This document shows, piece after piece, positions 1 through 64,000 of a stretch of 64,000 nt of DNA; position 1 is the first letter of the stretch, and the number at the start of each line of letters is the position of its first letter. Origin of the DNA: Turritopsis dohrnii (Eukaryota; Cnidaria; Hydrozoa; Anthoathecata; Oceaniidae); the NCBI GenBank assembly GCA_027922465.2, contig BQMF02000256.1, positions 496,001 to 560,000 on the forward strand. The letters are read 5' to 3'. A program made the position numbers and the translations under genes. The notes under the pieces were generated by a model. The model had not been told where the DNA came from, did no database searches, and worked only from the letters and a program-made list of their open reading frames with translations.

Positions 1-822
1 GATAGTTCTAGTCGGTTAGAAGAGGTTGAAAGTTTGGAAGGTAAGTTCTGCATGGTTTTAAGGTTCGATTCTTTCGCTCAGCTGCAAGTAATGTCTGGTG
101 ACAGTAATATGGGCATAATGCTGGGTGGCCCATTCCATGTAGAACATTACATGTATAAGAAAAGAGTATTTAAATTTTATTAGCAATGATGCAAGACCTA
201 GTACCATATAGAATCAAAGAAAAGGATAGCCACATGAAGAAACGTTCACAGGAATTTAATTTCGCAGTTGACTTAAAAGTGTAAAAAAGAAGATATACGG
301 ATAGATATACATTTTTTGATCCTTGAGACGTCAAGAAATCTAATGACGAGACATGCAAGAAAGGATCATCAAAAATACTCTTGTGATCGATTTGACAAAT
401 TAGATTACTAATTATTACAAAGAATACGCGAAGAAAATACGAGGACAAAAAAATGTTTCATTAATTTCAACTTCTTGAAAATTTCAAATTCAAGAATCAA
501 AATTTCGTTTAAAAGAATTTCGCGATCGGCTGAAAATGAAATATTACACGAGAACTAAATTTCGCAGTTGACCAAAATTCTTCATTTCGCAGGAAATAAA
601 AGTCACGTAAAACGAAATTTAGTTCCTTTAAAGTCAGTAATTAAACAATGTAAAGTGCAAAAAATCAATTTTTCGTAAGAAGAAGGGGATACACGAGTGA
701 CAATCGAAAATACACATATACTTATAATGTTTAACGCATCTTCATGGTTGTGATACCACTACACTAGCTACTTTCACGGAAAAAGGAAAGAAACGTGCTG
801 GCAATGCCTGAATATCAACATA
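1..822. other. Non-coding stretch with a short inverted repeat
   Basis: No coding region is supported here. A 13-base inverted repeat (GAACTAAATTTCG at about 552-564, its complement at about 613-625) and a repeated phrase ATTTCGCAGTTGAC (about 260 and 561) suggest a small decayed hairpin element. Short open frames lack any recognisable domain. Confidence 0.4.
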
Positions 823-1340
823 TTGCTTCAATACGCAATTGGCTGTATTGGCGATAGCGAGTATTTTGATGCTTCAACAGTTGAAGAGTTTATATGCTTG
901 TTGTACGGAAGCAGTAAAAAACGATGTAACGAACCTCCAGTGACATTCTTTCAACAAGGCAACTTTGCAGGGGAATTACTGCCACCCGACGTTCGATGCA
1001 CAACAAAAACATACAAAAGCGCGCAAACTATCAAAGCTTATATTGGAAAAGTGTCATCTATCTTCTGTTATTGATGCCCCTGATGCAAGAAATCATGGTT
1101 GGAAGATAGAAATTAGTTTAGATTGGATGGATACAGATTGTGCTGTAGACATACTAAAAGAACTAATAAGCTGCGAATGCGAAGAAAGTGGATGCAAAAA
1201 CAAAGAAGTTGCAAAAACAAACTCTGGTGCACAAAGATATGCAAATGTATTTACGAGAGAATGGAAAAGTTGACGAATCAGAATCAAGCGAGGAAGATTG
1301 GGATGATGGTGTTGATGCCAGCTTTAAGGTCACGACTTTT
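823..1340 (+). pseudogene. Decayed transposon-associated protein fragment with Cys-rich segment
   Basis: Three overlapping plus-strand frames carry one protein in pieces: frame to 1074, a second frame about 965-1273, and a third from about 1240 to 1340. The middle piece has the phrase HGWKIEISLDW, then ELISCECEESGCKN. The last has an acidic tail (ESSEEDWDDG). From memory, this order (HGW, L.W, C-rich CXC-like stretch, acidic tail) matches a protein common in invertebrate genomes and usually found near transposons. Its function is unknown to me. At least two frameshifts separate the pieces and several cysteines of the C-rich part appear lost, so this copy is dead. No intron signals explain the frame changes. 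Confidence 0.5.
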
Positions 1341-1454
1341 TGAATCGGACATTGACGCCTCAGATGCTGAGAAACAGTTGAATAATTATATTTTTAAACA
1401 GAATATCGATAACACACGATACGCTTTTCCCGATAGCTCATTTTACCTGTAATT

Positions 1455-2790
1455 AAGCTACTCACTGAATTATTTGTGTTTACTAGTCGATATTCATAAA
1501 AATATAACTAGCTAGTAGCTTTCGCTATGAATGCCCCGCAATAGACAATCCATTGTGCAGGCCTTACAACAGACAGGCTTCAGACTATTATTGAAATCAA
1601 GAAAGATTTAATGGCTACAAAAAACTGTGCACAATAACCATTATAATTTGAAAGATTACTGAAATGACACTTGAATACATTACTGAAAAGACACTCTCCT
1701 ACTAGTTCTAAAGTGTTTAAAACGAAAAGGAGCATGGCGGGGGTGACGAAAACAGATGCGCCATCCATCAAGCGCTCCAGGCCCGCTTCACATTGTTTGA
1801 CTATAATCAGACTTTGAATTTTGGACTTTTTCCCGAAGGACGCTTCCGGAAACTTTTGAATTAATAAACATTCACAGAATCTGCATCTTTATATTTTCAT
1901 TATATTTCAATTCTCACAAGGAGCTTATTAAAAAAAAGAACAATATGTAGGAGTCTTGGCTTCAAACATTCTCTGACGTTAAACTAATCGGCACCATTTC
2001 GGAAAAATAAGATGTACCCGAAACACGAATGGGTACACATGAATATTTAAAGTATATAAGTACCACTACTATTTCATTCTATTTGTAGTTGTTTGTCTAT
2101 CGTTGTTGGAAAAGCAGGAAGCAGAAATATTAATTCGTACGATTGAACTGGTAAAGTGACATGGAGTGATGACTACAGCATCTTGAAAATGATTTTATTC
2201 TTGAGATGCTGATTAGATTTCCGTATGCTTTCATGGCTTGTTGTGATATCGTATATTCATCTAAAGAGATGATTGAAGTTCAATTTTTTAAAAAAATCAA
2301 CATAGGTGATGACTGAGAGTAGAATAAAAGACACTAATTACGCAAGGCTTGAACAGTTTTGATAGCTTTCGAGTACAATTATCTTACATTCCTCAGGATT
2401 AAATAATATAATTGCAAGACAAAGAATCTATCGATTCTCTAGCTTACTTACAAAGTGAAGTCCATCAGTGTAACAGATGATGCGATGGCTGATTTTTAGG
2501 CGGTTCTTTCCAATATATTCAACAACTCGAAATCAAAATCGCCATTATATTTGTAGTTATATTTGTATACTTGTACTGTCCAGTGATGGTTTTTTCCGTC
2601 ATCCATTCAGCCAGAGTTCATTGTTCATTGATAAAATCTTCAAATTAAAAAAATACAGACTATTAAGAAAACAAAAATACTACTTAAAAAAATACAAAAT
2701 TTATAACATTACAAGTCACTATACAGTTTAATTTACTCATTCAACTTTCTGAGATAATCTAAGCCATAGCGAAACTGGAATAACCAAAAG
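1455..2790. other. Unassigned intergenic stretch
   Basis: AT-rich sequence with no ORF showing a domain or convincing codon structure. The ORF at 2477-2731 is low-complexity (K/Y-rich) and is not called. I could not recognise Helitron termini (a CTRR end after a hairpin) between here and the helicase remnant that follows. Confidence 0.4.
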
Positions 2791-2804
2791 TATTTAAGCA
2801 AAAG

Positions 2805-3701
2805 CTATGAAATTGTTTTGAAAGCTAACTGTTCCAATCTTTCTTCTTCAGCAATTCGATACTGATAATTTTTTTTCTTCTTTATATCCTGCAACCTCTC
2901 CAATGTCATTGGTTCAATAATCAAATCTTCCAGTTTTCTTACATTAGAGATGGCCACATACGCCAAACCAATAAATTTTTCTGTATTACCTAAATCAATC
3001 CAAGCTTTATCTAAAGTAAGTCCTTGAGATTTATGGATTGATAGTCTAAGTGGTAGTTGTTGTCTCTCACAAGTTGAACCATGTAAATCAGATATGCTCG
3101 TAACAGGGATAATAGGAACACAACAGAGCTCATCTTCAAGTATACTTGGTCCAGAATAACAATCAAATTTCACTATCACTGCAATAGGTAAATTAGGAGG
3201 TGCATCACCCTCTTGAAATACAATGTCTTTCACTACACCCATAGAACCATTACATAGCCCTCTGCTGGTCCATAAATTTCTTGTCAACATTACACGGCAT
3301 CCTTTAGCTAAAAATACCTTATTTTCAAGTCCACCCATATCATCAGAAGGCAATTTTGCTGCTGTTTTATTATTGTGCCTTGCATTTATCTGTGCCACAG
3401 GTACACCAAGACTCATTAACGCTTCATGGTTGTCTTTAGCATTACTCCAATATGCATTTGTACCTGTCACATTTCTAGCATAGCGCATTAATTTCTTAAC
3501 TAAAACTGCATGACTTCCGTTTCTTACCATATCTTGTAGCTCATCAATAGTTAAATTAGCATCACCAGGGTTTTGTTTCAAATAAAAACTACCCTGTCCA
3601 AGCAAACGTCTACGATAAAGCATATTATATATAAGCCCAAAAGGCAAATCTTGGATGGGCTGCAAATCTATAAACCCATTTACCATCAATTCTTTCTGCA
3701 A
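2805..3701 (-). pseudogene. Pif1-like helicase C-terminal region joined to Helitron N-domain end
   Basis: The N-terminal third continues the Helitron N-domain (RRRLLGQGSFYLKQN, then RYARNVTGTNAYW). Right after a phrase ending in LGVPVAQINARH, the sequence is that of the C-terminal part of Pif1 helicases: KGCRVMLTRNLW, GLCNGSMGVV, PIAVIVKFD, then RLSIHKSQGLTL (motif V/VI area) and GLAYVAISNVRKLEDL. Helicase motifs I-III, including the Walker A loop, are absent although the frame stays open, so an internal deletion removed perhaps several hundred codons. The piece ends with a normal-looking stop. Known role of the family: unwinding during rolling-circle transposition. This copy cannot do it. 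Confidence 0.8.
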
Positions 3702-4122
3702 ACTTTATCAAATGTTTTATCTTTTCAGAAAAAGCTTCAGTATCACTTTTTGCTATAGCTCTAACAGTGCTCATATTAGTGGGATCTCCTTTCCCATCAG
3801 GAAATAATGTAGGAAAAGCCATACCAGCTATATATTCTGTTCTGAATTCATTCAGAGCAACACCATCTACTCTCCAAGTTTCTGGTTTCAATACAGAATC
3901 ATTAAGAATTTCTTTTTCAACCTTAGATTTAACTTTCGTAGGAATAAAACTTCCCATCTCTGAATTTTCATCATATACTTTTTCATCCTCGTCATTTTCT
4001 GGTCCAAAATCTGGAATTTCTGCCTCATTCTCATCATCAAAATCATTGTTCTTATCAGGAAAATCAACATTCATTGGTAAATCAAGGAAATCATTTTCTG
4101 GTAAACAATCAAATATATTCAT
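3625..4122 (-). pseudogene. Helitron N-terminal domain fragment
   Basis: An acidic leader is followed by phrases typical of the Helitron helicase-like N-domain: IAGMAFPTLFPDGKGDPTN, HLIKFAERIDGKWVYRFA and HPRFAFWA. The next family phrase is read in another frame in the neighbouring piece (2805-3701), so a frameshift lies near 3630-3640. This region precedes the Rep nuclease in intact Helitrons. No HUH motif follows here. Confidence 0.75.
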
Positions 4123-4619
4123 ATCTTGAAATAATCACTTCTTTGTATAAAAAGTTATTAGGTTCACCATTCTCATTTTTACCAGTGAGCCACAATAAAG
4201 CATCAAGTACTTTTTGTCTCCGTACCTTTAGCTTTTTAGAATTATTATCTTTACCTTCAAATTTAAACACAATTATAGGAATATCACTTGGATATCTTGG
4301 CAAAATATTAGCTACATGCTGTACATCTTGAGGAAGAGTAATAACATGTCCTTTATAATGCTTTCTGTCCACCATTAGGCTTTGTATATACTTGAATGAC
4401 AGGAAACGCTCGAGCAATAAGCATTTCTTCAACCTGAGTCAGACCTTTAAGCTGAAGTGGGACTGGGCTAGGAACCATATTATTTTCTCGACTAAATTTC
4501 TTTGGTAAAGTTTTTTCTTTCTTACACCGTATACATTCATACTTAGTGTCAATTAACTTTTTGGATGAACTTGGCAAAGGCCAAGCTTCTGCGCAAGTAT
4601 TGCATTGAATTATAGTCAT
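4109..4619 (-). pseudogene. Helitron upstream region: zinc-binding and KGHV/LPR segment, frameshifted
   Basis: Two overlapping minus frames (4619-4353 and 4432-4109) carry one segment. The first shows CNTCAEAWP, a second CIRC pair and the phrase [15 protein letters not shown]. The second continues with [22 protein letters not shown] and RRQKVLDALLWLTGKN. These phrases are the usual lead-in to the Helitron N-domain in invertebrate elements (known from the family). The frame change between the two falls at about 4380-4400. Confidence 0.7.
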
Positions 4620-4678
4620 TTCTAGGCTCTTATGGAATTTTTTGTTCAGTGTTTCACTTTGAGCATTTAGAAATTGAG

Positions 4679-5527
4679 CTACATTTTCATTGCCGTTGTT
4701 CCGTTGCCCTTCTTTTTAGACTGATAACGTTGACGACGTCTAGACTTAATCACTTCTTTTTTCATCTCATAATATTCCTTGAACTTCTCCTTTCGTTTCT
4801 CCCGTTTTTTTTGGTAATTTTCTTTAAACTTCCTTTTCCTTTCAAGTGCCTTGTTTTGATAATTTTCTTTAGACTTCTTTTTCCTTTCAAGTGCCTTCTT
4901 TTGATAATTTTCTTTTAACTGATTTTTTCGTTCAGCTCCATTCTTTTCATAATTATCATGAGACTGCATTTTACGTCTCTTCTGATGTTTCTCATAATAT
5001 TTCCTATCATAATTCTGTCGTTTTTCAAGCGACATATTCATTTTACTACGTAAAGGGTAATCCTTCAAAGTATTATCAGCAAATTTGCCACTACATAGGT
5101 CTTTTTTGTTCTTTTCAATATCAATTAGAGACTCATCAATACTGAAATGGACATCTAAGTTTGACAAAGCAGCAATACCATGTTCTCTTACATAAATAAA
5201 GAAAAACCAACCATGTTCCTTAATAGTGCAAAGTTCATTCAAGCTAGAATAATATGACACATTATCAGACATATCATCTAAATAAATCCATTTCCCCAAA
5301 TCATTTACTACAGCACATGTAAAATGTTGGTGCTGATGTCGTACTAGTCCTGTAAGCAAAAACAAATGGTTCTGTATAATTACTTGTTCTTGAAATTCAT
5401 TCTCAGAAATGGAATTTATACTAAATTCTATTAAACATATTTTTGGAAGAACAACATTTTCAATAACTGCTTCGCAAAGCCTCTCACACCTACACTGCAA
5501 AAATCTATTACGTGCCAGTGGATGCAA
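4679..5527 (-). pseudogene. USP-like protease C-terminal part plus charged coiled-coil repeats
   Basis: The first 120 residues contain a His-box-like phrase (HQHFTCAVVND) followed by GKWIYLDD and GWFFFIYVRE, which resembles the C-terminal half of ubiquitin-specific proteases. The rest is a run of about 16-residue charged repeats with the pattern KENYQKKALERKKK, which forms an evident coiled coil. The combination of a protease module and K/E/R repeats ahead of a Helitron N-domain is seen in other invertebrate Helitrons (recollection). The neighbouring piece upstream is in another frame. Confidence 0.6.
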
Positions 5528-6199
5528 TAAGTTTGGCCATTTAAATTTTCTAGATTTGCTAAATCAAGTTCAGACATAAAATGTACCATAGATGGCAATT
5601 CAGTAGTAAAATCTATGTTACAACTACTACAATATGCCTTTAGAGCGTATCTTGATTGAAAAAGAGTTTTCTCATCAACTGTTAATAAGTTGAAAATACA
5701 GCTGGAAAAGATTTCTGAAAACTGAGCTTCACAATCTCGGCTAACAAATGACAGGCAATTTTGTACCAAAAAATCCCATATATACTGGTTGGCGAATACC
5801 AGCTAAGTTCAACTCATAATCATCGTTACTGGTGATCATAAAATCTTCAGAGGAACTGATTATCATTTCATAAAAGCTTGAAGCTTCATAAACTAAGTCA
5901 AAGAATTCAGTCCTCGAAATATTCTTCGAATGGTCATATAAAATAACATAGCTAATTATTTCAAGAAAACAATCGATAGCACACGAATATTTTGATGGTT
6001 GTTGTCTGCAAGCATTTCTAAAATGTATTTGACTACTGAAAGCATTTTGAAGTGGCCTGCTAATGTATCTGGAAATCTCTTTGCGACCTGCTGAACAATC
6101 AGCTGCTACCCCCATTACTACTTCACCACTTGAAGTCTCATAATTTACTTCTTCCGAAGTCTCACAATTATTCTTATCTGCTACAGGCAGATCTTCCAC
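5431..6199 (-). pseudogene. USP-like protease N-terminal part, frameshifted
   Basis: Two frames (6199-5741 and 5769-5431) make one region. The first holds KYSCAIDCFLEI, which resembles the catalytic cysteine box of ubiquitin-specific proteases. The second has a CSSC zinc-knuckle-like pair. Together with the His box in the next piece this suggests a Cys-His protease of the C19 type carried by the Helitron. The frame breaks at about 5765 and 5500 mean no protease is made. Identification rests on short motifs only, so an unrelated Cys protease is possible. Confidence 0.5.
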
Positions 6200-6351
6200 A
6201 TTTCATGGACCTTCAGATAACGGTTCAGAGCTCATATCTGAAGTAGCAGTTTAGAAAAAAAAGTAATACCTTTATTATCTTCGTCTTCTTCTTGTTGTTG
6301 TCGGCGTGCTCGATTACGGAATGTCGCTGCTAAATTCTTAAAACTCGCAAA

Positions 6352-6415
6352 GCATCATGGATGTTGGAAGATGAAGATGATGAACAAAATCGAAAACTGA
6401 CTTTCCCTATCTCGT
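6352..6415 (+). repeat. Exon-like acidic segment repeated at 36 kb
   Basis: The stretch GGAAGATGAAGATGATGAAC onward to CTATCTCGTGAAAC recurs, about 85% alike by eye, at about 36043-36112 on the same strand. Both read as a short acidic peptide followed by QNRKLTF. It may be a captured or duplicated exon, or part of a dispersed repeat. Confidence 0.4.
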
Positions 6416-6419
6416 GAAA

Positions 6420-6900
6420 CAACTATGCCTCCTCGCTCGCGAACGCCCGCTGCGGGGGCAATTAACATTAAGGAAAAAACAGAAAAATAGGATAAGGAAT
6501 GCTTGAGATTTCAATTTATCGAAAAGTTATCGATACGACTCGATAATTAAGTATTTACATAGTTTTTCCTAGTTTTTGACGCTATGAATAAGTGTTTTAG
6601 TGTATGTTGGTATTTATATTGTGTTTATATGCATGATTGAAATTTTTAAACTATTATATTACAAAGAAATACTTGAGAAAGCACTTAACACGATAAAACA
6701 CGAAAAAATACGATTGCGCTATTTTTGATGCTCAATTTCTCGAAAACTGAGGGGTTACCAGCTTGGTAACATATATTTTTGAATTCAGAATGTTTAAAAT
6801 CGCTAATTTATATATAGATACCTTTGTCCCGAGATTTGGGGTACGAAACTTTTTTTAAGAGCTTTTAAGGCGCATTGGCCCACGGCCTATCAGTTCTTTC
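6420..6900. other. Unassigned non-coding stretch
   Basis: No gene or clear repeat was recognised between the exon-like segment and the duplicated block that follows. Confidence 0.4.
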
Positions 6901-6907
6901 TTTGATT

Positions 6908-7545
6908 AGGGGGAAACCGCTGCATGCATCCCCAAACGAACGCGGCGTTTTTAGGGAAACAATTGTTAGAACCAATAGCAATAGCTGACGTTTTTTGGGT
7001 CTGCGGTACAGGACATGGAGTGATAAAGTATTTGGGCCTAGTTTTTTTGTCAGACGGATTTGTGACGTCATCAGCGAAAAGATCCCATACATTTTTTGAT
7101 CATTTATTTAAGCTCTACAACACTTTCCTTTCGCCACTACCTTATTTAATTTTTTGTCAACGCCTTCACACTGGGGAATGAGGGGACTTCAAACACAGCA
7201 AAAAGTTTCTTCCTGAGATGCTAGTATATAGTGATCGGCGAACTTGTGGAACACTTTTATTTTAGAGAGTGAAGTATTTTTTTTATTTTTACGGTCAACG
7301 TCTTTTTATGACCACATAAACCCATGTAAAGTCGAGAGATACTTCTTTCACAATTGGTTTAGTATCACGTGACGTGATGTCAGTTTTTTTTATCATCATG
7401 GAGGAACAATTGCATTGAATCCCAATCGAAGGCGAGGTTTTTGGGGAAATATCTCGGGAACAGTTTAGGATAACTGACGTTTTTTGGAGTCTGCGATACA
7501 GGTGTTGGAGTGACGAAAAATTTGGGCCTCATTATTTTTTGGGGT
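6908..7545 (+). repeat. Two diverged direct copies of a ~140 bp block
   Basis: The block at about 6910-7050 (with GCTGACGTTTTTTGGGTCTGC, trimmed here as GACGTTTTTTGGGTCTGC) recurs at about 7400-7545 (GACGTTTTTTGGAGTCTGC) in the same orientation. Both copies share a GGAGTGA..AA..TTTGGGCCT phrase further on. They are about 490 bp apart and 70-75% alike by eye. The 85-residue plus-strand frame over the first copy is not shared by the second, so it is not called a gene. Confidence 0.55.
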
Positions 7546-7559
7546 TGTTCAAAATTACA

Positions 7560-10500
7560 TATTCCGTTGCCAATTTCTTAATTTTTTTTTTTTCGTGAAC
7601 TCTTTGAGGCTGACACAACGCAGGCTGAAGATGGGCGGCGAGCGTTTTTTTTTCTTTAACAGTTGTTTGTTATGGTTTCATTTGTTGCAAACACACAGGT
7701 AATCTTATAGCTACAAATGGATTAATTTATGTTGCAGTTAGTTAATAATATCTCTTAAGGCGCTGAATCGAAATATTTAAAATTTTTCATTTGAAATAAT
7801 TTAAATTAATCAAATTTTTCTTTAAAAACTTTATATGAAGTCATTACTTGACGTAAGTGGTTGCTTGTTTGCTGACTCTGCTCTTTAAAAAACTTCGCAG
7901 AAAGTACTTGATGAAAAAAGTAGAAGAAGAACGCGTTGGATGCGAGATTGGTTAAAGAAAATAACGATATATGGTCATGCCACCATAAACCAGGATGGTT
8001 TTTCGCATCTTTCATATAAATATATAACCTCAGACAATTCTAATAATTTGTGTGAGAAATCAAATAATTGCAGTTGCAAATTTAGAAAAGAAATTTATTT
8101 TCATTGTTGCTTCGGCTAGGTTCCAAGTCTCCGTTTTGCCGATAAAGCTAATATTAGTAATATGATGAAATTCATTTAAAATAACTTACAGAAAAAACTG
8201 TTCCATTTTTAAAGTTTTGTTTCACTTGCGTTAGCAGTTCCCCATTTCAAGGTAGAGCACTGGAAACAAGACTAAGTAACCATGGCTACGATTATGTTAA
8301 TCAATTACATTACTGAGTCATTTATACAAGTGTGTATCGGAAATTCCTTCTTGAGCATTGTAAGGACACGTTGCCATAGAAATCAAGTTTTTAAAAATTT
8401 AAATGGCAATACAATTGAGAATGGAAACTGATTTTTGGAAAATTCAAATACCGGATTTTCTCAGTTTCGATATTCTTTCAAATGGTACAAAAAAAGTGAA
8501 TGAGTCGATTCTGGTCTGCAGGAATGGGTTTCAGGTATCCTTCGCAATATGAAACTCGCCTTCGGACTGGATGAACGATAAGCAACATTCACTCAGTGGG
8601 TAAAATCAATGAAAAGTCACTGCAATGAAGAGCAACTTTATTAAGATAATGCGGGTGTTTCCATAGAAATGTACTCCTTCGCAGTGTGTTTACAACAAAT
8701 TTCCCCATTGGGTACAAAAGTAGCATGGACCAAAATTCAATGACAGGTTATTACAAGAGAAGATTTTATTTGGGTATCGAAATATAAAGTCTAAAATGGT
8801 TTTTCAAATAGTAGACAACCATGTTAAAATTGTTTTATTCAGGCTAATGATACAAGATAAGTAGATTATGTAGTGCAAAAGCTTGGAAATGTTGTAGTGA
8901 CGGGTGATTTTACTTCTTCTGAACGGAGAGAAAGTTCAACTGACCAGTAACTGTTAGCTGTAAAACTCATTTTTGCATTCTTTTGCATTTACAGTTACAT
9001 TGTAAATTCTTTCTTGGTTTGTGCCTATTTTAAAGATAATGAACTATCATGCTAAGTGATGAGGGTTGCACTATGCCGATGTCAGTAGAAATAGAACAAC
9101 TGAGAAATGGTCAGGAGGGAACGAACAGCTGTATATTAACAAAACACTCAATCAAAGTAAGAAAATGATTAGTTCTCTTTTAAAGATTATCTCACAAGAA
9201 AACTGCTGATACACATTTTTCTCGACCTTATGATAGTTCATTATTTTTAAGAACTTGAACTTGAGAAAAACACTTCATGACTGCTGTGTGACATGTGCTG
9301 GGGAACTGTGTGCATCGTTGTTTCAGACAGTCTTCAGAAGCTTGTAACTAAGAGATACTGACGTATGTTTGCAACAAGCTAGTACTTTGATGTGCTTTCA
9401 ACCATTTGGTATGGAAAACTTTTTATATATCTTCAAACAAAATTTTAAAAATAATGATAAAACAAATCACTGTAAGAAATTCTAATAAGTAAACGTGTAA
9501 GAAAAATGTAAACAAAAATGTCCCTTTTCCAATCTATGGAAGAAGATATATCTGCTTTCTTGAATAAACTTCCACTTCAAAACAAATGGTTAGAAACGAA
9601 CGCTGAATGCACTGAAAGATGTTTGAGGCAATAGCCACAAGGCTAGCTGTATAATGTGAACAGAATCTCTAGCAGATCTCTTCTTCAGACATAAAATATA
9701 AAAATTATTACAAGCTTTTAGAGTGAAAATAATTTGAAAATTCCTTCAGTCGTGAATTATAATTAATAGTATCAAGAAAATTGTGTTATTCACAGTCCAG
9801 AATAGAGGAAGATTTTTGTGTTAATCACAGTCCAAAGAAAAAACAAAAAGTTATGATCTCCAACGGTGGGTCCCTACGCCACAAAGCCCTCTCACGGTTC
9901 GTCTTTGATGGTTCTGCCACAACCAAACGGTATCCATAGAAATTGTCCAACAAAATTATGTTATTCGTGTAATTCACAGTCCAAAGAAAGAGGAAATAAA
10001 GTGATGCTATTAATTCGACATCCAGGTGTTAAATGAATCCGACACTTCCGATATAACGACGCAATCCAGTAGACAAAATCCGATTATCCGATTAATATTT
10101 TTCATTGCCTTGGTCGACAACGGGACCAGTTTGATTTTTACGCTATTATATTCGTAATTATATTCGTTTTTCATGGATATTCGTAAGTACGTAAGTAAGT
10201 ATCGCAAGTACGCTGGCCTGTTGTTTTGCTAGTAAATAAGTTTTACTGATGCCAAGTAAGACTCATACATAGGTGGTTTGCAATGGTTTTGTCTTGAACC
10301 TAAGAAAAAGTATTAGAACATTTTTTTCAATTGTCTCATATGTTTCCGATGCACAGCTTAGCACATGCTTTTGATGGGTTATGTTTTTACCCACATTCAG
10401 TTTTTGCTTCTCAAACTTTCCTGAAATTGTACTACAGTTTTCTTTGGTTCAAAGGAAAATTTCTCCATCAATATACAACATTTTCTATATTTTAATCTGC

Positions 10501-11050
10501 TAGACTTTTTCCTAAGTCATCTTTTCACTTCAGTTGTCAAAGCGTATTTTTATTTATCCATCTATGTATGATAAATGTTGCACATGTTCTTCCAATAAAA
10601 CAAGATTTCAAAAACATCGTTCATGCAACATGTTCTATGAGATAATGTCACCTACTTGATCATTGATAAGGTAAATAATTCAACTTCATGGAGCTTTCTG
10701 TTCATTGCCAGTCAAATTTTTGTCTAAAAATAGATAGAAAAATAGATAGAAAGAATAATGTTTTATAAAAGAATAAAACGCCATTATTAAAAGTAAAGTC
10801 ACAAAGTACAACATAGGAGACTGACGATGTAAATAGTTTTTACGAAAAGCTTCTCTCAAAAATTTTATCTTTTGGTTTTTTACCGTCCATGTTTGTGACT
10901 TTACGAATAATGTTTTGTTAAATCATTTCGTTCAAATTCGTGTTGAAATAGCTACCCCAATTACAACACGAATTTCTTAAACACACTCTAGACCCTGACG
11001 AACATAGCTACCGGACGAATGATGAAGATTGCTAAATAGAATTTTTAAAC
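7560..11050. other. Long non-coding stretch
   Basis: About 3.5 kb of AT-rich sequence without a supported gene. A phrase CACAGTCCAAAGAAA or close variants recurs at about 9790, 9825 and 9970 with TTCACAGTCC, which hints at short direct repeats around a 100 bp insertion. Further 3' exons of the minus-strand NB-ARC gene may lie here, but I could not identify any in phase. Confidence 0.4.
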
Positions 11051-11054
11051 TTAC

Positions 11055-11120
11055 TGGAAGGCCCCTTCTGTCCACTGGCTGTCATTTCTTCGTCGTCGTC
11101 ACTGTCTGTCCGTTGGTTGT
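11055..11120 (-). CDS. Probable second coding exon of the HEPN-NB-ARC-TPR gene (66 nt)
   Basis: On the minus strand this segment follows an acceptor TTTTCAG and ends at a donor GTAAG. Its 66 nt read NQRTDSDDDEEMTASGQKGP in the frame that starts after two bases. The large upstream exon ends after the first base of a codon at 11986, so joining the two gives an open, in-phase product and a phase 1-1 exon. The peptide is acidic and looks like a linker or tail. The final exon was not found. Confidence 0.5.
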
Positions 11121-11333
11121 CTGAAAATTTAAAGTATCATATAATGTAAAACAAAGACATGTTGGAGGTCTCTGTAAAAAATGCTACAACAAGTTGTGAC
11201 TCACTGATGTTCTCAGAGATAGAAGGCGAATTTTTGGACCTAAATGTTCGGCACATAGGAGAGGAGTATTTAAATATAACACTCGCACACGACACTGCCC
11301 CGCTAGAAGGTATTGATCACAATATACCACCGT

Positions 11334-11452
11334 TGGATTAGATAGTGCAATCGACTGATTAGCAATTCCTAATTAATTTAGAAAGGAGTTTTGGTAATAG
11401 AGGATAATTACAAACAAACAGTGAAACAATGAAATACTTAAAAACGAGTCTA
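11334..11452 (+). repeat. Dispersed repeat, copy 1 (see 28303-28425)
   Basis: The segment from GGATTAGATAGTGCAATC to GAAATACTTAAAAACGAGT recurs with modest changes at 28303-28425 in the same orientation. Both keep GGAGTTTTGGTA. and AACAGTGA.A.AATGAAA. It holds no ORF. A 60-residue frame (11159-11341) stops at its left edge and is not shared by the other copy. Confidence 0.6.
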
Positions 11453-11935
11453 AATGTCAAAAATGACGTTGAAAATAGTAATTTCGATCTCAAAAATGTC
11501 GACTTCTACATTTCATGTGTATTTGTTTCATGAAATCATCAGAGATTAAAATGATTATTTGACCAATGTCAAATACATTTGGAATAACTAGCTACCACAA
11601 CAAACATAAAAAAATCAATTCAATAATTCAAATCTTCAATTTATAGGCTTCAAGACCCTAAAAATTTGTATAACCAGTGTTGTCCACTCCATAGTGTGTC
11701 CCAAACGACAAACATATGGTTATAGATAGAGAAAACATTTACGAAAAATTGGAAAGTTTCGTCTTAATCCGGTTCAAACGTCACAATTTCTGAAGAAAAG
11801 ATAGCAAATTCTTACTGTCAAACTGCACTTAAATTTTCCAACCCCTGCGACGTCTGTTATAAATATTTGTAAATTTTATGGGGTCACAGAAACGACAGAA
11901 ATTTTCCAAACATAACCCAGTACCTATTTGATATT
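11453..11935. other. Non-coding stretch (probably intron of the NB-ARC gene)
   Basis: No gene is seen. If the exon at 11055-11120 belongs to the gene at 11986-17011, this region and the preceding repeat lie in its intron. Confidence 0.4.
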
Positions 11936-11985
11936 CCATTAAACTACAGAATCAATTGAATGTAACATATACCCTATATACTTAC

Positions 11986-14900
11986 TCAGATAGTGGAAAA
12001 CACAGAACAGATTCCACATTGTCGTTAACGTAATCGCATGTCGGCTGCCTAGTCTTTTACTCCAAACACGCAATATATCTTTGTATAATTTCATCGATTC
12101 GTCGTACTTGCCTTGATCTTTGAAAAGATTGGCTAGGATCAACATTGTCGTTAACGTACTTGGATGTCTTTTTCCTAGTATGTCACTCTGAACATGCAAT
12201 ACATCCTCATATAATTTCATCGATTCATCGTACTTGCCTTGATCTTGCAAAACAGTGGCCAGGTTCGACTGTGTCGTTAACGTACTTGGATGTCTTTTTC
12301 CTAGTATGTCACTCTGAACATGCAATACATCCTCATATAATTTCATCGATTCATCGTGCTTGCCTTGATAATGCAAAACACAGGCCAGGTTCGACTGTGC
12401 CACTAACGTACTTGGATGTCTTTTTCCTAGTATGTCACTCTGAACATGCAATACATCCTCATATAATTTCATCGATTCATCGTACTTGCCTTGACAATAC
12501 AAAACACCGGCAAGGTTCAACTGTGTCGTTAACGTACTTGGGTGTCTTTTTCCTAGCATGTCACTCTGAACATGCAATACATCCTCATATAATTTCATCG
12601 ATTCATCGTACTTGCCTTGATAGTTCAAAACACCGGCCAGGTTCGACTGTGTCGTTAACGTACTTGGATGTCTTTTTCCTAGTATGTCACTCTGAACATG
12701 CAATACATCCTCATATAATTTCATCGATTCATTGTACTTCCCTTGATAATACAAAACACCGGCCAGGTTCGACTGTGTCGTTAACGTATTTGGATGTCTT
12801 TTTCCTAGTATGTCACTCTGAACATGCAATACATCCTCATATAATTTCATCGATTCATCGTACTTGCCTTGATCTTTCAAAACACCGGCCAGGTTAAACT
12901 GTGTCGTCAACGTACTTGGGTGTCTTTTTCCTAGTATGTCACTCTGAACATGCAATACATCCTCATATAATTTCATCGATTCATCGTACTTGCCTTGATA
13001 ATTCAAAACACCGGCCAGGTTCGACTGTGTCGTTAACGTACTTGGATGTCTTTTTCCTAGTATGTCACTCTGAACATGCAATACATCCTCATATAATTTC
13101 ATCGATTCATCGTACTTGCCTAGATGTACCAAAACAGTGGCCAGGTCCGACTGTGTCGTTAACGTTCTTGGATGTCTTTTTCCTAGTATGTCACTCTGAA
13201 CATGCAATACATCCTCATATAATTTCATCGATTCATCGTACTTGCCTTGATCATGCAAAACAGCGGCCTGGTTCGACTGTGTCGTTAACGTTCTTGGATG
13301 TCTTTTTCCTAGTATGTCACTCTGAACATGCAATACATCCTCATATAATTTCATCGATCCATCGTACTTGCCTTGATCTTTCAAAACACCGGCCAGGTTC
13401 GACTGTGTCGTTAACGTACTTGGATGTCTTTTTCCTAGTATGTCACTCTGAACATGCAATACATCCTCATATAATTTCATCGATTCATCGTACTTGCCTT
13501 GATATTTCAAAACACCGGCCAGGTTCGACTGTGTCGATAACGTACTTGGATGTCTTTTTCCTAGTATGTTACTCTGAACATGCAATACATCCTCATATAA
13601 TTTCATCGATTCATCGTACTTGCCTTGATCATGCAAAACAGCGGCCTGGTTCGACTGTGTCGTTAACGTACTTGGATGTCTTTTTCCTAGTATGTCACTC
13701 TGAACATGCAATACATCCTCATATAATTTCATCGATTCATCGTACTTGCCTAGATCTTTCAAAACACCGGCAAGGTTCGACTGTGTCGTTAACGTACTTG
13801 GATGTCTTTTTCCTAGTATGTCACTCTGAACATACAATACATCCTCATATAATTTCATCGATTCATCGTACTTGCCTTGATCATGCAAAACAGCGGCCTG
13901 GTTCGACTGTGTCGTTAACGTACTTGGATGTCTTTTTCCTAGTATGTCACTCTGAACATGCAATACATCCTCATATAATTTCATCGATTCATCGTACTTG
14001 CCTAGATCTTTCAAAACACCGGCCAGGTTCGACTGTGTCGTTAACGTACTTGGATGTCTTTTTCCTAGTATGTCACTCTGAACATACAATACATCCTCAT
14101 ATAATTTCATCGATTCATCGTACTTGCCTTGATCTTTCAAAACACCGGCCAGGTTCGACTGTGTTGTTAACGTACTTGGATGTCTTTTTCCTAGTATGTC
14201 ACTCTGAACATGCAATACATCCTCATATAATTTCATCGATTCATCGTACTTGCCTAGATGTTCTAAAACAGTGGCCAGGTTCGACTGTGTCGTTAACGTA
14301 CCTGGATATCTTTTTCCTAGTATGTCACTCTGAACATGCAATACATCCTCATATAATTTCATCGATTCATCGTACTTGCCTTGATCTTTCAAAACACCGG
14401 CCAGGTTCGACTGTGTCGTTAACGTACTTGGATGTCTTTTTCCTAGTATGTCACTCTGAACATGCAATACATCCTCATATAATTTCATCGATTCATCGTA
14501 CTTGCCTTGATATGCCCAAATATTTGCTAGGTTTGACTGTGTCGTTAACGTACTCTGATGACGACTTCCAAAAATGGATTTTCGCATTTCGTTGATTTCT
14601 GCAAATGTTATTACAGCCTCAAGATGGAATCCCTTATAGAGTTTTGTTAATGCTTCTTCTTCTTGCACCTTTATTGCTGTTGGATGTGATTTCGAAAGAA
14701 GAATTTTCACTTGCTTGCCCAAGTTTGTTAAGATTTCTTCGCCTTCATGAATTTTTCCCACTGTTGTCAGTACTTTTGATAGTTTGAGTTTGACTTGATA
14801 TGTTACTGGATTTTCATCGCCATAGTCATCTATACATTCTTTAAATGCGTTATGAATTGTTCTATATGCTGTTTGATAATCGCCAATAAATAGATGAATG

Positions 14901-17011
14901 TCAGTAAGACACAGTTGCAGTTTTAATCCAATTTTACTTCTGTTAAGCGGGGGAATGCTTTCTAGTAATGTTTTAATTTCTTCAGCATTAGCAGTGTGGA
15001 GTGATATCTTAAATTTTAAAAACGCGATTCTTAGTTGAGACTTGATGTCAATATTTTGAACGTTCCATATGTGGTTGTCTATGATATTTCGGAATCCATC
15101 AAGGTTTTCGTTATTTTCAAATAAACAATTGCCATATAGACAAAGAATTTTGGATTGGGTATTCGCGTTGACTGTTTTTATAGTATTAGGCTTGACAAGT
15201 TCTTCCATTCTTTCTTTGCATTTCTTATAATCGCCATTCCTGTTGAATGCCTTTGCTTTCAAATAGCCAATGTAGATCAATTCTTCATTTGAAAACTTAA
15301 AATTCTTTTGCCAACAATTTAAATGATGGACAGCGTTTTCGAATTGGCCATGATTCAGCAATGATCGTACTGATCCTTTTACAATGTCAATGATTCCATC
15401 AATTTTTCCCATTTTGGTAGTGTTTGACAAAATACACCGATAAATGTGATTAGACCAGTATTCTCCAAACTGGAAATGCTTGTGATTCTGGCTTTCTTCA
15501 ATGGCATTTCTACACATGGTTATAACATCGCTGATGGCTCTTTGCTTCTCCTTTGCTGACATTGATTCTTGAATAACGGATTGCAATAACGAATGGATGG
15601 ATATATGTTGAGTGGCCTCATCGAACTCTACCAAAGAATATTTAGATAGCAGGGATATTGCGTCTAATATAGCCTTTGACCCAACATCATCTAATTTTTG
15701 AAGGAAGGTTTGACTAATCGATTTCCCATCGATGACCGACATGATGAACGCGATTCGTGTAGCAGTTTTATTTAATTTCAATTCGCTTAGTGCCATCTGA
15801 TATGTGACCCATATGGTCTTTTTGGTGTTGATATTATAATTTTCAGGATCGTCGACCATCACATCAGCATAATATGCTTTCAACATTTCCACGCATTTCT
15901 TAACCGTAATCCTTGCAGTTTTCATGTACGCAATAACCAGCTGCAATGCCAATGGAAGACATCCTATTTGCTCAGCTAACTCTTCATAGATTTCTGTGGC
16001 TTCTCCGTTGCATTCTTCCTTCAAAATTTTTACGATGGTATCCTGTGTTAAAAACGATAGTTTCAAATGATCAAAGTGTTGTCCCCACTGCGTATACTGA
16101 CTTGTAATCAATATATCTCCTTTATAACCATTAATTTTGGGAAGGTACCGCTTTATTTCTCCAAAATTTTTGACGTCATCCAACACAAGGATATGATTCC
16201 GTTGTGACAGAAAGTCATATACTCTTTTAACCATAACAGTTCCACTAATGGTTTGACCGTTGCTGTCAAGGCTTGACAACCCAATCACTTGTGAGACGTC
16301 TAGTAAATCTTTCTCAATGGTATTTTGGTTTTCAGCGTTTAAAAAGATGATGTTCTTGTTGTAGTGTAATTGGAACTGGTGGCAGTAGACACGTGCAAGC
16401 TCCGACTTTCCGCAACCCGACAATCCGGATATCACTACTCTTTTGTTTCCACTTGTAAATGATTGACGAAGCCAAGAAATTTCATTGTCTCTTCCGTCAA
16501 AGTTGTTTACAACATCTATTAAACCAAATTCTATATTTTCTAGATCTTCATACATCGGACGGTTAATGATGCGATCTATTTCATTTTGTGGACACCCTAA
16601 GTCGAGCAAACAGTCCGAGTAATTTTGGATGGTTTTTTGAAAATCTCCTGTTGAAATCAAGCCAAGGTGAGCGTTAGTATTCCTTAGTTTTCTGAATGTG
16701 TCAAGTTGGTTTATGTGGTCGACACTGAGGTTGCAACAGGTTTTCATGATCAATATCACTGACGTGGCATCCAAAGAGAATACATCAGTTTCCTTGGATG
16801 ATGGAAACAGCATCTGCCACTGTACTTTTCCAATATGGCGTTGGTTCTTTAGTCTTGCAAACTTCTGTTTATCCTTACTGAGGAAGCTATAGAAATCCTT
16901 TGGGACTTTTGGCACTGCATAGCCATTGTGCATAATTTCAATGATCCTTTGCAAACCATAGCAAGCTAACTGGTCAATTCGTCTACGCTTGTTTTTTTCA
17001 CTTGAATTCAT
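11986..17011 (-). CDS. HEPN-NB-ARC-TPR STAND protein (NLR-like immune receptor type)
   Basis: Large exon of an NLR-like signalling ATPase. Numbering from the ATG at 17011: residues about 15-140 resemble the DZIP3-type HEPN domain, with LLFPSS-like phrase QMLFPSSKE at 66-74 and the HEPN R-x4-H motif RNTNAH at 110-115. The NB-ARC part has P-loop GLSGCGKS 196-203, Walker B ILVLDD 274-279, LITSQYTQW near 301 and GCLPLAL 350-356. A winged-helix/linker region follows, then helical TPR-like repeats and 20 almost identical 42-residue TPRs. I chose 17011 because a clear acceptor (TTTCTTTCTCACAG) ends at 17018, just upstream, so the 5' UTR is probably in another exon and the open frame up to 17074 is intronic. 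The frame stays open to 11939, but a strong donor GTAAGT follows 11986. Known role of the architecture: nucleotide-switched oligomerising sensor, with the HEPN domain as effector or adaptor. Ligand unknown. Confidence 0.85.
12012..14532 (-). repeat. Array of 20 tandem 126-bp units encoding TPRs
   Basis: Twenty units of exactly 126 bp encode 42-residue TPR motifs. The core GKYDESMKLYEDVLHVQSDI is nearly invariant. Differences cluster in the first eight residues of each unit (types such as AGVLKDQ, ATVLEHL, AAVLHDQ, AGVLNYQ, AGVLYYQ) and in a few sites of the HPSTLTTQSN end. The last unit, at the low-coordinate end, is the most diverged. Units 4-8 alternate two types, which suggests duplication of a two-unit (252 bp) block. 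The near-identity at DNA level implies recent unequal exchange or gene conversion. Confidence 0.95.
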
Positions 17012-17074
17012 TGTTGGCTGTGAGAAAGAAAATAAATATAAACATGTATCTTTTTGCATAGTGAATAGGACCAA

Positions 17075-18810
17075 AGAAGTACAGCAATCATTTAATTTTA
17101 TTTATTGAGACTGCATCAGGCCGTGGTTAATGTTTATGTTGATATGGTGTTCAAGTGATATCAACAGAACAGAAAGTATCCATTTAGCACACAATCAAGT
17201 TAAGTCAACCATAAATTAACACAAGCTGACACTTGATTGATGCGTAAGGAGGTTGCTACGATTCCATAACATCCGCAGCCAAATCGAATATCTCAAAATG
17301 CTGTTTTTGATATTTTATGTTAAAAGCAGTATTTTGGATTCTTGGATTCGAAATTTTCAAACAGTTTTTAACAACAATGTGTAGTATTTGTTTCGGTCAT
17401 CTGGACAATTCTTTCTCAATAATAAAAACAAGTGTTGAAAAAAAGTTATATAGGAAAAGCTAAAAAACTTTGTCAAGAAATGTGCGTAAAGACAACATCA
17501 TCCTAGGGGCTTCTTCGCCTTTATGATATGATTGAATTTTTTACCAAAAGTATTTTTGGGTAGATTAATTAAGATATTAAAACAAGAAACTTTGGTATTC
17601 TTAACAGTTGTTGAAAGGTTAGTACCATGGATAAAAATTGTTTACCGTTTCACTCAGTACTGGAGCTGAACAGTATAAAGGTTTTGCGCAATAACTTTTT
17701 ACTCAGGACACCTCGAACACAAACAAACATCAAAATAATAAAATTGAAACATCGTAACGCTTAAAATATTTTATTTTAGTTATGTATTTTAACACACAAT
17801 GTAGCTCTGCTTAAAAAATTGCTCTACGTTTGACCGAGACCATATTTTTTCAACCCTGAAAGTAACTTTAAAGTAAAAAGATTTTTAACATAACGCAAAA
17901 CTATAATGCATACAAAAGACACTTCAGTAATTGTTGAGCAGAATGACTTTCATTGAAAGTTAACCAAGAAATGTTATCCAAACAGTATATAAGAAGAACC
18001 ATGGTACTGTATTTGTTTTTTAATAAGCAACCTGGTTGCTACTCATCTTCAAAACTAACATTCTTTCTTGTTTTCTACCAATATGTTAAAGGGCCACGTG
18101 AATTATACAGACCAGACCGACTAACAGAAAGAAAAATACAACTGTTGTAAATATTATGTTTAATAGTAGGTCAGAAGAGGCAGACACTGCTCCACTTTTT
18201 TGATTAGCCCTTGATCTGCCACTGATCAGAAGTATTGTGAACTCACATGTCTTTAATTTGTCAATTCATGAGATTGACTGCTTAGTAAAATTAAACTTTC
18301 AATAAAAACGCATTTTAATATTTTCTTTAAAACACAAAGCTTTCCATAAGTACAAGCTTCCATTATCAAGTGAGATGCATCACAATCACATGGATTGGCT
18401 ATTGGCAATTGACTCAATAATGACGTCACAGATTGCAGTTTATGAAAAAAAAATAAAACATCCGTAATCAGTAATTTTTCCTTCTTTTTTTATCTAACGC
18501 TCATAACTTTGCCCAGCGTGATGCTATGTTGTCGTTTCCGATTTAGTTTCGTAAATGCGTGGTAAAACCTTTTCTTATTTTCTGTCGCTAATCCTCAGTT
18601 ATGTAGCTATGCTTTGCTTATGTATATCCCACCGATTCTCTAATTACGTATTTTATAATACCTATTTGTTATTTCTATTTTAAAGTTAGATGATTAAAAA
18701 CAAATTAAAATCTTCGAGGCCGCACTTGTTGATTAAACCATGTTATTGTGTTCAAACTGAAATTTCGAAACTAATGGTTATGATTATCTGTGGTGACTAT
18801 GGTCTATGTT
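17075..18810. other. Upstream region of the NB-ARC gene; no other gene seen
   Basis: AT-rich and non-coding. It probably holds the 5' UTR exon(s) and promoter of the minus-strand NB-ARC gene, which I could not place. The ORFs at 17953 and 18690 show no domain. Confidence 0.35.
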
Positions 18811-21385
18811 GTTACACCGACAAATGTAGTAACTCCAACAAATGTAGTAAATTTTCAACGACAAATTTAGTAACTCTGACAAATGTAATAAAAAAATCAA
18901 CGAGAAATGTAGTAATTTCGCTAACGTACTAAACCTACGTTTAATGTAGTAAACGCCTTAAACGTTGAAATGAGCCATAATTAGTTAAAGCACATAAACG
19001 TCTTTATCGAGTAGCTTTGTAAGGGCTGTCAAGTGGCGATAAAAAAACTCAAAAGGCGCATGCGCAGTAAAAAATTGCTAATATGAGCTACATGAGCCAT
19101 AATTATGTAAAACGCTTGACCATATAATAAAACTCAAAATCGCGCATGCGCAGAAAAAACTGTCAGGCTGAACTTAGGTAAAACGTATAAAGGTCTTCAT
19201 CAGATAATATTTCAAGAGTTATAAAGTGACCATATAATAGAACCCAAATTCGTGAATGCACAGTGAAATCATTTAGATAGCATCATTTCAAGCTAAGTTT
19301 GTGGTAAAATTGATATGTGTATACATGTAATATTCATCACTGCCAGCAACACATAAGAAGTGTTTGTTTGAAGGTATCCTGAATTCAATTGACGTCACAC
19401 ATAAAAGGGTTTACCTCCTTCCCACGAATCACGAGCCGATTAGAACTGAAACGTTAACTTAAAAAGCGATTGTGATCACAAGCTAGTTGTGTAAATCACT
19501 TAAGGCTATATTTGTTTGTGTCACAAATAAATAAATGAGTTCGAGATATCTATAATAATATCAGAACAAGAGGTTCTCAAGCTGCTTCAACATTCCCACA
19601 ACATTCTGAGAGCCATGTTTTCAGTGTATACGCTAGGCATACGTAAATGTTGCCTAATCTTGATTTGCTGTTAACTACAAATAATAAATATAAATATCAA
19701 ATGGTTGTAGTGTACATATTGCGATGTGTGTGTAGGAAGTATATAGACCTTCCATGGAATAGTAATGCATGGCGGCAATTGTATTCATATAAATACAGAG
19801 TTAAAGAAAACCTATATCTTCTATTTACAATTATTATTGTTATTATTACTATTATTTGTTCTGTTTTATCTCTTTTATGTTTTTCTATATAAAGGTATAT
19901 TTATTTGAAGAAGGCTTTTAAACTTACTGGACACGATTTACTGGGGCCATATAGATTGATTAACATAGTCTTGTACACTTCATCATCAATGACAGATAAA
20001 GACCTGGGACTTCGGGCACAAACCAAACAAACAAAAGGAACTAGGATTAAAAGAGCGCCCTTAATTACTTTATTAGCTATGGTTGTTTCTTCCTCCACGA
20101 TTGCTAACATATATACTGGTCAATATTTGTGTATTTTATCTTTTTAAAAATATTTTTACTTGAACATGTACGCATAAGTGGTATCTTTTATGCTAGTACG
20201 CTCACAGTGTGAATAACTAATTCTTTTAAACGAACCAAACCGGCGACAATAATAAGCTATCACTGGTATGTCAAACGTGGGATGTATTTAAAGCAGTCCT
20301 ATTTCTTTACTTCAGTAAAACATACGGTTCAGCTGTGGTAAACTTTTTTCGCCCTTGGATGTAAAAAATCAAAATATTTGAGAATAGTACCAGTAAAAAA
20401 GTACCATAGCAATAGTACCAGTATAAGTGAAAACTTCCTTGTTTGGTAAAAGTTAACAGGAACTGACATATGCTTATAGTAAGAATTTCTATTCCCCCCA
20501 AAAATAATACACAACACAATAATGAAAAGTTATAGTCTGACCTTTAAAAGTTACCTGATTAAGACCTTCGAGTGTTTCACCTAAAGGCCGATCTCCACTT
20601 ACGCGGTCAGTTTTGCGCATGCTCAGTGACAACTATTGCTCAACTTTGTTGGCCGTTGACGTCCATATTTTATGCGTTTGAAAGTAGGATTCGACTCTAC
20701 TTTTTCAGACGGCCGCGCAGCCATCTAGCATGTGAGCCAATCAAATTTTAAGAAAAATGCAAACATTGCAAAAAATTGTAAACATTGTGAATAAAAGAAA
20801 TGCTCAACCACGACTTTCTTTATCAACTGGAGATTGAAATTAATTGGTCGCGCGGACGTTCGTACGTATGTACGCACAAGTGGAGGTCAGCCTTAAGTAT
20901 GGCTAATTTAGCGTGCATTTAGTACTGCGCATGCGCGATTTTGAGTTTTATTACATGGCCACCTGATAGCCCTTGAAAAGTTACTTCGTGGAGACCTTGA
21001 TGCGTTTTGCCTAATTATTGCTCATGTAGGGCATATTAGCATTTTGTTACCGCGCATGCGCGTTTTGGGTTTTATTTTATGGCCACTTGGCAACCTTTAC
21101 AAAACTACTCGATAAAGACGTTTATGTTTTTTACCTAATTATGGTTTATTTACCTCATATTAGTGTTTTTTTACTGCGCATGCGCGATTTTGGGTTTTAT
21201 GATATTGCCACCTAATAGCCCTTGCTATGGTGAATACCTATACGTGTACCTAATTATGGCTCATTTCAACGTTCAAGGCATTTAGTACATTTGACGTAGG
21301 TTTACTACATTAGGCGAAATATTACAACATTTGTCGTTGATTTTCACTACATTTGTCGGAGTTACAACATTTGTCCATGTGTAAC
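18811..21385. mobile_element. Large foldback element (~2.6 kb) with ~500 bp subrepeat-rich arms
   Basis: The left arm (about 18811-19290) and right arm (about 20905-21385) are inverted copies. Both outer ends begin with GTTACAC, several CGACAAATGTAGTAA-type phrases and then AACGTTGAAATGAGCCATAA. Within each arm a unit of about 110-130 bp recurs, marked by the palindrome GCGCATGCGC beside AAAACTCAAAA. About 1.6 kb separates the arms, partly filled by a Harbinger-type MITE (20585-20893). No transposase is seen inside. Foldback elements of this kind are non-autonomous. The exact target duplication could not be defined. Confidence 0.75.
20585..20893. mobile_element. Harbinger-type MITE with TAA target duplication
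   Basis: A 309 bp element with inverted ends: left AGGCCGATCTCCACTTACGC, right complement AGGCTGACCTCCACTTGTGC. TAA flanks both sides (20582-20584 and 20894-20896), matching the 3 bp TWA duplication of PIF/Harbinger transposons. It contains no coding capacity and is nested inside the foldback element, so it is the younger insertion or was carried along. Confidence 0.7.
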
Positions 21386-21878
21386 ATATGTAATGCGTAC
21401 TTTACACAGGCGACTTCCTTCATATCGCATGCGCAATGAAGCTAAATTTCTGCTATCCTGAAGTAATTTCATAACAAGATATTTTTCTTGAGTTTTGGTG
21501 TGATAGCTGAATTCATTCTTTTTCTGTAGTCGCGTAATTTTATTGCTAATGAGGTTTTAATTAATCAGATGTTAAAAAAATAGCAAATATTACGACACTG
21601 CTTTTAATACGGCAGCAGTAACAAAAATACACAGATTATATTAATCTTTTTTCTTTTACTCTTTGATTGAACATTAGAAACTCGACTATACAATATTTTC
21701 TATTTTTAAGGTTTATCTGAGAATTTCTCTTTTTTTGTGTTTTTACATAAATGGTTTATAAATTCATAATTTAAACTAACGTCCGACTACTATAATGAGA
21801 TGTTTGATCAACAATTTTGATTCAACGCTGTAATTAATATTTCGAGAATTAAAACATTTAAGTTAAAACATTTTGTAA
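21386..21878. other. Unassigned non-coding stretch
   Basis: AT-rich sequence between two mobile elements. Nothing recognisable. Confidence 0.4.
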
Positions 21879-21880
21879 TA

Positions 21881-22874
21881 CCCAGTAAACATTTTGACGT
21901 CAGGATAAAGTCATATGACGGTATCTCTGACCGTCGTTTGACGGTCGTCTGGTGGTCAGAAATGCAACATAATTGTGACGTCGAAAAGTGACCGTCATCT
22001 GACGGTCATTTTGGACGGTCGATGAGACGTTGCTTCGACGTTTATATGACGTAAAAGGACCATGATATCAGTAAACATTGTGACGTCAAGATAACGTCAG
22101 TCACTTCTGACTGTGCAACGTCATTTTTGAGTTTTCTTAATCGTTGTTTTGAAGTCAAAATCCGACGTTGTTTTGTTGTTTCCATTTTGACCATTAAACA
22201 ACCGTTATGCGACGATGGAATACCACGTAGAAACAACGTTGAAACAACGTCTTTGTGCTTACAGGGCTAACAAAGAAATAAAAAAGAACAGCGGGAAAAT
22301 AGCTGAAATTGGATTGTTAATTTCCTTCGCAGCATTGCGTATTATTTTTTGATTATAATGAATATAAATGCCGTTGTATGGACGTCGAAGAAACGGTTGT
22401 TACGACGTCTCCCCAACGTTTTTAAAAATCACTTATTTAGTTTGGGTTTAGTTTTAAGGAATTAAATTCTATTGTGCCTGGGGCAGCGCTTTTATTCCAT
22501 TATCGCTTCTCTGGCTTTTCACGCATTTTATGTTTTTTTGTGATCAAACTCCTAAGAAAAGAGAGACGTCATATCGACGTTTTAATGACCGTTGTTTGAA
22601 CGTGAACATGACGTTATCGATTCATTTACCGTTATTGGAGTAGGAAACATATTTTTGTGCAATTATAAGAGAACTAAATGTAGATATAGCAACAAAAGTT
22701 GCTTTTCGTTCATTTTTATGATTTTTACATCTTCGTCATATGATCGTCAGATATGGTCATGACTAACTATGACCATTACACGACGTCGAATAAACGTTAG
22801 CTTTGGTCAGTTTTGGTCGCGACGTTAATGTGACCAAATCCTGACCGTCATTTAAACGTCGGATGCTTACTGGG
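21881..22874. mobile_element. ~1 kb MITE with CCCAGTAA termini and TA flanks
   Basis: The ends are CCCAGTAAACATTTTGACGT (left) and the complement CCCAGTAAGCATCCGACGTT (right), flanked by TA on both sides (21879-21880, 22875-22876). The interior is filled with short GACGTC, GACCGTC and AACGT motifs in both orientations, making an imperfect palindrome. No ORF is supported. The TA duplication suggests mobilisation by a Tc1/mariner-like or other TA-inserting transposase. Confidence 0.75.
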
Positions 22875-22879
22875 TAGTT

Positions 22880-25370
22880 AACCACACCAGGAGATAGTAA
22901 AATCATAAAGGTAAAAAGGTAAAAGAGGCAATGATTTCGGAGATGAGAAAAAAAGTTCATAACGTATCATAAAAATGGTTTGAACTTACATATTTATACG
23001 TGATCAGTCATGAAAGTCCTGTCTTCCATCTATACGCGAATCTTCAGAGCTGATATGTAGCAGAAGTGAAACTTAGTATCTTCGTGCTATTAATACTGTG
23101 ATATTGAACTTGATTAAGATGGCAGATATCCACGTAAGCATTCGAGTGTCACTTGCGGCTCAATCCATGCAGTGAATTATTTTACTTGCTCGAAATCTAG
23201 ATAAATTCATAGAGATCACTTGTCATAAAACGATTATAAAATAATACAAAACAAATAACCAATATGTACGGGATGTTATAAAAAACATCGTTTCGTAGCA
23301 GAAAAATTTGAAATACTTTGAAATTTCAGGAAAGAGACCTTCCGCATTTCCCCACAACTTTGTGTTTGTTAATCACAAGAAACTGCATCTAAGCATATAA
23401 ACATCTAAGTATGACAACTTTATTGCTTACCTATTGATGTGGGATGTCGTGTTCTTTTTACTCCTTTGGTTAATGCAATAATAAGAGTATTAATAAGCAT
23501 TAAGATCTTTTAATCTGTTCAAGTATCAATAGATAATCAAAACAAAATCCGGAAAGCGCAAATCAGCAGCAGTGGGGCGTACTTATCTTGCTAAAAGAAA
23601 AAGCGAACTAGACACAACAACTCGACTAGACTTCAATTTTCACAGTGGATTCAATATTGTGTTGAAGGGAACCTGCCATAGAAAAACAAGACGAAGAGGA
23701 ACATTTGCATTACGTACTCTGGAGAGACTAAAGATTCTTGGAGGTGCTGCCCATTGGTATAAGATTGTCATATAATTAATTTGGTCTTATTTTTCAACTC
23801 CTTGGAGGCAGTAGCAATTCTCTCCTCTTTCTTTACGCTCAAGTTTTTCTCATTCTTTCTTTTGGGCAAAAGGATTAACTGTGGTAGGTTTGTTATTTCT
23901 TAAAAGGTTTTGTTGTAAGTTTCGATTGACGCAAGACAAGTGCCAATTTTGTGAAAATGAATTTTCAGTAAGTTATTTTCTTTTAGGTAGCGCCGAGTTA
24001 ATGTTACATTACTACCAGTGGTTTGTTTCCACGTTATTTTCCTCCGCTCTATTTTTCATGCAGAAGAAAGTTTAAAATGTATATGCATGCATATCAAGTC
24101 TTGTTGTGTCTTGGTTGTCGATGGAATGGAATTTACTGTTAGAAGCTAGTATTTGTGGAGTGTTAAATTCTGCTTTCCGCAGCGCAGTTTGGTAGCAAAC
24201 AAAAACCTGCCAGCATGTCGTTTCATTTCCAACTAGAACAAGAGGCCTTAGGCCTTAAGGTCAGCGCGAACTGTATGCTCAAAAATCTAAAGATCACAAT
24301 GACTTTACAAACGAAATGACCAGCATTCCAAAATAGTTTGATTAGTATCTGGGTACGCCCGTATTCGGTTGGTGAACATGCTAATGGAAAATGTAAGTCC
24401 ATTCGCCCAAAACAGATATATTAAAAACCTCCCGTGATAAAAAGGGGTCCAGACATTGCGTACAGATTACTACCTCTGACTTAACATCCTATCTACATAT
24501 GTCTCATCGAGACCAAAAACGCAAAGTTCTATCTAATGAGCCGAATAACGTACTAAATGAGTATTTTTTCTAATGGAAGTCGCTTTAACTAAATCTCAAG
24601 GCAAACGTTATAAAAGAAAACTTTGCATTTCCACAACAATCCTTTTCCTCATTAGTTAAAAGTTTCTATGACAGCAACTACATACGGCAATACGATACGC
24701 ATCAACAGAAATCATATGGGCATTACAATTACAACAACTTCGTTACTTTATTCGGTTTTATTTCAGCTTCAAATTTCAGTTTTACAAGTTCCAGCTTCCA
24801 GCTTTACGTTCTTACAGAAACTATGTGTTCGGTTAATCACGCTAGTGAACTTTCGTTTCTACCAAGTGTCGACTGTTAGAGGAACCATAAATGTATACAT
24901 ACATTTTGGTTCTTGTTGATACGTGAAGATCCAATGCCAAGCAGTTGCTGATTACTAAAAATGAAAGTGTAAAAGGTTATGTATAACTGCACAATGCACC
25001 AATTAATTCTAATTTATTCCATTTAACAAAATTCAGAAACTTCAATTACAGAATCATAATTTTAACTCTAATGTTATGCCTGAAGGGAAAATAGTTACTG
25101 AATTTCTCAATTTAATGGTGGCAGGTCAGTGTCTTATATTAAGATTTTATCTGGGTTTTATGCCAGGCCATTGACATCATTGGTTTTTTTTTTTGGTGAC
25201 CAGAAGGAAATTTTAACTGCCCGAAATTCAATAACACTATACAATTTCATTTGGAAACGCTTAGAAATGCGCTGATAGAAAATAGAAAAATGAGCTGAAA
25301 TTGCAAAGACAAACATTATATATAAAGCTCAAAAATCATATTTCCAATTTATACTTATACTTTTTCTGCC
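22880..25370. other. Unassigned non-coding stretch
   Basis: No supported gene. A minus-strand donor-like site (GTAAGC) lies near 23427, but no acceptable exon could be built around it. The 67-residue plus frame at 23572-23775 has no recognisable domain and is not called. Confidence 0.35.
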
Positions 25371-25377
25371 TGTCCAG

Positions 25378-25421
25378 TCGGGCCACCACGACACTGGTTT
25401 TCAAAAATTTTGGTGGCCCGA
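25378..25421. repeat. Short hairpin with GGGCCACC stem
   Basis: TCGGGCCACCA at the left pairs with its complement in GGTGGCCCGA about 22 nt later. A further GGGCCACC lies at about 25450. This is probably the end of a small palindromic MITE or a structured repeat. Confidence 0.45.
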
Positions 25422-26056
25422 ACCAATTTATGATTGCCTCAGACAGTTGGGCCACCGCTATGATCAGACACTGCAGGTTAGTTAATATTGGTCAACAAAA
25501 CTCAGTAAAATAAACTTTTCATTCCGAAAAAGGTAAAATTCAGTTCATGAAAATTCAAATAGATTTACGGGACAAACTTATGCAACTCAAAATTACAAAA
25601 ACAAATACAGCAATTACTGCAAGAAATTCTCCAGCATTTATAAGAGTATGAATAAGGTATTGTATATATAATTGTTTTTGTTTGTGTTTTTTTAATATTT
25701 TCTTCATCTTTGTCTTCTTATAAGCTGATGTGTGTTATTGCTACTGTAATTATATAATTATATAATTTCTCTAACTAACTTCTAAAATATTTTACATTTG
25801 TGCCATTAAGGTCTTTCGGTAACTTTTTGTTCAGTTGTTGGAAGTTTCCATACCGCAAAACCAGATCATACAGAAATGGAAAATTTTTGTTTATATAATT
25901 TATTTATATGATCCATAATTTTATGCAATTACGTCATTAAATTGGCTATATAATTCATGTGCATCAGTTATCTTTCCAGACGGTTTAAAGAAAAGGGCAG
26001 AATATCTGAAACCCCAATTTCTTACAGTGTATGTATTTTAACTATCATTCAAACTA

Positions 26057-26120
26057 TAATATACTTTTCCAATTGCAGTGCAAAGTAAGCGGATCAGGAG
26101 GGGAATCGAACCCACACAAA
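26057..26120 (-). repeat. Fragment of the tRNA-like repeat family
   Basis: CTTTCCAATTGCAGTGCAAAG followed by a diverged tRNA T-arm on the minus strand (complement of GAATCGAACCCACAC) matches the left part of the composite repeat at 36461-36520. The anticodon arm is missing. Confidence 0.5.
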
Positions 26121-26429
26121 ATATTGCAAAGCATTACGGTGTGAATGACAGTAAAAAGGAAGAAGTCCTAGGATACTTAAGACTTATAATTAGAGTTTCA
26201 ACTCAGAAAATTTATACGCAAAAATCCTTCCAAGATGATGGTGATGAAAGACAACAAACAAAATTTTATTTTTCAAACAAAATTAAATTTTTCTGTTTTA
26301 ACCGCTCATACCTATCAGAAAATTCTCTTCGGAATAAAAACAATTGTTCCTCACTTTCTACTTTCAACTGACGTCATGGATGACTTCAGAGAAGTAAGCA
26401 ACTTCAGATATGGGTTCTAATTTTTTACT

Positions 26430-28300
26430 TTGTTTGATTTGATCTATTTTTGATACTCTTTGGATGGTAAAGATGTTTTGCACTTTCATTTTTTTTATTT
26501 TTCAGCATGTCCAAAACTATGACATGTGTCGTCAACCGTGTCACATGACAACTAGGACCTAATTAAATAGGTATCAGGTGGAAATCGAAATCTGACCATC
26601 CAAGGACCAAATATCAATATAAATAATTGATCAGTTTGTTATCAAAATATCCTTGTCTATGACTCTTTTGTAGTCGCCGTCCTAATTTTCTAGTAAAAAC
26701 AAAATTGACTTGATGAGTTCGAACATTTACCTCTCGAAAAATCATTAGGTATATATATATAAACAAAAACCCACTATACCAATGTTCTATTATGCCTTAC
26801 TCTTATCGAGACAGTAATTCATAAATAATAGATATTTTTTAAAAAACAAACTTCGGTTATTTTTATAAGAAACTGCACTTTTTTTAAAAGAAACTTTATT
26901 TACCAAGAAAAGTTTCATTTCATGTATGATTTGACCAAAATTGACGAGGGAATTCGAGGGATTTTTGTTTTTCTTGAAATATCAAGAAATTTTTGTGGAG
27001 AAACAACCGTACGTAGTAACAGGATTTCTTACAATATATGATTCTTGGATAATTATCATAAAAAGTAACATTACTTTTCAATTTCAAACCCGTATTTTCT
27101 GATCTGGTTTTGCAGTATGGAAACTTTCAACAACATTCAAAATTTCAAGCTACAAAATTGAAGTGTAGCTAGTATATACAAGAACACAATAAAATAAATA
27201 ACTCAGTAAAAATCACCTAGTATTCCCTTAAGGTATGTAAGCTAACATGTTATCTTTAATACATAATGTTTAGAAGAAAGAGAAAACATAATTCGAGAGA
27301 CAAGAGATATAGGGTAATCTATTAATTTGCAACTTGCCTGACTTTTTCTTCCTCCTAAATTTTTATCCCATCCAATTAGGATACGTGGTTGCTAATGTCT
27401 TGATTCAATACACTTCAATATAAGTTTATACTGTTGTTATATATTTGCATCTGTAAAACTAATTCGACTGTTAGTTGTTGATAAGTTTGATCAGCGTTTC
27501 GCTCCCAAAATGCACTACGTTAAAATAAAGGGTGGAGGGAGGGCGCATTCAAACAAATAATTTACTTATTCATTCGAATGAAAAGAACTCTTTTTGTATT
27601 GTAATATATTTATTCGTCACACACAAGTGATATATTTTCCAAAAATCAATGTTGTGCTTTAAACTTTCGGATTTTGAACTAAGAAAATTTGAAATTAGTA
27701 ACTACGGGCGTATAACTGGGGCGTATAGAACTGCAACATTACACACACACACACACACGGACTGACAGACACGGGGAAATGAAAGATCAGCTACCTTGCG
27801 GCGCTGACCAATAATCTCTTTGCAGAAACACTGTGGTGACCACGATTAACAACCAATCAACATCGTTGCTCACTTGCTTTGACATAAAATTTCTTATCTC
27901 CACAATGTTTTGTCTAATTAATAACATGTTTTCCATTTCGTTTGTGTCCTCTTTCGCCTCATGACTTGTTTTTTAACTATTGTTTCCAATGTGATTTGGA
28001 AATAGCATCAAATTTCCTACATAATGAGGAATCCCTTGACTTGACCCCTTGACTGTGTATGAAAATATCACATTTTTGGTACATTAGATTCCACAAAACC
28101 GAGAAAAGTGAGGAAGTTCTACTGCTACATAATGACCACCCAAGCTTTTCTGGTACGTGAAGTGGTGCTCTATCAGGATCAAGGGGTTTCAGCTCTAGAC
28201 GAAAACTATTTACGAGATTCAATGGTGGAGCCAGTACTTTCAATTACGTAGTTGGTATACTTAATAGCTTATAACCAGTGAATAAGGCCGGAGATACTTG
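26430..28300. other. Unassigned stretch with a (CA)n microsatellite
   Basis: No supported gene. A (CA)8-9 run lies at about 27741-27759 and a short (TA)n at about 26751-26760. An 88-residue minus frame (28243-27977) has a balanced composition, but no domain or splice support. Confidence 0.4.
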
Positions 28301-28302
28301 GA

Positions 28303-28425
28303 TTAGATAGTGCAATCAACTAATTAGTCCTACTTAATTGTTTTACAAGGAGTTTTGGTACTAGGCAATAATTACTAATAAGTTAAAGTCACGCAAACAG
28401 TGAGATAATGAAATACTTAAAAACG
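28303..28425 (+). repeat. Dispersed repeat, copy 2 (see 11334-11452)
   Basis: This is the second copy of the segment starting GGATTAGATAGTGCAATC and ending at AAAAACGAGT. It has small indels relative to the first. Without ends or coding content, its class is unknown. Confidence 0.6.
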
Positions 28426-28429
28426 AGTT

Positions 28430-29070
28430 TGTATAGTGTGTTTCAGAATGTTGGACGCGGAAATTTCAAAACTGTTTTCAAGTTTTTTCAGCTAGTATAT
28501 TTTTGTGAAAAATATTGGAAAATTGTAATTAAATGTTTAATGGTTGATTAAGATGTGAATGAAAAGAAAAGATTTTTTGAAACAATGACAAAGGCCGTTC
28601 AAATTAACAAATTTAAGCTGTGTGTTCACGAAAAACATTAAACTTTAGATATCAACTTGGGGGTATCATTGCAAAGATAACATTGAGGTGACGGTACCCT
28701 TAAGAAGGCGATATTTGACATTTTTTTCAAATATGTCTTTTTCACCTTTTTTGAAACCTTTAATCTATGTAGAATACGAGGACGATATTTCTTTTCGAGA
28801 AAAAAAATCATAAATGCCCAAATTTAGGCCAAAAAAATTAGATACTGTAATATTTTGTTCCATGACAACGGCCCTTGGCAACCGTTTTTTAGCTATATCT
28901 TGCTAACGACTGGCAAAAAAAACCCCACAAAAACGTGCGAGTCTAGTTCACCTTTGCTTAAGCAAATTGATGTAAACAGTGTTTGGCTTTAAACTTGAAC
29001 TCAACTCAAGTTTAGTCCTAAGAGCTACACAATTTGGTCTCTTCAAGTATGTTGCTCTTAAGCAACCTCG
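28430..29070. other. Unassigned non-coding stretch
   Basis: AT-rich sequence between a dispersed repeat and a foldback element. No gene is recognised. Confidence 0.35.
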
Positions 29071-29325
29071 TTCCCAGGGCTTCTTCGAAACGAAAGAAAG
29101 CCCTGGCACAGGCTGGTCCATTATAAAATCTGATTGGCTAATGAATTTAAATCATTTTTTTCCAATGCAAATTGAATTATTGAAAGCAAATGCCTGATAT
29201 CTTCCATTATAACTTGCCGTTTGTTTTTGAAGCACGGAGGCCCTAAAAAGACTGCTGAGTGAGAAAATCACCCGTATTTTGGGTGATTTTTCATCGGCCT
29301 GTGCCAGGGCTTTCTTTCGTTGGCT
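29071..29325. mobile_element. Foldback/MITE with CCCTGGCACAGGC arms
   Basis: AACGAAAGAAAGCCCTGGCA at the left (about 29086) is inverted in TGCCAGGGCTTTCTTTCGTT at the right (about 29301-29320). The left end also carries CTCGTTCCCAGGGCTTCTT, which itself pairs with the AAGCCCTGG just inside. The ~255 bp interior is AT-rich and non-coding. Repeats starting CTCGTTCCCAGGG are widespread in cnidarian and sponge genomes (recollection). Confidence 0.6.
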
Positions 29326-29552
29326 CTTAAGTCACTAATCTCTTAATTCTGACATAATACGGACTTGGAATATCTCATCAGTATATATTCCGCCTCCAAA
29401 TTAATCTACCCAGCCAACAATACACGTAGAAGTTCCGAAAAGGCTTGTTTGGTTTCTAGTAACAACGCTGTTAGAATTCTACAAGAAAAAAGACTGGATC
29501 AAAAAAACCTCAACTATTTTTACGGCAGGTAGCATCTGATTTTACTTCAATA

Positions 29553-29641
29553 TGGGAGCATTCAATAATCACGCCATGATAGAGGGGAGGGTGGTTCTAA
29601 ATTAGCAAATTTAGTGCAACGTAATTATTGAATGGCCCCTA
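29553..29641. mobile_element. Short MITE-like hairpin (~90 bp)
   Basis: GGGAGCATTCAATAATCACG at the left is inverted in CGTAATTATTGAATGGCCCC at the right, with a G-rich spacer between. Very short non-autonomous elements of this form (ends GGGG.CATTCAATAATTACG) are common in invertebrates. Confidence 0.55.
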
Positions 29642-29644
29642 AGT

Positions 29645-32600
29645 AAAAGAGATATAAAACAGAAAACTTAATGGTCGAAATGTATTGTCGGTTAAAAATA
29701 TTGGTCGGTACAAATTTTCGTCGGTAAAAAGTTTCGTCACCTCCCCAAAAATTCCTCGTTTTTTACCGATAAGGTATGTTGTATTACTTTCTGAAACGAT
29801 GACCTTGTTCGACTTTTGGTTGCTTTAGCAGAAACTCAGTTCAAAGCAGATAGAGAGATAGAGTTAAGACTAACTTGAAAGATCCAAACAATGAAAACCA
29901 ATTCTCTGATTTCTGAGAACATCCGAGAAAAGCAAACGTGTTTTTAAGGCCGCTAAAAATGTGAGAAATTTTTACTAGTATAAAAAGAGAGTTGGGAGAG
30001 TTTTGGAAATCCAACTTAAATCAACATAAAAAATATGAAAATTGAAAAAATGAAATTTCATATCTTCATATTTTTGTTTGTGTTGAACATATCCCTTTTC
30101 TTTGCTTCATTGATTGGCGCGCGCAGCGCAGCTAATCTTTAAAACGTCCGTGTAACGGCTGGCTGCTGTCAGAGTGTCGCTCCCGCCAAATTCGAAATTC
30201 GAAATCCATTGGTTCATACAACCGTCTCAATGTTGATTGGTGCATAAAGGGCCACCATTACACGAAAGGGTGTTTATTAACTTTAATATTGCTAGTTTAT
30301 TGGCTAAAATTTCCGCCATGTGATCATCCGGGTATTTTTCGACTTTCTTTTGCATGGCGTTCGCATAATGGTGTACTGTCAGCTTGACCGAAGAAGCCTA
30401 CTTAGATTTCCAAAAGTTAATTGATCAATGTGGAATAAATTTAAAAGAAGATTTACACTTCCAAAACCACAAGCAAAGGCTAGAAATTTATAATTATATA
30501 ATTGTAGTTATCTAATGATTCTACTGTTCTCATTATTTTCTAAAAACAAGTTCTCAATTGGAAAATGTCTGGGATTCTTTTAAGCCTTTCTAAATACAAA
30601 GGATCTTTAGTTTAATGTGTGGGCTGTAATGCTTTTTTAAGCTCTGGATACATACAGCTCAGCTCAGTTTTCTCTTCAGCTCCAACAACAACAAGAATGT
30701 CTCCTGTCTACTGTACCTGCATCATTTTATGTTTGATGTTTCCATCTAGCTATTTTAGCATATTTACTTGTATAGTTTTTGACTGTTTTATCAATGTCCT
30801 GGACATCATCCTTTAACACAAAATTCTGCTTTCAGTCATGTTTGGGTCACATATTTTCATAACCAAATCTTTGTTTACTTTTTGTGTTTGGGAGTCTTTG
30901 TGTAATTAGGAAGATTGACCGTATATATTGAAAGACTTACATAATCACTGTGATATCTTAAAGCATCTAAATTTAATGTTATTTTGTTCATTAAGTTTAG
31001 TGGCAGTTGACGTAAGTTTGTCTGTTTATGCTTTCATAATGCCCTGGGGTGTATGCGTAAATTAAAGATTTAATGTTTTTTAAGTTTGTGTATATCTTTT
31101 CACGAAATTTAGTTTAGTTCAGATAATGCATGTTTGTAAATTAACATATTAATGACATATTGTTAATGAAACTTAAGCACAAATTTCTGTTTTCAGTTAT
31201 GTATGTTGATTGATGTATTTTGCATAGTCTCAAATTTATGTTTTCCTTTTTGTGCTTGCGATTTAGGAATTCTGTTAGGAAGATTGACTAGAGATATTGA
31301 ATTCATAAATTCATAATAGATTGAATTACATGCATCATTGTTTTATCTGAATGGATTATTATATCCTTAATATCATTTTGTACCAACAAAATAAAGAACA
31401 TTATGTCATTCAGATATAATCAAGTTTATTCGTGTTTATTGGTATAAAGTTTTGAATAATGACAACTATGTTTTTCCGTATTTTGGGAGTATACATGATC
31501 GGAAATTTAATAAACATACATTTTGGAAATGATTCAATCTTTTTTAAGTTTCAAGAATGTCATAGCCTTTCAATTTTCATACTTCAGCTGATTTTGCAGA
31601 AATCTTTATGCCTGTAAGGTCATCTTGTTTCCTGTTATAATGACCTTTCAAAAATTTAGAAATTAGTATAGGCAAAACATTTCGTGGTTTTTGTACATAT
31701 AAATCTTAAAAAGTGACATCATTACTGCCCGTAACACCTATTTAGTACTAACCAACAAACTATTTGTGCTTAATTGTGTGGTGTGTATTTTGCAGACCAG
31801 GCCTTAAAAAGTTTGGTTCTTGAGCGGTATTTCAGGGTACCATTTTGAAATTTATATTCAAATGGCAAAAGGTATCCCCTGTAATTTTGGGTTTAAAACT
31901 ATGAAAGTATTTTAAACCGCCCTTGAACGGGCCTTTTTTGCCAGTTTTTGGGAATAAAAGAAACAATCAGCCTGTAGCTCTTTTGAAGTTTACACAAATT
32001 GTTTTGTATTGTGTCTAGATGTTAGAAAAATCAAGAAATTTGATTTAAATTACATAAAATAATCAGATTTTCATTAAAATATGTGGCCAATCATAAAAAC
32101 CAATTACATTGTCAACTTGGTTAAACTCAATCACGTCACACGGGTGTGTAGTTTGCTGTTCAGGTTAGCCTACACAGGGATCCCGAATAGCATATATAAC
32201 CCTGTCTCATTTTCAAGTTGCTTGCCATAGCAACGAACTCCTTAAAGAATTATCGAATACAAACAATTGCAGTCGTTTGAATTTAAACGGATATCTCTTG
32301 TGAATGCTAGCTAGTTCAAGTAACTGCAACCTATTGCATTAAAATAGCCCCATCGACTAACTGTTGCGCCAATCTTAAGCCCAGCGGGCTCTTGTTATAA
32401 TTCAATAAAATCGCGAAGGACGCTTAGAGGACAAAGACTTTAAAGGCTTCTTCATCGACTGACTGCACACTGGCTTTCGGGCAAGTTAGACAAATGCTAT
32501 ACGTTCCCATGACGATAGGTCAACTATTGGTTGAAAATCGGCGGGTGGAAGAGTCAACCATTACGGGTGAAAGCTAAAGAAATAAAAACTCCGCCAGTTA

Positions 32601-33178
32601 CTTACTCATGTCTCCATCGAAGTTTAGTTGAGTTTATCCAATCTTTCCATGTTGTAAAGTTTGTCAGGCCACGGCACACAATAGAGCAACCAGTCTTTCC
32701 TGTGTTCTAGTCACTAGCTCCATATTCTAAAAATGGTATATCTTAACTAGGAAACAATAGTCTTTCATAGTCTCTTTGTATAGGTGAACAAACATTTGCC
32801 TTATTATCCCAAAATGTAAGGTTTCCGTGTTGACTTCCTTTTTGTTGTGATCTTCGTCATAAAACTCTTCTTCAAGGGTTTTTCACCTAAGAAGGTTCAT
32901 TTAAGTAATTCCTTATTTCCTTATGCCGTAACAAAGTGAAATAAGTTGGATCTTAGTTTTTTTCCCAGTTAAATTCCCTGTCTAAAATATCATAGCTCGA
33001 GAGAAAGTTTGAGCCTTGCACTTGAGGAACACAAGCTTCTTGAATTTGAGTCAGCTTCTCATTTTGGTTTTCGGTCTCAGGGATGAACGTAAAGTATCTT
33101 TACGTCTTTACAGTGATGAGAATGTTAGGATGGATAAATAGTTGATTCATATTGAAGGCTACTATTTTGTATCATACA
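29645..33178. other. Long non-coding stretch
   Basis: About 3.5 kb without a supported gene. It is mostly AT-rich, with a locally GC-richer patch at 30110-30200. The ORF at 30619-30816 is not conserved-looking and has no domain. Confidence 0.4.
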
Positions 33179-33180
33179 TG

Positions 33181-33512
33181 ACGCCGTAGTATAGTGGTTA
33201 TCACTCTAGTATTTCATGCGAGCGATCGGGGATCAATTCCCCTTGGCGGCGATTCACCATGCGCAAGTGAATGTACCATAGCGCTGGGTCGACCCATGCC
33301 ATGTGACGGAAATGGGTAGATGATACATCGGGTGTTGCAGGAAGGTCACCCAGAAGAGCACAGGCCCTTGATTGGGTTTGTGTCACTCATGAGAGTGTCA
33401 AATACTTTGGAGCCTCCAGCCTAAGCCTTGGCCCCTCCTGGAAAGCAGATGCAATAGCAACTGAGTGAGGCTAGCCACGTAAAACAATGCAAAATAAATA
33501 AATAAATAAATC
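33181..33512 (+). mobile_element. tRNA-derived SINE with (AAAT)n tail
   Basis: The head (about 33181-33253) is tRNA-like: it has an A-box-like TAGTATAGTGG, a B-box-like GGATCAATTCC with flanking complementary CCC/GGG, and a length of about 72 nt. A body of about 230 bp follows, containing a GGGTCGACCCA palindrome, and the element ends in AAATAAATAAATAAATAA. This order (pol III head, unrelated body, short simple tail) is that of a SINE. A target duplication is not clear. Confidence 0.75.
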
Positions 33513-35180
33513 ATGATAGCAATTTTGACTCCTTTCATTAATCGAAAAGAAACAAAATGTGAATTGATTGATATCTTGGAAAGAATCTACGAACTTTTAT
33601 TCGCTACCTCTCATATCTAAAATGTCAATCTTTTCTGTATCGGTCTGTATCTGTATCAATCTGCATCGTTGTTACAGTGGTAATATATAACATGTTATTC
33701 TTACGGGGTAGCCGCGAAAGCGAATACCGTATTAAAACACCTGTGCACTCCTCCTACTCCAACGGAAATGGCAATTCGTCTTCGATTTAGACTCCACTAA
33801 AAACTCAACATAAATACTAATGAAAGAAGGCCGCCTTTTTGAATTATCGAAGGTTTTACATAACAAACATTTAAAAATAATTCTTTGATATTTTATCATT
33901 TAATTCATGAAACAGATATTAATCAAAGAGGTCTAACTAAAATTGGGACTTTTAGTTATTTATGTTACTGAATGTACTTTGGTACTTGAAAATATATTTC
34001 TCGTGTCAGTAAAGTTCAGTTAACCTTTTTATTGTTAACTGTCTACACTGTCTTGGTGTATTAAGGCTTTCAAAGATCTAGTTCAAAGAGGCAGCTATCT
34101 GTTCGAATTCATTTTTGGTTTCAAGAAATTATAATTAAAGATTTTTTTTTCGATTAAACCCTATTTACACTAACTAGTAATTTTAATCATATTTATCGTT
34201 TATGCCTGTTTTCCACCAGTACAATATCTCAAAAGAACCTTTTTAGAACTTTCTGTGATAGGTAATTTTGCTGCTACCGTTTTGCGCCATCTGGCTCTTG
34301 TCTTGTATAAAAAAACATCATTGCTTTGCACGCTTATTTCAAGTGTTGATGTGAAGTTTCTAACGACTTTGTAGGGAAAAATTCACCAACAACTCTACTG
34401 TGTTGTAAATAATTCCCTAGAAAGCTTTAGAAAAACAGTTTCAGGTAAACGAAACGTGATTTTTCCGAATACCGCTAATAAAATGTAGTTTGAAAAACAG
34501 TTTGACGCTATAGAACAAATGTTGTGTTCTTGTAACATCCCTGGCAATCGTTTCGTCCCAACTCTCATCAAACAAACATCCTCCTTTTACGTGTGGCTGA
34601 TCCAGGTTTTGCATCATTCATATTTCACACTTCCGTAACATCTTCATCCACATTGCCAAAGATTCTAGGAACACAAAAACTGCGATAATAAGATAATTTT
34701 ATGGAATCAATTCGGCAATTTAATTTTTCGTCAAAGGCGAAAGATTTCGTCAGTTTATCAACAAAAATGTTTCGTCACTTTATCAACAAAATTACACGGT
34801 GTAGAATCTGAATTTCGGGTGTTAACCGACACCTCGTTTCTTTTAAGTTACTAGATTATTTCTGGCTTGACAACAAAGGTCTGAATCATTGCCATCAAGG
34901 TTCTGCTTACAAGAATCGTCCACGAAATAACCACTTTGACAGACGAACTCTGCGCTTTTGGTATTGAAGTTTCGCTTTCCATTTGATGTTTGAATGAAGA
35001 AAAATTTTACCGAGATAGGAGGATCGGAAAGGAGACCTTAAATGTTTGTTTTCTCTTTGCAAAGTCAGGCTTCAGGGAAAAAAATTTGCAGATGTGTTTA
35101 GTTCATTGCAGACTTTTCATGAGTTTGTTTGTTCATTTTGATACATTTTACCGTTTTTCAAGCTTCAAATCCAAAGGAAT
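33513..35180. other. Unassigned non-coding stretch
   Basis: No gene is supported. Phrases TTTCGTCA.TTTATCAACAAA occur twice at about 34750-34790 as short direct repeats. Confidence 0.4.
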
Positions 35181-35417
35181 AGACCTTTCCCGAATTTCTG
35201 TTTAAACACCGTGTTAATAGCCTAGCCTCTAAGTTTCGCCTCTTTTTTTAAACTCTTAATTACTTCTAATTATTCCACTGGGGAACTGAAAGAACGAGTA
35301 ACTATTACTTACTGAAAACATTATGAAATTAGAAAAAGAATAAAATACATAGAAACGAGGCGAAACTTGATAACTAAGCATTAACTCGGCATTTAAACAG
35401 AAATTCGGGAAAGGTGT
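35181..35417. mobile_element. ~235 bp MITE, copy A
   Basis: Inverted ends: left AGACCTTTCCCGAATTTCTG, right complement ACACCTTTCCCGAATTTCTG. The match continues through TTTAAACACCG into the interior. The flanks can be read as an AT or TA dinucleotide on each side. Copy B at 36957-37190 is about 90% alike. Confidence 0.75.
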
Positions 35418-35929
35418 ATTGAATGAATCGAAAGGAAAACTTTACTTTTAAGTCCAATTCATCCATCGTCTAACATTTTCATCTTTCTTGGTAACCACAC
35501 GGCCTAAATAAACAATAAACCATCTTCTTTCCTTATTCGCGGGTGCAAGTTACCTCCTCATGCCCAAATAAGCCTGTGTTCTCAGTACTCATTTTTTATC
35601 TACATACGACGTAGTCAATATTCTGAGATAAAATGATTAATGGCCAATCAGTAATAGCAGCAAAAAATATAAAATCTTCTTCCTGGAAACGAACATGTAT
35701 ACATCATCATATGCATTATCGAATACATTGTAAACTTCTTTATTTTAATGTTAATTTACATAAGTCTTTTAAACTGTAAATATTACTAACAGCTCTTCGG
35801 TTTGTCCACTGTCAGCACTACGTTCAATGCAAAACTGAGAATTAAAGCGTGGATTGTGTCGTCTTGACTTGTTATGATAATCTTTAAAGAAAGTTCCCAA
35901 ATACATTCTGCCTAAAGTGATATTGAGGG

Positions 35930-35974
35930 CTATGATATATCAACATTGTTCCTATAGGGCTGCTCCACAACTAG
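35930..35974 (-). CDS. Possible terminal exon (LVVEQPYRNNVDIS) of a minus-strand gene
   Basis: A pyrimidine-rich acceptor (TTTTTTCTCGTTTCAG on the minus strand) is followed by 15 codons ending in TAG at 35932-35930. The frame is compatible with a GT donor after the leucine-rich exon at 36180-36291. No poly(A) signal was located with certainty. Speculative, on splice logic alone. Confidence 0.3.
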   Translation of the reverse strand, partial: LVVEQPYRNNVDIS

Positions 35975-36042
35975 CTGAAACGAGAAAAAAGTAAAGTCAG
36001 CTAATAAATGTATACCACCATGTAACATCAACACGAAAAGTT

Positions 36043-36112
36043 GGAGGATAAAGATGATGATGATGATGATGAAGAACAAAATCGGAAACTGACATTCGCC
36101 TATCTCGTGAAA
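36043..36112 (+). repeat. Second copy of the exon-like acidic segment (see 6352-6415)
   Basis: It has an expanded GATGATGAT run and reads as an acidic stretch followed by QNRKLTFAYLVKL on the plus strand. The first copy has a frameshift at the same place. Confidence 0.4.
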
Positions 36113-36179
36113 CTAAGATGTCATTTAAAATGACCGTAACTATCATAGACCATGCAAAAGCATTAAATTTATTTCAAGT

Positions 36180-36291
36180 ACGTTGTAATGTACATCCTGA
36201 AAATTCTCCAAGCCTGACAACTGCTTAAGCGAGGGCAGGATTTCTTCAATGTCACCACCTGACAACGAAAGATTCAGTTTCGCTAATGCGT
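36180..36291 (-). CDS. Possible exon with leucine-rich-repeat-like peptide
   Basis: On the minus strand, an acceptor TTTCCACAG ends at 36292. The following sequence, read after two bases, gives ALAKLNLSLSGGDIEEILPS and then LKQLSGLENFQ, with leucine spacing like a ribonuclease-inhibitor-type LRR. Candidate donors lie near 36190-36175. The upstream exon should end in phase 1, and the 36-nt candidate at 37617-37652 does not fit. If real, this is the 3' part of another NLR- or LRR-type gene. Confidence 0.3.
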
Positions 36292-36439
36292 CTGTGGAAA
36301 TTAAATATATCAAATATATAGCTAGTCAAGCTAGACTAAAATTTAGATTTTAGCTTTGAACAGTCATGATGGCAAGTCGACAAACTTAGAACCTTTTATG
36401 GTTTGGACAGTCGTGATAAACTGATAACGAATTTAATTA

Positions 36440-36750
36440 ATGATATCCACACATAATGTACCTTTCCAATTGCAGCGCAAAGTTATCGGATCGAGTGGGA
36501 CTCGAACCCACGACCTCTCGCTTGCCGGGCGATTGCTATCCAATGAGATTACACTGATTCGTAGGCATTCAGGTTCAATTGAGCGGTTCCGCTCCCCTCG
36601 TCTGCTACGAACTATTGTGATCACAAGGGGTCGGTAGCTTAGTCGTTAGAGCAATCGCCCGGCAAGCGAGAGGTCGTGGGTTCGAGTCCCACTCGATCCG
36701 ATAACTTTGTGCTGCAATTGGAAAGGTACATTATGTGTGGATCTCATTAA
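36440..36750. repeat. Composite inverted repeat built on a tRNA-like sequence
   Basis: The left half (about 36455-36540) is the reverse complement of the right half (about 36645-36745). Both contain the same T-arm and anticodon arm, followed outward by GATAACTTTG.GCTGCAATTG and GGAAAGGTACATTATGTGTGG. The spacer of about 100 bp carries ATTGAGCGGTTCCGCTCCCC. The same spacer and right half recur at 36911-37370. This appears to be a tRNA-derived palindromic transposable unit. Confidence 0.7.
36628..36700 (+). tRNA. tRNA-like sequence, anticodon GGC position (Ala-like), probably repeat-derived
   Basis: It folds as a 73-nt tRNA. Acceptor GGGTCGG pairs with TCGATCC (two G-U pairs), the D arm is GCTT..GAGC, the anticodon stem has four pairs around loop CCGGCAA, and the T arm GTGGG-TTCGAGT-CCCAC is perfect. 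The anticodon would be GGC, but position 33 is C instead of the universal U and pair 27-43 is mismatched. With inverted and direct copies nearby this is more likely a tRNA-derived repeat than a working tRNA. Confidence 0.45.
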
Positions 36751-36900
36751 TTAATATATCAAAATAGCACATTGGTTTCAGTTAACTGACTGAAGATGGA
36801 CTATGTCCGAAACCGGGGCTCTGTTGGGCGAATGCCTCTCCCCAATGTATTTCACCTTCCTAGTTGCATCAAAGTTAACGAGTTGGTTGGAACTTGAATC

Positions 36901-37375
36901 ACCTCTGAGCATCTATCCAATGAGATTCCACTGATTCGTAGGCATTCAGGTTCAATAGACCTTTCCCGAATTTCTGTTTAAACACCGTGTTTTCACCTAG
37001 CATCTAAGTTTCGCCTCTTTTCAAACTCTTAATTACTTCTAATTATTCCACTGGGGAACTGAAAGAACCAGTAACTATTACTTACTGAAAACATTATCCA
37101 ATTAGAAAAACAATAAATTATATAGAAACGAGGCTAAACTTGATAACTAAGCATTAACTCGGCATTTAAACAGAAATTCGGGAAAGGTGTATTGAGCGGT
37201 TCCGCTCCCCTCGTCTGCTACGAACTATTGTGATCACAAGGGGTCGGTAGCTTAGTGGTTAGAGCAATCGCCCGGCAAGCGAGAGGTCGTGGGATGGAGT
37301 CCCACTCGATCTGATAACTTTGCGCTGCAATTGGAAAGGTACATTATGTGTGGATATTATTAATTAATATCAAAA
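36901..37375 (+). repeat. Second tRNA-like composite unit, interrupted by a MITE
   Basis: It starts at ATCCAATGAGATT, as in the first copy (36540), runs to GGTTCAAT, is split by the MITE at 36957-37190, and resumes at ATTGAGCGGTTCC. The tRNA-like part at 37241-37313 has the same acceptor and anticodon arms, but its T loop is altered (GGGATGGAGTCCC), which would destroy a B box. Confidence 0.7.
36957..37190. mobile_element. ~235 bp MITE, copy B, inserted in a tRNA-like repeat
   Basis: Same inverted ends as copy A (AGACCTTTCCCGAATTTCTG). The paralogous unit without the element reads GGTTCAATTGAGCGG. With it, the flanks are GGTTCAAT and ATTGAGCGG. This shows the insertion point and a duplication of AT. 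Confidence 0.85.
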
Positions 37376-37399
37376 TAGCACATTGGTTTCAGATAACGA

Positions 37400-37835
37400 A
37401 TTTGTTTTGAATAGTCACGTCCGTTCAGTTTCACTAGAAATGCGGAATCTTATTATACGCATGCACATTTAAAGCATGATGTCTAGCATTGCAAGGAAAA
37501 GAAAAAGCTCCGTTCTCAAATTCAGTTGTTTACTTTATGACTGAATTTCTGGAAAATAAACAGAATATTAACTATGTAACCCAATGTGTTTTGGATAGCT
37601 AAATGAATAAACTTACTCTTCCACTGCATCATTGTTTTCTTTCTTCTCTATCCTTTGAAAACAACAAAGACAAAATTAGTTAAAATTTAATATCAAATAT
37701 CCATTATTTAAGCTGTTGAAACCGACACTTGATGAGTTTTATTTGCAAAACAAAACTATATCAGAGCATCAGTAGCCATGTGACAAGGTTTCCTGAAAGT
37801 TTCAAGTTCCTAAAAAATTTTTTCACCAACATTTT
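37400..37835. other. Unassigned non-coding stretch
   Basis: No supported gene. A minus-strand donor GTAAGT next to a 36-nt open segment (37617-37652) was considered as an exon, but it does not connect in phase to its neighbour. Confidence 0.4.
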
Positions 37836-38714
37836 CAGGGGCGGATCCAGGGTATGTCAAGTTAGTCCTGTCGACGTACTTGTTTTTTGCTGAGATATAT
37901 ACTCTTTTAAAGAAATTGCCATCGTAGAGTTTATTCTTGTGAGCTCGTTCTCTTCTCCACGGTGTTTTTCAAAACGGTTCTAAACTTCTTTTTTTATACA
38001 TACGCACGGCACGAATAACTCGCACTAGAATGAGAGCCGGGGGTCGAAAGCGAAGTTAATTATAGACATTTATTGCCGTGCGTTTATCATTTACCCCCTA
38101 GCATGCTAAGTTCGCCGAACTAAGTCCTATTACCGTTTGCCGAAGTAAGTCCATCACTTTTTGTGAAGGCAAGACATCCGCACTAATATTTTTCGGAGAC
38201 CGTAATAACCGAAAAAAGTTAGTCAAGTAAGTCGAAAATAATCCGTGGGTAGTGGCATTAATAAAATGCCTTTAAACACCAATCAGAAATATTATTGAGC
38301 CGGCAAAATTCGTAACATAAAACGTAATAAAATATTTCCAGCAGCTAGCCTATAACTTGGCTCTTTTGATCGAAATTAAACCTACAATTTAGTTTTCTCT
38401 ATATGATAATGAATTTCATACCCCCTGGAAAATTCATCAGTCAAGTAAGTCAGGAAACGTCTGGGGGTAGTGGCAAAAATGTCAAATGAATCTGTGTATA
38501 TGTGGGAAATTTTAGGGGGCTTATTCTGATAGTTGCCATTTTCAAATAAATTTAGCTGTAAAGTTTGTGAAATCATATGATGTTTAAATCTGATGTTATA
38601 AAATAATTTAGTATTTCTTGACTCGCCTGAGATTTATTGCCCCCGTACAAAGTACTACCTCAGCCCACGTGAAAATGAAGTTTTCGAGATCAGATTCGTT
38701 CTTCTTCAACAGCC

Positions 38715-38944
38715 ATGGAACTGTTTGCAAAAGTTAGAAATTTGTGCGAAGAAAACGATATTTTGTGCCTAAAGAATTGGCAAACTGTTTTAGAGAGAAG
38801 AGTGCGGGAATGCTCTTCTTTATCTAATGCGGAGTTGTACCAAAAACTTGTTTCTGGTCAACTCCAGAGAAATAGTGTTGCAGAGTCTTACCTCACAACT
38901 AATTTAAAAGAAGACGAAGATCACGTTTGGATTGCCTTAAGGTA
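38715..38944 (+). CDS. First exon of OTU/vertnin-like gene
   Basis: ATG at 38715 opens a helical, charged segment (NWQTVLERRVREC, then ELYQKLVSGQLQRNS), read in frame up to HVWIALR. It ends at a GT donor near 38944 (AAGGTAATAC). The peptide joins in frame to the exon beginning at about 39223, where the ATGNC motif follows. A TA-rich promoter is not obvious. The first residues have no recognised domain. Confidence 0.55.
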
Positions 38945-39222
38945 ATACATTATTTTGTTGTTATATTGCCATGTATTTGTTATTTATGTAATTCTGAGGG
39001 GTTATTCTAAAGTCAAGCCTGATATTTTCTACCTGAAGTGATGATTGATTCTTGTAATTCCTTTCATTTTTGACATGTTTTGTGGTCAAGTTTTTTTAGT
39101 TTTAATTGCAAGTATTATTTCATGAGAACTTATATCGCTTTCCCTCATTAAAAACAACATTTCAATTTAAAAAAAGATGGGGGATCAACATAATAATTTT
39201 ATTCCTTTTCATTTTTCTTACA

Positions 39223-39605
39223 GATCCACTGCTACTGGAAATTGCATATTTAGTTCTGTTTCCATATGTTTGGTAGGTGATAATTCATTAGTGTTTGATT
39301 TAAGAGTTCTTACAGTCATTGACATGTTTTTGAATGCTTCGTACTACTCTAACCATCCACTTTTTTCGCATTTGTTAAATTTGTATCCTGACATGTTTAC
39401 ATGTGTTGGTAACATATTAGCTTTATGTTTATCCCATTCATCCATTGACAGTGGACTCACTGGTTCAGATCTTGTCCAATTTGAGGCAATGCATGTTTGT
39501 GCAGATAATGTCTGGACAGGTTTTCTTTGCATTTTATCGTTATGTAATGTAATTAAAAGGGACATTAAATCTTTGTTCATTGCCAATCTCATCGCCTCAG
39601 CTTAA
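39223..39605 (+). CDS. Second exon: OTU-like / vertnin-like cysteine-protease fold
   Basis: After acceptor TTTTTCTTACAG the exon reads STATGNCIFSSVSICLVGDN, then LRVLTVIDMFLNASYY and FEAMHVCADNVWTGFLCILS, and ends in a stop at 39603-39605. The GNC.F motif is the catalytic-cysteine motif of OTU-type proteases. The order of the later helices (L..RVLT...M, then a DNVW phrase) recalls vertnin and related OTU-like proteins near transposons (recollection). A C-terminal catalytic histidine was not identified, so activity is uncertain. The downstream hAT frame starts within this exon's last 50 nt, in another frame. Confidence 0.55.
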
Positions 39606-40768
39606 GTGTTGTAAAGTCTTGCAATATTCAAATGGTCAAAAATGTCATGGAGCAAATAAAAGAGCTGACATATTTCTTTAAATATTCTGACTCTCGTCAG
39701 AAGATTCTTTCTGCCAACATAGCTCAATACTGCCTTAATTCACGAACTGTTAAGATGACAGATGTTTGTCGGACTAGGTGGGTAGAGAGAATCACAGGAA
39801 TGAATGACTTTGTCAGTTTGTTTCCTGCCATTGTATGTTGTATGGAGGAAATGAGTGAGAACTTGGACAAAAGGTGTAATAGAGATACCTCACTTAAAGC
39901 ATCAGCATTTTTAGCCCTTATCACATCTTTTCCATTCATTGCCTCACTTGTCATAGCACGAAATATTCTAGATAAACTGTTGCCTGTTACAAGACTGCTT
40001 CAGGCATCTGCAATTGATTTGTCGGAATCTTTGAAACTTATCAATGCATTGAAGGCAGATTTTTTGATGACGAGAGATAACATTGACTGCAATCATGAAA
40101 AATGGTATAATGAAGCAAAAGTTCTAGCAGAAAGGGTTGGAGTTATGGAGTGTAGACCTAGACTTTCTGCTAGACAGGTTCACAGATGTAACGTTCCTTC
40201 TGAAACTCCATCTGAATATTTCAAGCGGTCAGTTTCCATTCCATTAATTGATCATTTGATAAGTGAGCTCAACTATAGGTTTGACGACTGTCGTTCATAT
40301 GAAGGCTTACTTATCATACCAGCTAAAATGATTTCTTTGTTAAATCAAGCTAATTGGAAAGATAGGTTTCTTTCTTTTTGCCAATTCTATAAAGATGATT
40401 TACCATCACCTTTATCTTTGGAGAATGAATTGTTGTTATGGGAAAGGTATTGGATTGGTTATGAAGGTTCCTATCCTGATAATATTCCTAATACCCTGAA
40501 AGCCATCAACTTCCCTGGTTTTGAAAACTTGAAGGTCGTTTTAAAGATACTTGGAACATTGCCAGTTACAACTTGCCAATGTGAACGTTCGTTTTCTGCT
40601 ATGAAAAGATTGAAAAATTATGCCAGAACAACGATGGTGTCTGAAAGATTGAATGGGATTGCATTAATGCACATCCACCAGGAGATCGATATAAATATTT
40701 CTTCAGTCATCGATCTGTTCAGTCGTAAGAATAGAAAACTTTCTTTTACACGCCCAATTTCTGAGTAG
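39569..40768 (+). pseudogene. hAT transposase C-terminal part (truncated)
   Basis: The frame is open from about 39569 and begins in the middle of the conserved phrase VHC.SHRLSLSVVKSC, so the annotated ATG at 39632 is internal. It continues with TRWVERITGMNDF and ends with the hAT dimerisation region: TTCQCERSFSAMKRLKNYAR, then SERLNGIALMHIHQEI. About 390 codons remain. The BED/TTF zinc finger and the catalytic N-terminal half are missing. Known role: cut-and-paste transposase. This remnant may have dimerisation capacity only. It could be spliced to the OTU-like exon through an acceptor at CTCATCGCCTCAG (39600). I cannot verify that. Confidence 0.75.
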
Positions 40769-40769
40769 G

Positions 40770-41215
40770 TTGATATCATTGTGGTCACCCCTTCTATTTT
40801 TCTTTCTTAATCTTACTTTCATTCTTCGCTCTCTTTCATTATTCAATAAACATTAACCTCATAATTTCTGACTGGAGTCACTTCTGAGGCTGATCATGTT
40901 TTCTAGTGCATCATCTCTGGATAATCTTGCATTTGAAATTTGATTTTACATTTTTGTCATTTGTCATTGTTTTGGTCTCTTTGTTCAATTAATCTTATAA
41001 ACCTGTAACTTAAATTTCTATTCTTCTCTTCTTCTAAGTATATCTATATTAACTTAAATTCATAAAATAAATACTTTTAAATCACCATTATAAACTCTTT
41101 TTCTTCTAGGTGTAAACCTGTAATTTAAAACAACTACTTTCATTTCATAATTATGAACTCTTCTAAACAAGTCTATCGTTGATAAACTTTTGATTTTTAT
41201 TTGCTGTTATTGACC
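40770..41215. other. 3' flank of the hAT gene; no gene seen
   Basis: AT-rich sequence. AATAAA at about 40845 is a plausible poly(A) signal about 80 nt after the transposase stop. Confidence 0.45.
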
Positions 41216-41510
41216 CAGGAAGACCTCTTAAGTTCCTGAAGGTACTGTTATCAATAAGGGTTCTGCGATGGAGCTTTCAGAGTCCTACATTATCAGAAAT
41301 CCAACATAGAGGTGTGGAAGCTGTAATGACGGGAACTGCTTATTGTATTGTATACTAGTATCCCGTGTAAAAACTTTTTACAGTTGAATTTCGCAAAACG
41401 ATGCATCGCTCCTACCTGTGCCAAATGTTTGTTAATTAATTATATTGTATTGTATTGACCCTTCAGTTCTTGAAGGTACTGTTATCAATAAGGATCCTGT
41501 GATGGGAGAG
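41209..41510 (+). repeat. Two diverged copies of a ~60 bp block
   Basis: The phrase GAAGGTACTGTTATCAATAAGG occurs at about 41239 and 41474 (quoted here with two extra bases trimmed in comparison), each preceded by TTGACCC and followed by a CTG.GATGG phrase. The two blocks are about 235 bp apart in the same orientation. Confidence 0.55.
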
Positions 41511-41571
41511 ACTCAGTTTGAGTAAGCTGTACTGATGCCTGTTGTGCTTTTTCGTAAGTATACTCTTGTAT

Positions 41572-41870
41572 ACGCTGGGTCAATGGCGCAGCATTCACTT
41601 GCTCGTAAACCCGTTCATGTGTTTGTGTCTTGTATTCGTTGGGTCAATGGCGCGGCATTCACTTGCTCGTAAACCCGTTCATGTGTTTGTGTCTTGTATT
41701 CGTTGGGTCAATGGCGCGGCATTCACTTGCTCGTAAACCCGTTCATGTGTTTGTGTCTTGTATTCGTTGGGTCAATGGCGCGGCATTCACTTGCTCGTAA
41801 ACCCGTTCATGTGTTTGTCTTGTATATGTAGGGTCAATGGCGTGGCATTCGTTTGCTCGTAAACCCGAAT
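41572..41870 (+). repeat. 64-bp minisatellite, about 4.7 copies
   Basis: Units starting CG(C/T)TGGGTCAATGGCGC recur at 41572, 41637, 41701 and 41765, and in a diverged form at about 41827. The three middle copies are almost identical. The 64-residue ORF over it is a by-product of the repeat. Confidence 0.9.
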
Positions 41871-42647
41871 CGTGTCTGTCCATGTCCGGCGATATACATC
41901 CGCCTAGACATGCTGATGAGCCTTGATATCAGGCGAAACAGACGTGATGGCGATGTTTTGATATTGTATACGGAACCTTCTTGCAATTATTGCTACAAAT
42001 TCATTCATTCGTAAATACGGGAATATGTAGTTAAGTTACGGAGGAAATAAATGAAAACCTGTAAAACATTTGTCCAATAACTAATTGTCTTAAAAACAAA
42101 GGATATATAGGAACTGAAAGATCTGAATAGCCTATTGAAAATTAAAGTAAAGCTCTCCCAGAACCCACAAAAGTCAAAAATTTTCACAGCACCCCCCAAC
42201 ACCCCCAGCTGATTTGACAAAATTTTGTTGCGTAGCTGCGCTCCGCAACTAAATTTTGGTCGCTTCGCGACGTACTTGTTTAAAAAACTGTATCCGCCCC
42301 TGATTTTACGAGTAAATCTAGATGTCACTAAAATCAAAATATTATATCAAATTTTCCAGCCACAAGTCTTTTACAAAAAAAATCGAATGTCAATCGAACT
42401 CTCAGCGAATACTTTATTCAACCTTGTACCCAGTATTTCTTGTCTTTTCACTATTGAAATGGCGAAATAACAAGAAACATTGGGTACGATGATGCTTACT
42501 TTTTATGTTACTAACAATAAGATTCTTTGTTGTTGTTGCGACAAACAAAGAATCTTCTGTTAAGACAATGGATAAACATGCCCGTATTGTTCGTCGATCG
42601 TGTAGAGCCGCATAGAGATAAAGATTGCTCTGTCTGTGATAAGGGAA

Positions 42648-42925
42648 CCCAGCCGGCAAAAAGACGTTTTGAAAACGCTTTTAAGACGTCTTGAAAGACG
42701 TCTTAAATCCGTCTTAAACTAGTCGGATTTGTCCATTTAGAAAACGTCTTTTAAAGACGTCTTTAAACCGTTATAAAAAGACGTTTTCTTAACGGACAAA
42801 TCCGACTAGTTTAAGACGGATTTAAGACGTCTTTTTCTAACGTTTTAAAGACGTCTTCATTTTATCTGCTAAAAACGTTTTTAAAACCACTTTAAGATGT
42901 CTTTTCAGGTGCGTTTCTCCTTGGG
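42648..42925. mobile_element. Palindromic foldback element rich in AAGACGTCTT
   Basis: A near-perfect inverted repeat of about 38 nt (arms around 42694-42733 and 42794-42832, containing CCGTCTTAAACTAGTCGGAT) lies in a 278 bp region built from GACGTCTT/AAGACGT motifs. The outer ends read CCCAG and TTGGG (complement CCCAA). No ORF. It resembles the CCCAGTAA element at 21881 in style but not in sequence. Confidence 0.65.
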
Positions 42926-42929
42926 TACA

Positions 42930-43958
42930 AAAGACCATTAATTAGTTTTTCATGTGTTCATGTTTCAGTAATGAATGAATGAATGAATAAAGAAATAAAT
43001 AAGAAAACTGATGACAAAATCTTCTTATTCAAATATTTAAATGTAATTTATAAATTAATTGGGGAACAAATAGCTCATAACACTGCCAAAGTTTAAAGCC
43101 GGTCATTATTAAAAAATATTCCGTAAAACGTAAGTATAGTCTTTCATAAAATAAGGTATAAGAAAGACTCTTGAAAAAGTAATCGAAGTAATGTTCAAAT
43201 TTTAGAAATTTTTATGGGTTGGAACTGTTTCCTGTTTGATTTTACTGTAACTAAAACTCAGAATGGCAGAAATTTTTTGAAATCCAAAAACCAAAAAGAC
43301 ATGCACCTCACTTGTTTATATGTTTTTATGCACTGAAGATGATTTTTATCGAAAAGCTTTTGCTATTTTAAACACGAGTCTTATCTATTTTTCACATATG
43401 TTTTAACCTGGCATAATCATTCTACACATGCAAATAAAAAATGGTGATTTTTCAATTAGCAGGAGCGTCTGTTGTTGTCATGTTTTTCGTCAGTGAAACA
43501 AGAGCAGCTTTTAGTTTATCGCATGATTTTGTGTATTTCCTCCTTCTGAGCTTTTTTGACAGGAATCTAAAATACAAAAACCCTATTTAATGAGAGGTGT
43601 TGTAACAATAACAAAAATGAAAACATCTAGAGTAAACAGGACACATACCAGTAACTGCTGATATAATCTTTTCTCATCAAATGTTTTGTTATCATGAGAT
43701 AAGAGAACAATAAGCAACTTGGGTGAAAATAATCTAAATAAAGAATGACAAACCTGAAAAACAGACAAAACATTCATGTCTATTATTAAACTCCATAGAC
43801 ATTTCGAAACATCATGGAAGTGTATATGACAGAACAACAAACTCATAACAAGCACAAAAATTAAATATCAGTGCAAGAAACACAAGAATAACATAGATAT
43901 CGATGTATATATCTTTATTACGATGGCTCATATGTGCCATGTCAATTTTAAAATTAAG
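42930..43958. other. Unassigned non-coding stretch
   Basis: No supported gene. The 90-residue minus frame at 43583-43855 is hydrophobic and AT-driven, with no domain. Confidence 0.4.
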
Positions 43959-43961
43959 TTA

Positions 43962-44335
43962 TAACTCGAGGTTAGAATACTAAGTCTAGGTTAGAATACT
44001 AAGTCTAGGTTAGAACTTCTAAGTCGAGGTTAGAACTTCTAACTCGAGGTTAGAACTTCTAACTCGAGGTTAGAACTTCTAACTGGAGGTTAGAACTTCT
44101 AACTGGAGGTTAGAACTTCTAACTCGAGGTTAGAACTTCTAACTGGAGGTTAGAACTTCTAAATCGAGGTTAGAACTTCTAACTCGAGGTTAGAATACTA
44201 ACTCGAGGTTAGAACTTCTAAGTCGAGGTTAGAACTTCTAACTCGAGGTTAGAACTTCTAAGTCGAGGTTAGAACTTCTAACTCGAGGTTAGAACTTCTA
44301 ACTCGAGGTTAGAACTTCTAACTCGAGGTTAGAAC
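43962..44335 (+). repeat. 20-bp minisatellite, left part (~19 copies)
   Basis: Repeats of AACTCGAGGTTAGAACTTCT, with variants AAGTC.AGG and a shortened AATACTAACTC form. The unit contains two palindromes: CTCGAG, and GTTAGAA-C-TTCTAAC. The array is cut at 44335 by the Polinton and continues in the same orientation at 60517-60601. Confidence 0.95.
44330..44335 (+). other. Left target-site duplication TAGAAC
   Basis: TAGAAC immediately precedes the Polinton start (AGAGATAGG). The same six bases follow its right end at 60517-60522. A 6-bp duplication is the Polinton hallmark. Confidence 0.85.
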
Positions 44336-45654
44336 AGAGATAGGAAAGTGCCGATTATAGCGCAAAATTATATCCCTCCTAATCATAAGCGAGAATCCCT
44401 GTCAATTTTTCTCTCATAAACATAACATGGAAAATCATATGATTTCGGGTATTTCCCTACATAAAGTTTAATCAATAAATGAGTCCAACCATGAACTTAT
44501 TATTATTGAAAACAAAACTCCCTTAGGAGGAACCCCCTAGGGTTTTTTGTTGTTGTTATTGTTGCTGTTGTTGTTGTGATACCCTAGAGGGTTTTTAATT
44601 CATTGTCTTCAATCTAACCGGCACTCCACCCTGTATTCTCGAATCCACCAGCTCTGAGCTCTACCCCTAGATTAGACTAGTTGTGTGTGACTACTTAGGA
44701 ACTCCGACTACTACGCACGCAATGGCCGTTCATGATCTGTTCGAGTATATTACATCTAGTCACATTGTTTTTCCCGACAACTTTTGGCACATTTTGTGGT
44801 GAATACCGGGAGCGGACGGCACCATCCAGTTCCAATCTAGCCGCTCCACTAGACCTTCCCTTTCCAGCAGACTCTGTCGCCTGTTCACCACAATTTCAAA
44901 TTATTCCGCTCTTGGGTTTTATATCATTCATTTAGACCTCAGTGTCTGCTTGTGGTGTCTCTCGGAACGCTATAATTTTCTTCGATTTGACGGTAACCAT
45001 CTTTTTATGTTCAAAACAGCTTTTTGTTATGACTATATAGCATTTTTTTATTTTGATTACATAACAAAATTCTCAAATAACAACACGTAAGCAGTTTTTT
45101 ATTATTATAACCACAAATTACTCATAAATGTAAACAATTAAATATCTCATAAAAAATGTCCATAGGGAAATCCCCGATTGTCGTAAAAAGCAGTTTGTAG
45201 CAGTTTCATTTTTATAACATAAATGAGCTAACAATACATATAACACACAGATCAGCGTAGTCTAGTGGATAAGAACGCTAACTTGTAACAGCAAGGTCGT
45301 GTGTTCGAACCCCACGCAGTTCGTCTGAGAGGAAGTATATATACTTCGGCGGTTGTAGATCTCTCATGTCCTGGTTGTAAAACTTGCATGAGTGCGCACT
45401 TTCCCGCAGTTTGTGTTGAATATATCGCGGAATGGTTAGCATTGTGTCTGGGTGATTTATCACTGTCAGGTTTCTCTGGTCCATAGAGACATTCAGGTTA
45501 CCGTCATTTCGATCGAAATTCAACAAACGCCAGGGCTTAGAAGTGTCAGCATGTATCCACAATGCCGACTATAATTGCAAACTACATGCGCTGATCAGCG
45601 AAATATATACCATATACTAAACATCGTGGTAATCGCTAAAACCAAAGCTATTTT
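44336..45654 (+). repeat. Polinton left terminal inverted repeat
   Basis: It pairs without indels with 59199-60516 (position x pairs with 104853 minus x). At least six single-base differences were noticed by eye in 1318 bp. Near the outer end are CCTAGAGGGTTT, a CAA/TTG-rich run and CCCCCTAGGG. The inner part holds a tRNA-like sequence and the last 20 codons of the neighbouring minus-strand gene. Confidence 0.95.
45250..45322 (+). tRNA. tRNA-like sequence inside the left TIR (Thr-UGU-like loop), probably non-functional
   Basis: It has an A-box-like TAGTCTAGTGGATAAG, the loop CTTGTAA (as in tRNA-Thr with anticodon TGT), and a good T arm and B box (GTGTTCGAACCCC). The anticodon stem barely pairs, and the ends do not form a normal acceptor stem. 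It is therefore a decayed tRNA, a tRNA-derived insert or a pol III promoter-like signal. The second copy lies in the right TIR. Confidence 0.5.
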
Positions 45655-46748
45655 CTCTTCTTCGTGAGATGGGAGTGAATCTGCTTGACTCACTCTTTTG
45701 TGAACTTCCTTTTGTGAACTTTTATTTTTTGTTTGTGTTGGAGAGCTAGTCACCTTGTTTGAAATATGATGCTCTTGCATAACATTAATCATTTTATTTC
45801 TTCCGAGGCTCAAGTTGTCATTAGATATGAGAATTTTATTATTATAACCAGACACTCCCGACTTGATGTTTAGATTCATGTCACTAGGTAACATGTAAAT
45901 ACCTTGTCCAACTGAATGATCAACTTTGCTTGGAGCGTAATTTAAAGTATCTTGATAACGTTTAATGTCATCTTGAATATCAACTCTGCGGTTAACAATG
46001 TCTTCAAAGTTGTTCATAAAAACTCTTTGAGCTGTCAAAGAGCTTGAATTATTACCTAAGATAGAAGAACGAGCTGAGGCTTGCGAACTAAGAACAAGAT
46101 AAGCATATGCTCTAACACTCTCTGAAATTTTTACAAGACCTGTTTTTGTAAAGCCTTTAGATTTTTCTATAATCCACCGTGGCATGGAATCATCTGTGAA
46201 ATAACTCAGACCTGGCGTTGGATAGTTTCTACGTCTTTTTTGATACGAGCTGTAAAAATATTGTCCTTCGTATTTTTTAGGATCAGAATCGACACCATAT
46301 TCACTACAGATTTTTAAAAACTCTTCTTTGTTATAAGGATTATCGTATTGGTTGAAACTTCAAAAGGTAGAGGTGTCTGCAAGCGCTTAATGATTCGTCT
46401 AATGTGATAATAGACGTGAAAACGATATACTGCTCTAATCATAGGAGTAGAGCGACCTTCTTTCAGATGTTCAGAACTGACTCCACAAGCACTTGAAGCA
46501 CACCAAGTGACAAAATTGAGTTGGGTTTGCCATAATTTAAATGGTTGTTCCTGCCAAATTTTCATGCGTTGTTCATTTTCATCCATTTCGTAATTAGTAA
46601 AAATATTGGGAAAGCTCGCAGGAAAAGAACCATTTTCAGAGACAATAATTGTTTGTTTGTATAAATCTTTAGAATTCAATATCTGAAGGTATTGTCCTCC
46701 ATTTGGTTTATAAAGCGCATTGGGAGCATATTTAAAAATATTCTCCAT
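45595..46748 (-). pseudogene. Polinton conserved protein of unknown function, frameshifted
   Basis: Two frames form one gene: 46748 to about 46340 and about 46350 to 45595. The first begins MENIFKYAPNALYKPNGGQ and contains QLNFVTWCASSACGVSS. The second has PRWIIEKSKGFTKTGL, SVRAYAYLVLSSQASARSS and a C-terminal hydrophobic segment. The codons between about 46350 and 46185 are open in the second frame, so a single frameshift near 46345 explains the break. A protein of this form (about 380 residues) accompanies Polintons of cnidarians, as I recall. Its role is unknown to me. It starts 38 bp from the divergent minor capsid gene, and its last 20 codons lie in the TIR. Confidence 0.7.
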
Positions 46749-46786
46749 TATTTAAAAATATAATCCTCTATTCTCTAATACAAGAA
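46749..46786. promoter_or_regulatory. 38-bp divergent intergenic region
   Basis: This AT-rich gap separates the start codons of the minus-strand gene (46748) and the minor capsid gene (46787). It contains TTTAAAAATATAATCCTCTA. A related TAGAGGATAAT phrase occurs in the other divergent gap at 52562-52616, so a shared promoter element is possible. Confidence 0.4.
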
Positions 46787-47338
46787 ATGTATATCACAGT
46801 AAATGTTGCAAAAGGAGAAAAGACCATATATCTATCTTACCCCATTCAAAATATGGATGGCTCAAAGGAAATTGCATTGGTTGATATGTTTGCAGACAAT
46901 GTTACGTATGAAATAACCACAGAGTTGAAACTGGCTCATGGGAAAGCTGAAAAGTTGATACCTCAAGGAACATTCACGAGCAGGGAATTGAATGCCTTTT
47001 TAGCAGGTGCCTTTTTAGCACGTGATGTAAAACTTACCTCATTAGACAAAGACCCTCGAATAATCAAAACAAATAAGCTCGCTAAAATAATCAAAATTAA
47101 TTTGCATCTCTCTGAACTCGACAACACTCAAAATCTTGAGAATGGAAAGCTAAGTGATATTTTACTAACCTATCACATGGCTGAATATAGTGACTTCACA
47201 CATGTTGAGCCTAAAAACCCTCAGTACAAAAAATTAAAAAATGGTGTATTTCAGTCTCTCACGTTGAAACTCACAGATCAGCATGGTAATATGCTAAAAG
47301 AAGACCTAGGAAGAACCGTTGTTTTGCACATCCGCTAA
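46787..47338 (+). CDS. Minor capsid protein (penton-like single jelly roll)
   Basis: A 183-residue protein that starts at the first ATG after the divergent gap and ends with YKKLKNGVFQSLTLKLTDQ, then a closing VVLHIR. The position directly before the major capsid gene, the length and this C-terminal phrase match the Polinton minor capsid (penton-base-like) protein. Beta-strand-like alternation runs through the chain. Expected role: vertices of an icosahedral particle. No stop or frameshift is seen, so this gene is intact. The fold assignment is from family resemblance, not from a structure search. Confidence 0.75.
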   Translation: MYITVNVAKGEKTIYLSYPIQNMDGSKEIALVDMFADNVTYEITTELKLAHGKAEKLIPQGTFTSRELNAFLAGAFLARDVKLTSLDKDPRIIKTNKLAKIIKINLHLSELDNTQNLENGKLSDILLTYHMAEYSDFTHVEPKNPQYKKLKNGVFQSLTLKLTDQHGNMLKEDLGRTVVLHIR

Positions 47339-47381
47339 ACCGAGATAAAAAGTAATAATTAATTATATATCATAATTAATA

Positions 47382-48708
47382 ATGGAGTATGGAAAGAGGT
47401 TAAATCCAGAACGTTCACTTAGAACTGCCCGCGGTGTAAAAGGCTCTCGTCAAAAAGTAATTGTCACACACAATCCAAGTGAGATTGATCAAAATCAGTT
47501 ATTGTTGGTTAGGTTTCCAAATTTAGGAAGTGATGATGTTATTATCCCAGGAACAACGAATCTAAGTTTTGATATTGAACTCGAATCGACAGCTGACTCA
47601 AAAAGAACATTGGTCAGTAACATTGGAAGAGCTATCATTAAGAAGTTGGCTGTCAAGTTTGAAGGTAATGAGATATTGAGCATCGATGACTTTGATCTTT
47701 TTGGGTGCTACAGAGATTTATGGTTAACCAAGTTTGAAAAGAGAAACGCGATAAGACAGGGTATCATCATCGACGATGGGTGTACAGAAAATTGTATGAT
47801 ATTGAGGATCAACGCTTCTGATAAAGATGATAATGATGATGAAGATGATAATGATGATGAAGACAAAGCCATTGCTGACACCTATAAAAACAAGTTTGTC
47901 ATTCCACTCGATTATGAAATGCTAGATAGCACGATCCCTTATTATCAAGCGGGTTTAGGTAATAGATTGTGCTATGAGATCACATTTAATGACTATAACC
48001 GAGTTATCTATTCTAACCCTCCTGATACTGCCGCAGGTCAAAAAGTTAACCCTGATGCTAAATACAAAATTTCTAACATATCTCTAGAATATGAGCTTGT
48101 GACACAACCCACGTTGGCTAGACAAATCGCTTCTGAATATCAAAACATGGCTTTGCTCTATGATAGGATTTTGCGGCACAGACAAATTAGAGTAAACAAG
48201 TCAGACACAACGTTGAATTGGTCATTCAACACACCTGCCAAATCTTTGAAGGGTATTTTAGTTCTATTTGAAGAAGAAAAATCCTACAAGCGGGATACCG
48301 GTAAGTTCTACAATCCAAAGATCAAAAAGGTCATCTGTCATCGTTGAGGGTAAGCCTAACCAACTTTTTGCTCAAGGGATGCAGCCGTTTGAACAATACA
48401 ATGAGATTTGCAAGTATTTTGCTGAAGGAAAACCAAAAGATAATAGCGTCGGTGAAAACCGAAAGCGCTTGGGATTACATGATGTAAAAGTCTCTGATTA
48501 CTTAACAAACAAGTATGCTCTATGGTTAGATTTCAGAACAATTGATGAGAATGGGACCGGTCGAAGGATTGAAAATGCGAGTGAAGGCATCACTTTACAG
48601 ATTGAAAAGACCGCTGAAACTGCAGGAAGCTTAAACGCTTATATATATCTAATAATGGATGCTCAATTAAACATACAAAACGGTCAATTTATGTCTGCAT
48701 TATATTAG
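47382..48708 (+). pseudogene. Major capsid protein (double jelly roll), frameshifted near 48330
   Basis: The first frame (47382-48347) opens with MEYGKRLNPERSLRTARGVK and has IPGTTNLSFDIELES, LLYDRILRHRQI and KGILVLFEEE. The second frame (in use from about 48330 to 48708) continues with VEGKPNQLFAQGM, YALWLDFRTIDENGTGRRIE and a C-terminal YIYLIMDAQLNI. Together these match the Polinton major capsid protein in length (about 440 residues) and order. An acidic D/N/E-rich insert (DDNDDEDDNDDED, about residues 148-160) comes from a GATGAT-type repeat. A one- or two-base indel near 48325-48335 breaks the frame, so no full capsid subunit can be made from this copy. Confidence 0.8.
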
Positions 48709-48712
48709 TAAA

Positions 48713-49318
48713 ATGGATACACTTTACATGAAAGAGCCTCACACAGCACTATTCGTTGGACCAACATCGTGTGGTAAAACGGATCGTGTTGTAAAATTAT
48801 TAGAAAATGAATACTTTGATCACTTTGATTTCATCGTGATTATATGTCCCACCTTAAGGTGGAATCAGACTTACAGAGATCGGAAGTGGTTCTGGAATGA
48901 CAGCTATGTGATTTTAATTGAGCCGGAAGGATCTTTGTATGAATGGATTAAGAAAATGGACTTTTTCTGTGCTGGATATAAAACCTTATTTCTGATTGAT
49001 GATATAATAGCTGATGAAAAATTGGACAAAAAGAGACAGCCTTTGCTTGAATTGGCAATTAGCGGTAGACATCGAAATCATTCGCTATGGTTACTCACAC
49101 AATCATACACAGCTATACCTAAAAATTTACGACGGCAAGCTAAAATGTTATATGTGTGGTATCCAAAAGATAGAAACGATCTAACCACCATTCATGAAGA
49201 GAATGATGTCATTGATTCACAAGAAGAATTGAAAGATGTCAAGGAAAAACTGAAAGGAGGGAAACACACGTGCCTAGTCATGAGAATGGAACATCCGAGA
49301 ACGTATGCAATTTGTTAA
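48713..49318 (+). CDS. A32/FtsK-HerA type genome-packaging ATPase
   Basis: A 201-residue ATPase that starts four bases after the capsid gene. Walker A GPTSCGKT is at residues 16-23, Walker B TLFLIDD at 91-97, and a sensor-like LLTQSY at about 123-128, followed by NLRRQAKMLYVWYP. The size and motifs match Polinton and adenovirus-like/NCLDV packaging ATPases, which drive DNA into the capsid. The frame is intact. The gene is probably expressed with the capsid genes upstream. Confidence 0.9.
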   Translation: MDTLYMKEPHTALFVGPTSCGKTDRVVKLLENEYFDHFDFIVIICPTLRWNQTYRDRKWFWNDSYVILIEPEGSLYEWIKKMDFFCAGYKTLFLIDDIIADEKLDKKRQPLLELAISGRHRNHSLWLLTQSYTAIPKNLRRQAKMLYVWYPKDRNDLTTIHEENDVIDSQEELKDVKEKLKGGKHTCLVMRMEHPRTYAIC

Positions 49319-49605
49319 ACAGGTTGACGTTATTTGTTACATGACTCTTGTAACAAAAATATAAGACTTGCAAGACTGTTATAAGAGTGCTATAGCAGTG
49401 CTATACAGCAAATTACAGCAAAATTATAAGAAGATAGCAAACTCTTATACAGCAAATTACAGCAAAATTATAAGAAGATAGCAAACTCTTATACAGCAAA
49501 TTACAGCAAAATTATAAGAAGATAGCAAACTCTTATACAGCAAATTACAGCAAAATTATAAGAGAATATAAGAGAATATAAGAAAATTATAACAAACACA
49601 ACAAA
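49319..49605 (+). repeat. Intergenic 44-bp tandem repeats (~3.7 copies) after the ATPase gene
   Basis: A unit with CTCTTATACAGCAAATTACAG, given here as two parts CTCTTATACAG and CAAATTACAGCAAAATTATA, recurs three to four times between about 49400 and 49562 with few changes. It fills the gap between the ATPase and the next gene. It may have arisen by replication slippage, or act as a promoter or terminator region. Confidence 0.85.
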
Positions 49606-50250
49606 ATGATAGAATATGTCAACTTCATGTTATTAAGCATACTGCTGGTCTCGCTATTTTACTTTTATTCTGTATTAAAAAAATACCTCTCTCTAATAAA
49701 AATGGTGGAAACAGCGATCGATAATTTAATCAACCAGAGTTATGATGTTCCGGGTGAATTTCCACCTTCAGATGGTAAAAAGCATAAATTGCTCGAGTGT
49801 GTCTTAACTGGAAATAGCAAGCTATACTTAGGGAAAATGTACACGGAAGAGCAAATTAACAAACTCAAAGATGAAGAGGTAGAAAAACTTTTTAGTATCT
49901 ACGAGGCTAAACTATCAGGTCAAATGGTAAAATCCTTGGGGAAATCACTCATACGTATTTATTCCATGGGAGCTTGTGCAACGTTAGGAATAAACAATCA
50001 AGATGCGCTGAGTAATGACCTGGAAACTGACCCCTTCTTAAACTCTGCCCTTCAAAGATTTACATGTGACTTATATTATAAATTCGGCTCATTATTAGCA
50101 CCACTCAGTGTTGGACTTATTACCGGGAGGCATTATATCAATAAAAGAAATTTAAATAAATCCGATGATAATATAAATACAGCAGATAATAAAAATGTCA
50201 GAAGAACAGACTCCCATTCAAGTGACAACGAAGAACCCAAAAAAGGTTGA
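49606..50250 (+). CDS. Polinton membrane protein of unknown function
   Basis: 214 residues. A hydrophobic N-terminal segment (about residues 6-24, FMLLSILLVSLFYFY) suggests a membrane anchor. The middle part has YTEEQINKLKDEEVEKLFSI and then MVKSLGKSLIRIYSMG, and a second weakly hydrophobic region lies near FGSLLAPLSVGLITGRHYI. The C-terminal tail is polar. I recognise it as a recurrent Polinton companion but know no function. The frame is intact. Its last 56 nt overlap the next gene in another frame, which argues that both are real. Confidence 0.65.
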   Translation: MIEYVNFMLLSILLVSLFYFYSVLKKYLSLIKMVETAIDNLINQSYDVPGEFPPSDGKKHKLLECVLTGNSKLYLGKMYTEEQINKLKDEEVEKLFSIYEAKLSGQMVKSLGKSLIRIYSMGACATLGINNQDALSNDLETDPFLNSALQRFTCDLYYKFGSLLAPLSVGLITGRHYINKRNLNKSDDNINTADNKNVRRTDSHSSDNEEPKKG

Positions 50251-50539
50251 AGCGGGTAAGAAGTTGGCGGAATACAACCGTAAAAAACGAGAACAATTAA
50301 AACAAGTGTCACCTCAAAAAGAAGTGGAGAAGCCCGAGGCCTCTCTCACCAAACCAAATGAACAACCTATGAACTACACCTATGGTGTAGGTGGAATAAT
50401 AGCTCTCGGTTTAGTTGGTGGATTTGCTTATTTTGTGTATAAAAAGAAAGAGCAAATATTACCCCGTGGGTCACCATCCACCCCCCTTCCACAAAAATCT
50501 AAAATACCAGTGAAAATCAATAAACATGAAATGGAATAA
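50195..50539 (+). CDS. Small single-pass membrane protein
   Basis: 114 residues: a basic N-terminal region (KKVEAGKKLAEYNRKKREQ), one clear transmembrane segment (GIIALGLVGGFAYFVYKKK, about residues 68-86) and a proline-rich tail. This KNPKKVEAGK..A..N...K pattern recurs in Polintons in my memory. The function is unknown, possibly a virion membrane or assembly protein. It overlaps the gene before it by 56 nt. Confidence 0.65.
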   Translation: MSEEQTPIQVTTKNPKKVEAGKKLAEYNRKKREQLKQVSPQKEVEKPEASLTKPNEQPMNYTYGVGGIIALGLVGGFAYFVYKKKEQILPRGSPSTPLPQKSKIPVKINKHEME

Positions 50540-50586
50540 AAGGATAAATAACGCTATATATAATCTCGCAATATATGTAACAAAAC

Positions 50587-50814
50587 ATGGACAAGAAAAG
50601 TATCGTCAACGATTTATATCACGCATCAGTCATATCGACACTCGCTATCGGCTACTCCATGCTTGTAAAAAAGGTGTTAAAAATGACACCTCCTTCAATT
50701 CAAAAGTTTGACTTGGAAGATACGGGAAAACTAGTTGCCATTATCGCCGCTAGTGAAGTGACACGAGAATACTTAATTAAGCAAAAGATTTTACCTGAAA
50801 ATATCAATATCTAA
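50587..50814 (+). CDS. Small Polinton protein of unknown function
   Basis: 75 residues with a mildly hydrophobic N-terminal half and the phrase LVAIIAASEVTREYLIKQK near the C-terminus. It ends two bases before the next start codon, as in a tight gene cluster. The frame is intact. I recognise the C-terminal phrase from other Polintons but know no role. Confidence 0.6.
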   Translation: MDKKSIVNDLYHASVISTLAIGYSMLVKKVLKMTPPSIQKFDLEDTGKLVAIIAASEVTREYLIKQKILPENINI

Positions 50815-50816
50815 AT

Positions 50817-51239
50817 ATGGCTTCAATCGCAATGATGTTAGGTGGAGCTTTAGCTAACGCTTTGGCTTTCACAGGATCAAGCTATCTGTTTTCAAGTTTA
50901 TCCAAAGACAGAATCGATAAGGAAAGAAAACGTCATGATTTGGCCATAGAGAAATTACAAAAAGCACAGATTGAATGGCAGCAAAAACGACAGGAAAGGA
51001 TCGATTTCATCAATAAACAACTATTGCTCGAAAAGAAGGCTGAGACTAAATTCGTAGAGCTAAACGATGCAATGAGAGAGTACAATAGGGTGTTTAGTAA
51101 TCATCTTGAACCGCTACCACGGGAGCCTGTATTGAGCGACTTTTATACACCGAGTCATGATCAACATGAAAGAGAATTGACTTTTATAGCTATGAGTATG
51201 CTTGGAATTGGTGGAATTGTGTGGTATTTTGAAAGATGA
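50817..51239 (+). CDS. Conserved Polinton coiled-coil protein with C-terminal hydrophobic segment
   Basis: 140 residues. The N-terminal segment MASIAMMLGGALANALAFTG is hydrophobic, then a coiled coil follows (DKERKRHDLAIEKLQKAQIE and on to about residue 80). LPREPVLSDFYTPS precedes a final hydrophobic helix (MSMLGIGGIVWYF). The protein is very conserved among cnidarian Polintons as I recall. It may be a structural or membrane-associated virion protein, but its function is unknown. Intact. Confidence 0.7.
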   Translation: MASIAMMLGGALANALAFTGSSYLFSSLSKDRIDKERKRHDLAIEKLQKAQIEWQQKRQERIDFINKQLLLEKKAETKFVELNDAMREYNRVFSNHLEPLPREPVLSDFYTPSHDQHERELTFIAMSMLGIGGIVWYFER

Positions 51240-51290
51240 AGACCGTCAACAAAAATTATGTTACACGATACATGTAACATATACACTTTC

Positions 51291-52561
51291 AGATGGTTAC
51301 CGTCTAGTGACAAGGTACGTATAGATCAACCCCCCAACCCCTACAATCAGAGCCCATAAATTTTGACTTAACCAACCTACAACTTCTTTTGCCCTGTTCA
51401 ATATCCATGATACGATAGACCCAATTATTCCTGGTAAAGCCTCTGCCGCTTTAGATGCTCATCTACCTAGAAGTGATGCTAACGCTTTGAGTTTATTTTT
51501 TATCCATTCCTTCGCATCGTCCTTTTTATCATCACCTTTGTCAGGATTTTGTGAAGAGCTTCCAGCTGCTGATCCTCCAGGTAGCAAAGCTTCCACAAGA
51601 ACACCGATGGCCATACCAAACGCTGTCAGAATGCTAACGATTGTTATACCTTGTTCACGGAATAGTGTTCGTATCCTTTCACCTAATGTGGTATCTTTAT
51701 CGAGGACTTTAGCAATGGTTTCTTTGATGCTCGTAACTTGACTATTTAGTTTGCCTTTGAGAATATTAATGTTCTCTTTCCTAGCTTTCAACTCTTCACG
51801 TTATCCCTCCATTCTCTCTTCAACCTTTGTATCATTTTCATTTCTTCCAACTTGTTTTTCTCCTTATCAATATGCTGTTCTATTCGAACCTTTTTTGCAA
51901 CCTCTTCCTGAAGACCTCCTCGTATGTTTCTCAGCGCTTTATCTAATCCTAACAGCTCACGTACAGGATATTCAAATAGATCACCGGTCTGAGTTGTTTC
52001 ATGATCGACCGATTGTTGTCTCAGCGTTGAAATTAAATCTTCCGTACTGTTCACCACATCACCGGACATATCTTCCAACTCTACATCGGTTGCTGTTGTG
52101 ATTTTAGATGTCGAGGGAAGCTCTTCTGCTATTTTGTTAAGTACAGCTGCCTGTCTGGCTGAAAATTTGCTCTTAGGTATATCATAACCTAAACTACGTA
52201 ACCTGTTCTTACCCAATTTGTCAGCTATAGTACCAGTAGCCCTTAGTCTTCCATTGTTTGTCAATGGTTTGCTACTGTCTTTGTAGTATAATTCACCATC
52301 TCTAATTTCAAACTGATCGGTATATAACACCTCAGGTTTTGACTGGAATTTGTCGGATAATCTATCATACAACCCTTCAACTAGTTCTTTCAAAACTCTA
52401 GTATTCAGACTGTGACCTCCAAATGATGTTTCTCGTTCACCTGATGTATGTATCTGTGCACCCGTACAATCAGCGGTCGGTATGAGAGGAAACGTCTCAT
52501 CGGTTGTTTCATCTGTCGTCATCCCATGTTCTCCAAAGGGGTCAATGTCAATGTCTGCCAT
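51291..52561 (-). pseudogene. Polinton coiled-coil/membrane protein, broken by a frameshift and a stop
   Basis: One gene in three pieces: 52561-51788, 51791-51459, and a continuation, open in the same frame after the TGA at 51459-51461, to a stop near 51291. The first piece has GYDIPKSKFSARQAAVLNKI and a coiled coil (EVAKKVRIEQHIDKEKNKLE). The second has SIKETIAKVLDKDTTLGERI and a hydrophobic stretch ending VEALLPGGSAAG. The third is hydrophobic and ends with two membrane-like segments. The intact family member is about 420 residues (recollection), and its role is unknown. The breaks are a frameshift near 51795 and one premature TGA. It is divergent from 52617 and convergent with 50817. Confidence 0.75.
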
Positions 52562-52616
52562 TTTATTTATTTAGAGGATAATTTATTATTTATTATGTTA
52601 TAACAACCCTCTAAAT
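52562..52616. promoter_or_regulatory. 55-bp divergent intergenic region
   Basis: This AT-rich gap (ATTTATTTAGAGGATAATTT) lies between the starts of the minus gene (52561) and the plus gene (52617). AACCCTCTAAAT-like sequence at its right end (ACCCTCTAAA) partly resembles the TIR motif CCCTCTAGGG. Confidence 0.35.
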
Positions 52617-53213
52617 ATGAGTTTTAAAATTTATCCAAAACTACCCACTGCTCCTGAGGATTTGAATGAGCAGGAAAAGTTTAACGCAAGCGTAATAAAT
52701 TCAGAATTTGATGAGTTGATAAAACTAAAGAACAAATTTAACACCAAGATCAAGAGATACAACAAGGCGATAGAACGATCGATGCTAGTAAATGCTAGCT
52801 CAAGCGCTATAACCATTGGCTCTGGCATCGGTTCAATTGCAACAGGGGCTACTATTATCGGAATACCTATTTCTGCAGAATTAGGTGGTGTAGCCTTAGC
52901 CGGCTCTATCTGTACCGGACTTACCACAGCTGTCATCAAAAGATATCAAAAGAAAGTATAAAAAGTGATAAAATTATATGATATTGTTACATCCTCAATT
53001 TCTGTCTTTGAAACTAACATAAGTCAGGCGCTGACTGATGGGAGGATCAATTACAAAGAATTCCAGGTTTTGCAGGGGACATATTACAAAGCTTTAGAAA
53101 GACTCAGTTCTACAGATAGAAAGATGGAGACTGAAACCCAAAATCAATTTCAAAAAAGTTTGATGGTAGAACTTCAAAACCTGAAAAAATCCATAAACGA
53201 AAATGGTTACTAG
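52617..53213 (+). pseudogene. Polinton Gly-rich membrane protein, split by an in-frame stop
   Basis: Two ORFs in the same frame (52617-52961 and 52965-53213) are separated by a single TAA at 52959-52961. The first contains a coiled region and two glycine-rich hydrophobic segments (SSAITIGSGIGSIATGATII and ELGGVALAGSICTGL). The second has FETNISQALTDGRINYKEFQ and a helical tail. The phrase D(G).I...EF..L appears in the C-terminus of a single longer protein in related Polintons (recollection), so one nonsense mutation is the likely cause. Function unknown. Confidence 0.65.
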
Positions 53214-53297
53214 GATGTGTGGTTATGTGCTCCTCAATTTGAAAAAGTGATAAATGAAACTGATATAAAGAAATATGATCACAAGTATATATAGACA

Positions 53298-53634
53298 ATG
53301 GAATTTCCAACATTTGCAACATTTGAACAATACATGGAACAATTTGTTCCAATCATAAAGTGGAGAGAGCTACCTGAAAACGTGATTTATCATGTTAAAT
53401 CTGTGGGTGAGATAGACACACCTGCATCTGAATTTGGGTCTGGAACAGCTATGTATGCAGAGGTCCAAGACAGAACAGGAAATTTATATAAGACGTGGTT
53501 GCCTGCAAGACTTTGCGTTGAATTGAAGGATTATGGTTGGAATTCTAGAGAAGCCTTTGTCAGACCGAAGGGGCTCAAACAATCTGAAAAGAATCATGAA
53601 AGACAATTCTTTGATTATGACATTATGTGGCGCT
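53298..53634 (+). CDS. Small Polinton protein, possibly OB-fold nucleic-acid binding
   Basis: 112 residues. The start at 53298 follows a TATATATAGAC box-like stretch. It contains WRELPENVIYHVKSVGEI, then a GTAMYAEVQDRTGNLYKTWL phrase and a basic C-terminal region. The alternation of strands with a W-L-P phrase is compatible with an OB-fold, such as a single-strand-binding protein, but I have no proof. Intact. Its stop at 53634-53636 touches the end of the convergent integrase region. Confidence 0.55.
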
Positions 53635-53697
53635 AAACCTCGTCGCTAGACGACTCATCTTTACTTGTTTCTAGTAAAGATACTTTGTATGTACGGT

Positions 53698-54681
53698 TCA
53701 CCAACCTTGCACATAATCAGGAGGTAGCTCTGTATCCTCAGGTATCAACATCAGCTCTTCTTTTACAAAAGATCGTTCAGGTCCATCTTGAAGGTAATAC
53801 ATTACACGGTTACCAGGTTGATCTATTACCTCACTCAATCTATATGTCCTCTTTGACCATATTCTATCTGTTGCTCTTTTTCGATGGTCATCGTGCTCTT
53901 CACCGGGTTGCAATAGATATCTATACAAACCATCTTGAGGTAGCTCTACTTCAGGTGGATAGCTCTCTCGTTTAGCGAGAGGCACCTCTTTCAATTTGAT
54001 GGCATCTTTCGGTTTCATACCGATCATCTGAGTCTTCGTATCGTTTAATCTACCCACAAGTTTATACAAATATTTGACCCATGTAGATGATACCTTTTCC
54101 GAATCATTTAGTTCTTGAGCATCTTGTATTTTGAATAAATTTTCAGCAAGTATCTTGTTCAATGCCTCAACAAAAGCTGTATGAGTATGCTTATATTTAG
54201 TAGTTGCTCTTTTAATTTCAACATTATGCTTCTCCAACAATTTTGATACATCAGCTTTGAGTTCTGAACCGTTATCACATTGAAATACTTTTGGATAAGT
54301 TAACGGTCCGACCTTGTAGATGTCTTCAATCATAGCGGCAACCTCTTTCGCTCTCTTAGTATTCAAAGGTCGAGCCACCTTATAGCGTGAAGCAACATCG
54401 ACACCAGACAAAATGTACTTGTATTTATTACCATATAGCATATCACTAGGCATATACAATATATCAAATTGATGAATCTCATTCGGTTTAGTTACCTCAT
54501 AATGCGGACGTTCGATCCTTTTCGGTGCCGGTAGATGTACCTGCCACAAAGCTTGCTTTGATAGCCACTTCTTAATTTCCTTTAGTTTGAAACCAAATCC
54601 TCTTAGATTGCGAACAGCCTTTTGTCCTTTCCATAAGTTTTGAGGTTGATAATAAATTTCTTGAAGTTTAGAGTTTGACAT
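53698..54681 (-). CDS. Retroviral-type integrase (D,D35E)
   Basis: 327 residues. The catalytic triad is D73 (HQFDIL), D136 (FQCDNGSE) and E172 (AFVEALN), with exactly 35 residues between the second D and E, as in retroviral and Polinton integrases. The N-terminal HHCC zinc module is reduced or absent; WKGQKAVRNLRGF precedes the core. The C-terminal part has a chromodomain-like stretch (DRIWSKRTYRLSEV). Expected role: joining the TIR ends to the target, giving 6-bp duplications. Another frame continues directly after the stop with an acidic tail that stops at about 53635, so a late frameshift may have cut the C-terminus. The core itself is intact. Confidence 0.85.
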   Translation of the reverse strand: MSNSKLQEIYYQPQNLWKGQKAVRNLRGFGFKLKEIKKWLSKQALWQVHLPAPKRIERPHYEVTKPNEIHQFDILYMPSDMLYGNKYKYILSGVDVASRYKVARPLNTKRAKEVAAMIEDIYKVGPLTYPKVFQCDNGSELKADVSKLLEKHNVEIKRATTKYKHTHTAFVEALNKILAENLFKIQDAQELNDSEKVSSTWVKYLYKLVGRLNDTKTQMIGMKPKDAIKLKEVPLAKRESYPPEVELPQDGLYRYLLQPGEEHDDHRKRATDRIWSKRTYRLSEVIDQPGNRVMYYLQDGPERSFVKEELMLIPEDTELPPDYVQGW

Positions 54682-54787
54682 CTTTTATTTATACATATTT
54701 TATTATTTTATTACGATATAACATGAAGTGTGACAAAACAAACAAAGGTGGCTTAAAAGTTTTATCTCTTTTATATAAAGAATAAAC
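54682..54787. promoter_or_regulatory. Divergent promoter region with TATA-like box
   Basis: This 106-bp AT-rich gap lies between the integrase start (54681) and the SAP-protein start (54788). TTTTATATAAAG at about 54769-54780 is a TATA-like box close to the plus-strand start. Confidence 0.4.
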
Positions 54788-55111
54788 ATGACTGACAAAA
54801 CAGAATCAGATTACGATACTGGAGTATCAGATTACCAATCAATGGGTTTTAATGTGTTACGAGCATTATGTGCATCACGAAAAATAAAATATGTTAACCA
54901 AATGAACAAAGCTAAATTGATCGAGGTACTTGAGAAAAATGATAAGGATCCATTGTTTCTTTGTGAGCCTGATACGAGACAAGTATTTTATACACGCTAT
55001 TCAAACTGGATAAGAAACAACGAAGAAAAATATCAAAGGTATCGAGAGAGCCAATACGAGAAGAGAAGGATGGCTCGCAAACAAAATAGATTGGCTCGTT
55101 CATCCTTGTAG
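54788..55111 (+). CDS. SAP-domain small basic protein
   Basis: 107 residues. Residues about 20-55 fit a SAP DNA-binding motif: FNVLRALCASRKIKY, then NKAKLIEVLEKND. A basic, arginine-rich tail follows (EKRRMARKQNRLARSSL). It probably binds DNA in the nucleus or in the particle. A related SAP-like motif forms the N-terminus of the polymerase gene just downstream. Intact. Confidence 0.65.
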   Translation: MTDKTESDYDTGVSDYQSMGFNVLRALCASRKIKYVNQMNKAKLIEVLEKNDKDPLFLCEPDTRQVFYTRYSNWIRNNEEKYQRYRESQYEKRRMARKQNRLARSSL

Positions 55112-55152
55112 AGGTTGTTTTTTTTGTTACTTAAATCGAGTAACAAAAGTTA

Positions 55153-55164
55153 CCTAGAGGGTTT
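55153..55164 (+). promoter_or_regulatory. CCTAGAGGGTTT motif upstream of polB, shared with the TIRs
   Basis: This 12-base motif lies 60 bp before the polymerase start codon and is identical to a motif in each TIR (44583-44594 and its mirror near 60259-60270). It may be a binding site for an element-encoded or host factor. Confidence 0.35.
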
Positions 55165-55223
55165 GAAAAAAAATGAGATTTCAAACTGAGTTAAAGCAAT
55201 TACACAAATAATTATTATACAAC

Positions 55224-58200
55224 ATGACTTCACGAAATACTGTTGTTGAATTAAAAGCTATCGCGAGAGAGCGTGGCATACCCGGCTACTCAAGACTCAG
55301 AAAGGCTGGGTTGATCGAATTAATAGCAGACCCACCTGAGTTTGTTATAAGACCAATGAGGAATGGTCAACCTGTCCGACCCGTTCCACCACCGAGACCT
55401 ACTAGGTTTAACCGACCTGTTCCACCACCAAGACCTGTTAGAATTATTCCTAACCAACAAGACATGGATATCTTCGAACAGCAAGAGATGATGAAAAATA
55501 GACCTGTTGTGAAAAGCAAGTTGAATGAATGGAGAGATTGGTTAGTAAATCATGTACCTAAACCTATTCGTGAGAACGTGAGTAGCGCTTTCAGAACCTT
55601 AAGAGATAAGGTTCTGGATTTGTATAAAAAGGATAGAGGAAAGAAAGAGGATGAAAAAGAAAAAGAGGAAAAAGCGTTTGTCCCCATTGAAACGGCGTTT
55701 GATGGTTCTTACAAAAGGTTCAAGATAAACTCAGATGGAAAAAAGGACGTTGATTCGTTTCTCGAAAAGGTTCGACCCATTTTAAGTGATCTGATTATGA
55801 GGGAACTGAAAAACAAAAAATCAATAAAAATTCAAGCAACTGTGTGGATCAAATGGAGAAAAGAAGATTTATCCAATCCTGAAGCAACAATCTACGTTGA
55901 TAAGGCGTTCAATAGCAATATGGAAACAATTCACAATGAAAGCGATATATCTGATGTTGTTAATAAGATGTTCAATAAGATAATCGAACAGGTTGAAAAC
56001 CCTGCGTTACCTCAATCCGGCTTTGTTATCGATAAGATTTTGAATATTGATGTAGACTTTCACAAGCTAAAATTAACGAGAGGCAGCTCTTACTTACCTT
56101 TACCTGAGAATTTCAGCGGAAAACGATCTGTTATCAATCCACATAACGAAGATGATGAAGAGTGCTTCAAATGGGCTGTTACTGCTGCTTTGAACCACAA
56201 TGAGATTAAGAAAGATCCGCAAAGGATAACGAATCTCAAGAAACACGTTGATAAATATAATTGGGACGGTTTATCGTTTCCAATGGCGCTAAATAAAATA
56301 GATTTGTTTGAGAGAAGGAACCTTGATATCGCTGTGCATGTTTTGACAAAAGATGAGAAAGATGGTATCTATATGTGTCGTAAGTCGAAGTATCTTGATT
56401 GCAAAGAAACGGTTGTTTTGTTTTTACTATGTGAAGAGGAAAAGAGACATTATATAGCTGTAAAGAACTTGAGTGGTGTCTTGAGTAAGGTCAACTCGAA
56501 TCATGAACATAAGGAGCATTATTGTTTGAATTGTCTCAATGGATTCTCAAGTGAGAAAACACGAGATGAACACTTTCAATATTGTAAAAATAATGATGTT
56601 GCTAAGATTGAGATGCCAAAGGAGGGTAGCACCGTTAAGTTTCATGACGGTCAGTACCAGCTCAAAGCTCCTTTCATAATGTATGCTGATTTCGAAGCTT
56701 TGTCAAAAGAGGTTTGTAAAGAACCGCGTAGCGTTATTGGATCATCCACTAAAAAGGTTGGTATACATATCCCCACAGGCTTCTGTTGTTATAGCAAATT
56801 TGCTCATGGTGAAGTTTCAGACCCTCTAACGCTTTATTGAGGTGAAGACTGTGTTTTACGTTTTGTGGATCATGCGGTAGGTGAAGTGAAAAGGCTATAC
56901 AATATGTGTCCTAAACAGAGAATGCGAGACCTCACATATGAAGAGAAACAGGGATTTACCGATTCTGATAAGTGTCACATATGTATGAAAGAATTTGAAA
57001 AAGATAATATTAAGGTTAGGGATCACTGTCATTTTACTGGTAAATTTCGTGGAGCTGCACATCAGTCTTGTAATCTTCGTTATAAAGTGCCTAAATACAT
57101 CCCGATCGTCTTTCACAATCTGAGCGGATATGATGCTCATCTGTTTATCAAAGAACTAGCCAAACAGTATGGAGATGAAGGGATTGCCGTCATTGCTGAA
57201 AACAAAGAAACATATATCTCTTTCTCATTGGATGTTAAGGTTGGTGAATATACTGACAAAAATGGGGAGACTAGAGTTCAAAAGATACAGTTGAGATTCA
57301 TCGATAGTGTGCGTTTCATGGCTAGTAGTCTGGATAACTTGGTAAACAATCTATCTGACGATCAGTGTAAAAACCTTCGAAAATTCTTCAAGGGCGATGA
57401 GCAATTCAAACTATTGAGAAGAAAAGGAGTTTATCCTTATGAATACATGGATTCTTTTGATAAGTTTAACGAAACTAAGCTCCCACCGAAAGATGCTTTT
57501 TACAGCAAGTTGAACATGAAAGGTATCAGTGATGCTGATTATACGCATGCACAGAAGGTGTGGAAACACATGAAAAATAAAAATATGGGTGCGTATCATG
57601 ATCTCTACCTCAAGACAGACGTTCTATTGCTTGCTGATGTTTTTGAGACTTTTAGGGAAACATGTATAACAAACTATAAACTGGATCCTGCACATTTTTA
57701 CACTGCTCCAGGACTAGCTTGGCAAGCCTGTTTGAAAAAGACAGAGGTTGAGCTGGATCTGTTGTCAGATATGGATATGTTTCTCTTCGTAGAGCAAGGT
57801 ATTAGAGGAGGTCTCTGTCAGGCTGTTCATAGACATGCTAAAGCTAATAACAAATATATGGATGCTAAATATAAGAAGACTGAAGAAAGTAGCTATCTCC
57901 AATATCTTGATGCAAATAATCTATATGGATGGGCTATGATTCAGAAGCTACCGACAGGGAATTTCAAGTGGGTAGATGCTAATAAATTTACCGCTGATTT
58001 CATTTCAAAGTTGGCTGAGAAAGACGGTAAATATGGTTATCTTCTTGAAGTTGATGTGAACTATCCTCAGGAGCTTCATGATTCACATAACGATCTTCCG
58101 TTTATGCCTGAGCGAAAGAAGATTAATGGTGTAGAAAAGCTAACTCCATGTCTTTCAGACAAGAAAAACTATATTATTCATATCCGTGCGCTTGATCAAG

Positions 58201-59120
58201 CGCTGAAGCATGGTCTTGTTCTTGAGAAGGTTCATAGAGTACTGAGATTTAAGCAAAGCGCATGGTTGAAGCCGTACATCGATTTCAACACCAATTTGCG
58301 TACCAAATCAAAGAATGACTTTGAAAAGGACTTTTTCAAGCTCATGAACAATTCAGTCTTTGGTAAAACTATGGAGAATCAACGTAAACATAAAGACATA
58401 CGCTTGGCCACCAAGAAAGAACAATATGAGAAGCTGGTGATGAAAGCTAACTTCAAGGGTAGTATCTGTTTCAGTGAACATTTGATGGCTGCTGAAATGC
58501 AAAAGATCAAACTCATGTTGAACAAGCCGATCTATCTGGGACCTACAGTTCTTGATTTGTCAAAGACGATTATGTACGAGTTTCACTATGATTATATGAA
58601 ACCAAAATATGGTGACAATCTAAAGCTCTGCTATATGGATACAGACAGCTTTGTCTATCACATCAAAACCGACGACTTTTACAAAGATATCGCCGATGAT
58701 GTAGCTTTGAGATTCGACACTTCAGCGTACGATGAGAAAGATAACAGACCTTTACCCATAGGTTTGAATAAGAAAGTCATTGGTCTAATGAAAGATGAGT
58801 TGGGTGGTAAGATAATGACGGAGTTTGTTGCTCTAAGAGCGAAGACCTATGCATATAAACAGCTAGATGGAAAAGAAGACAAGAAGTGCAAGGGAGTCAA
58901 GAAGTGTGTAGTAAAGAAGACCATGGGGTTTGATGATTACAAGAGATGCTTGTTCGATGGTAAGAACGTTTACAGGGAACAGATGACCTTCCAATCGATT
59001 AAGCATGATGTCCACACTATAAAAACAAACAAACTCGCTCTTAATGCGGATGATGACAAAAGAATTATTGCAAAAGATGGTATTGCTACATATTCCAGAG
59101 GACACTATAAGCATGCATAA
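55224..59120 (+). pseudogene. polB: Protein-primed DNA polymerase B, with one in-frame stop at 56838
   Basis: An otherwise continuous frame of about 1298 codons. Residues about 4-36 are SAP-like (VVELKAIARERGIPGYSRL). A zinc-finger-like CLNCLNGF..H..C segment lies near 437. Exo I DFE is at 489-491 (MYADFEAL). An endonuclease VII/HNH-like C-x2-C...DHCH...H..C cluster is at about 584-616, and Exo II NLSGYDAHL at about 633. Polymerase motif A is DANNLYGWAM (D896), motif B NNSVFGKTMEN (about 1040), motif C YMDTDSF (D1139, D1141), and the late KTYAYK motif follows. Known role: replication of the linear element from a protein primer. The TGA at 56838-56840 replaces a codon that would be CGA by a C-to-T change, which cuts the protein before the polymerase domain. 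Confidence 0.9.
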
Positions 59121-59198
59121 GATAACAAAGAGGTAAGAGGTAAGAGGTAAGAGGTAAAAAAAACAAAAAAAACTAACAAACAAAAAATAAAAGTTCAC

Positions 59199-60516
59199 AA
59201 AATTGCTTTGGTTTTAGCGATAACCACGATGTTTAGTATATGGTATATATTTCGCTGATCAGCGCATGTAGTTTGCAATTATAGTCGGCATTGTGGATAC
59301 ATGCTGACACTTCTAAGCCCTGGCGTTTGTTGAATTTCGATCGAAATGACGGTAACCTGAATGTCTCTATGGACCAGAGAAACCTGACAGTGATAAATCA
59401 CCCAGACACAATGCTAACCATTCCGCGATATATTCAACACAAACTGCGGGGAAGTGCGCACTCATGCAAGTTTTACAACCAGAACATGAGAGATCTACAA
59501 CCGCCGAAGTATATATACTTCCTCTCAGACGAACTGCGTGGGGTTCGAACACACGACCTTGCTGTTACAAGTTAGCGTTCTTATCCACTAGACTACGCTG
59601 ATCTGTGTGTTATATGTATTGTTAGCTCATTTATGTTATAAAAATGAAACTGCTACAAACTGCTTTTTACTACAATCGGGGATTTCCCTATGGACATTTT
59701 TTATGAGATATTTAATTGTTTACATTTATGAGTAATTTGTGGTTATAATAATAAAAAACTGCTTACGTGTTGTTATTTGAGAATTTTGTTATGTAATCAA
59801 AATAAAAAAATGCTATATAGTCATAACAAAAAGCTGTTTTGAACATAAAAAGATGGTTACCGTCAAATCGAAGAAAATTATAGCGTTCCGAGAGACACCA
59901 CAAGCAGACACTGAGGTCTAAATGAATGATATAAAACCCAAGAGCGGAATAATTTGAAATTGTGGTGAACAGGCGACAGAGTCTGCTGGAAAGGGAAGGT
60001 CTAGTGGAGCGGCTAGATTGGAACTGGATGGTGCCGTCCGCTCCCGGTATTCACCACAAAATATGCCAAAAGTTGTCGGGAAAAACAATGTGACTAGATG
60101 TAATATACTCGAACAGATCATGAACGGCCATTGCGTGCGTAGTAGTCGGAGTTCGTAAGTAGTCACACACAACTAGTCTAATCTAGGGGTAGAGCTCAGA
60201 GCTGGTGGATTCGAGAATACAGGGTGGAGTGCCGGTTAGATTGAAGACAATGAATTAAAAACCCTCTAGGGTATCACAACAACAACAGCAACAATAACAA
60301 CAACAAAAAACCCTAGGGGGTTCCTCCTAAGGGAGTTTTGTTTTCAATAATAATAAGTTCATGGTTGGACTCATTTATTGATTAAACTTTATGTAGGGAA
60401 ATACCCGAAATCATATGATTTTCCATGTTATGTTTATGAGAGAAAAATTGACAGGGATTCTCGCTTATGATTAGGAGGGATATAATTTTGCGCTATAATC
60501 GGCACTTTCCTATCTC
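59199..60516 (-). repeat. Polinton right terminal inverted repeat
   Basis: Mirror of 44337-45654. On the plus strand it contains an orphan copy of the last 20 codons of the 45595-46748 gene (about 59199-59258), a tRNA-like sequence on the minus strand, and the outer motifs. It ends ...CTATCTC at 60516. Confidence 0.95.
59531..59603 (-). tRNA. tRNA-like sequence inside the right TIR, probably non-functional
   Basis: Mirror copy of 45250-45322, with the same A- and B-box-like parts and CTTGTAA loop, and the same poor stems. Confidence 0.5.
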
Positions 60517-60522
60517 TAGAAC
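60517..60522 (+). other. Right target-site duplication TAGAAC
   Basis: Same six bases as at 44330-44335, directly after the TC end of the element. Confidence 0.85.
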
Positions 60523-60601
60523 TTCTAACTCGAGGTTAGAATACTAACTCGAGGTTAAAACTTCTAAGTCGAGGTTAGAACTTCTAACTCGAGGTTAGAA
60601 C
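60517..60601 (+). repeat. 20-bp minisatellite, right part (~4 copies)
   Basis: It continues the AACTCGAGGTTAGAACTTCT array in the same direction as the left part. It therefore belongs to the target, not to the Polinton TIR. Confidence 0.95.
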
Positions 60602-60645
60602 GGTGGTCTTCAATCACCGTGTATTCAATATGTCTCATACTCACC

Positions 60646-60657
60646 CACGTGCACGTG
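60646..60657 (+). promoter_or_regulatory. Two abutting CACGTG E-boxes
   Basis: CACGTGCACGTG lies 27 bp upstream of the start codon of the SAM-HECT gene. Paired E-boxes suggest binding by a bHLH-zip factor (USF/MYC/MITF class). No TATA box is seen between the minisatellite and the ATG. Confidence 0.5.
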
Positions 60658-60683
60658 AAGTGAGCGCGTTTTGCAAAACAAAG

Positions 60684-63600
60684 ATGGCATCCTCAAGTAG
60701 TGCGAATGAGGTTAGTTTTGATTTGTTGTTGTTGTTGTTACTGAAATTATTAATTTGTATATACTTCTATGGAAAAATAATGTCTATCTCATTGTATAGC
60801 TTTTTGCTATCTGTCTCAACCAGAGGGCAGAGGGAGCAGACACTATTATATGTTTTCTCTGCTCTAAAAAATAAATAGGTATATATCACTGCATGCTTCT
60901 CTTGAATTTCTGAACTATATATATACTTTCTAGATCGTTCTGAGTACATGTGTATAACAATAAAACTTTATATTCCAGTGAATTCATTTTTACAAGCTTC
61001 AGAATGAATGTTTTCAGAATGTTTAATACTTTTTGCACAACATTTACATTAATTATATATAAGCATTTATATATATATATATAAAACGTTAAACATCTAT
61101 ATAAGAAGACAAGTAGGCTTATGTTCTTTAGTCTTTGTTTTGTTTGTTTTGTTATTTTTAAAAAAATAATATATACTTAATACCTTTAAGCTAACATGAC
61201 ATGGTTGTAACTTTTTAAAGTATGTGTATATCTTTTTGTATTAGGTTGTTGATTTCCTTGTTGAAAGGGAATGTTCCCCCAAGGTCATTCAAACTGTTCG
61301 AGAAATGAAAGTATGTAATTACAAAGTATAGTTTGTACTCTTTGTACTTAATTTTGACCTTTCCATTTGTAATTTAGAAATTTTAGCAAACCTAAGTTGA
61401 GTTTGAAGATAATGCTAACTTATAGAAGACAGAGTAATTCATGTTCTTTTGTTTTTAGGTATCCGTTGACAACTTGCATTTATTTACCAAAGAAGATTTT
61501 AAGGAGATGGGAATGGCTCTTGGTGATGTTTACTTACTTCTTGAGAAGTTCAAGAGTGAAGAAAGACCCAAGGAAGATTTATTGAAAGACTTTTTAAATA
61601 CAACCCGTTCAAATCATGTTTCTCACTTTGGAAATAAATCTAAAAAAAGAAAGAAAGCTGAGTTCACTGTATGCTTTAACTGGTGCGACTATGATTATCA
61701 TAAATGTAAATATGTACAGCTTAGAGAAAGTAGTGGTGGCGGAAAAAGATTCAAAATTGTGAAACGTGATGCATCTTTAAGTTCTTTGTTAGAGGTTACG
61801 AAAAGTCGCTACTTTCCAAATGGAAAGAGTCGACGAGGGCATGAGAGAAAATTTACATTTACTCTTGGTGGAATTGGAATGGAGGAACTTGAAGATTCGA
61901 TGACGAGCGATGAGCAACACTTTCAGCTTGATGTATATACAGCCACACATCAGCTTAAATCACCTCACAGATTTTTATTGCTTACAAAGGAAAAAAAAAT
62001 ATCCATATCAAATATGTTCAACTGGGATGAAAATGATGATGATGACTTCACTACTCCAACTCCATTTGAATCAGGAACATACACTAATTCGCTGGTACAG
62101 TTTTATTAATTAACCATATAGAGGCAAACTCACAGGCACACACACAAATAGTGACAACATTCTGAATATAAAGCTAGGGTTCTTAAGTTTGTGTATTTAG
62201 AATGTCTAATTTTCTGATTGTTTATTTTTAGGTTCCTTCTGATGATGTTTATGTAACTTCAACTCCAAAACAACAAAATAAGAATGAGGTGTGTTTATAT
62301 GTTTTTTTATGAAAATACTTTTTTGTTTTAACAATTGGATGTTCAAAATCGACTTTCATTTTTACTTGGACTTAAAGACATTTGCTATACAATCTCTTAG
62401 TTGATTTCATTCTGAAACTTCTTATCATTTTATTATTCACAGGGACTTCTTATTGGACATTCGGAAGAGAGAATGACATTAAGGGCTGAAATGGAAGATC
62501 AGTTTTTAAAATCACTACAATCAGATCAAATGAAGGAAGAGCAAAAGCGAATTGAAGATGCAAGACAAAAACATTTGCTTACCCTTATGAATGAGCGTAG
62601 CAGTAGAGTTGTACCTGAGCCACCTGTAGATGAAGACCACGTGGTGTTAACTGTTCGACATTGTTCATTAGGCTCTAAAGTTCGCTTATTTAGAGCTGAT
62701 AGGGAGTCTTTGTGCAGAACCCGAGTACTTTTGTATAAAAGACTTTTCATCTAATGTAATGTATCCCAATGATAAAGTTTCTTCTGGTGTTTACAAAGTA
62801 ATAGAAATTGATTCACCAATGTCCTTATCCAAGGATGGGGAAATAGGCTTCTACGAGTTCTCACCATTGGGTGATAAGGAACCTGACCAACAAGATTCAA
62901 ACTTGGACCGTTTAGAAACTAGACGAGTTGAATGTCAAGAAAAACTGACTAGAAATATTTTAGATGATGACATTTACCAAGTTAACAGACACAATATAGT
63001 AGAAGATCTATTGAAGGTCTATGATAAGCGAGTACTGAATAAATTCCTGTCCTTTAAGTTTCATGAAGAGGAAGCTGTGGGTGAAGGCGTAGCTAGAGAT
63101 GTTTACTCCACATTCTATAAGAAATTGCAAGAGTTTCATTGCGCTGGCATGTACAGTGTGGTTCCTACGTCTTTTCCGATGAATGTCGATGCTGGAAATT
63201 TAGGAGCAATCATCACACATGCTTTTGTGCAGCATAGAGTGTTTCCAGTTCACTTCTCTAAAGCATCTTTCGAATATCTTGTGACTGGTGATGTTCGCTC
63301 TGAGGTGCTAAGGGAAAGCTTCTTTGATTATGTCACCACAAAAGAAAAAGCAATTTTGAAGACAAATATTGATAAATGGAATGAAAATGGGAAGCAGGTG
63401 GTATGGGACATTTTAATGGACTGTGGAATTTCTTCTGTTCCAAATGCCAAGAACATTGGTGACTTAATTATGAGTGCTGCGAATTACGTGTTCATTGAAA
63501 AGCCACACTATCTATTAAAAAAAATCCAATTTGGACTTGGAAATTTTTGGAAAGGAATAACTGTAAAGGAAATCGATGCCTTGTATGGTTTTTACAAAGT

Positions 63601-63934
63601 GAACAATGAAAACGTTATGGATTGCTTTGATTTTTCCGCCGTATCATCACCATCGGAAGAGAAAGTGGAAAATTACTTTAAAAGATACTTAAGAAGTGCT
63701 TGTATCAATGATTTGTCGCTGCTTTTAGAATTTTGTTCGGGTGTAGCAGTAATTGACCATGATGATCGAATTAAGTTGGAATTTGTTAACCAAGACCCTC
63801 GCAACATGTCTATAGCTGCTAAGGCATGTTTCAAGATTTTATATCTTCCACGACAAGTAGAAACATTCAAACTATTTACTACTATTTGTAATATGATTTT
63901 ACATAATCCTTTGTGTTGGTCTATGTATGACTAA
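60684..63934 (+). CDS. SAM-HECT ubiquitin ligase-like gene, five exons, probably frameshifted
   Basis: Exons inferred from GT/AG sites: 60684-60710, 61245-61310, 61459-62094, 62232-62288 and 62443-63934. All join in phase 0. Exons 2-3 encode a SAM-like domain (VVDFLVERECSPKVIQTVRE, then LHLFTKEDFKEMGMALGDVY). The start of exon 5 has a helical segment and a ubiquitin-like/UBX-like strand region (VVLTVRHCSLGSKVRLF). The rest is HECT-like, with VGEGVARDVYSTFYKKL, FPVHFSKASFEYL and, near the end, the cysteine region ACFKILYLPRQ, then SMYD and a stop. HECT enzymes pass ubiquitin through that cysteine. At about 62700 the frame changes from the UBX-like part to the HECT part, which suggests a deletion of about 11 bases. 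An unrecognised mini-intron is the alternative. Exon 3 would otherwise read to a stop at 62109. Confidence 0.7.
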
Positions 63935-64000
63935 TTTGCACTATACTGCTAACATTTTCACATTCTTTCACTTAAAGGATATGATGAGAGTGTTTTATTA

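Follow-up and report, generated by a model that had tools for sequence, protein, structure and literature searches.

Variation at predicted groove positions in a homogenised TPR array of an NLR/STAND-type gene from Turritopsis dohrnii

What use could a protein make of twenty TPR units that are nearly identical in DNA and differ from one another mainly at a handful of residues? This question is raised by a gene in a 64,000-nucleotide stretch of the Turritopsis dohrnii genome (contig BQMF02000256.1, positions 496,001 to 560,000; the whole stretch is called the window below). A first-pass annotation had seen in the array a recombining recognition surface with diversity on one face, and had likened it to repeat-based immune receptors. 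With a probability of roughly 0.7, we read the gene as encoding a cytoplasmic receptor of STAND/NLR type, in which a sensor formed by the TPR groove is diversified by selection and recombination and is joined to a predicted RNase effector.

Gene model and domain architecture

The TPR array lies in a single long open frame on the minus strand (11939-17074), the strand of all features of the gene given here. The likely start codon (17009..17011, MNSSEKNKRRR) is M1 in at least 90% of 21 aligned paralogues, with the consensus MNSSE, and a predicted splice acceptor, TTTCTTTCTCACAG, is located immediately upstream of the ATG at 17011. Pfam matches, all above their cut-offs, follow in the order HEPN_DZIP3, NB-ARC, DUF7779 and TPR_10/TPR_12. 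HEPN_DZIP3 (PF18738), a predicted ribonuclease effector, occupies 16541..16894 (E 2.7e-7, 30.9 bits against a cut-off of 27) and contains the catalytic-type Rx4H motif RNTNAH at 16667..16684. The NB-ARC ATPase at 15890..16444 (E 4e-9) has a Walker A (GLSGCGKS), a Walker B and a GLPL-type motif, and is followed by DUF7779 at 15548..15778 (E 3.2e-7). A diverged TPR-like region (14561..15547), modelled as helical with block pLDDT of 56-92, separates the ATPase from the homogenised array, and the array itself comprises 20 near-identical units of 42 residues (PF13374/TPR_10) at 12041..14560, as placed by TRF, Pfam and the TPR register. Half of a unit 21 (HAITLTTMWNLFCVFHYL, 11986..12040) then leads to a predicted splice donor, GTAAGT, at 11985; an array end like this one (MWNLFC, then FHYLS, CHYLS or YHYLS) was present in five of seven other arrays inspected. 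The probable next coding exon is a 66-bp acidic one at 11055..11120 (NNQRTDSDDDEEMTASGQKGPS), bounded by predicted splice sites in phase 1 at both ends, and a DEEMTVS stretch resembling it is found downstream of the array of the C134 paralogue. All introns and exon joins of the window gene were predicted from splice-site sequence. Long plus-strand frames across the array are by-products of the repeat, and their Pfam matches are weak or short.

This arrangement, with an N-terminal effector domain (HEPN_DZIP3), an NB-ARC that has its Walker A and scores above the Pfam cut-off, and a C-terminal repeat sensor (the TPR array), is that of a STAND/NLR-type receptor. Moreover, the HEPN_DZIP3 match together with the Rx4-6H motif places the effector in the DZIP3/hRUL138 family of the HEPN RNase superfamily. 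The HEPN part of the N-terminal structure model had a pLDDT mostly below 50 and its fold was not confidently modelled, hence the HEPN assignment rests on the Pfam match and the invariant motif. Judged by its domains (HEPN, NB-ARC, DUF7779, TPR), the window gene is an NLR/STAND-type protein, and the likeness to repeat-based immune receptors drawn by the first-pass annotation is thus apt. An immune role is suggested by this architecture.

The gene family and its proposed working

We searched the N-terminal 817 residues against the genome assembly (436 Mb in 891 contigs). They matched 58 places, 49 of which, the window gene included, covered at least 650 of the 817 residues; 26 of these near-full-length copies were at 60-100% identity, 22 at 41-45% and one at 27%. 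By hand count, 43 of the 49 were stop-free within the N-terminal match. Two of the copies, C520 and C725, are 99.5% identical in the compared coding part and might represent a single locus recovered twice. The R, N and H of the HEPN RNxxxH motif are kept in all 29 paralogous loci that cover it among 30 fetched; Walker A is present in 30 of 30 and in-register TPR units in 29 of 30, with within-array DNA identity ranging from 0.66 to 0.96. When 21 stop-free paralogues were scanned, NB-ARC was matched in every one and HEPN_DZIP3 in 20. Pairwise dN/dS in 25 closer copies had a median of 0.34 for the N-terminus and 0.25 for NB-ARC (299 of 300 pairs used, medians over defined values only). Intact motifs and constrained N-termini thus indicate a family that is being maintained overall and is not decaying. 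At least two copies with a stop-free N-terminus carry stops in the array, namely the C51 47k copy (L028) and C56; the latter (L054, G000:C56) has a homogenised array of 21 units with a single in-frame stop in unit 9, which would mark either a recent pseudogene or an assembly error.

Seven loci (L027, L028, L035, L037, L039, L043 and L044) have the HEPN motif context RNASAHFSLRTTAT or one close to it, and most others have RNTNAHLGLISTG; the presence of two contexts among the paralogues suggests that HEPN segments were exchanged between loci. Homogenised TPR arrays were also seen at two more distant loci, L056 and L057 (G000:C5 and G000:C35), of which C5 also has HEPN_DZIP3, NB-ARC and TPR and C35 carries a long TPR array. 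A protein search with the N-terminal part returned 44 proteins, the best at 26% identity, and one with a paralogue profile returned 43, with no close named animal homologue among the matches listed for either; both searches scored only candidates sharing most words and so give no proof of absence. Among the matches listed for the profile, the top three combine HEPN_DZIP3 with NB-ARC at 27-29% identity.

In the receptor that we propose, the concave groove of the C-terminal TPR superhelix would bind a protein or peptide that is foreign or altered; this would release the NB-ARC ATPase to oligomerise, and oligomerisation would gather the N-terminal HEPN domains, so that RNA is cut and the cell is halted or killed. 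Ligand binding, oligomerisation and RNase activity are the properties that we infer for the window protein. Unequal exchange and gene conversion, both inside a locus and from one locus to another, would drive the evolution of the array; they would keep the backbone uniform and reshuffle the units, and diversifying selection would alter the groove-lining residues. Because the genome holds dozens of gene copies, these could make up a repertoire of groove surfaces on a shared effector. A more far-reaching version, which we regard as doubtful, is that the germline carries a repertoire of receptors armed with an RNase, with TPR arrays that form a modular reading code of one interchangeable groove element per unit; unit exchange within and between the dozens of loci would then continually make new specificities, and individuals would differ in array order like strains at fungal het loci.

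Homogenised sensor arrays that recombine are well documented in the NLRs of fungi, and some of them drive non-self recognition there. According to the accessible text of Dyrka et al. (2014), 21.2% of the TPR repeats of fungal NLRs and 0.8% of metazoan ANK/TPR/WD repeats are highly conserved internally, repeat number is polymorphic among wild isolates in eight Podospora ANK/TPR genes, and selected sites were on the concave side at the single TPR locus analysed in depth. Fungal NLRs thus described share with our gene the NB-ARC with a homogenised TPR array, concave-side sites that are variable and positively selected, varying repeat number and inferred shuffling. They differ in that an HEPN_DZIP3 effector is not described in that text, and in that repeat number varies there among wild isolates, whereas here the variation is known between paralogues. 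This resemblance bears on a second possibility, that the protein is an allorecognition receptor, in which the same machinery would serve an array that recognises a polymorphic partner from its own species and triggers rejection, as fungal het NLRs do. The nearest behavioural match is indeed fungal, in homogenised TPR/ANK/WD arrays with repeat-number polymorphism, and the accessible fungal literature has het-d/het-e reading HET-C alleles; however, dozens of gene copies would suit a broad repertoire better than a few rejection loci, and we consider the allorecognition receptor unlikely.

Parts of this architecture are also reported from animals. In the accessible text on corals (PMC10236652), as here, TPRs are the usual repeat of NB-ARC proteins and many N-terminal DZIP3-like HEPN domains occur among NACHT/NB-ARC proteins, but no three-domain protein, homogenised arrays or site-specific selection are described in it. 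In the DZIP3/hRUL138 HEPN family (PMC3710099) and the HEPN/NACHT genes of pearl oyster (PMC9646362) the Rx4-6H motif is mostly conserved, as in our family, and there are TPR and NACHT fusions and lineage-specific expansions; those genes carry NACHT where the window gene has NB-ARC, and homogenisation of repeats is not described in the accessible parts of either paper. From the same partial texts, the range of HEPN_DZIP3 is mainly animal (PMC3710099) and the pearl oyster genes vary in copy number between haplotypes (PMC9646362). Large TPR gene families are also reported, in the text accessible, for Acropora TPR-CHAT genes (PMC12314368), in which TPR length is very variable between copies and the effector is CHAT, and for NACHT/NB-ARC-TPR genes of Hydra viridissima (PMC7642931); the authors of both link expanded TPR families to recognition, and unit-level analysis, given here, is not described in those texts. 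The TPR-like repeats of P. anserina (PDB 4y6w, 4y6c) are of the same 42-residue type with near-identical units, although the solved chains are repeat constructs only. In the literature searched, which was mostly without subscription papers, we found no animal HEPN/NB-ARC family described as having TPR arrays that are homogenised and diversified on one face. The parts of the architecture are thus known from animals and the array behaviour from fungi, with their combination apparently unreported in that literature, and an evolutionary behaviour documented in fungi would here go together with a predicted RNase in an animal gene. If this is true, the shuffling of repeat modules would give animals, too, fast-evolving receptor repertoires, beyond antibodies, VLRs and LRR-based NLRs, and the question becomes what the groove binds and whether binding activates the predicted HEPN RNase.

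Replacement changes at groove-type positions

TRF reported 20.1 copies of 126 bp at 12020-14554 with 93% matches, and units 2-19 have a mean pairwise DNA identity of 94.7% (minimum 89.7%), which confirms the tandem array of twenty near-identical 126-bp TPR units; the coordinates 12012-14532 of the first-pass annotation are right for the array and about 28 bases off the TPR register, 12041-14560. Mean protein identity over all 20 units (840 residues) is 85.9%, above the threshold of Dyrka et al. (2014) of >85% identity over at least 100 residues, for which T-reks was used there and mean protein identity here. All seven modules named by the annotation (GVLKDQ, TVLEHL, AVLHDQ, GVLNYQ, GVLYYQ, GVLYCQ and TVLQDQ) are present, and so are GVLKDL, GVLKYQ, TVLVHL, CVLHYQ, NIWAYQ and NLFKDQ.

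Changes in the window array were counted as path averages against the commonest codon, with the end units 1 and 20 left out, which gave totals of 37.5 distinct replacement and 6.5 silent changes. Codons 13, 16, 17 and 18 of units 2-19 hold 19 of these replacements and no silent change; we take them to be TPR positions 9, 12, 13 and 14, converting the 42-residue unit to the 34-residue TPR numbering by our own alignment to TPR consensus residues (unit position minus 4). Diversity on one face is therefore concentrated, as had been claimed, but not confined, since the other 38 codons have 18.5 replacement and 6.5 silent changes (dN/dS about 0.77, near neutral). Likewise, the face extends beyond the single helix of that claim: unit position 35 in helix B, which is outside the published variable set and constant in window units 1-19, is among the most variable positions in sister arrays. 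Mutagenesis by a diversity-generating retroelement was considered and dropped, because the changes are not limited to template adenines: the hot codons also change at G (GAT to TAT/CAT, GGT to GCT/TGT/ACT).

In the accessible text of Magliery and Regan (2005; PMC1261162), TPR positions 2, 5, 9, 12, 13, 33 and 34 are the most variable and are exposed on the concave face. These seven positions hold 25.5 of the 37.5 replacements of the window array. When six homogenised arrays were pooled, they had N 92 and S 6 (dN/dS 4.25), against N 104.7 and S 47.3 (dN/dS 0.60) at the other 35 positions (Fisher P 1e-6 for the replacement/silent contrast), and 62 of 100000 random seven-position sets matched the concave set. 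The published set was picked after the window array had been seen; with that array subtracted, the five others gave N 66.5 and S 4.5 at concave positions and N 92.7 and S 42.3 elsewhere. Moreover, the six hottest positions taken from the five other arrays hold 22 of the 37.5 window replacements, which was equalled by 19 of 100000 random sets. The excess of amino acid change expected by the first-pass annotation on the predicted ligand face is therefore borne out by the pooled arrays. This seven-position test used longer versions of the same six arrays that a comparison of 28 arrays had at an identity of at least 0.9, again without window units 1 and 20 and with the C56 unit that has the stop dropped. 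In that comparison, which left out L044 (the same array as L043) and L046 (without an array), the six gave pN/N 0.257 and pS/S 0.042 at codons 13, 16 and 17, and 0.040 and 0.049 at the other 39 codons, counted on 11 units from each of five arrays and 18 from the window array, with the C56 stop unit kept. Six additional arrays, of which four belong to the distant subfamily and two lie at other loci, gave dN/dS of 1.60 versus 0.68; nine had been examined, C346, C124c and C554b were left out by a size/identity rule, and units with stops or below 0.88 identity to the consensus were removed. All of these selection figures come from counting, not from a codon model, and ignore phylogeny, recombination and mutation bias.

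The fit to the published positions is not complete, in that positions 33 and 34 vary little in the arrays here, and outside codons 13, 16 and 17 replacement change is also above silent change in C42a and C42b (strongly) and in C56 (slightly). With the concave location taken from published TPR numbering, the counts point to the concave-face variable sites with diversifying selection that Dyrka et al. (2014) used as a criterion. In a wider sample, 71 of 120 relatives listed from 1831 protein matches have internally similar arrays by a 0.6 identity rule, and their most variable positions are 13, 16, 35, 6, 3, 17 and 9; since these are much the same, the pattern appears general to this TPR repeat type. 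Neutral repeat turnover, that is slippage and conversion under relaxed constraint with random replacements and no selected recognition surface, would suit the near-neutral dN/dS of the window array outside its four hot codons, and protein repeats are reportedly under positive and strongly relaxed purifying selection, judging by the title of one study (PMC5120217). We find it quite improbable as the whole account, because replacements concentrate at the seven published positions with the dN/dS contrast given above, other arrays vary at largely the same positions, and the N-termini are constrained.

In structure prediction, units 1-10 were modelled as a regular TPR solenoid (pLDDT 89) with helices at unit residues 2-17 and 21-39, and this model matches solved O-GlcNAc transferase, kinesin light chain, the P. 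anserina TPR-like repeats 4y6w/4y6c and other TPR superhelices. The N-terminal model (pLDDT 74) has Foldseek matches to the STAND-TPR protein 6mfv, Apaf-1, CED-4 and plant NRC resistosomes. By sequence, the array is closest among solved proteins to kinesin light chains and to a KLC-like repeat protein of fungi, and PF24885 TPR_NPHP3 also matches the window protein in Pfam, as would be expected of a kinesin-light-chain or nephrocystin-like adaptor whose array scaffolds host cargo and whose variation tunes cargo choice. Such an adaptor is highly improbable, because the N-terminal model matches STAND, apoptosome and resistosome proteins, the family is large with change at groove positions, and kinesin light chain is not known to have HEPN or NB-ARC.

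Turnover of the arrays and the rest of the window

Longer array stretches were compared for eight genes including the window's, and at most about 12 units for other loci. C42a and C42b share 97.0% identity in their N-terminal coding parts, and their 15-unit arrays are not collinear: identity is 0.9587 on the diagonal and 0.9574 off it, and the diagonal is best for 2 of 15 units. A block of seven units is duplicated in C42b (lag-7 identity 0.98), which was equalled by 1 of 2000 shuffles, and C134 has a periodicity of eight units, equalled by 2 of 2000. The duplication and the non-collinear pair support the view of the first-pass annotation that these arrays recombine. It had also named, as the finding that would refute it, a constant number and order of units that differ by nothing but silent changes, and this is contradicted between paralogues, in which array length and unit order differ (within one assembly). 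No significant best lag was found among 2000 shuffles for C42a (176), C56 (210), C106 (1285), C554 (95) or C256b (1001), nor block structure in units 1-20 of the window array (193), where adjacent units tend to resemble each other a little more (79 of 2000).

At their best offset, only C520/C725 among nine sister pairs are fully collinear (6 of 6 units); L047/L049, at 95.1% identity, are partly collinear (5 of 12), L030/L034 match in 2 of 12, and the remaining six pairs are hardly collinear, with 1 of 4-8 units. We give hardly any weight to an assembly artefact, in which near-identical repeats were collapsed or mis-joined into a false unit order or copy number: Podospora arrays are described in accessible text as unreliable in short-read assemblies, but 436 Mb in just 891 contigs suggests long reads, the amino acid changes follow TPR structure, and the near-identical C520 and C725 agree throughout.

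N-terminal and array similarity are weakly correlated (Spearman 0.27, 276 pairs). In the N-terminus, two C554 copies and C256b are the nearest to the window gene (about 92%), whereas its array is closest to that of C106 (0.906), whose N-terminus is at 0.862 to the window's. The nearest C554 copy has a 5′ flank 91% identical to the window's in a 1520-column alignment, and its array units average 0.80 to the window's. Thus, the array is the fast part of the gene. In only 10 of 24 loci is the array more similar internally than to any other array, and 16 of 28 arrays examined have less than 80% within-array identity, hence homogenisation is not universal. Strict locus-by-locus concerted evolution holds for that minority of 10 loci and was rejected as the general rule; exchange between loci appears to fit better.

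Elsewhere in the window, a cluster of frames at 45595-59120 resembles a mobile element of Maverick/Polinton type, with an A32/terminase-like packaging ATPase (48713-49318), an rve integrase (53698-54681), Rho_N (55224-56840) and endonuclease VII (56865-59120). Arrays of a 20-bp unit (TAACTCGAGGTTAGAACTTC, in rotation) at 43962-44335 and 60517-60601 flank this cluster. Repeats at 18818-18915 and 20915-21375, upstream of the gene, are partly mutual reverse complements (ACAAATGTAGTAA / TTACTACATTTGT), and the stretch that they flank is possibly a small non-autonomous element. A frame at 39632-40768 has a hAT transposase C-terminal dimerisation domain, and a fragment of a Pif1-type helicase (2B domain) is present at 2805-3701.
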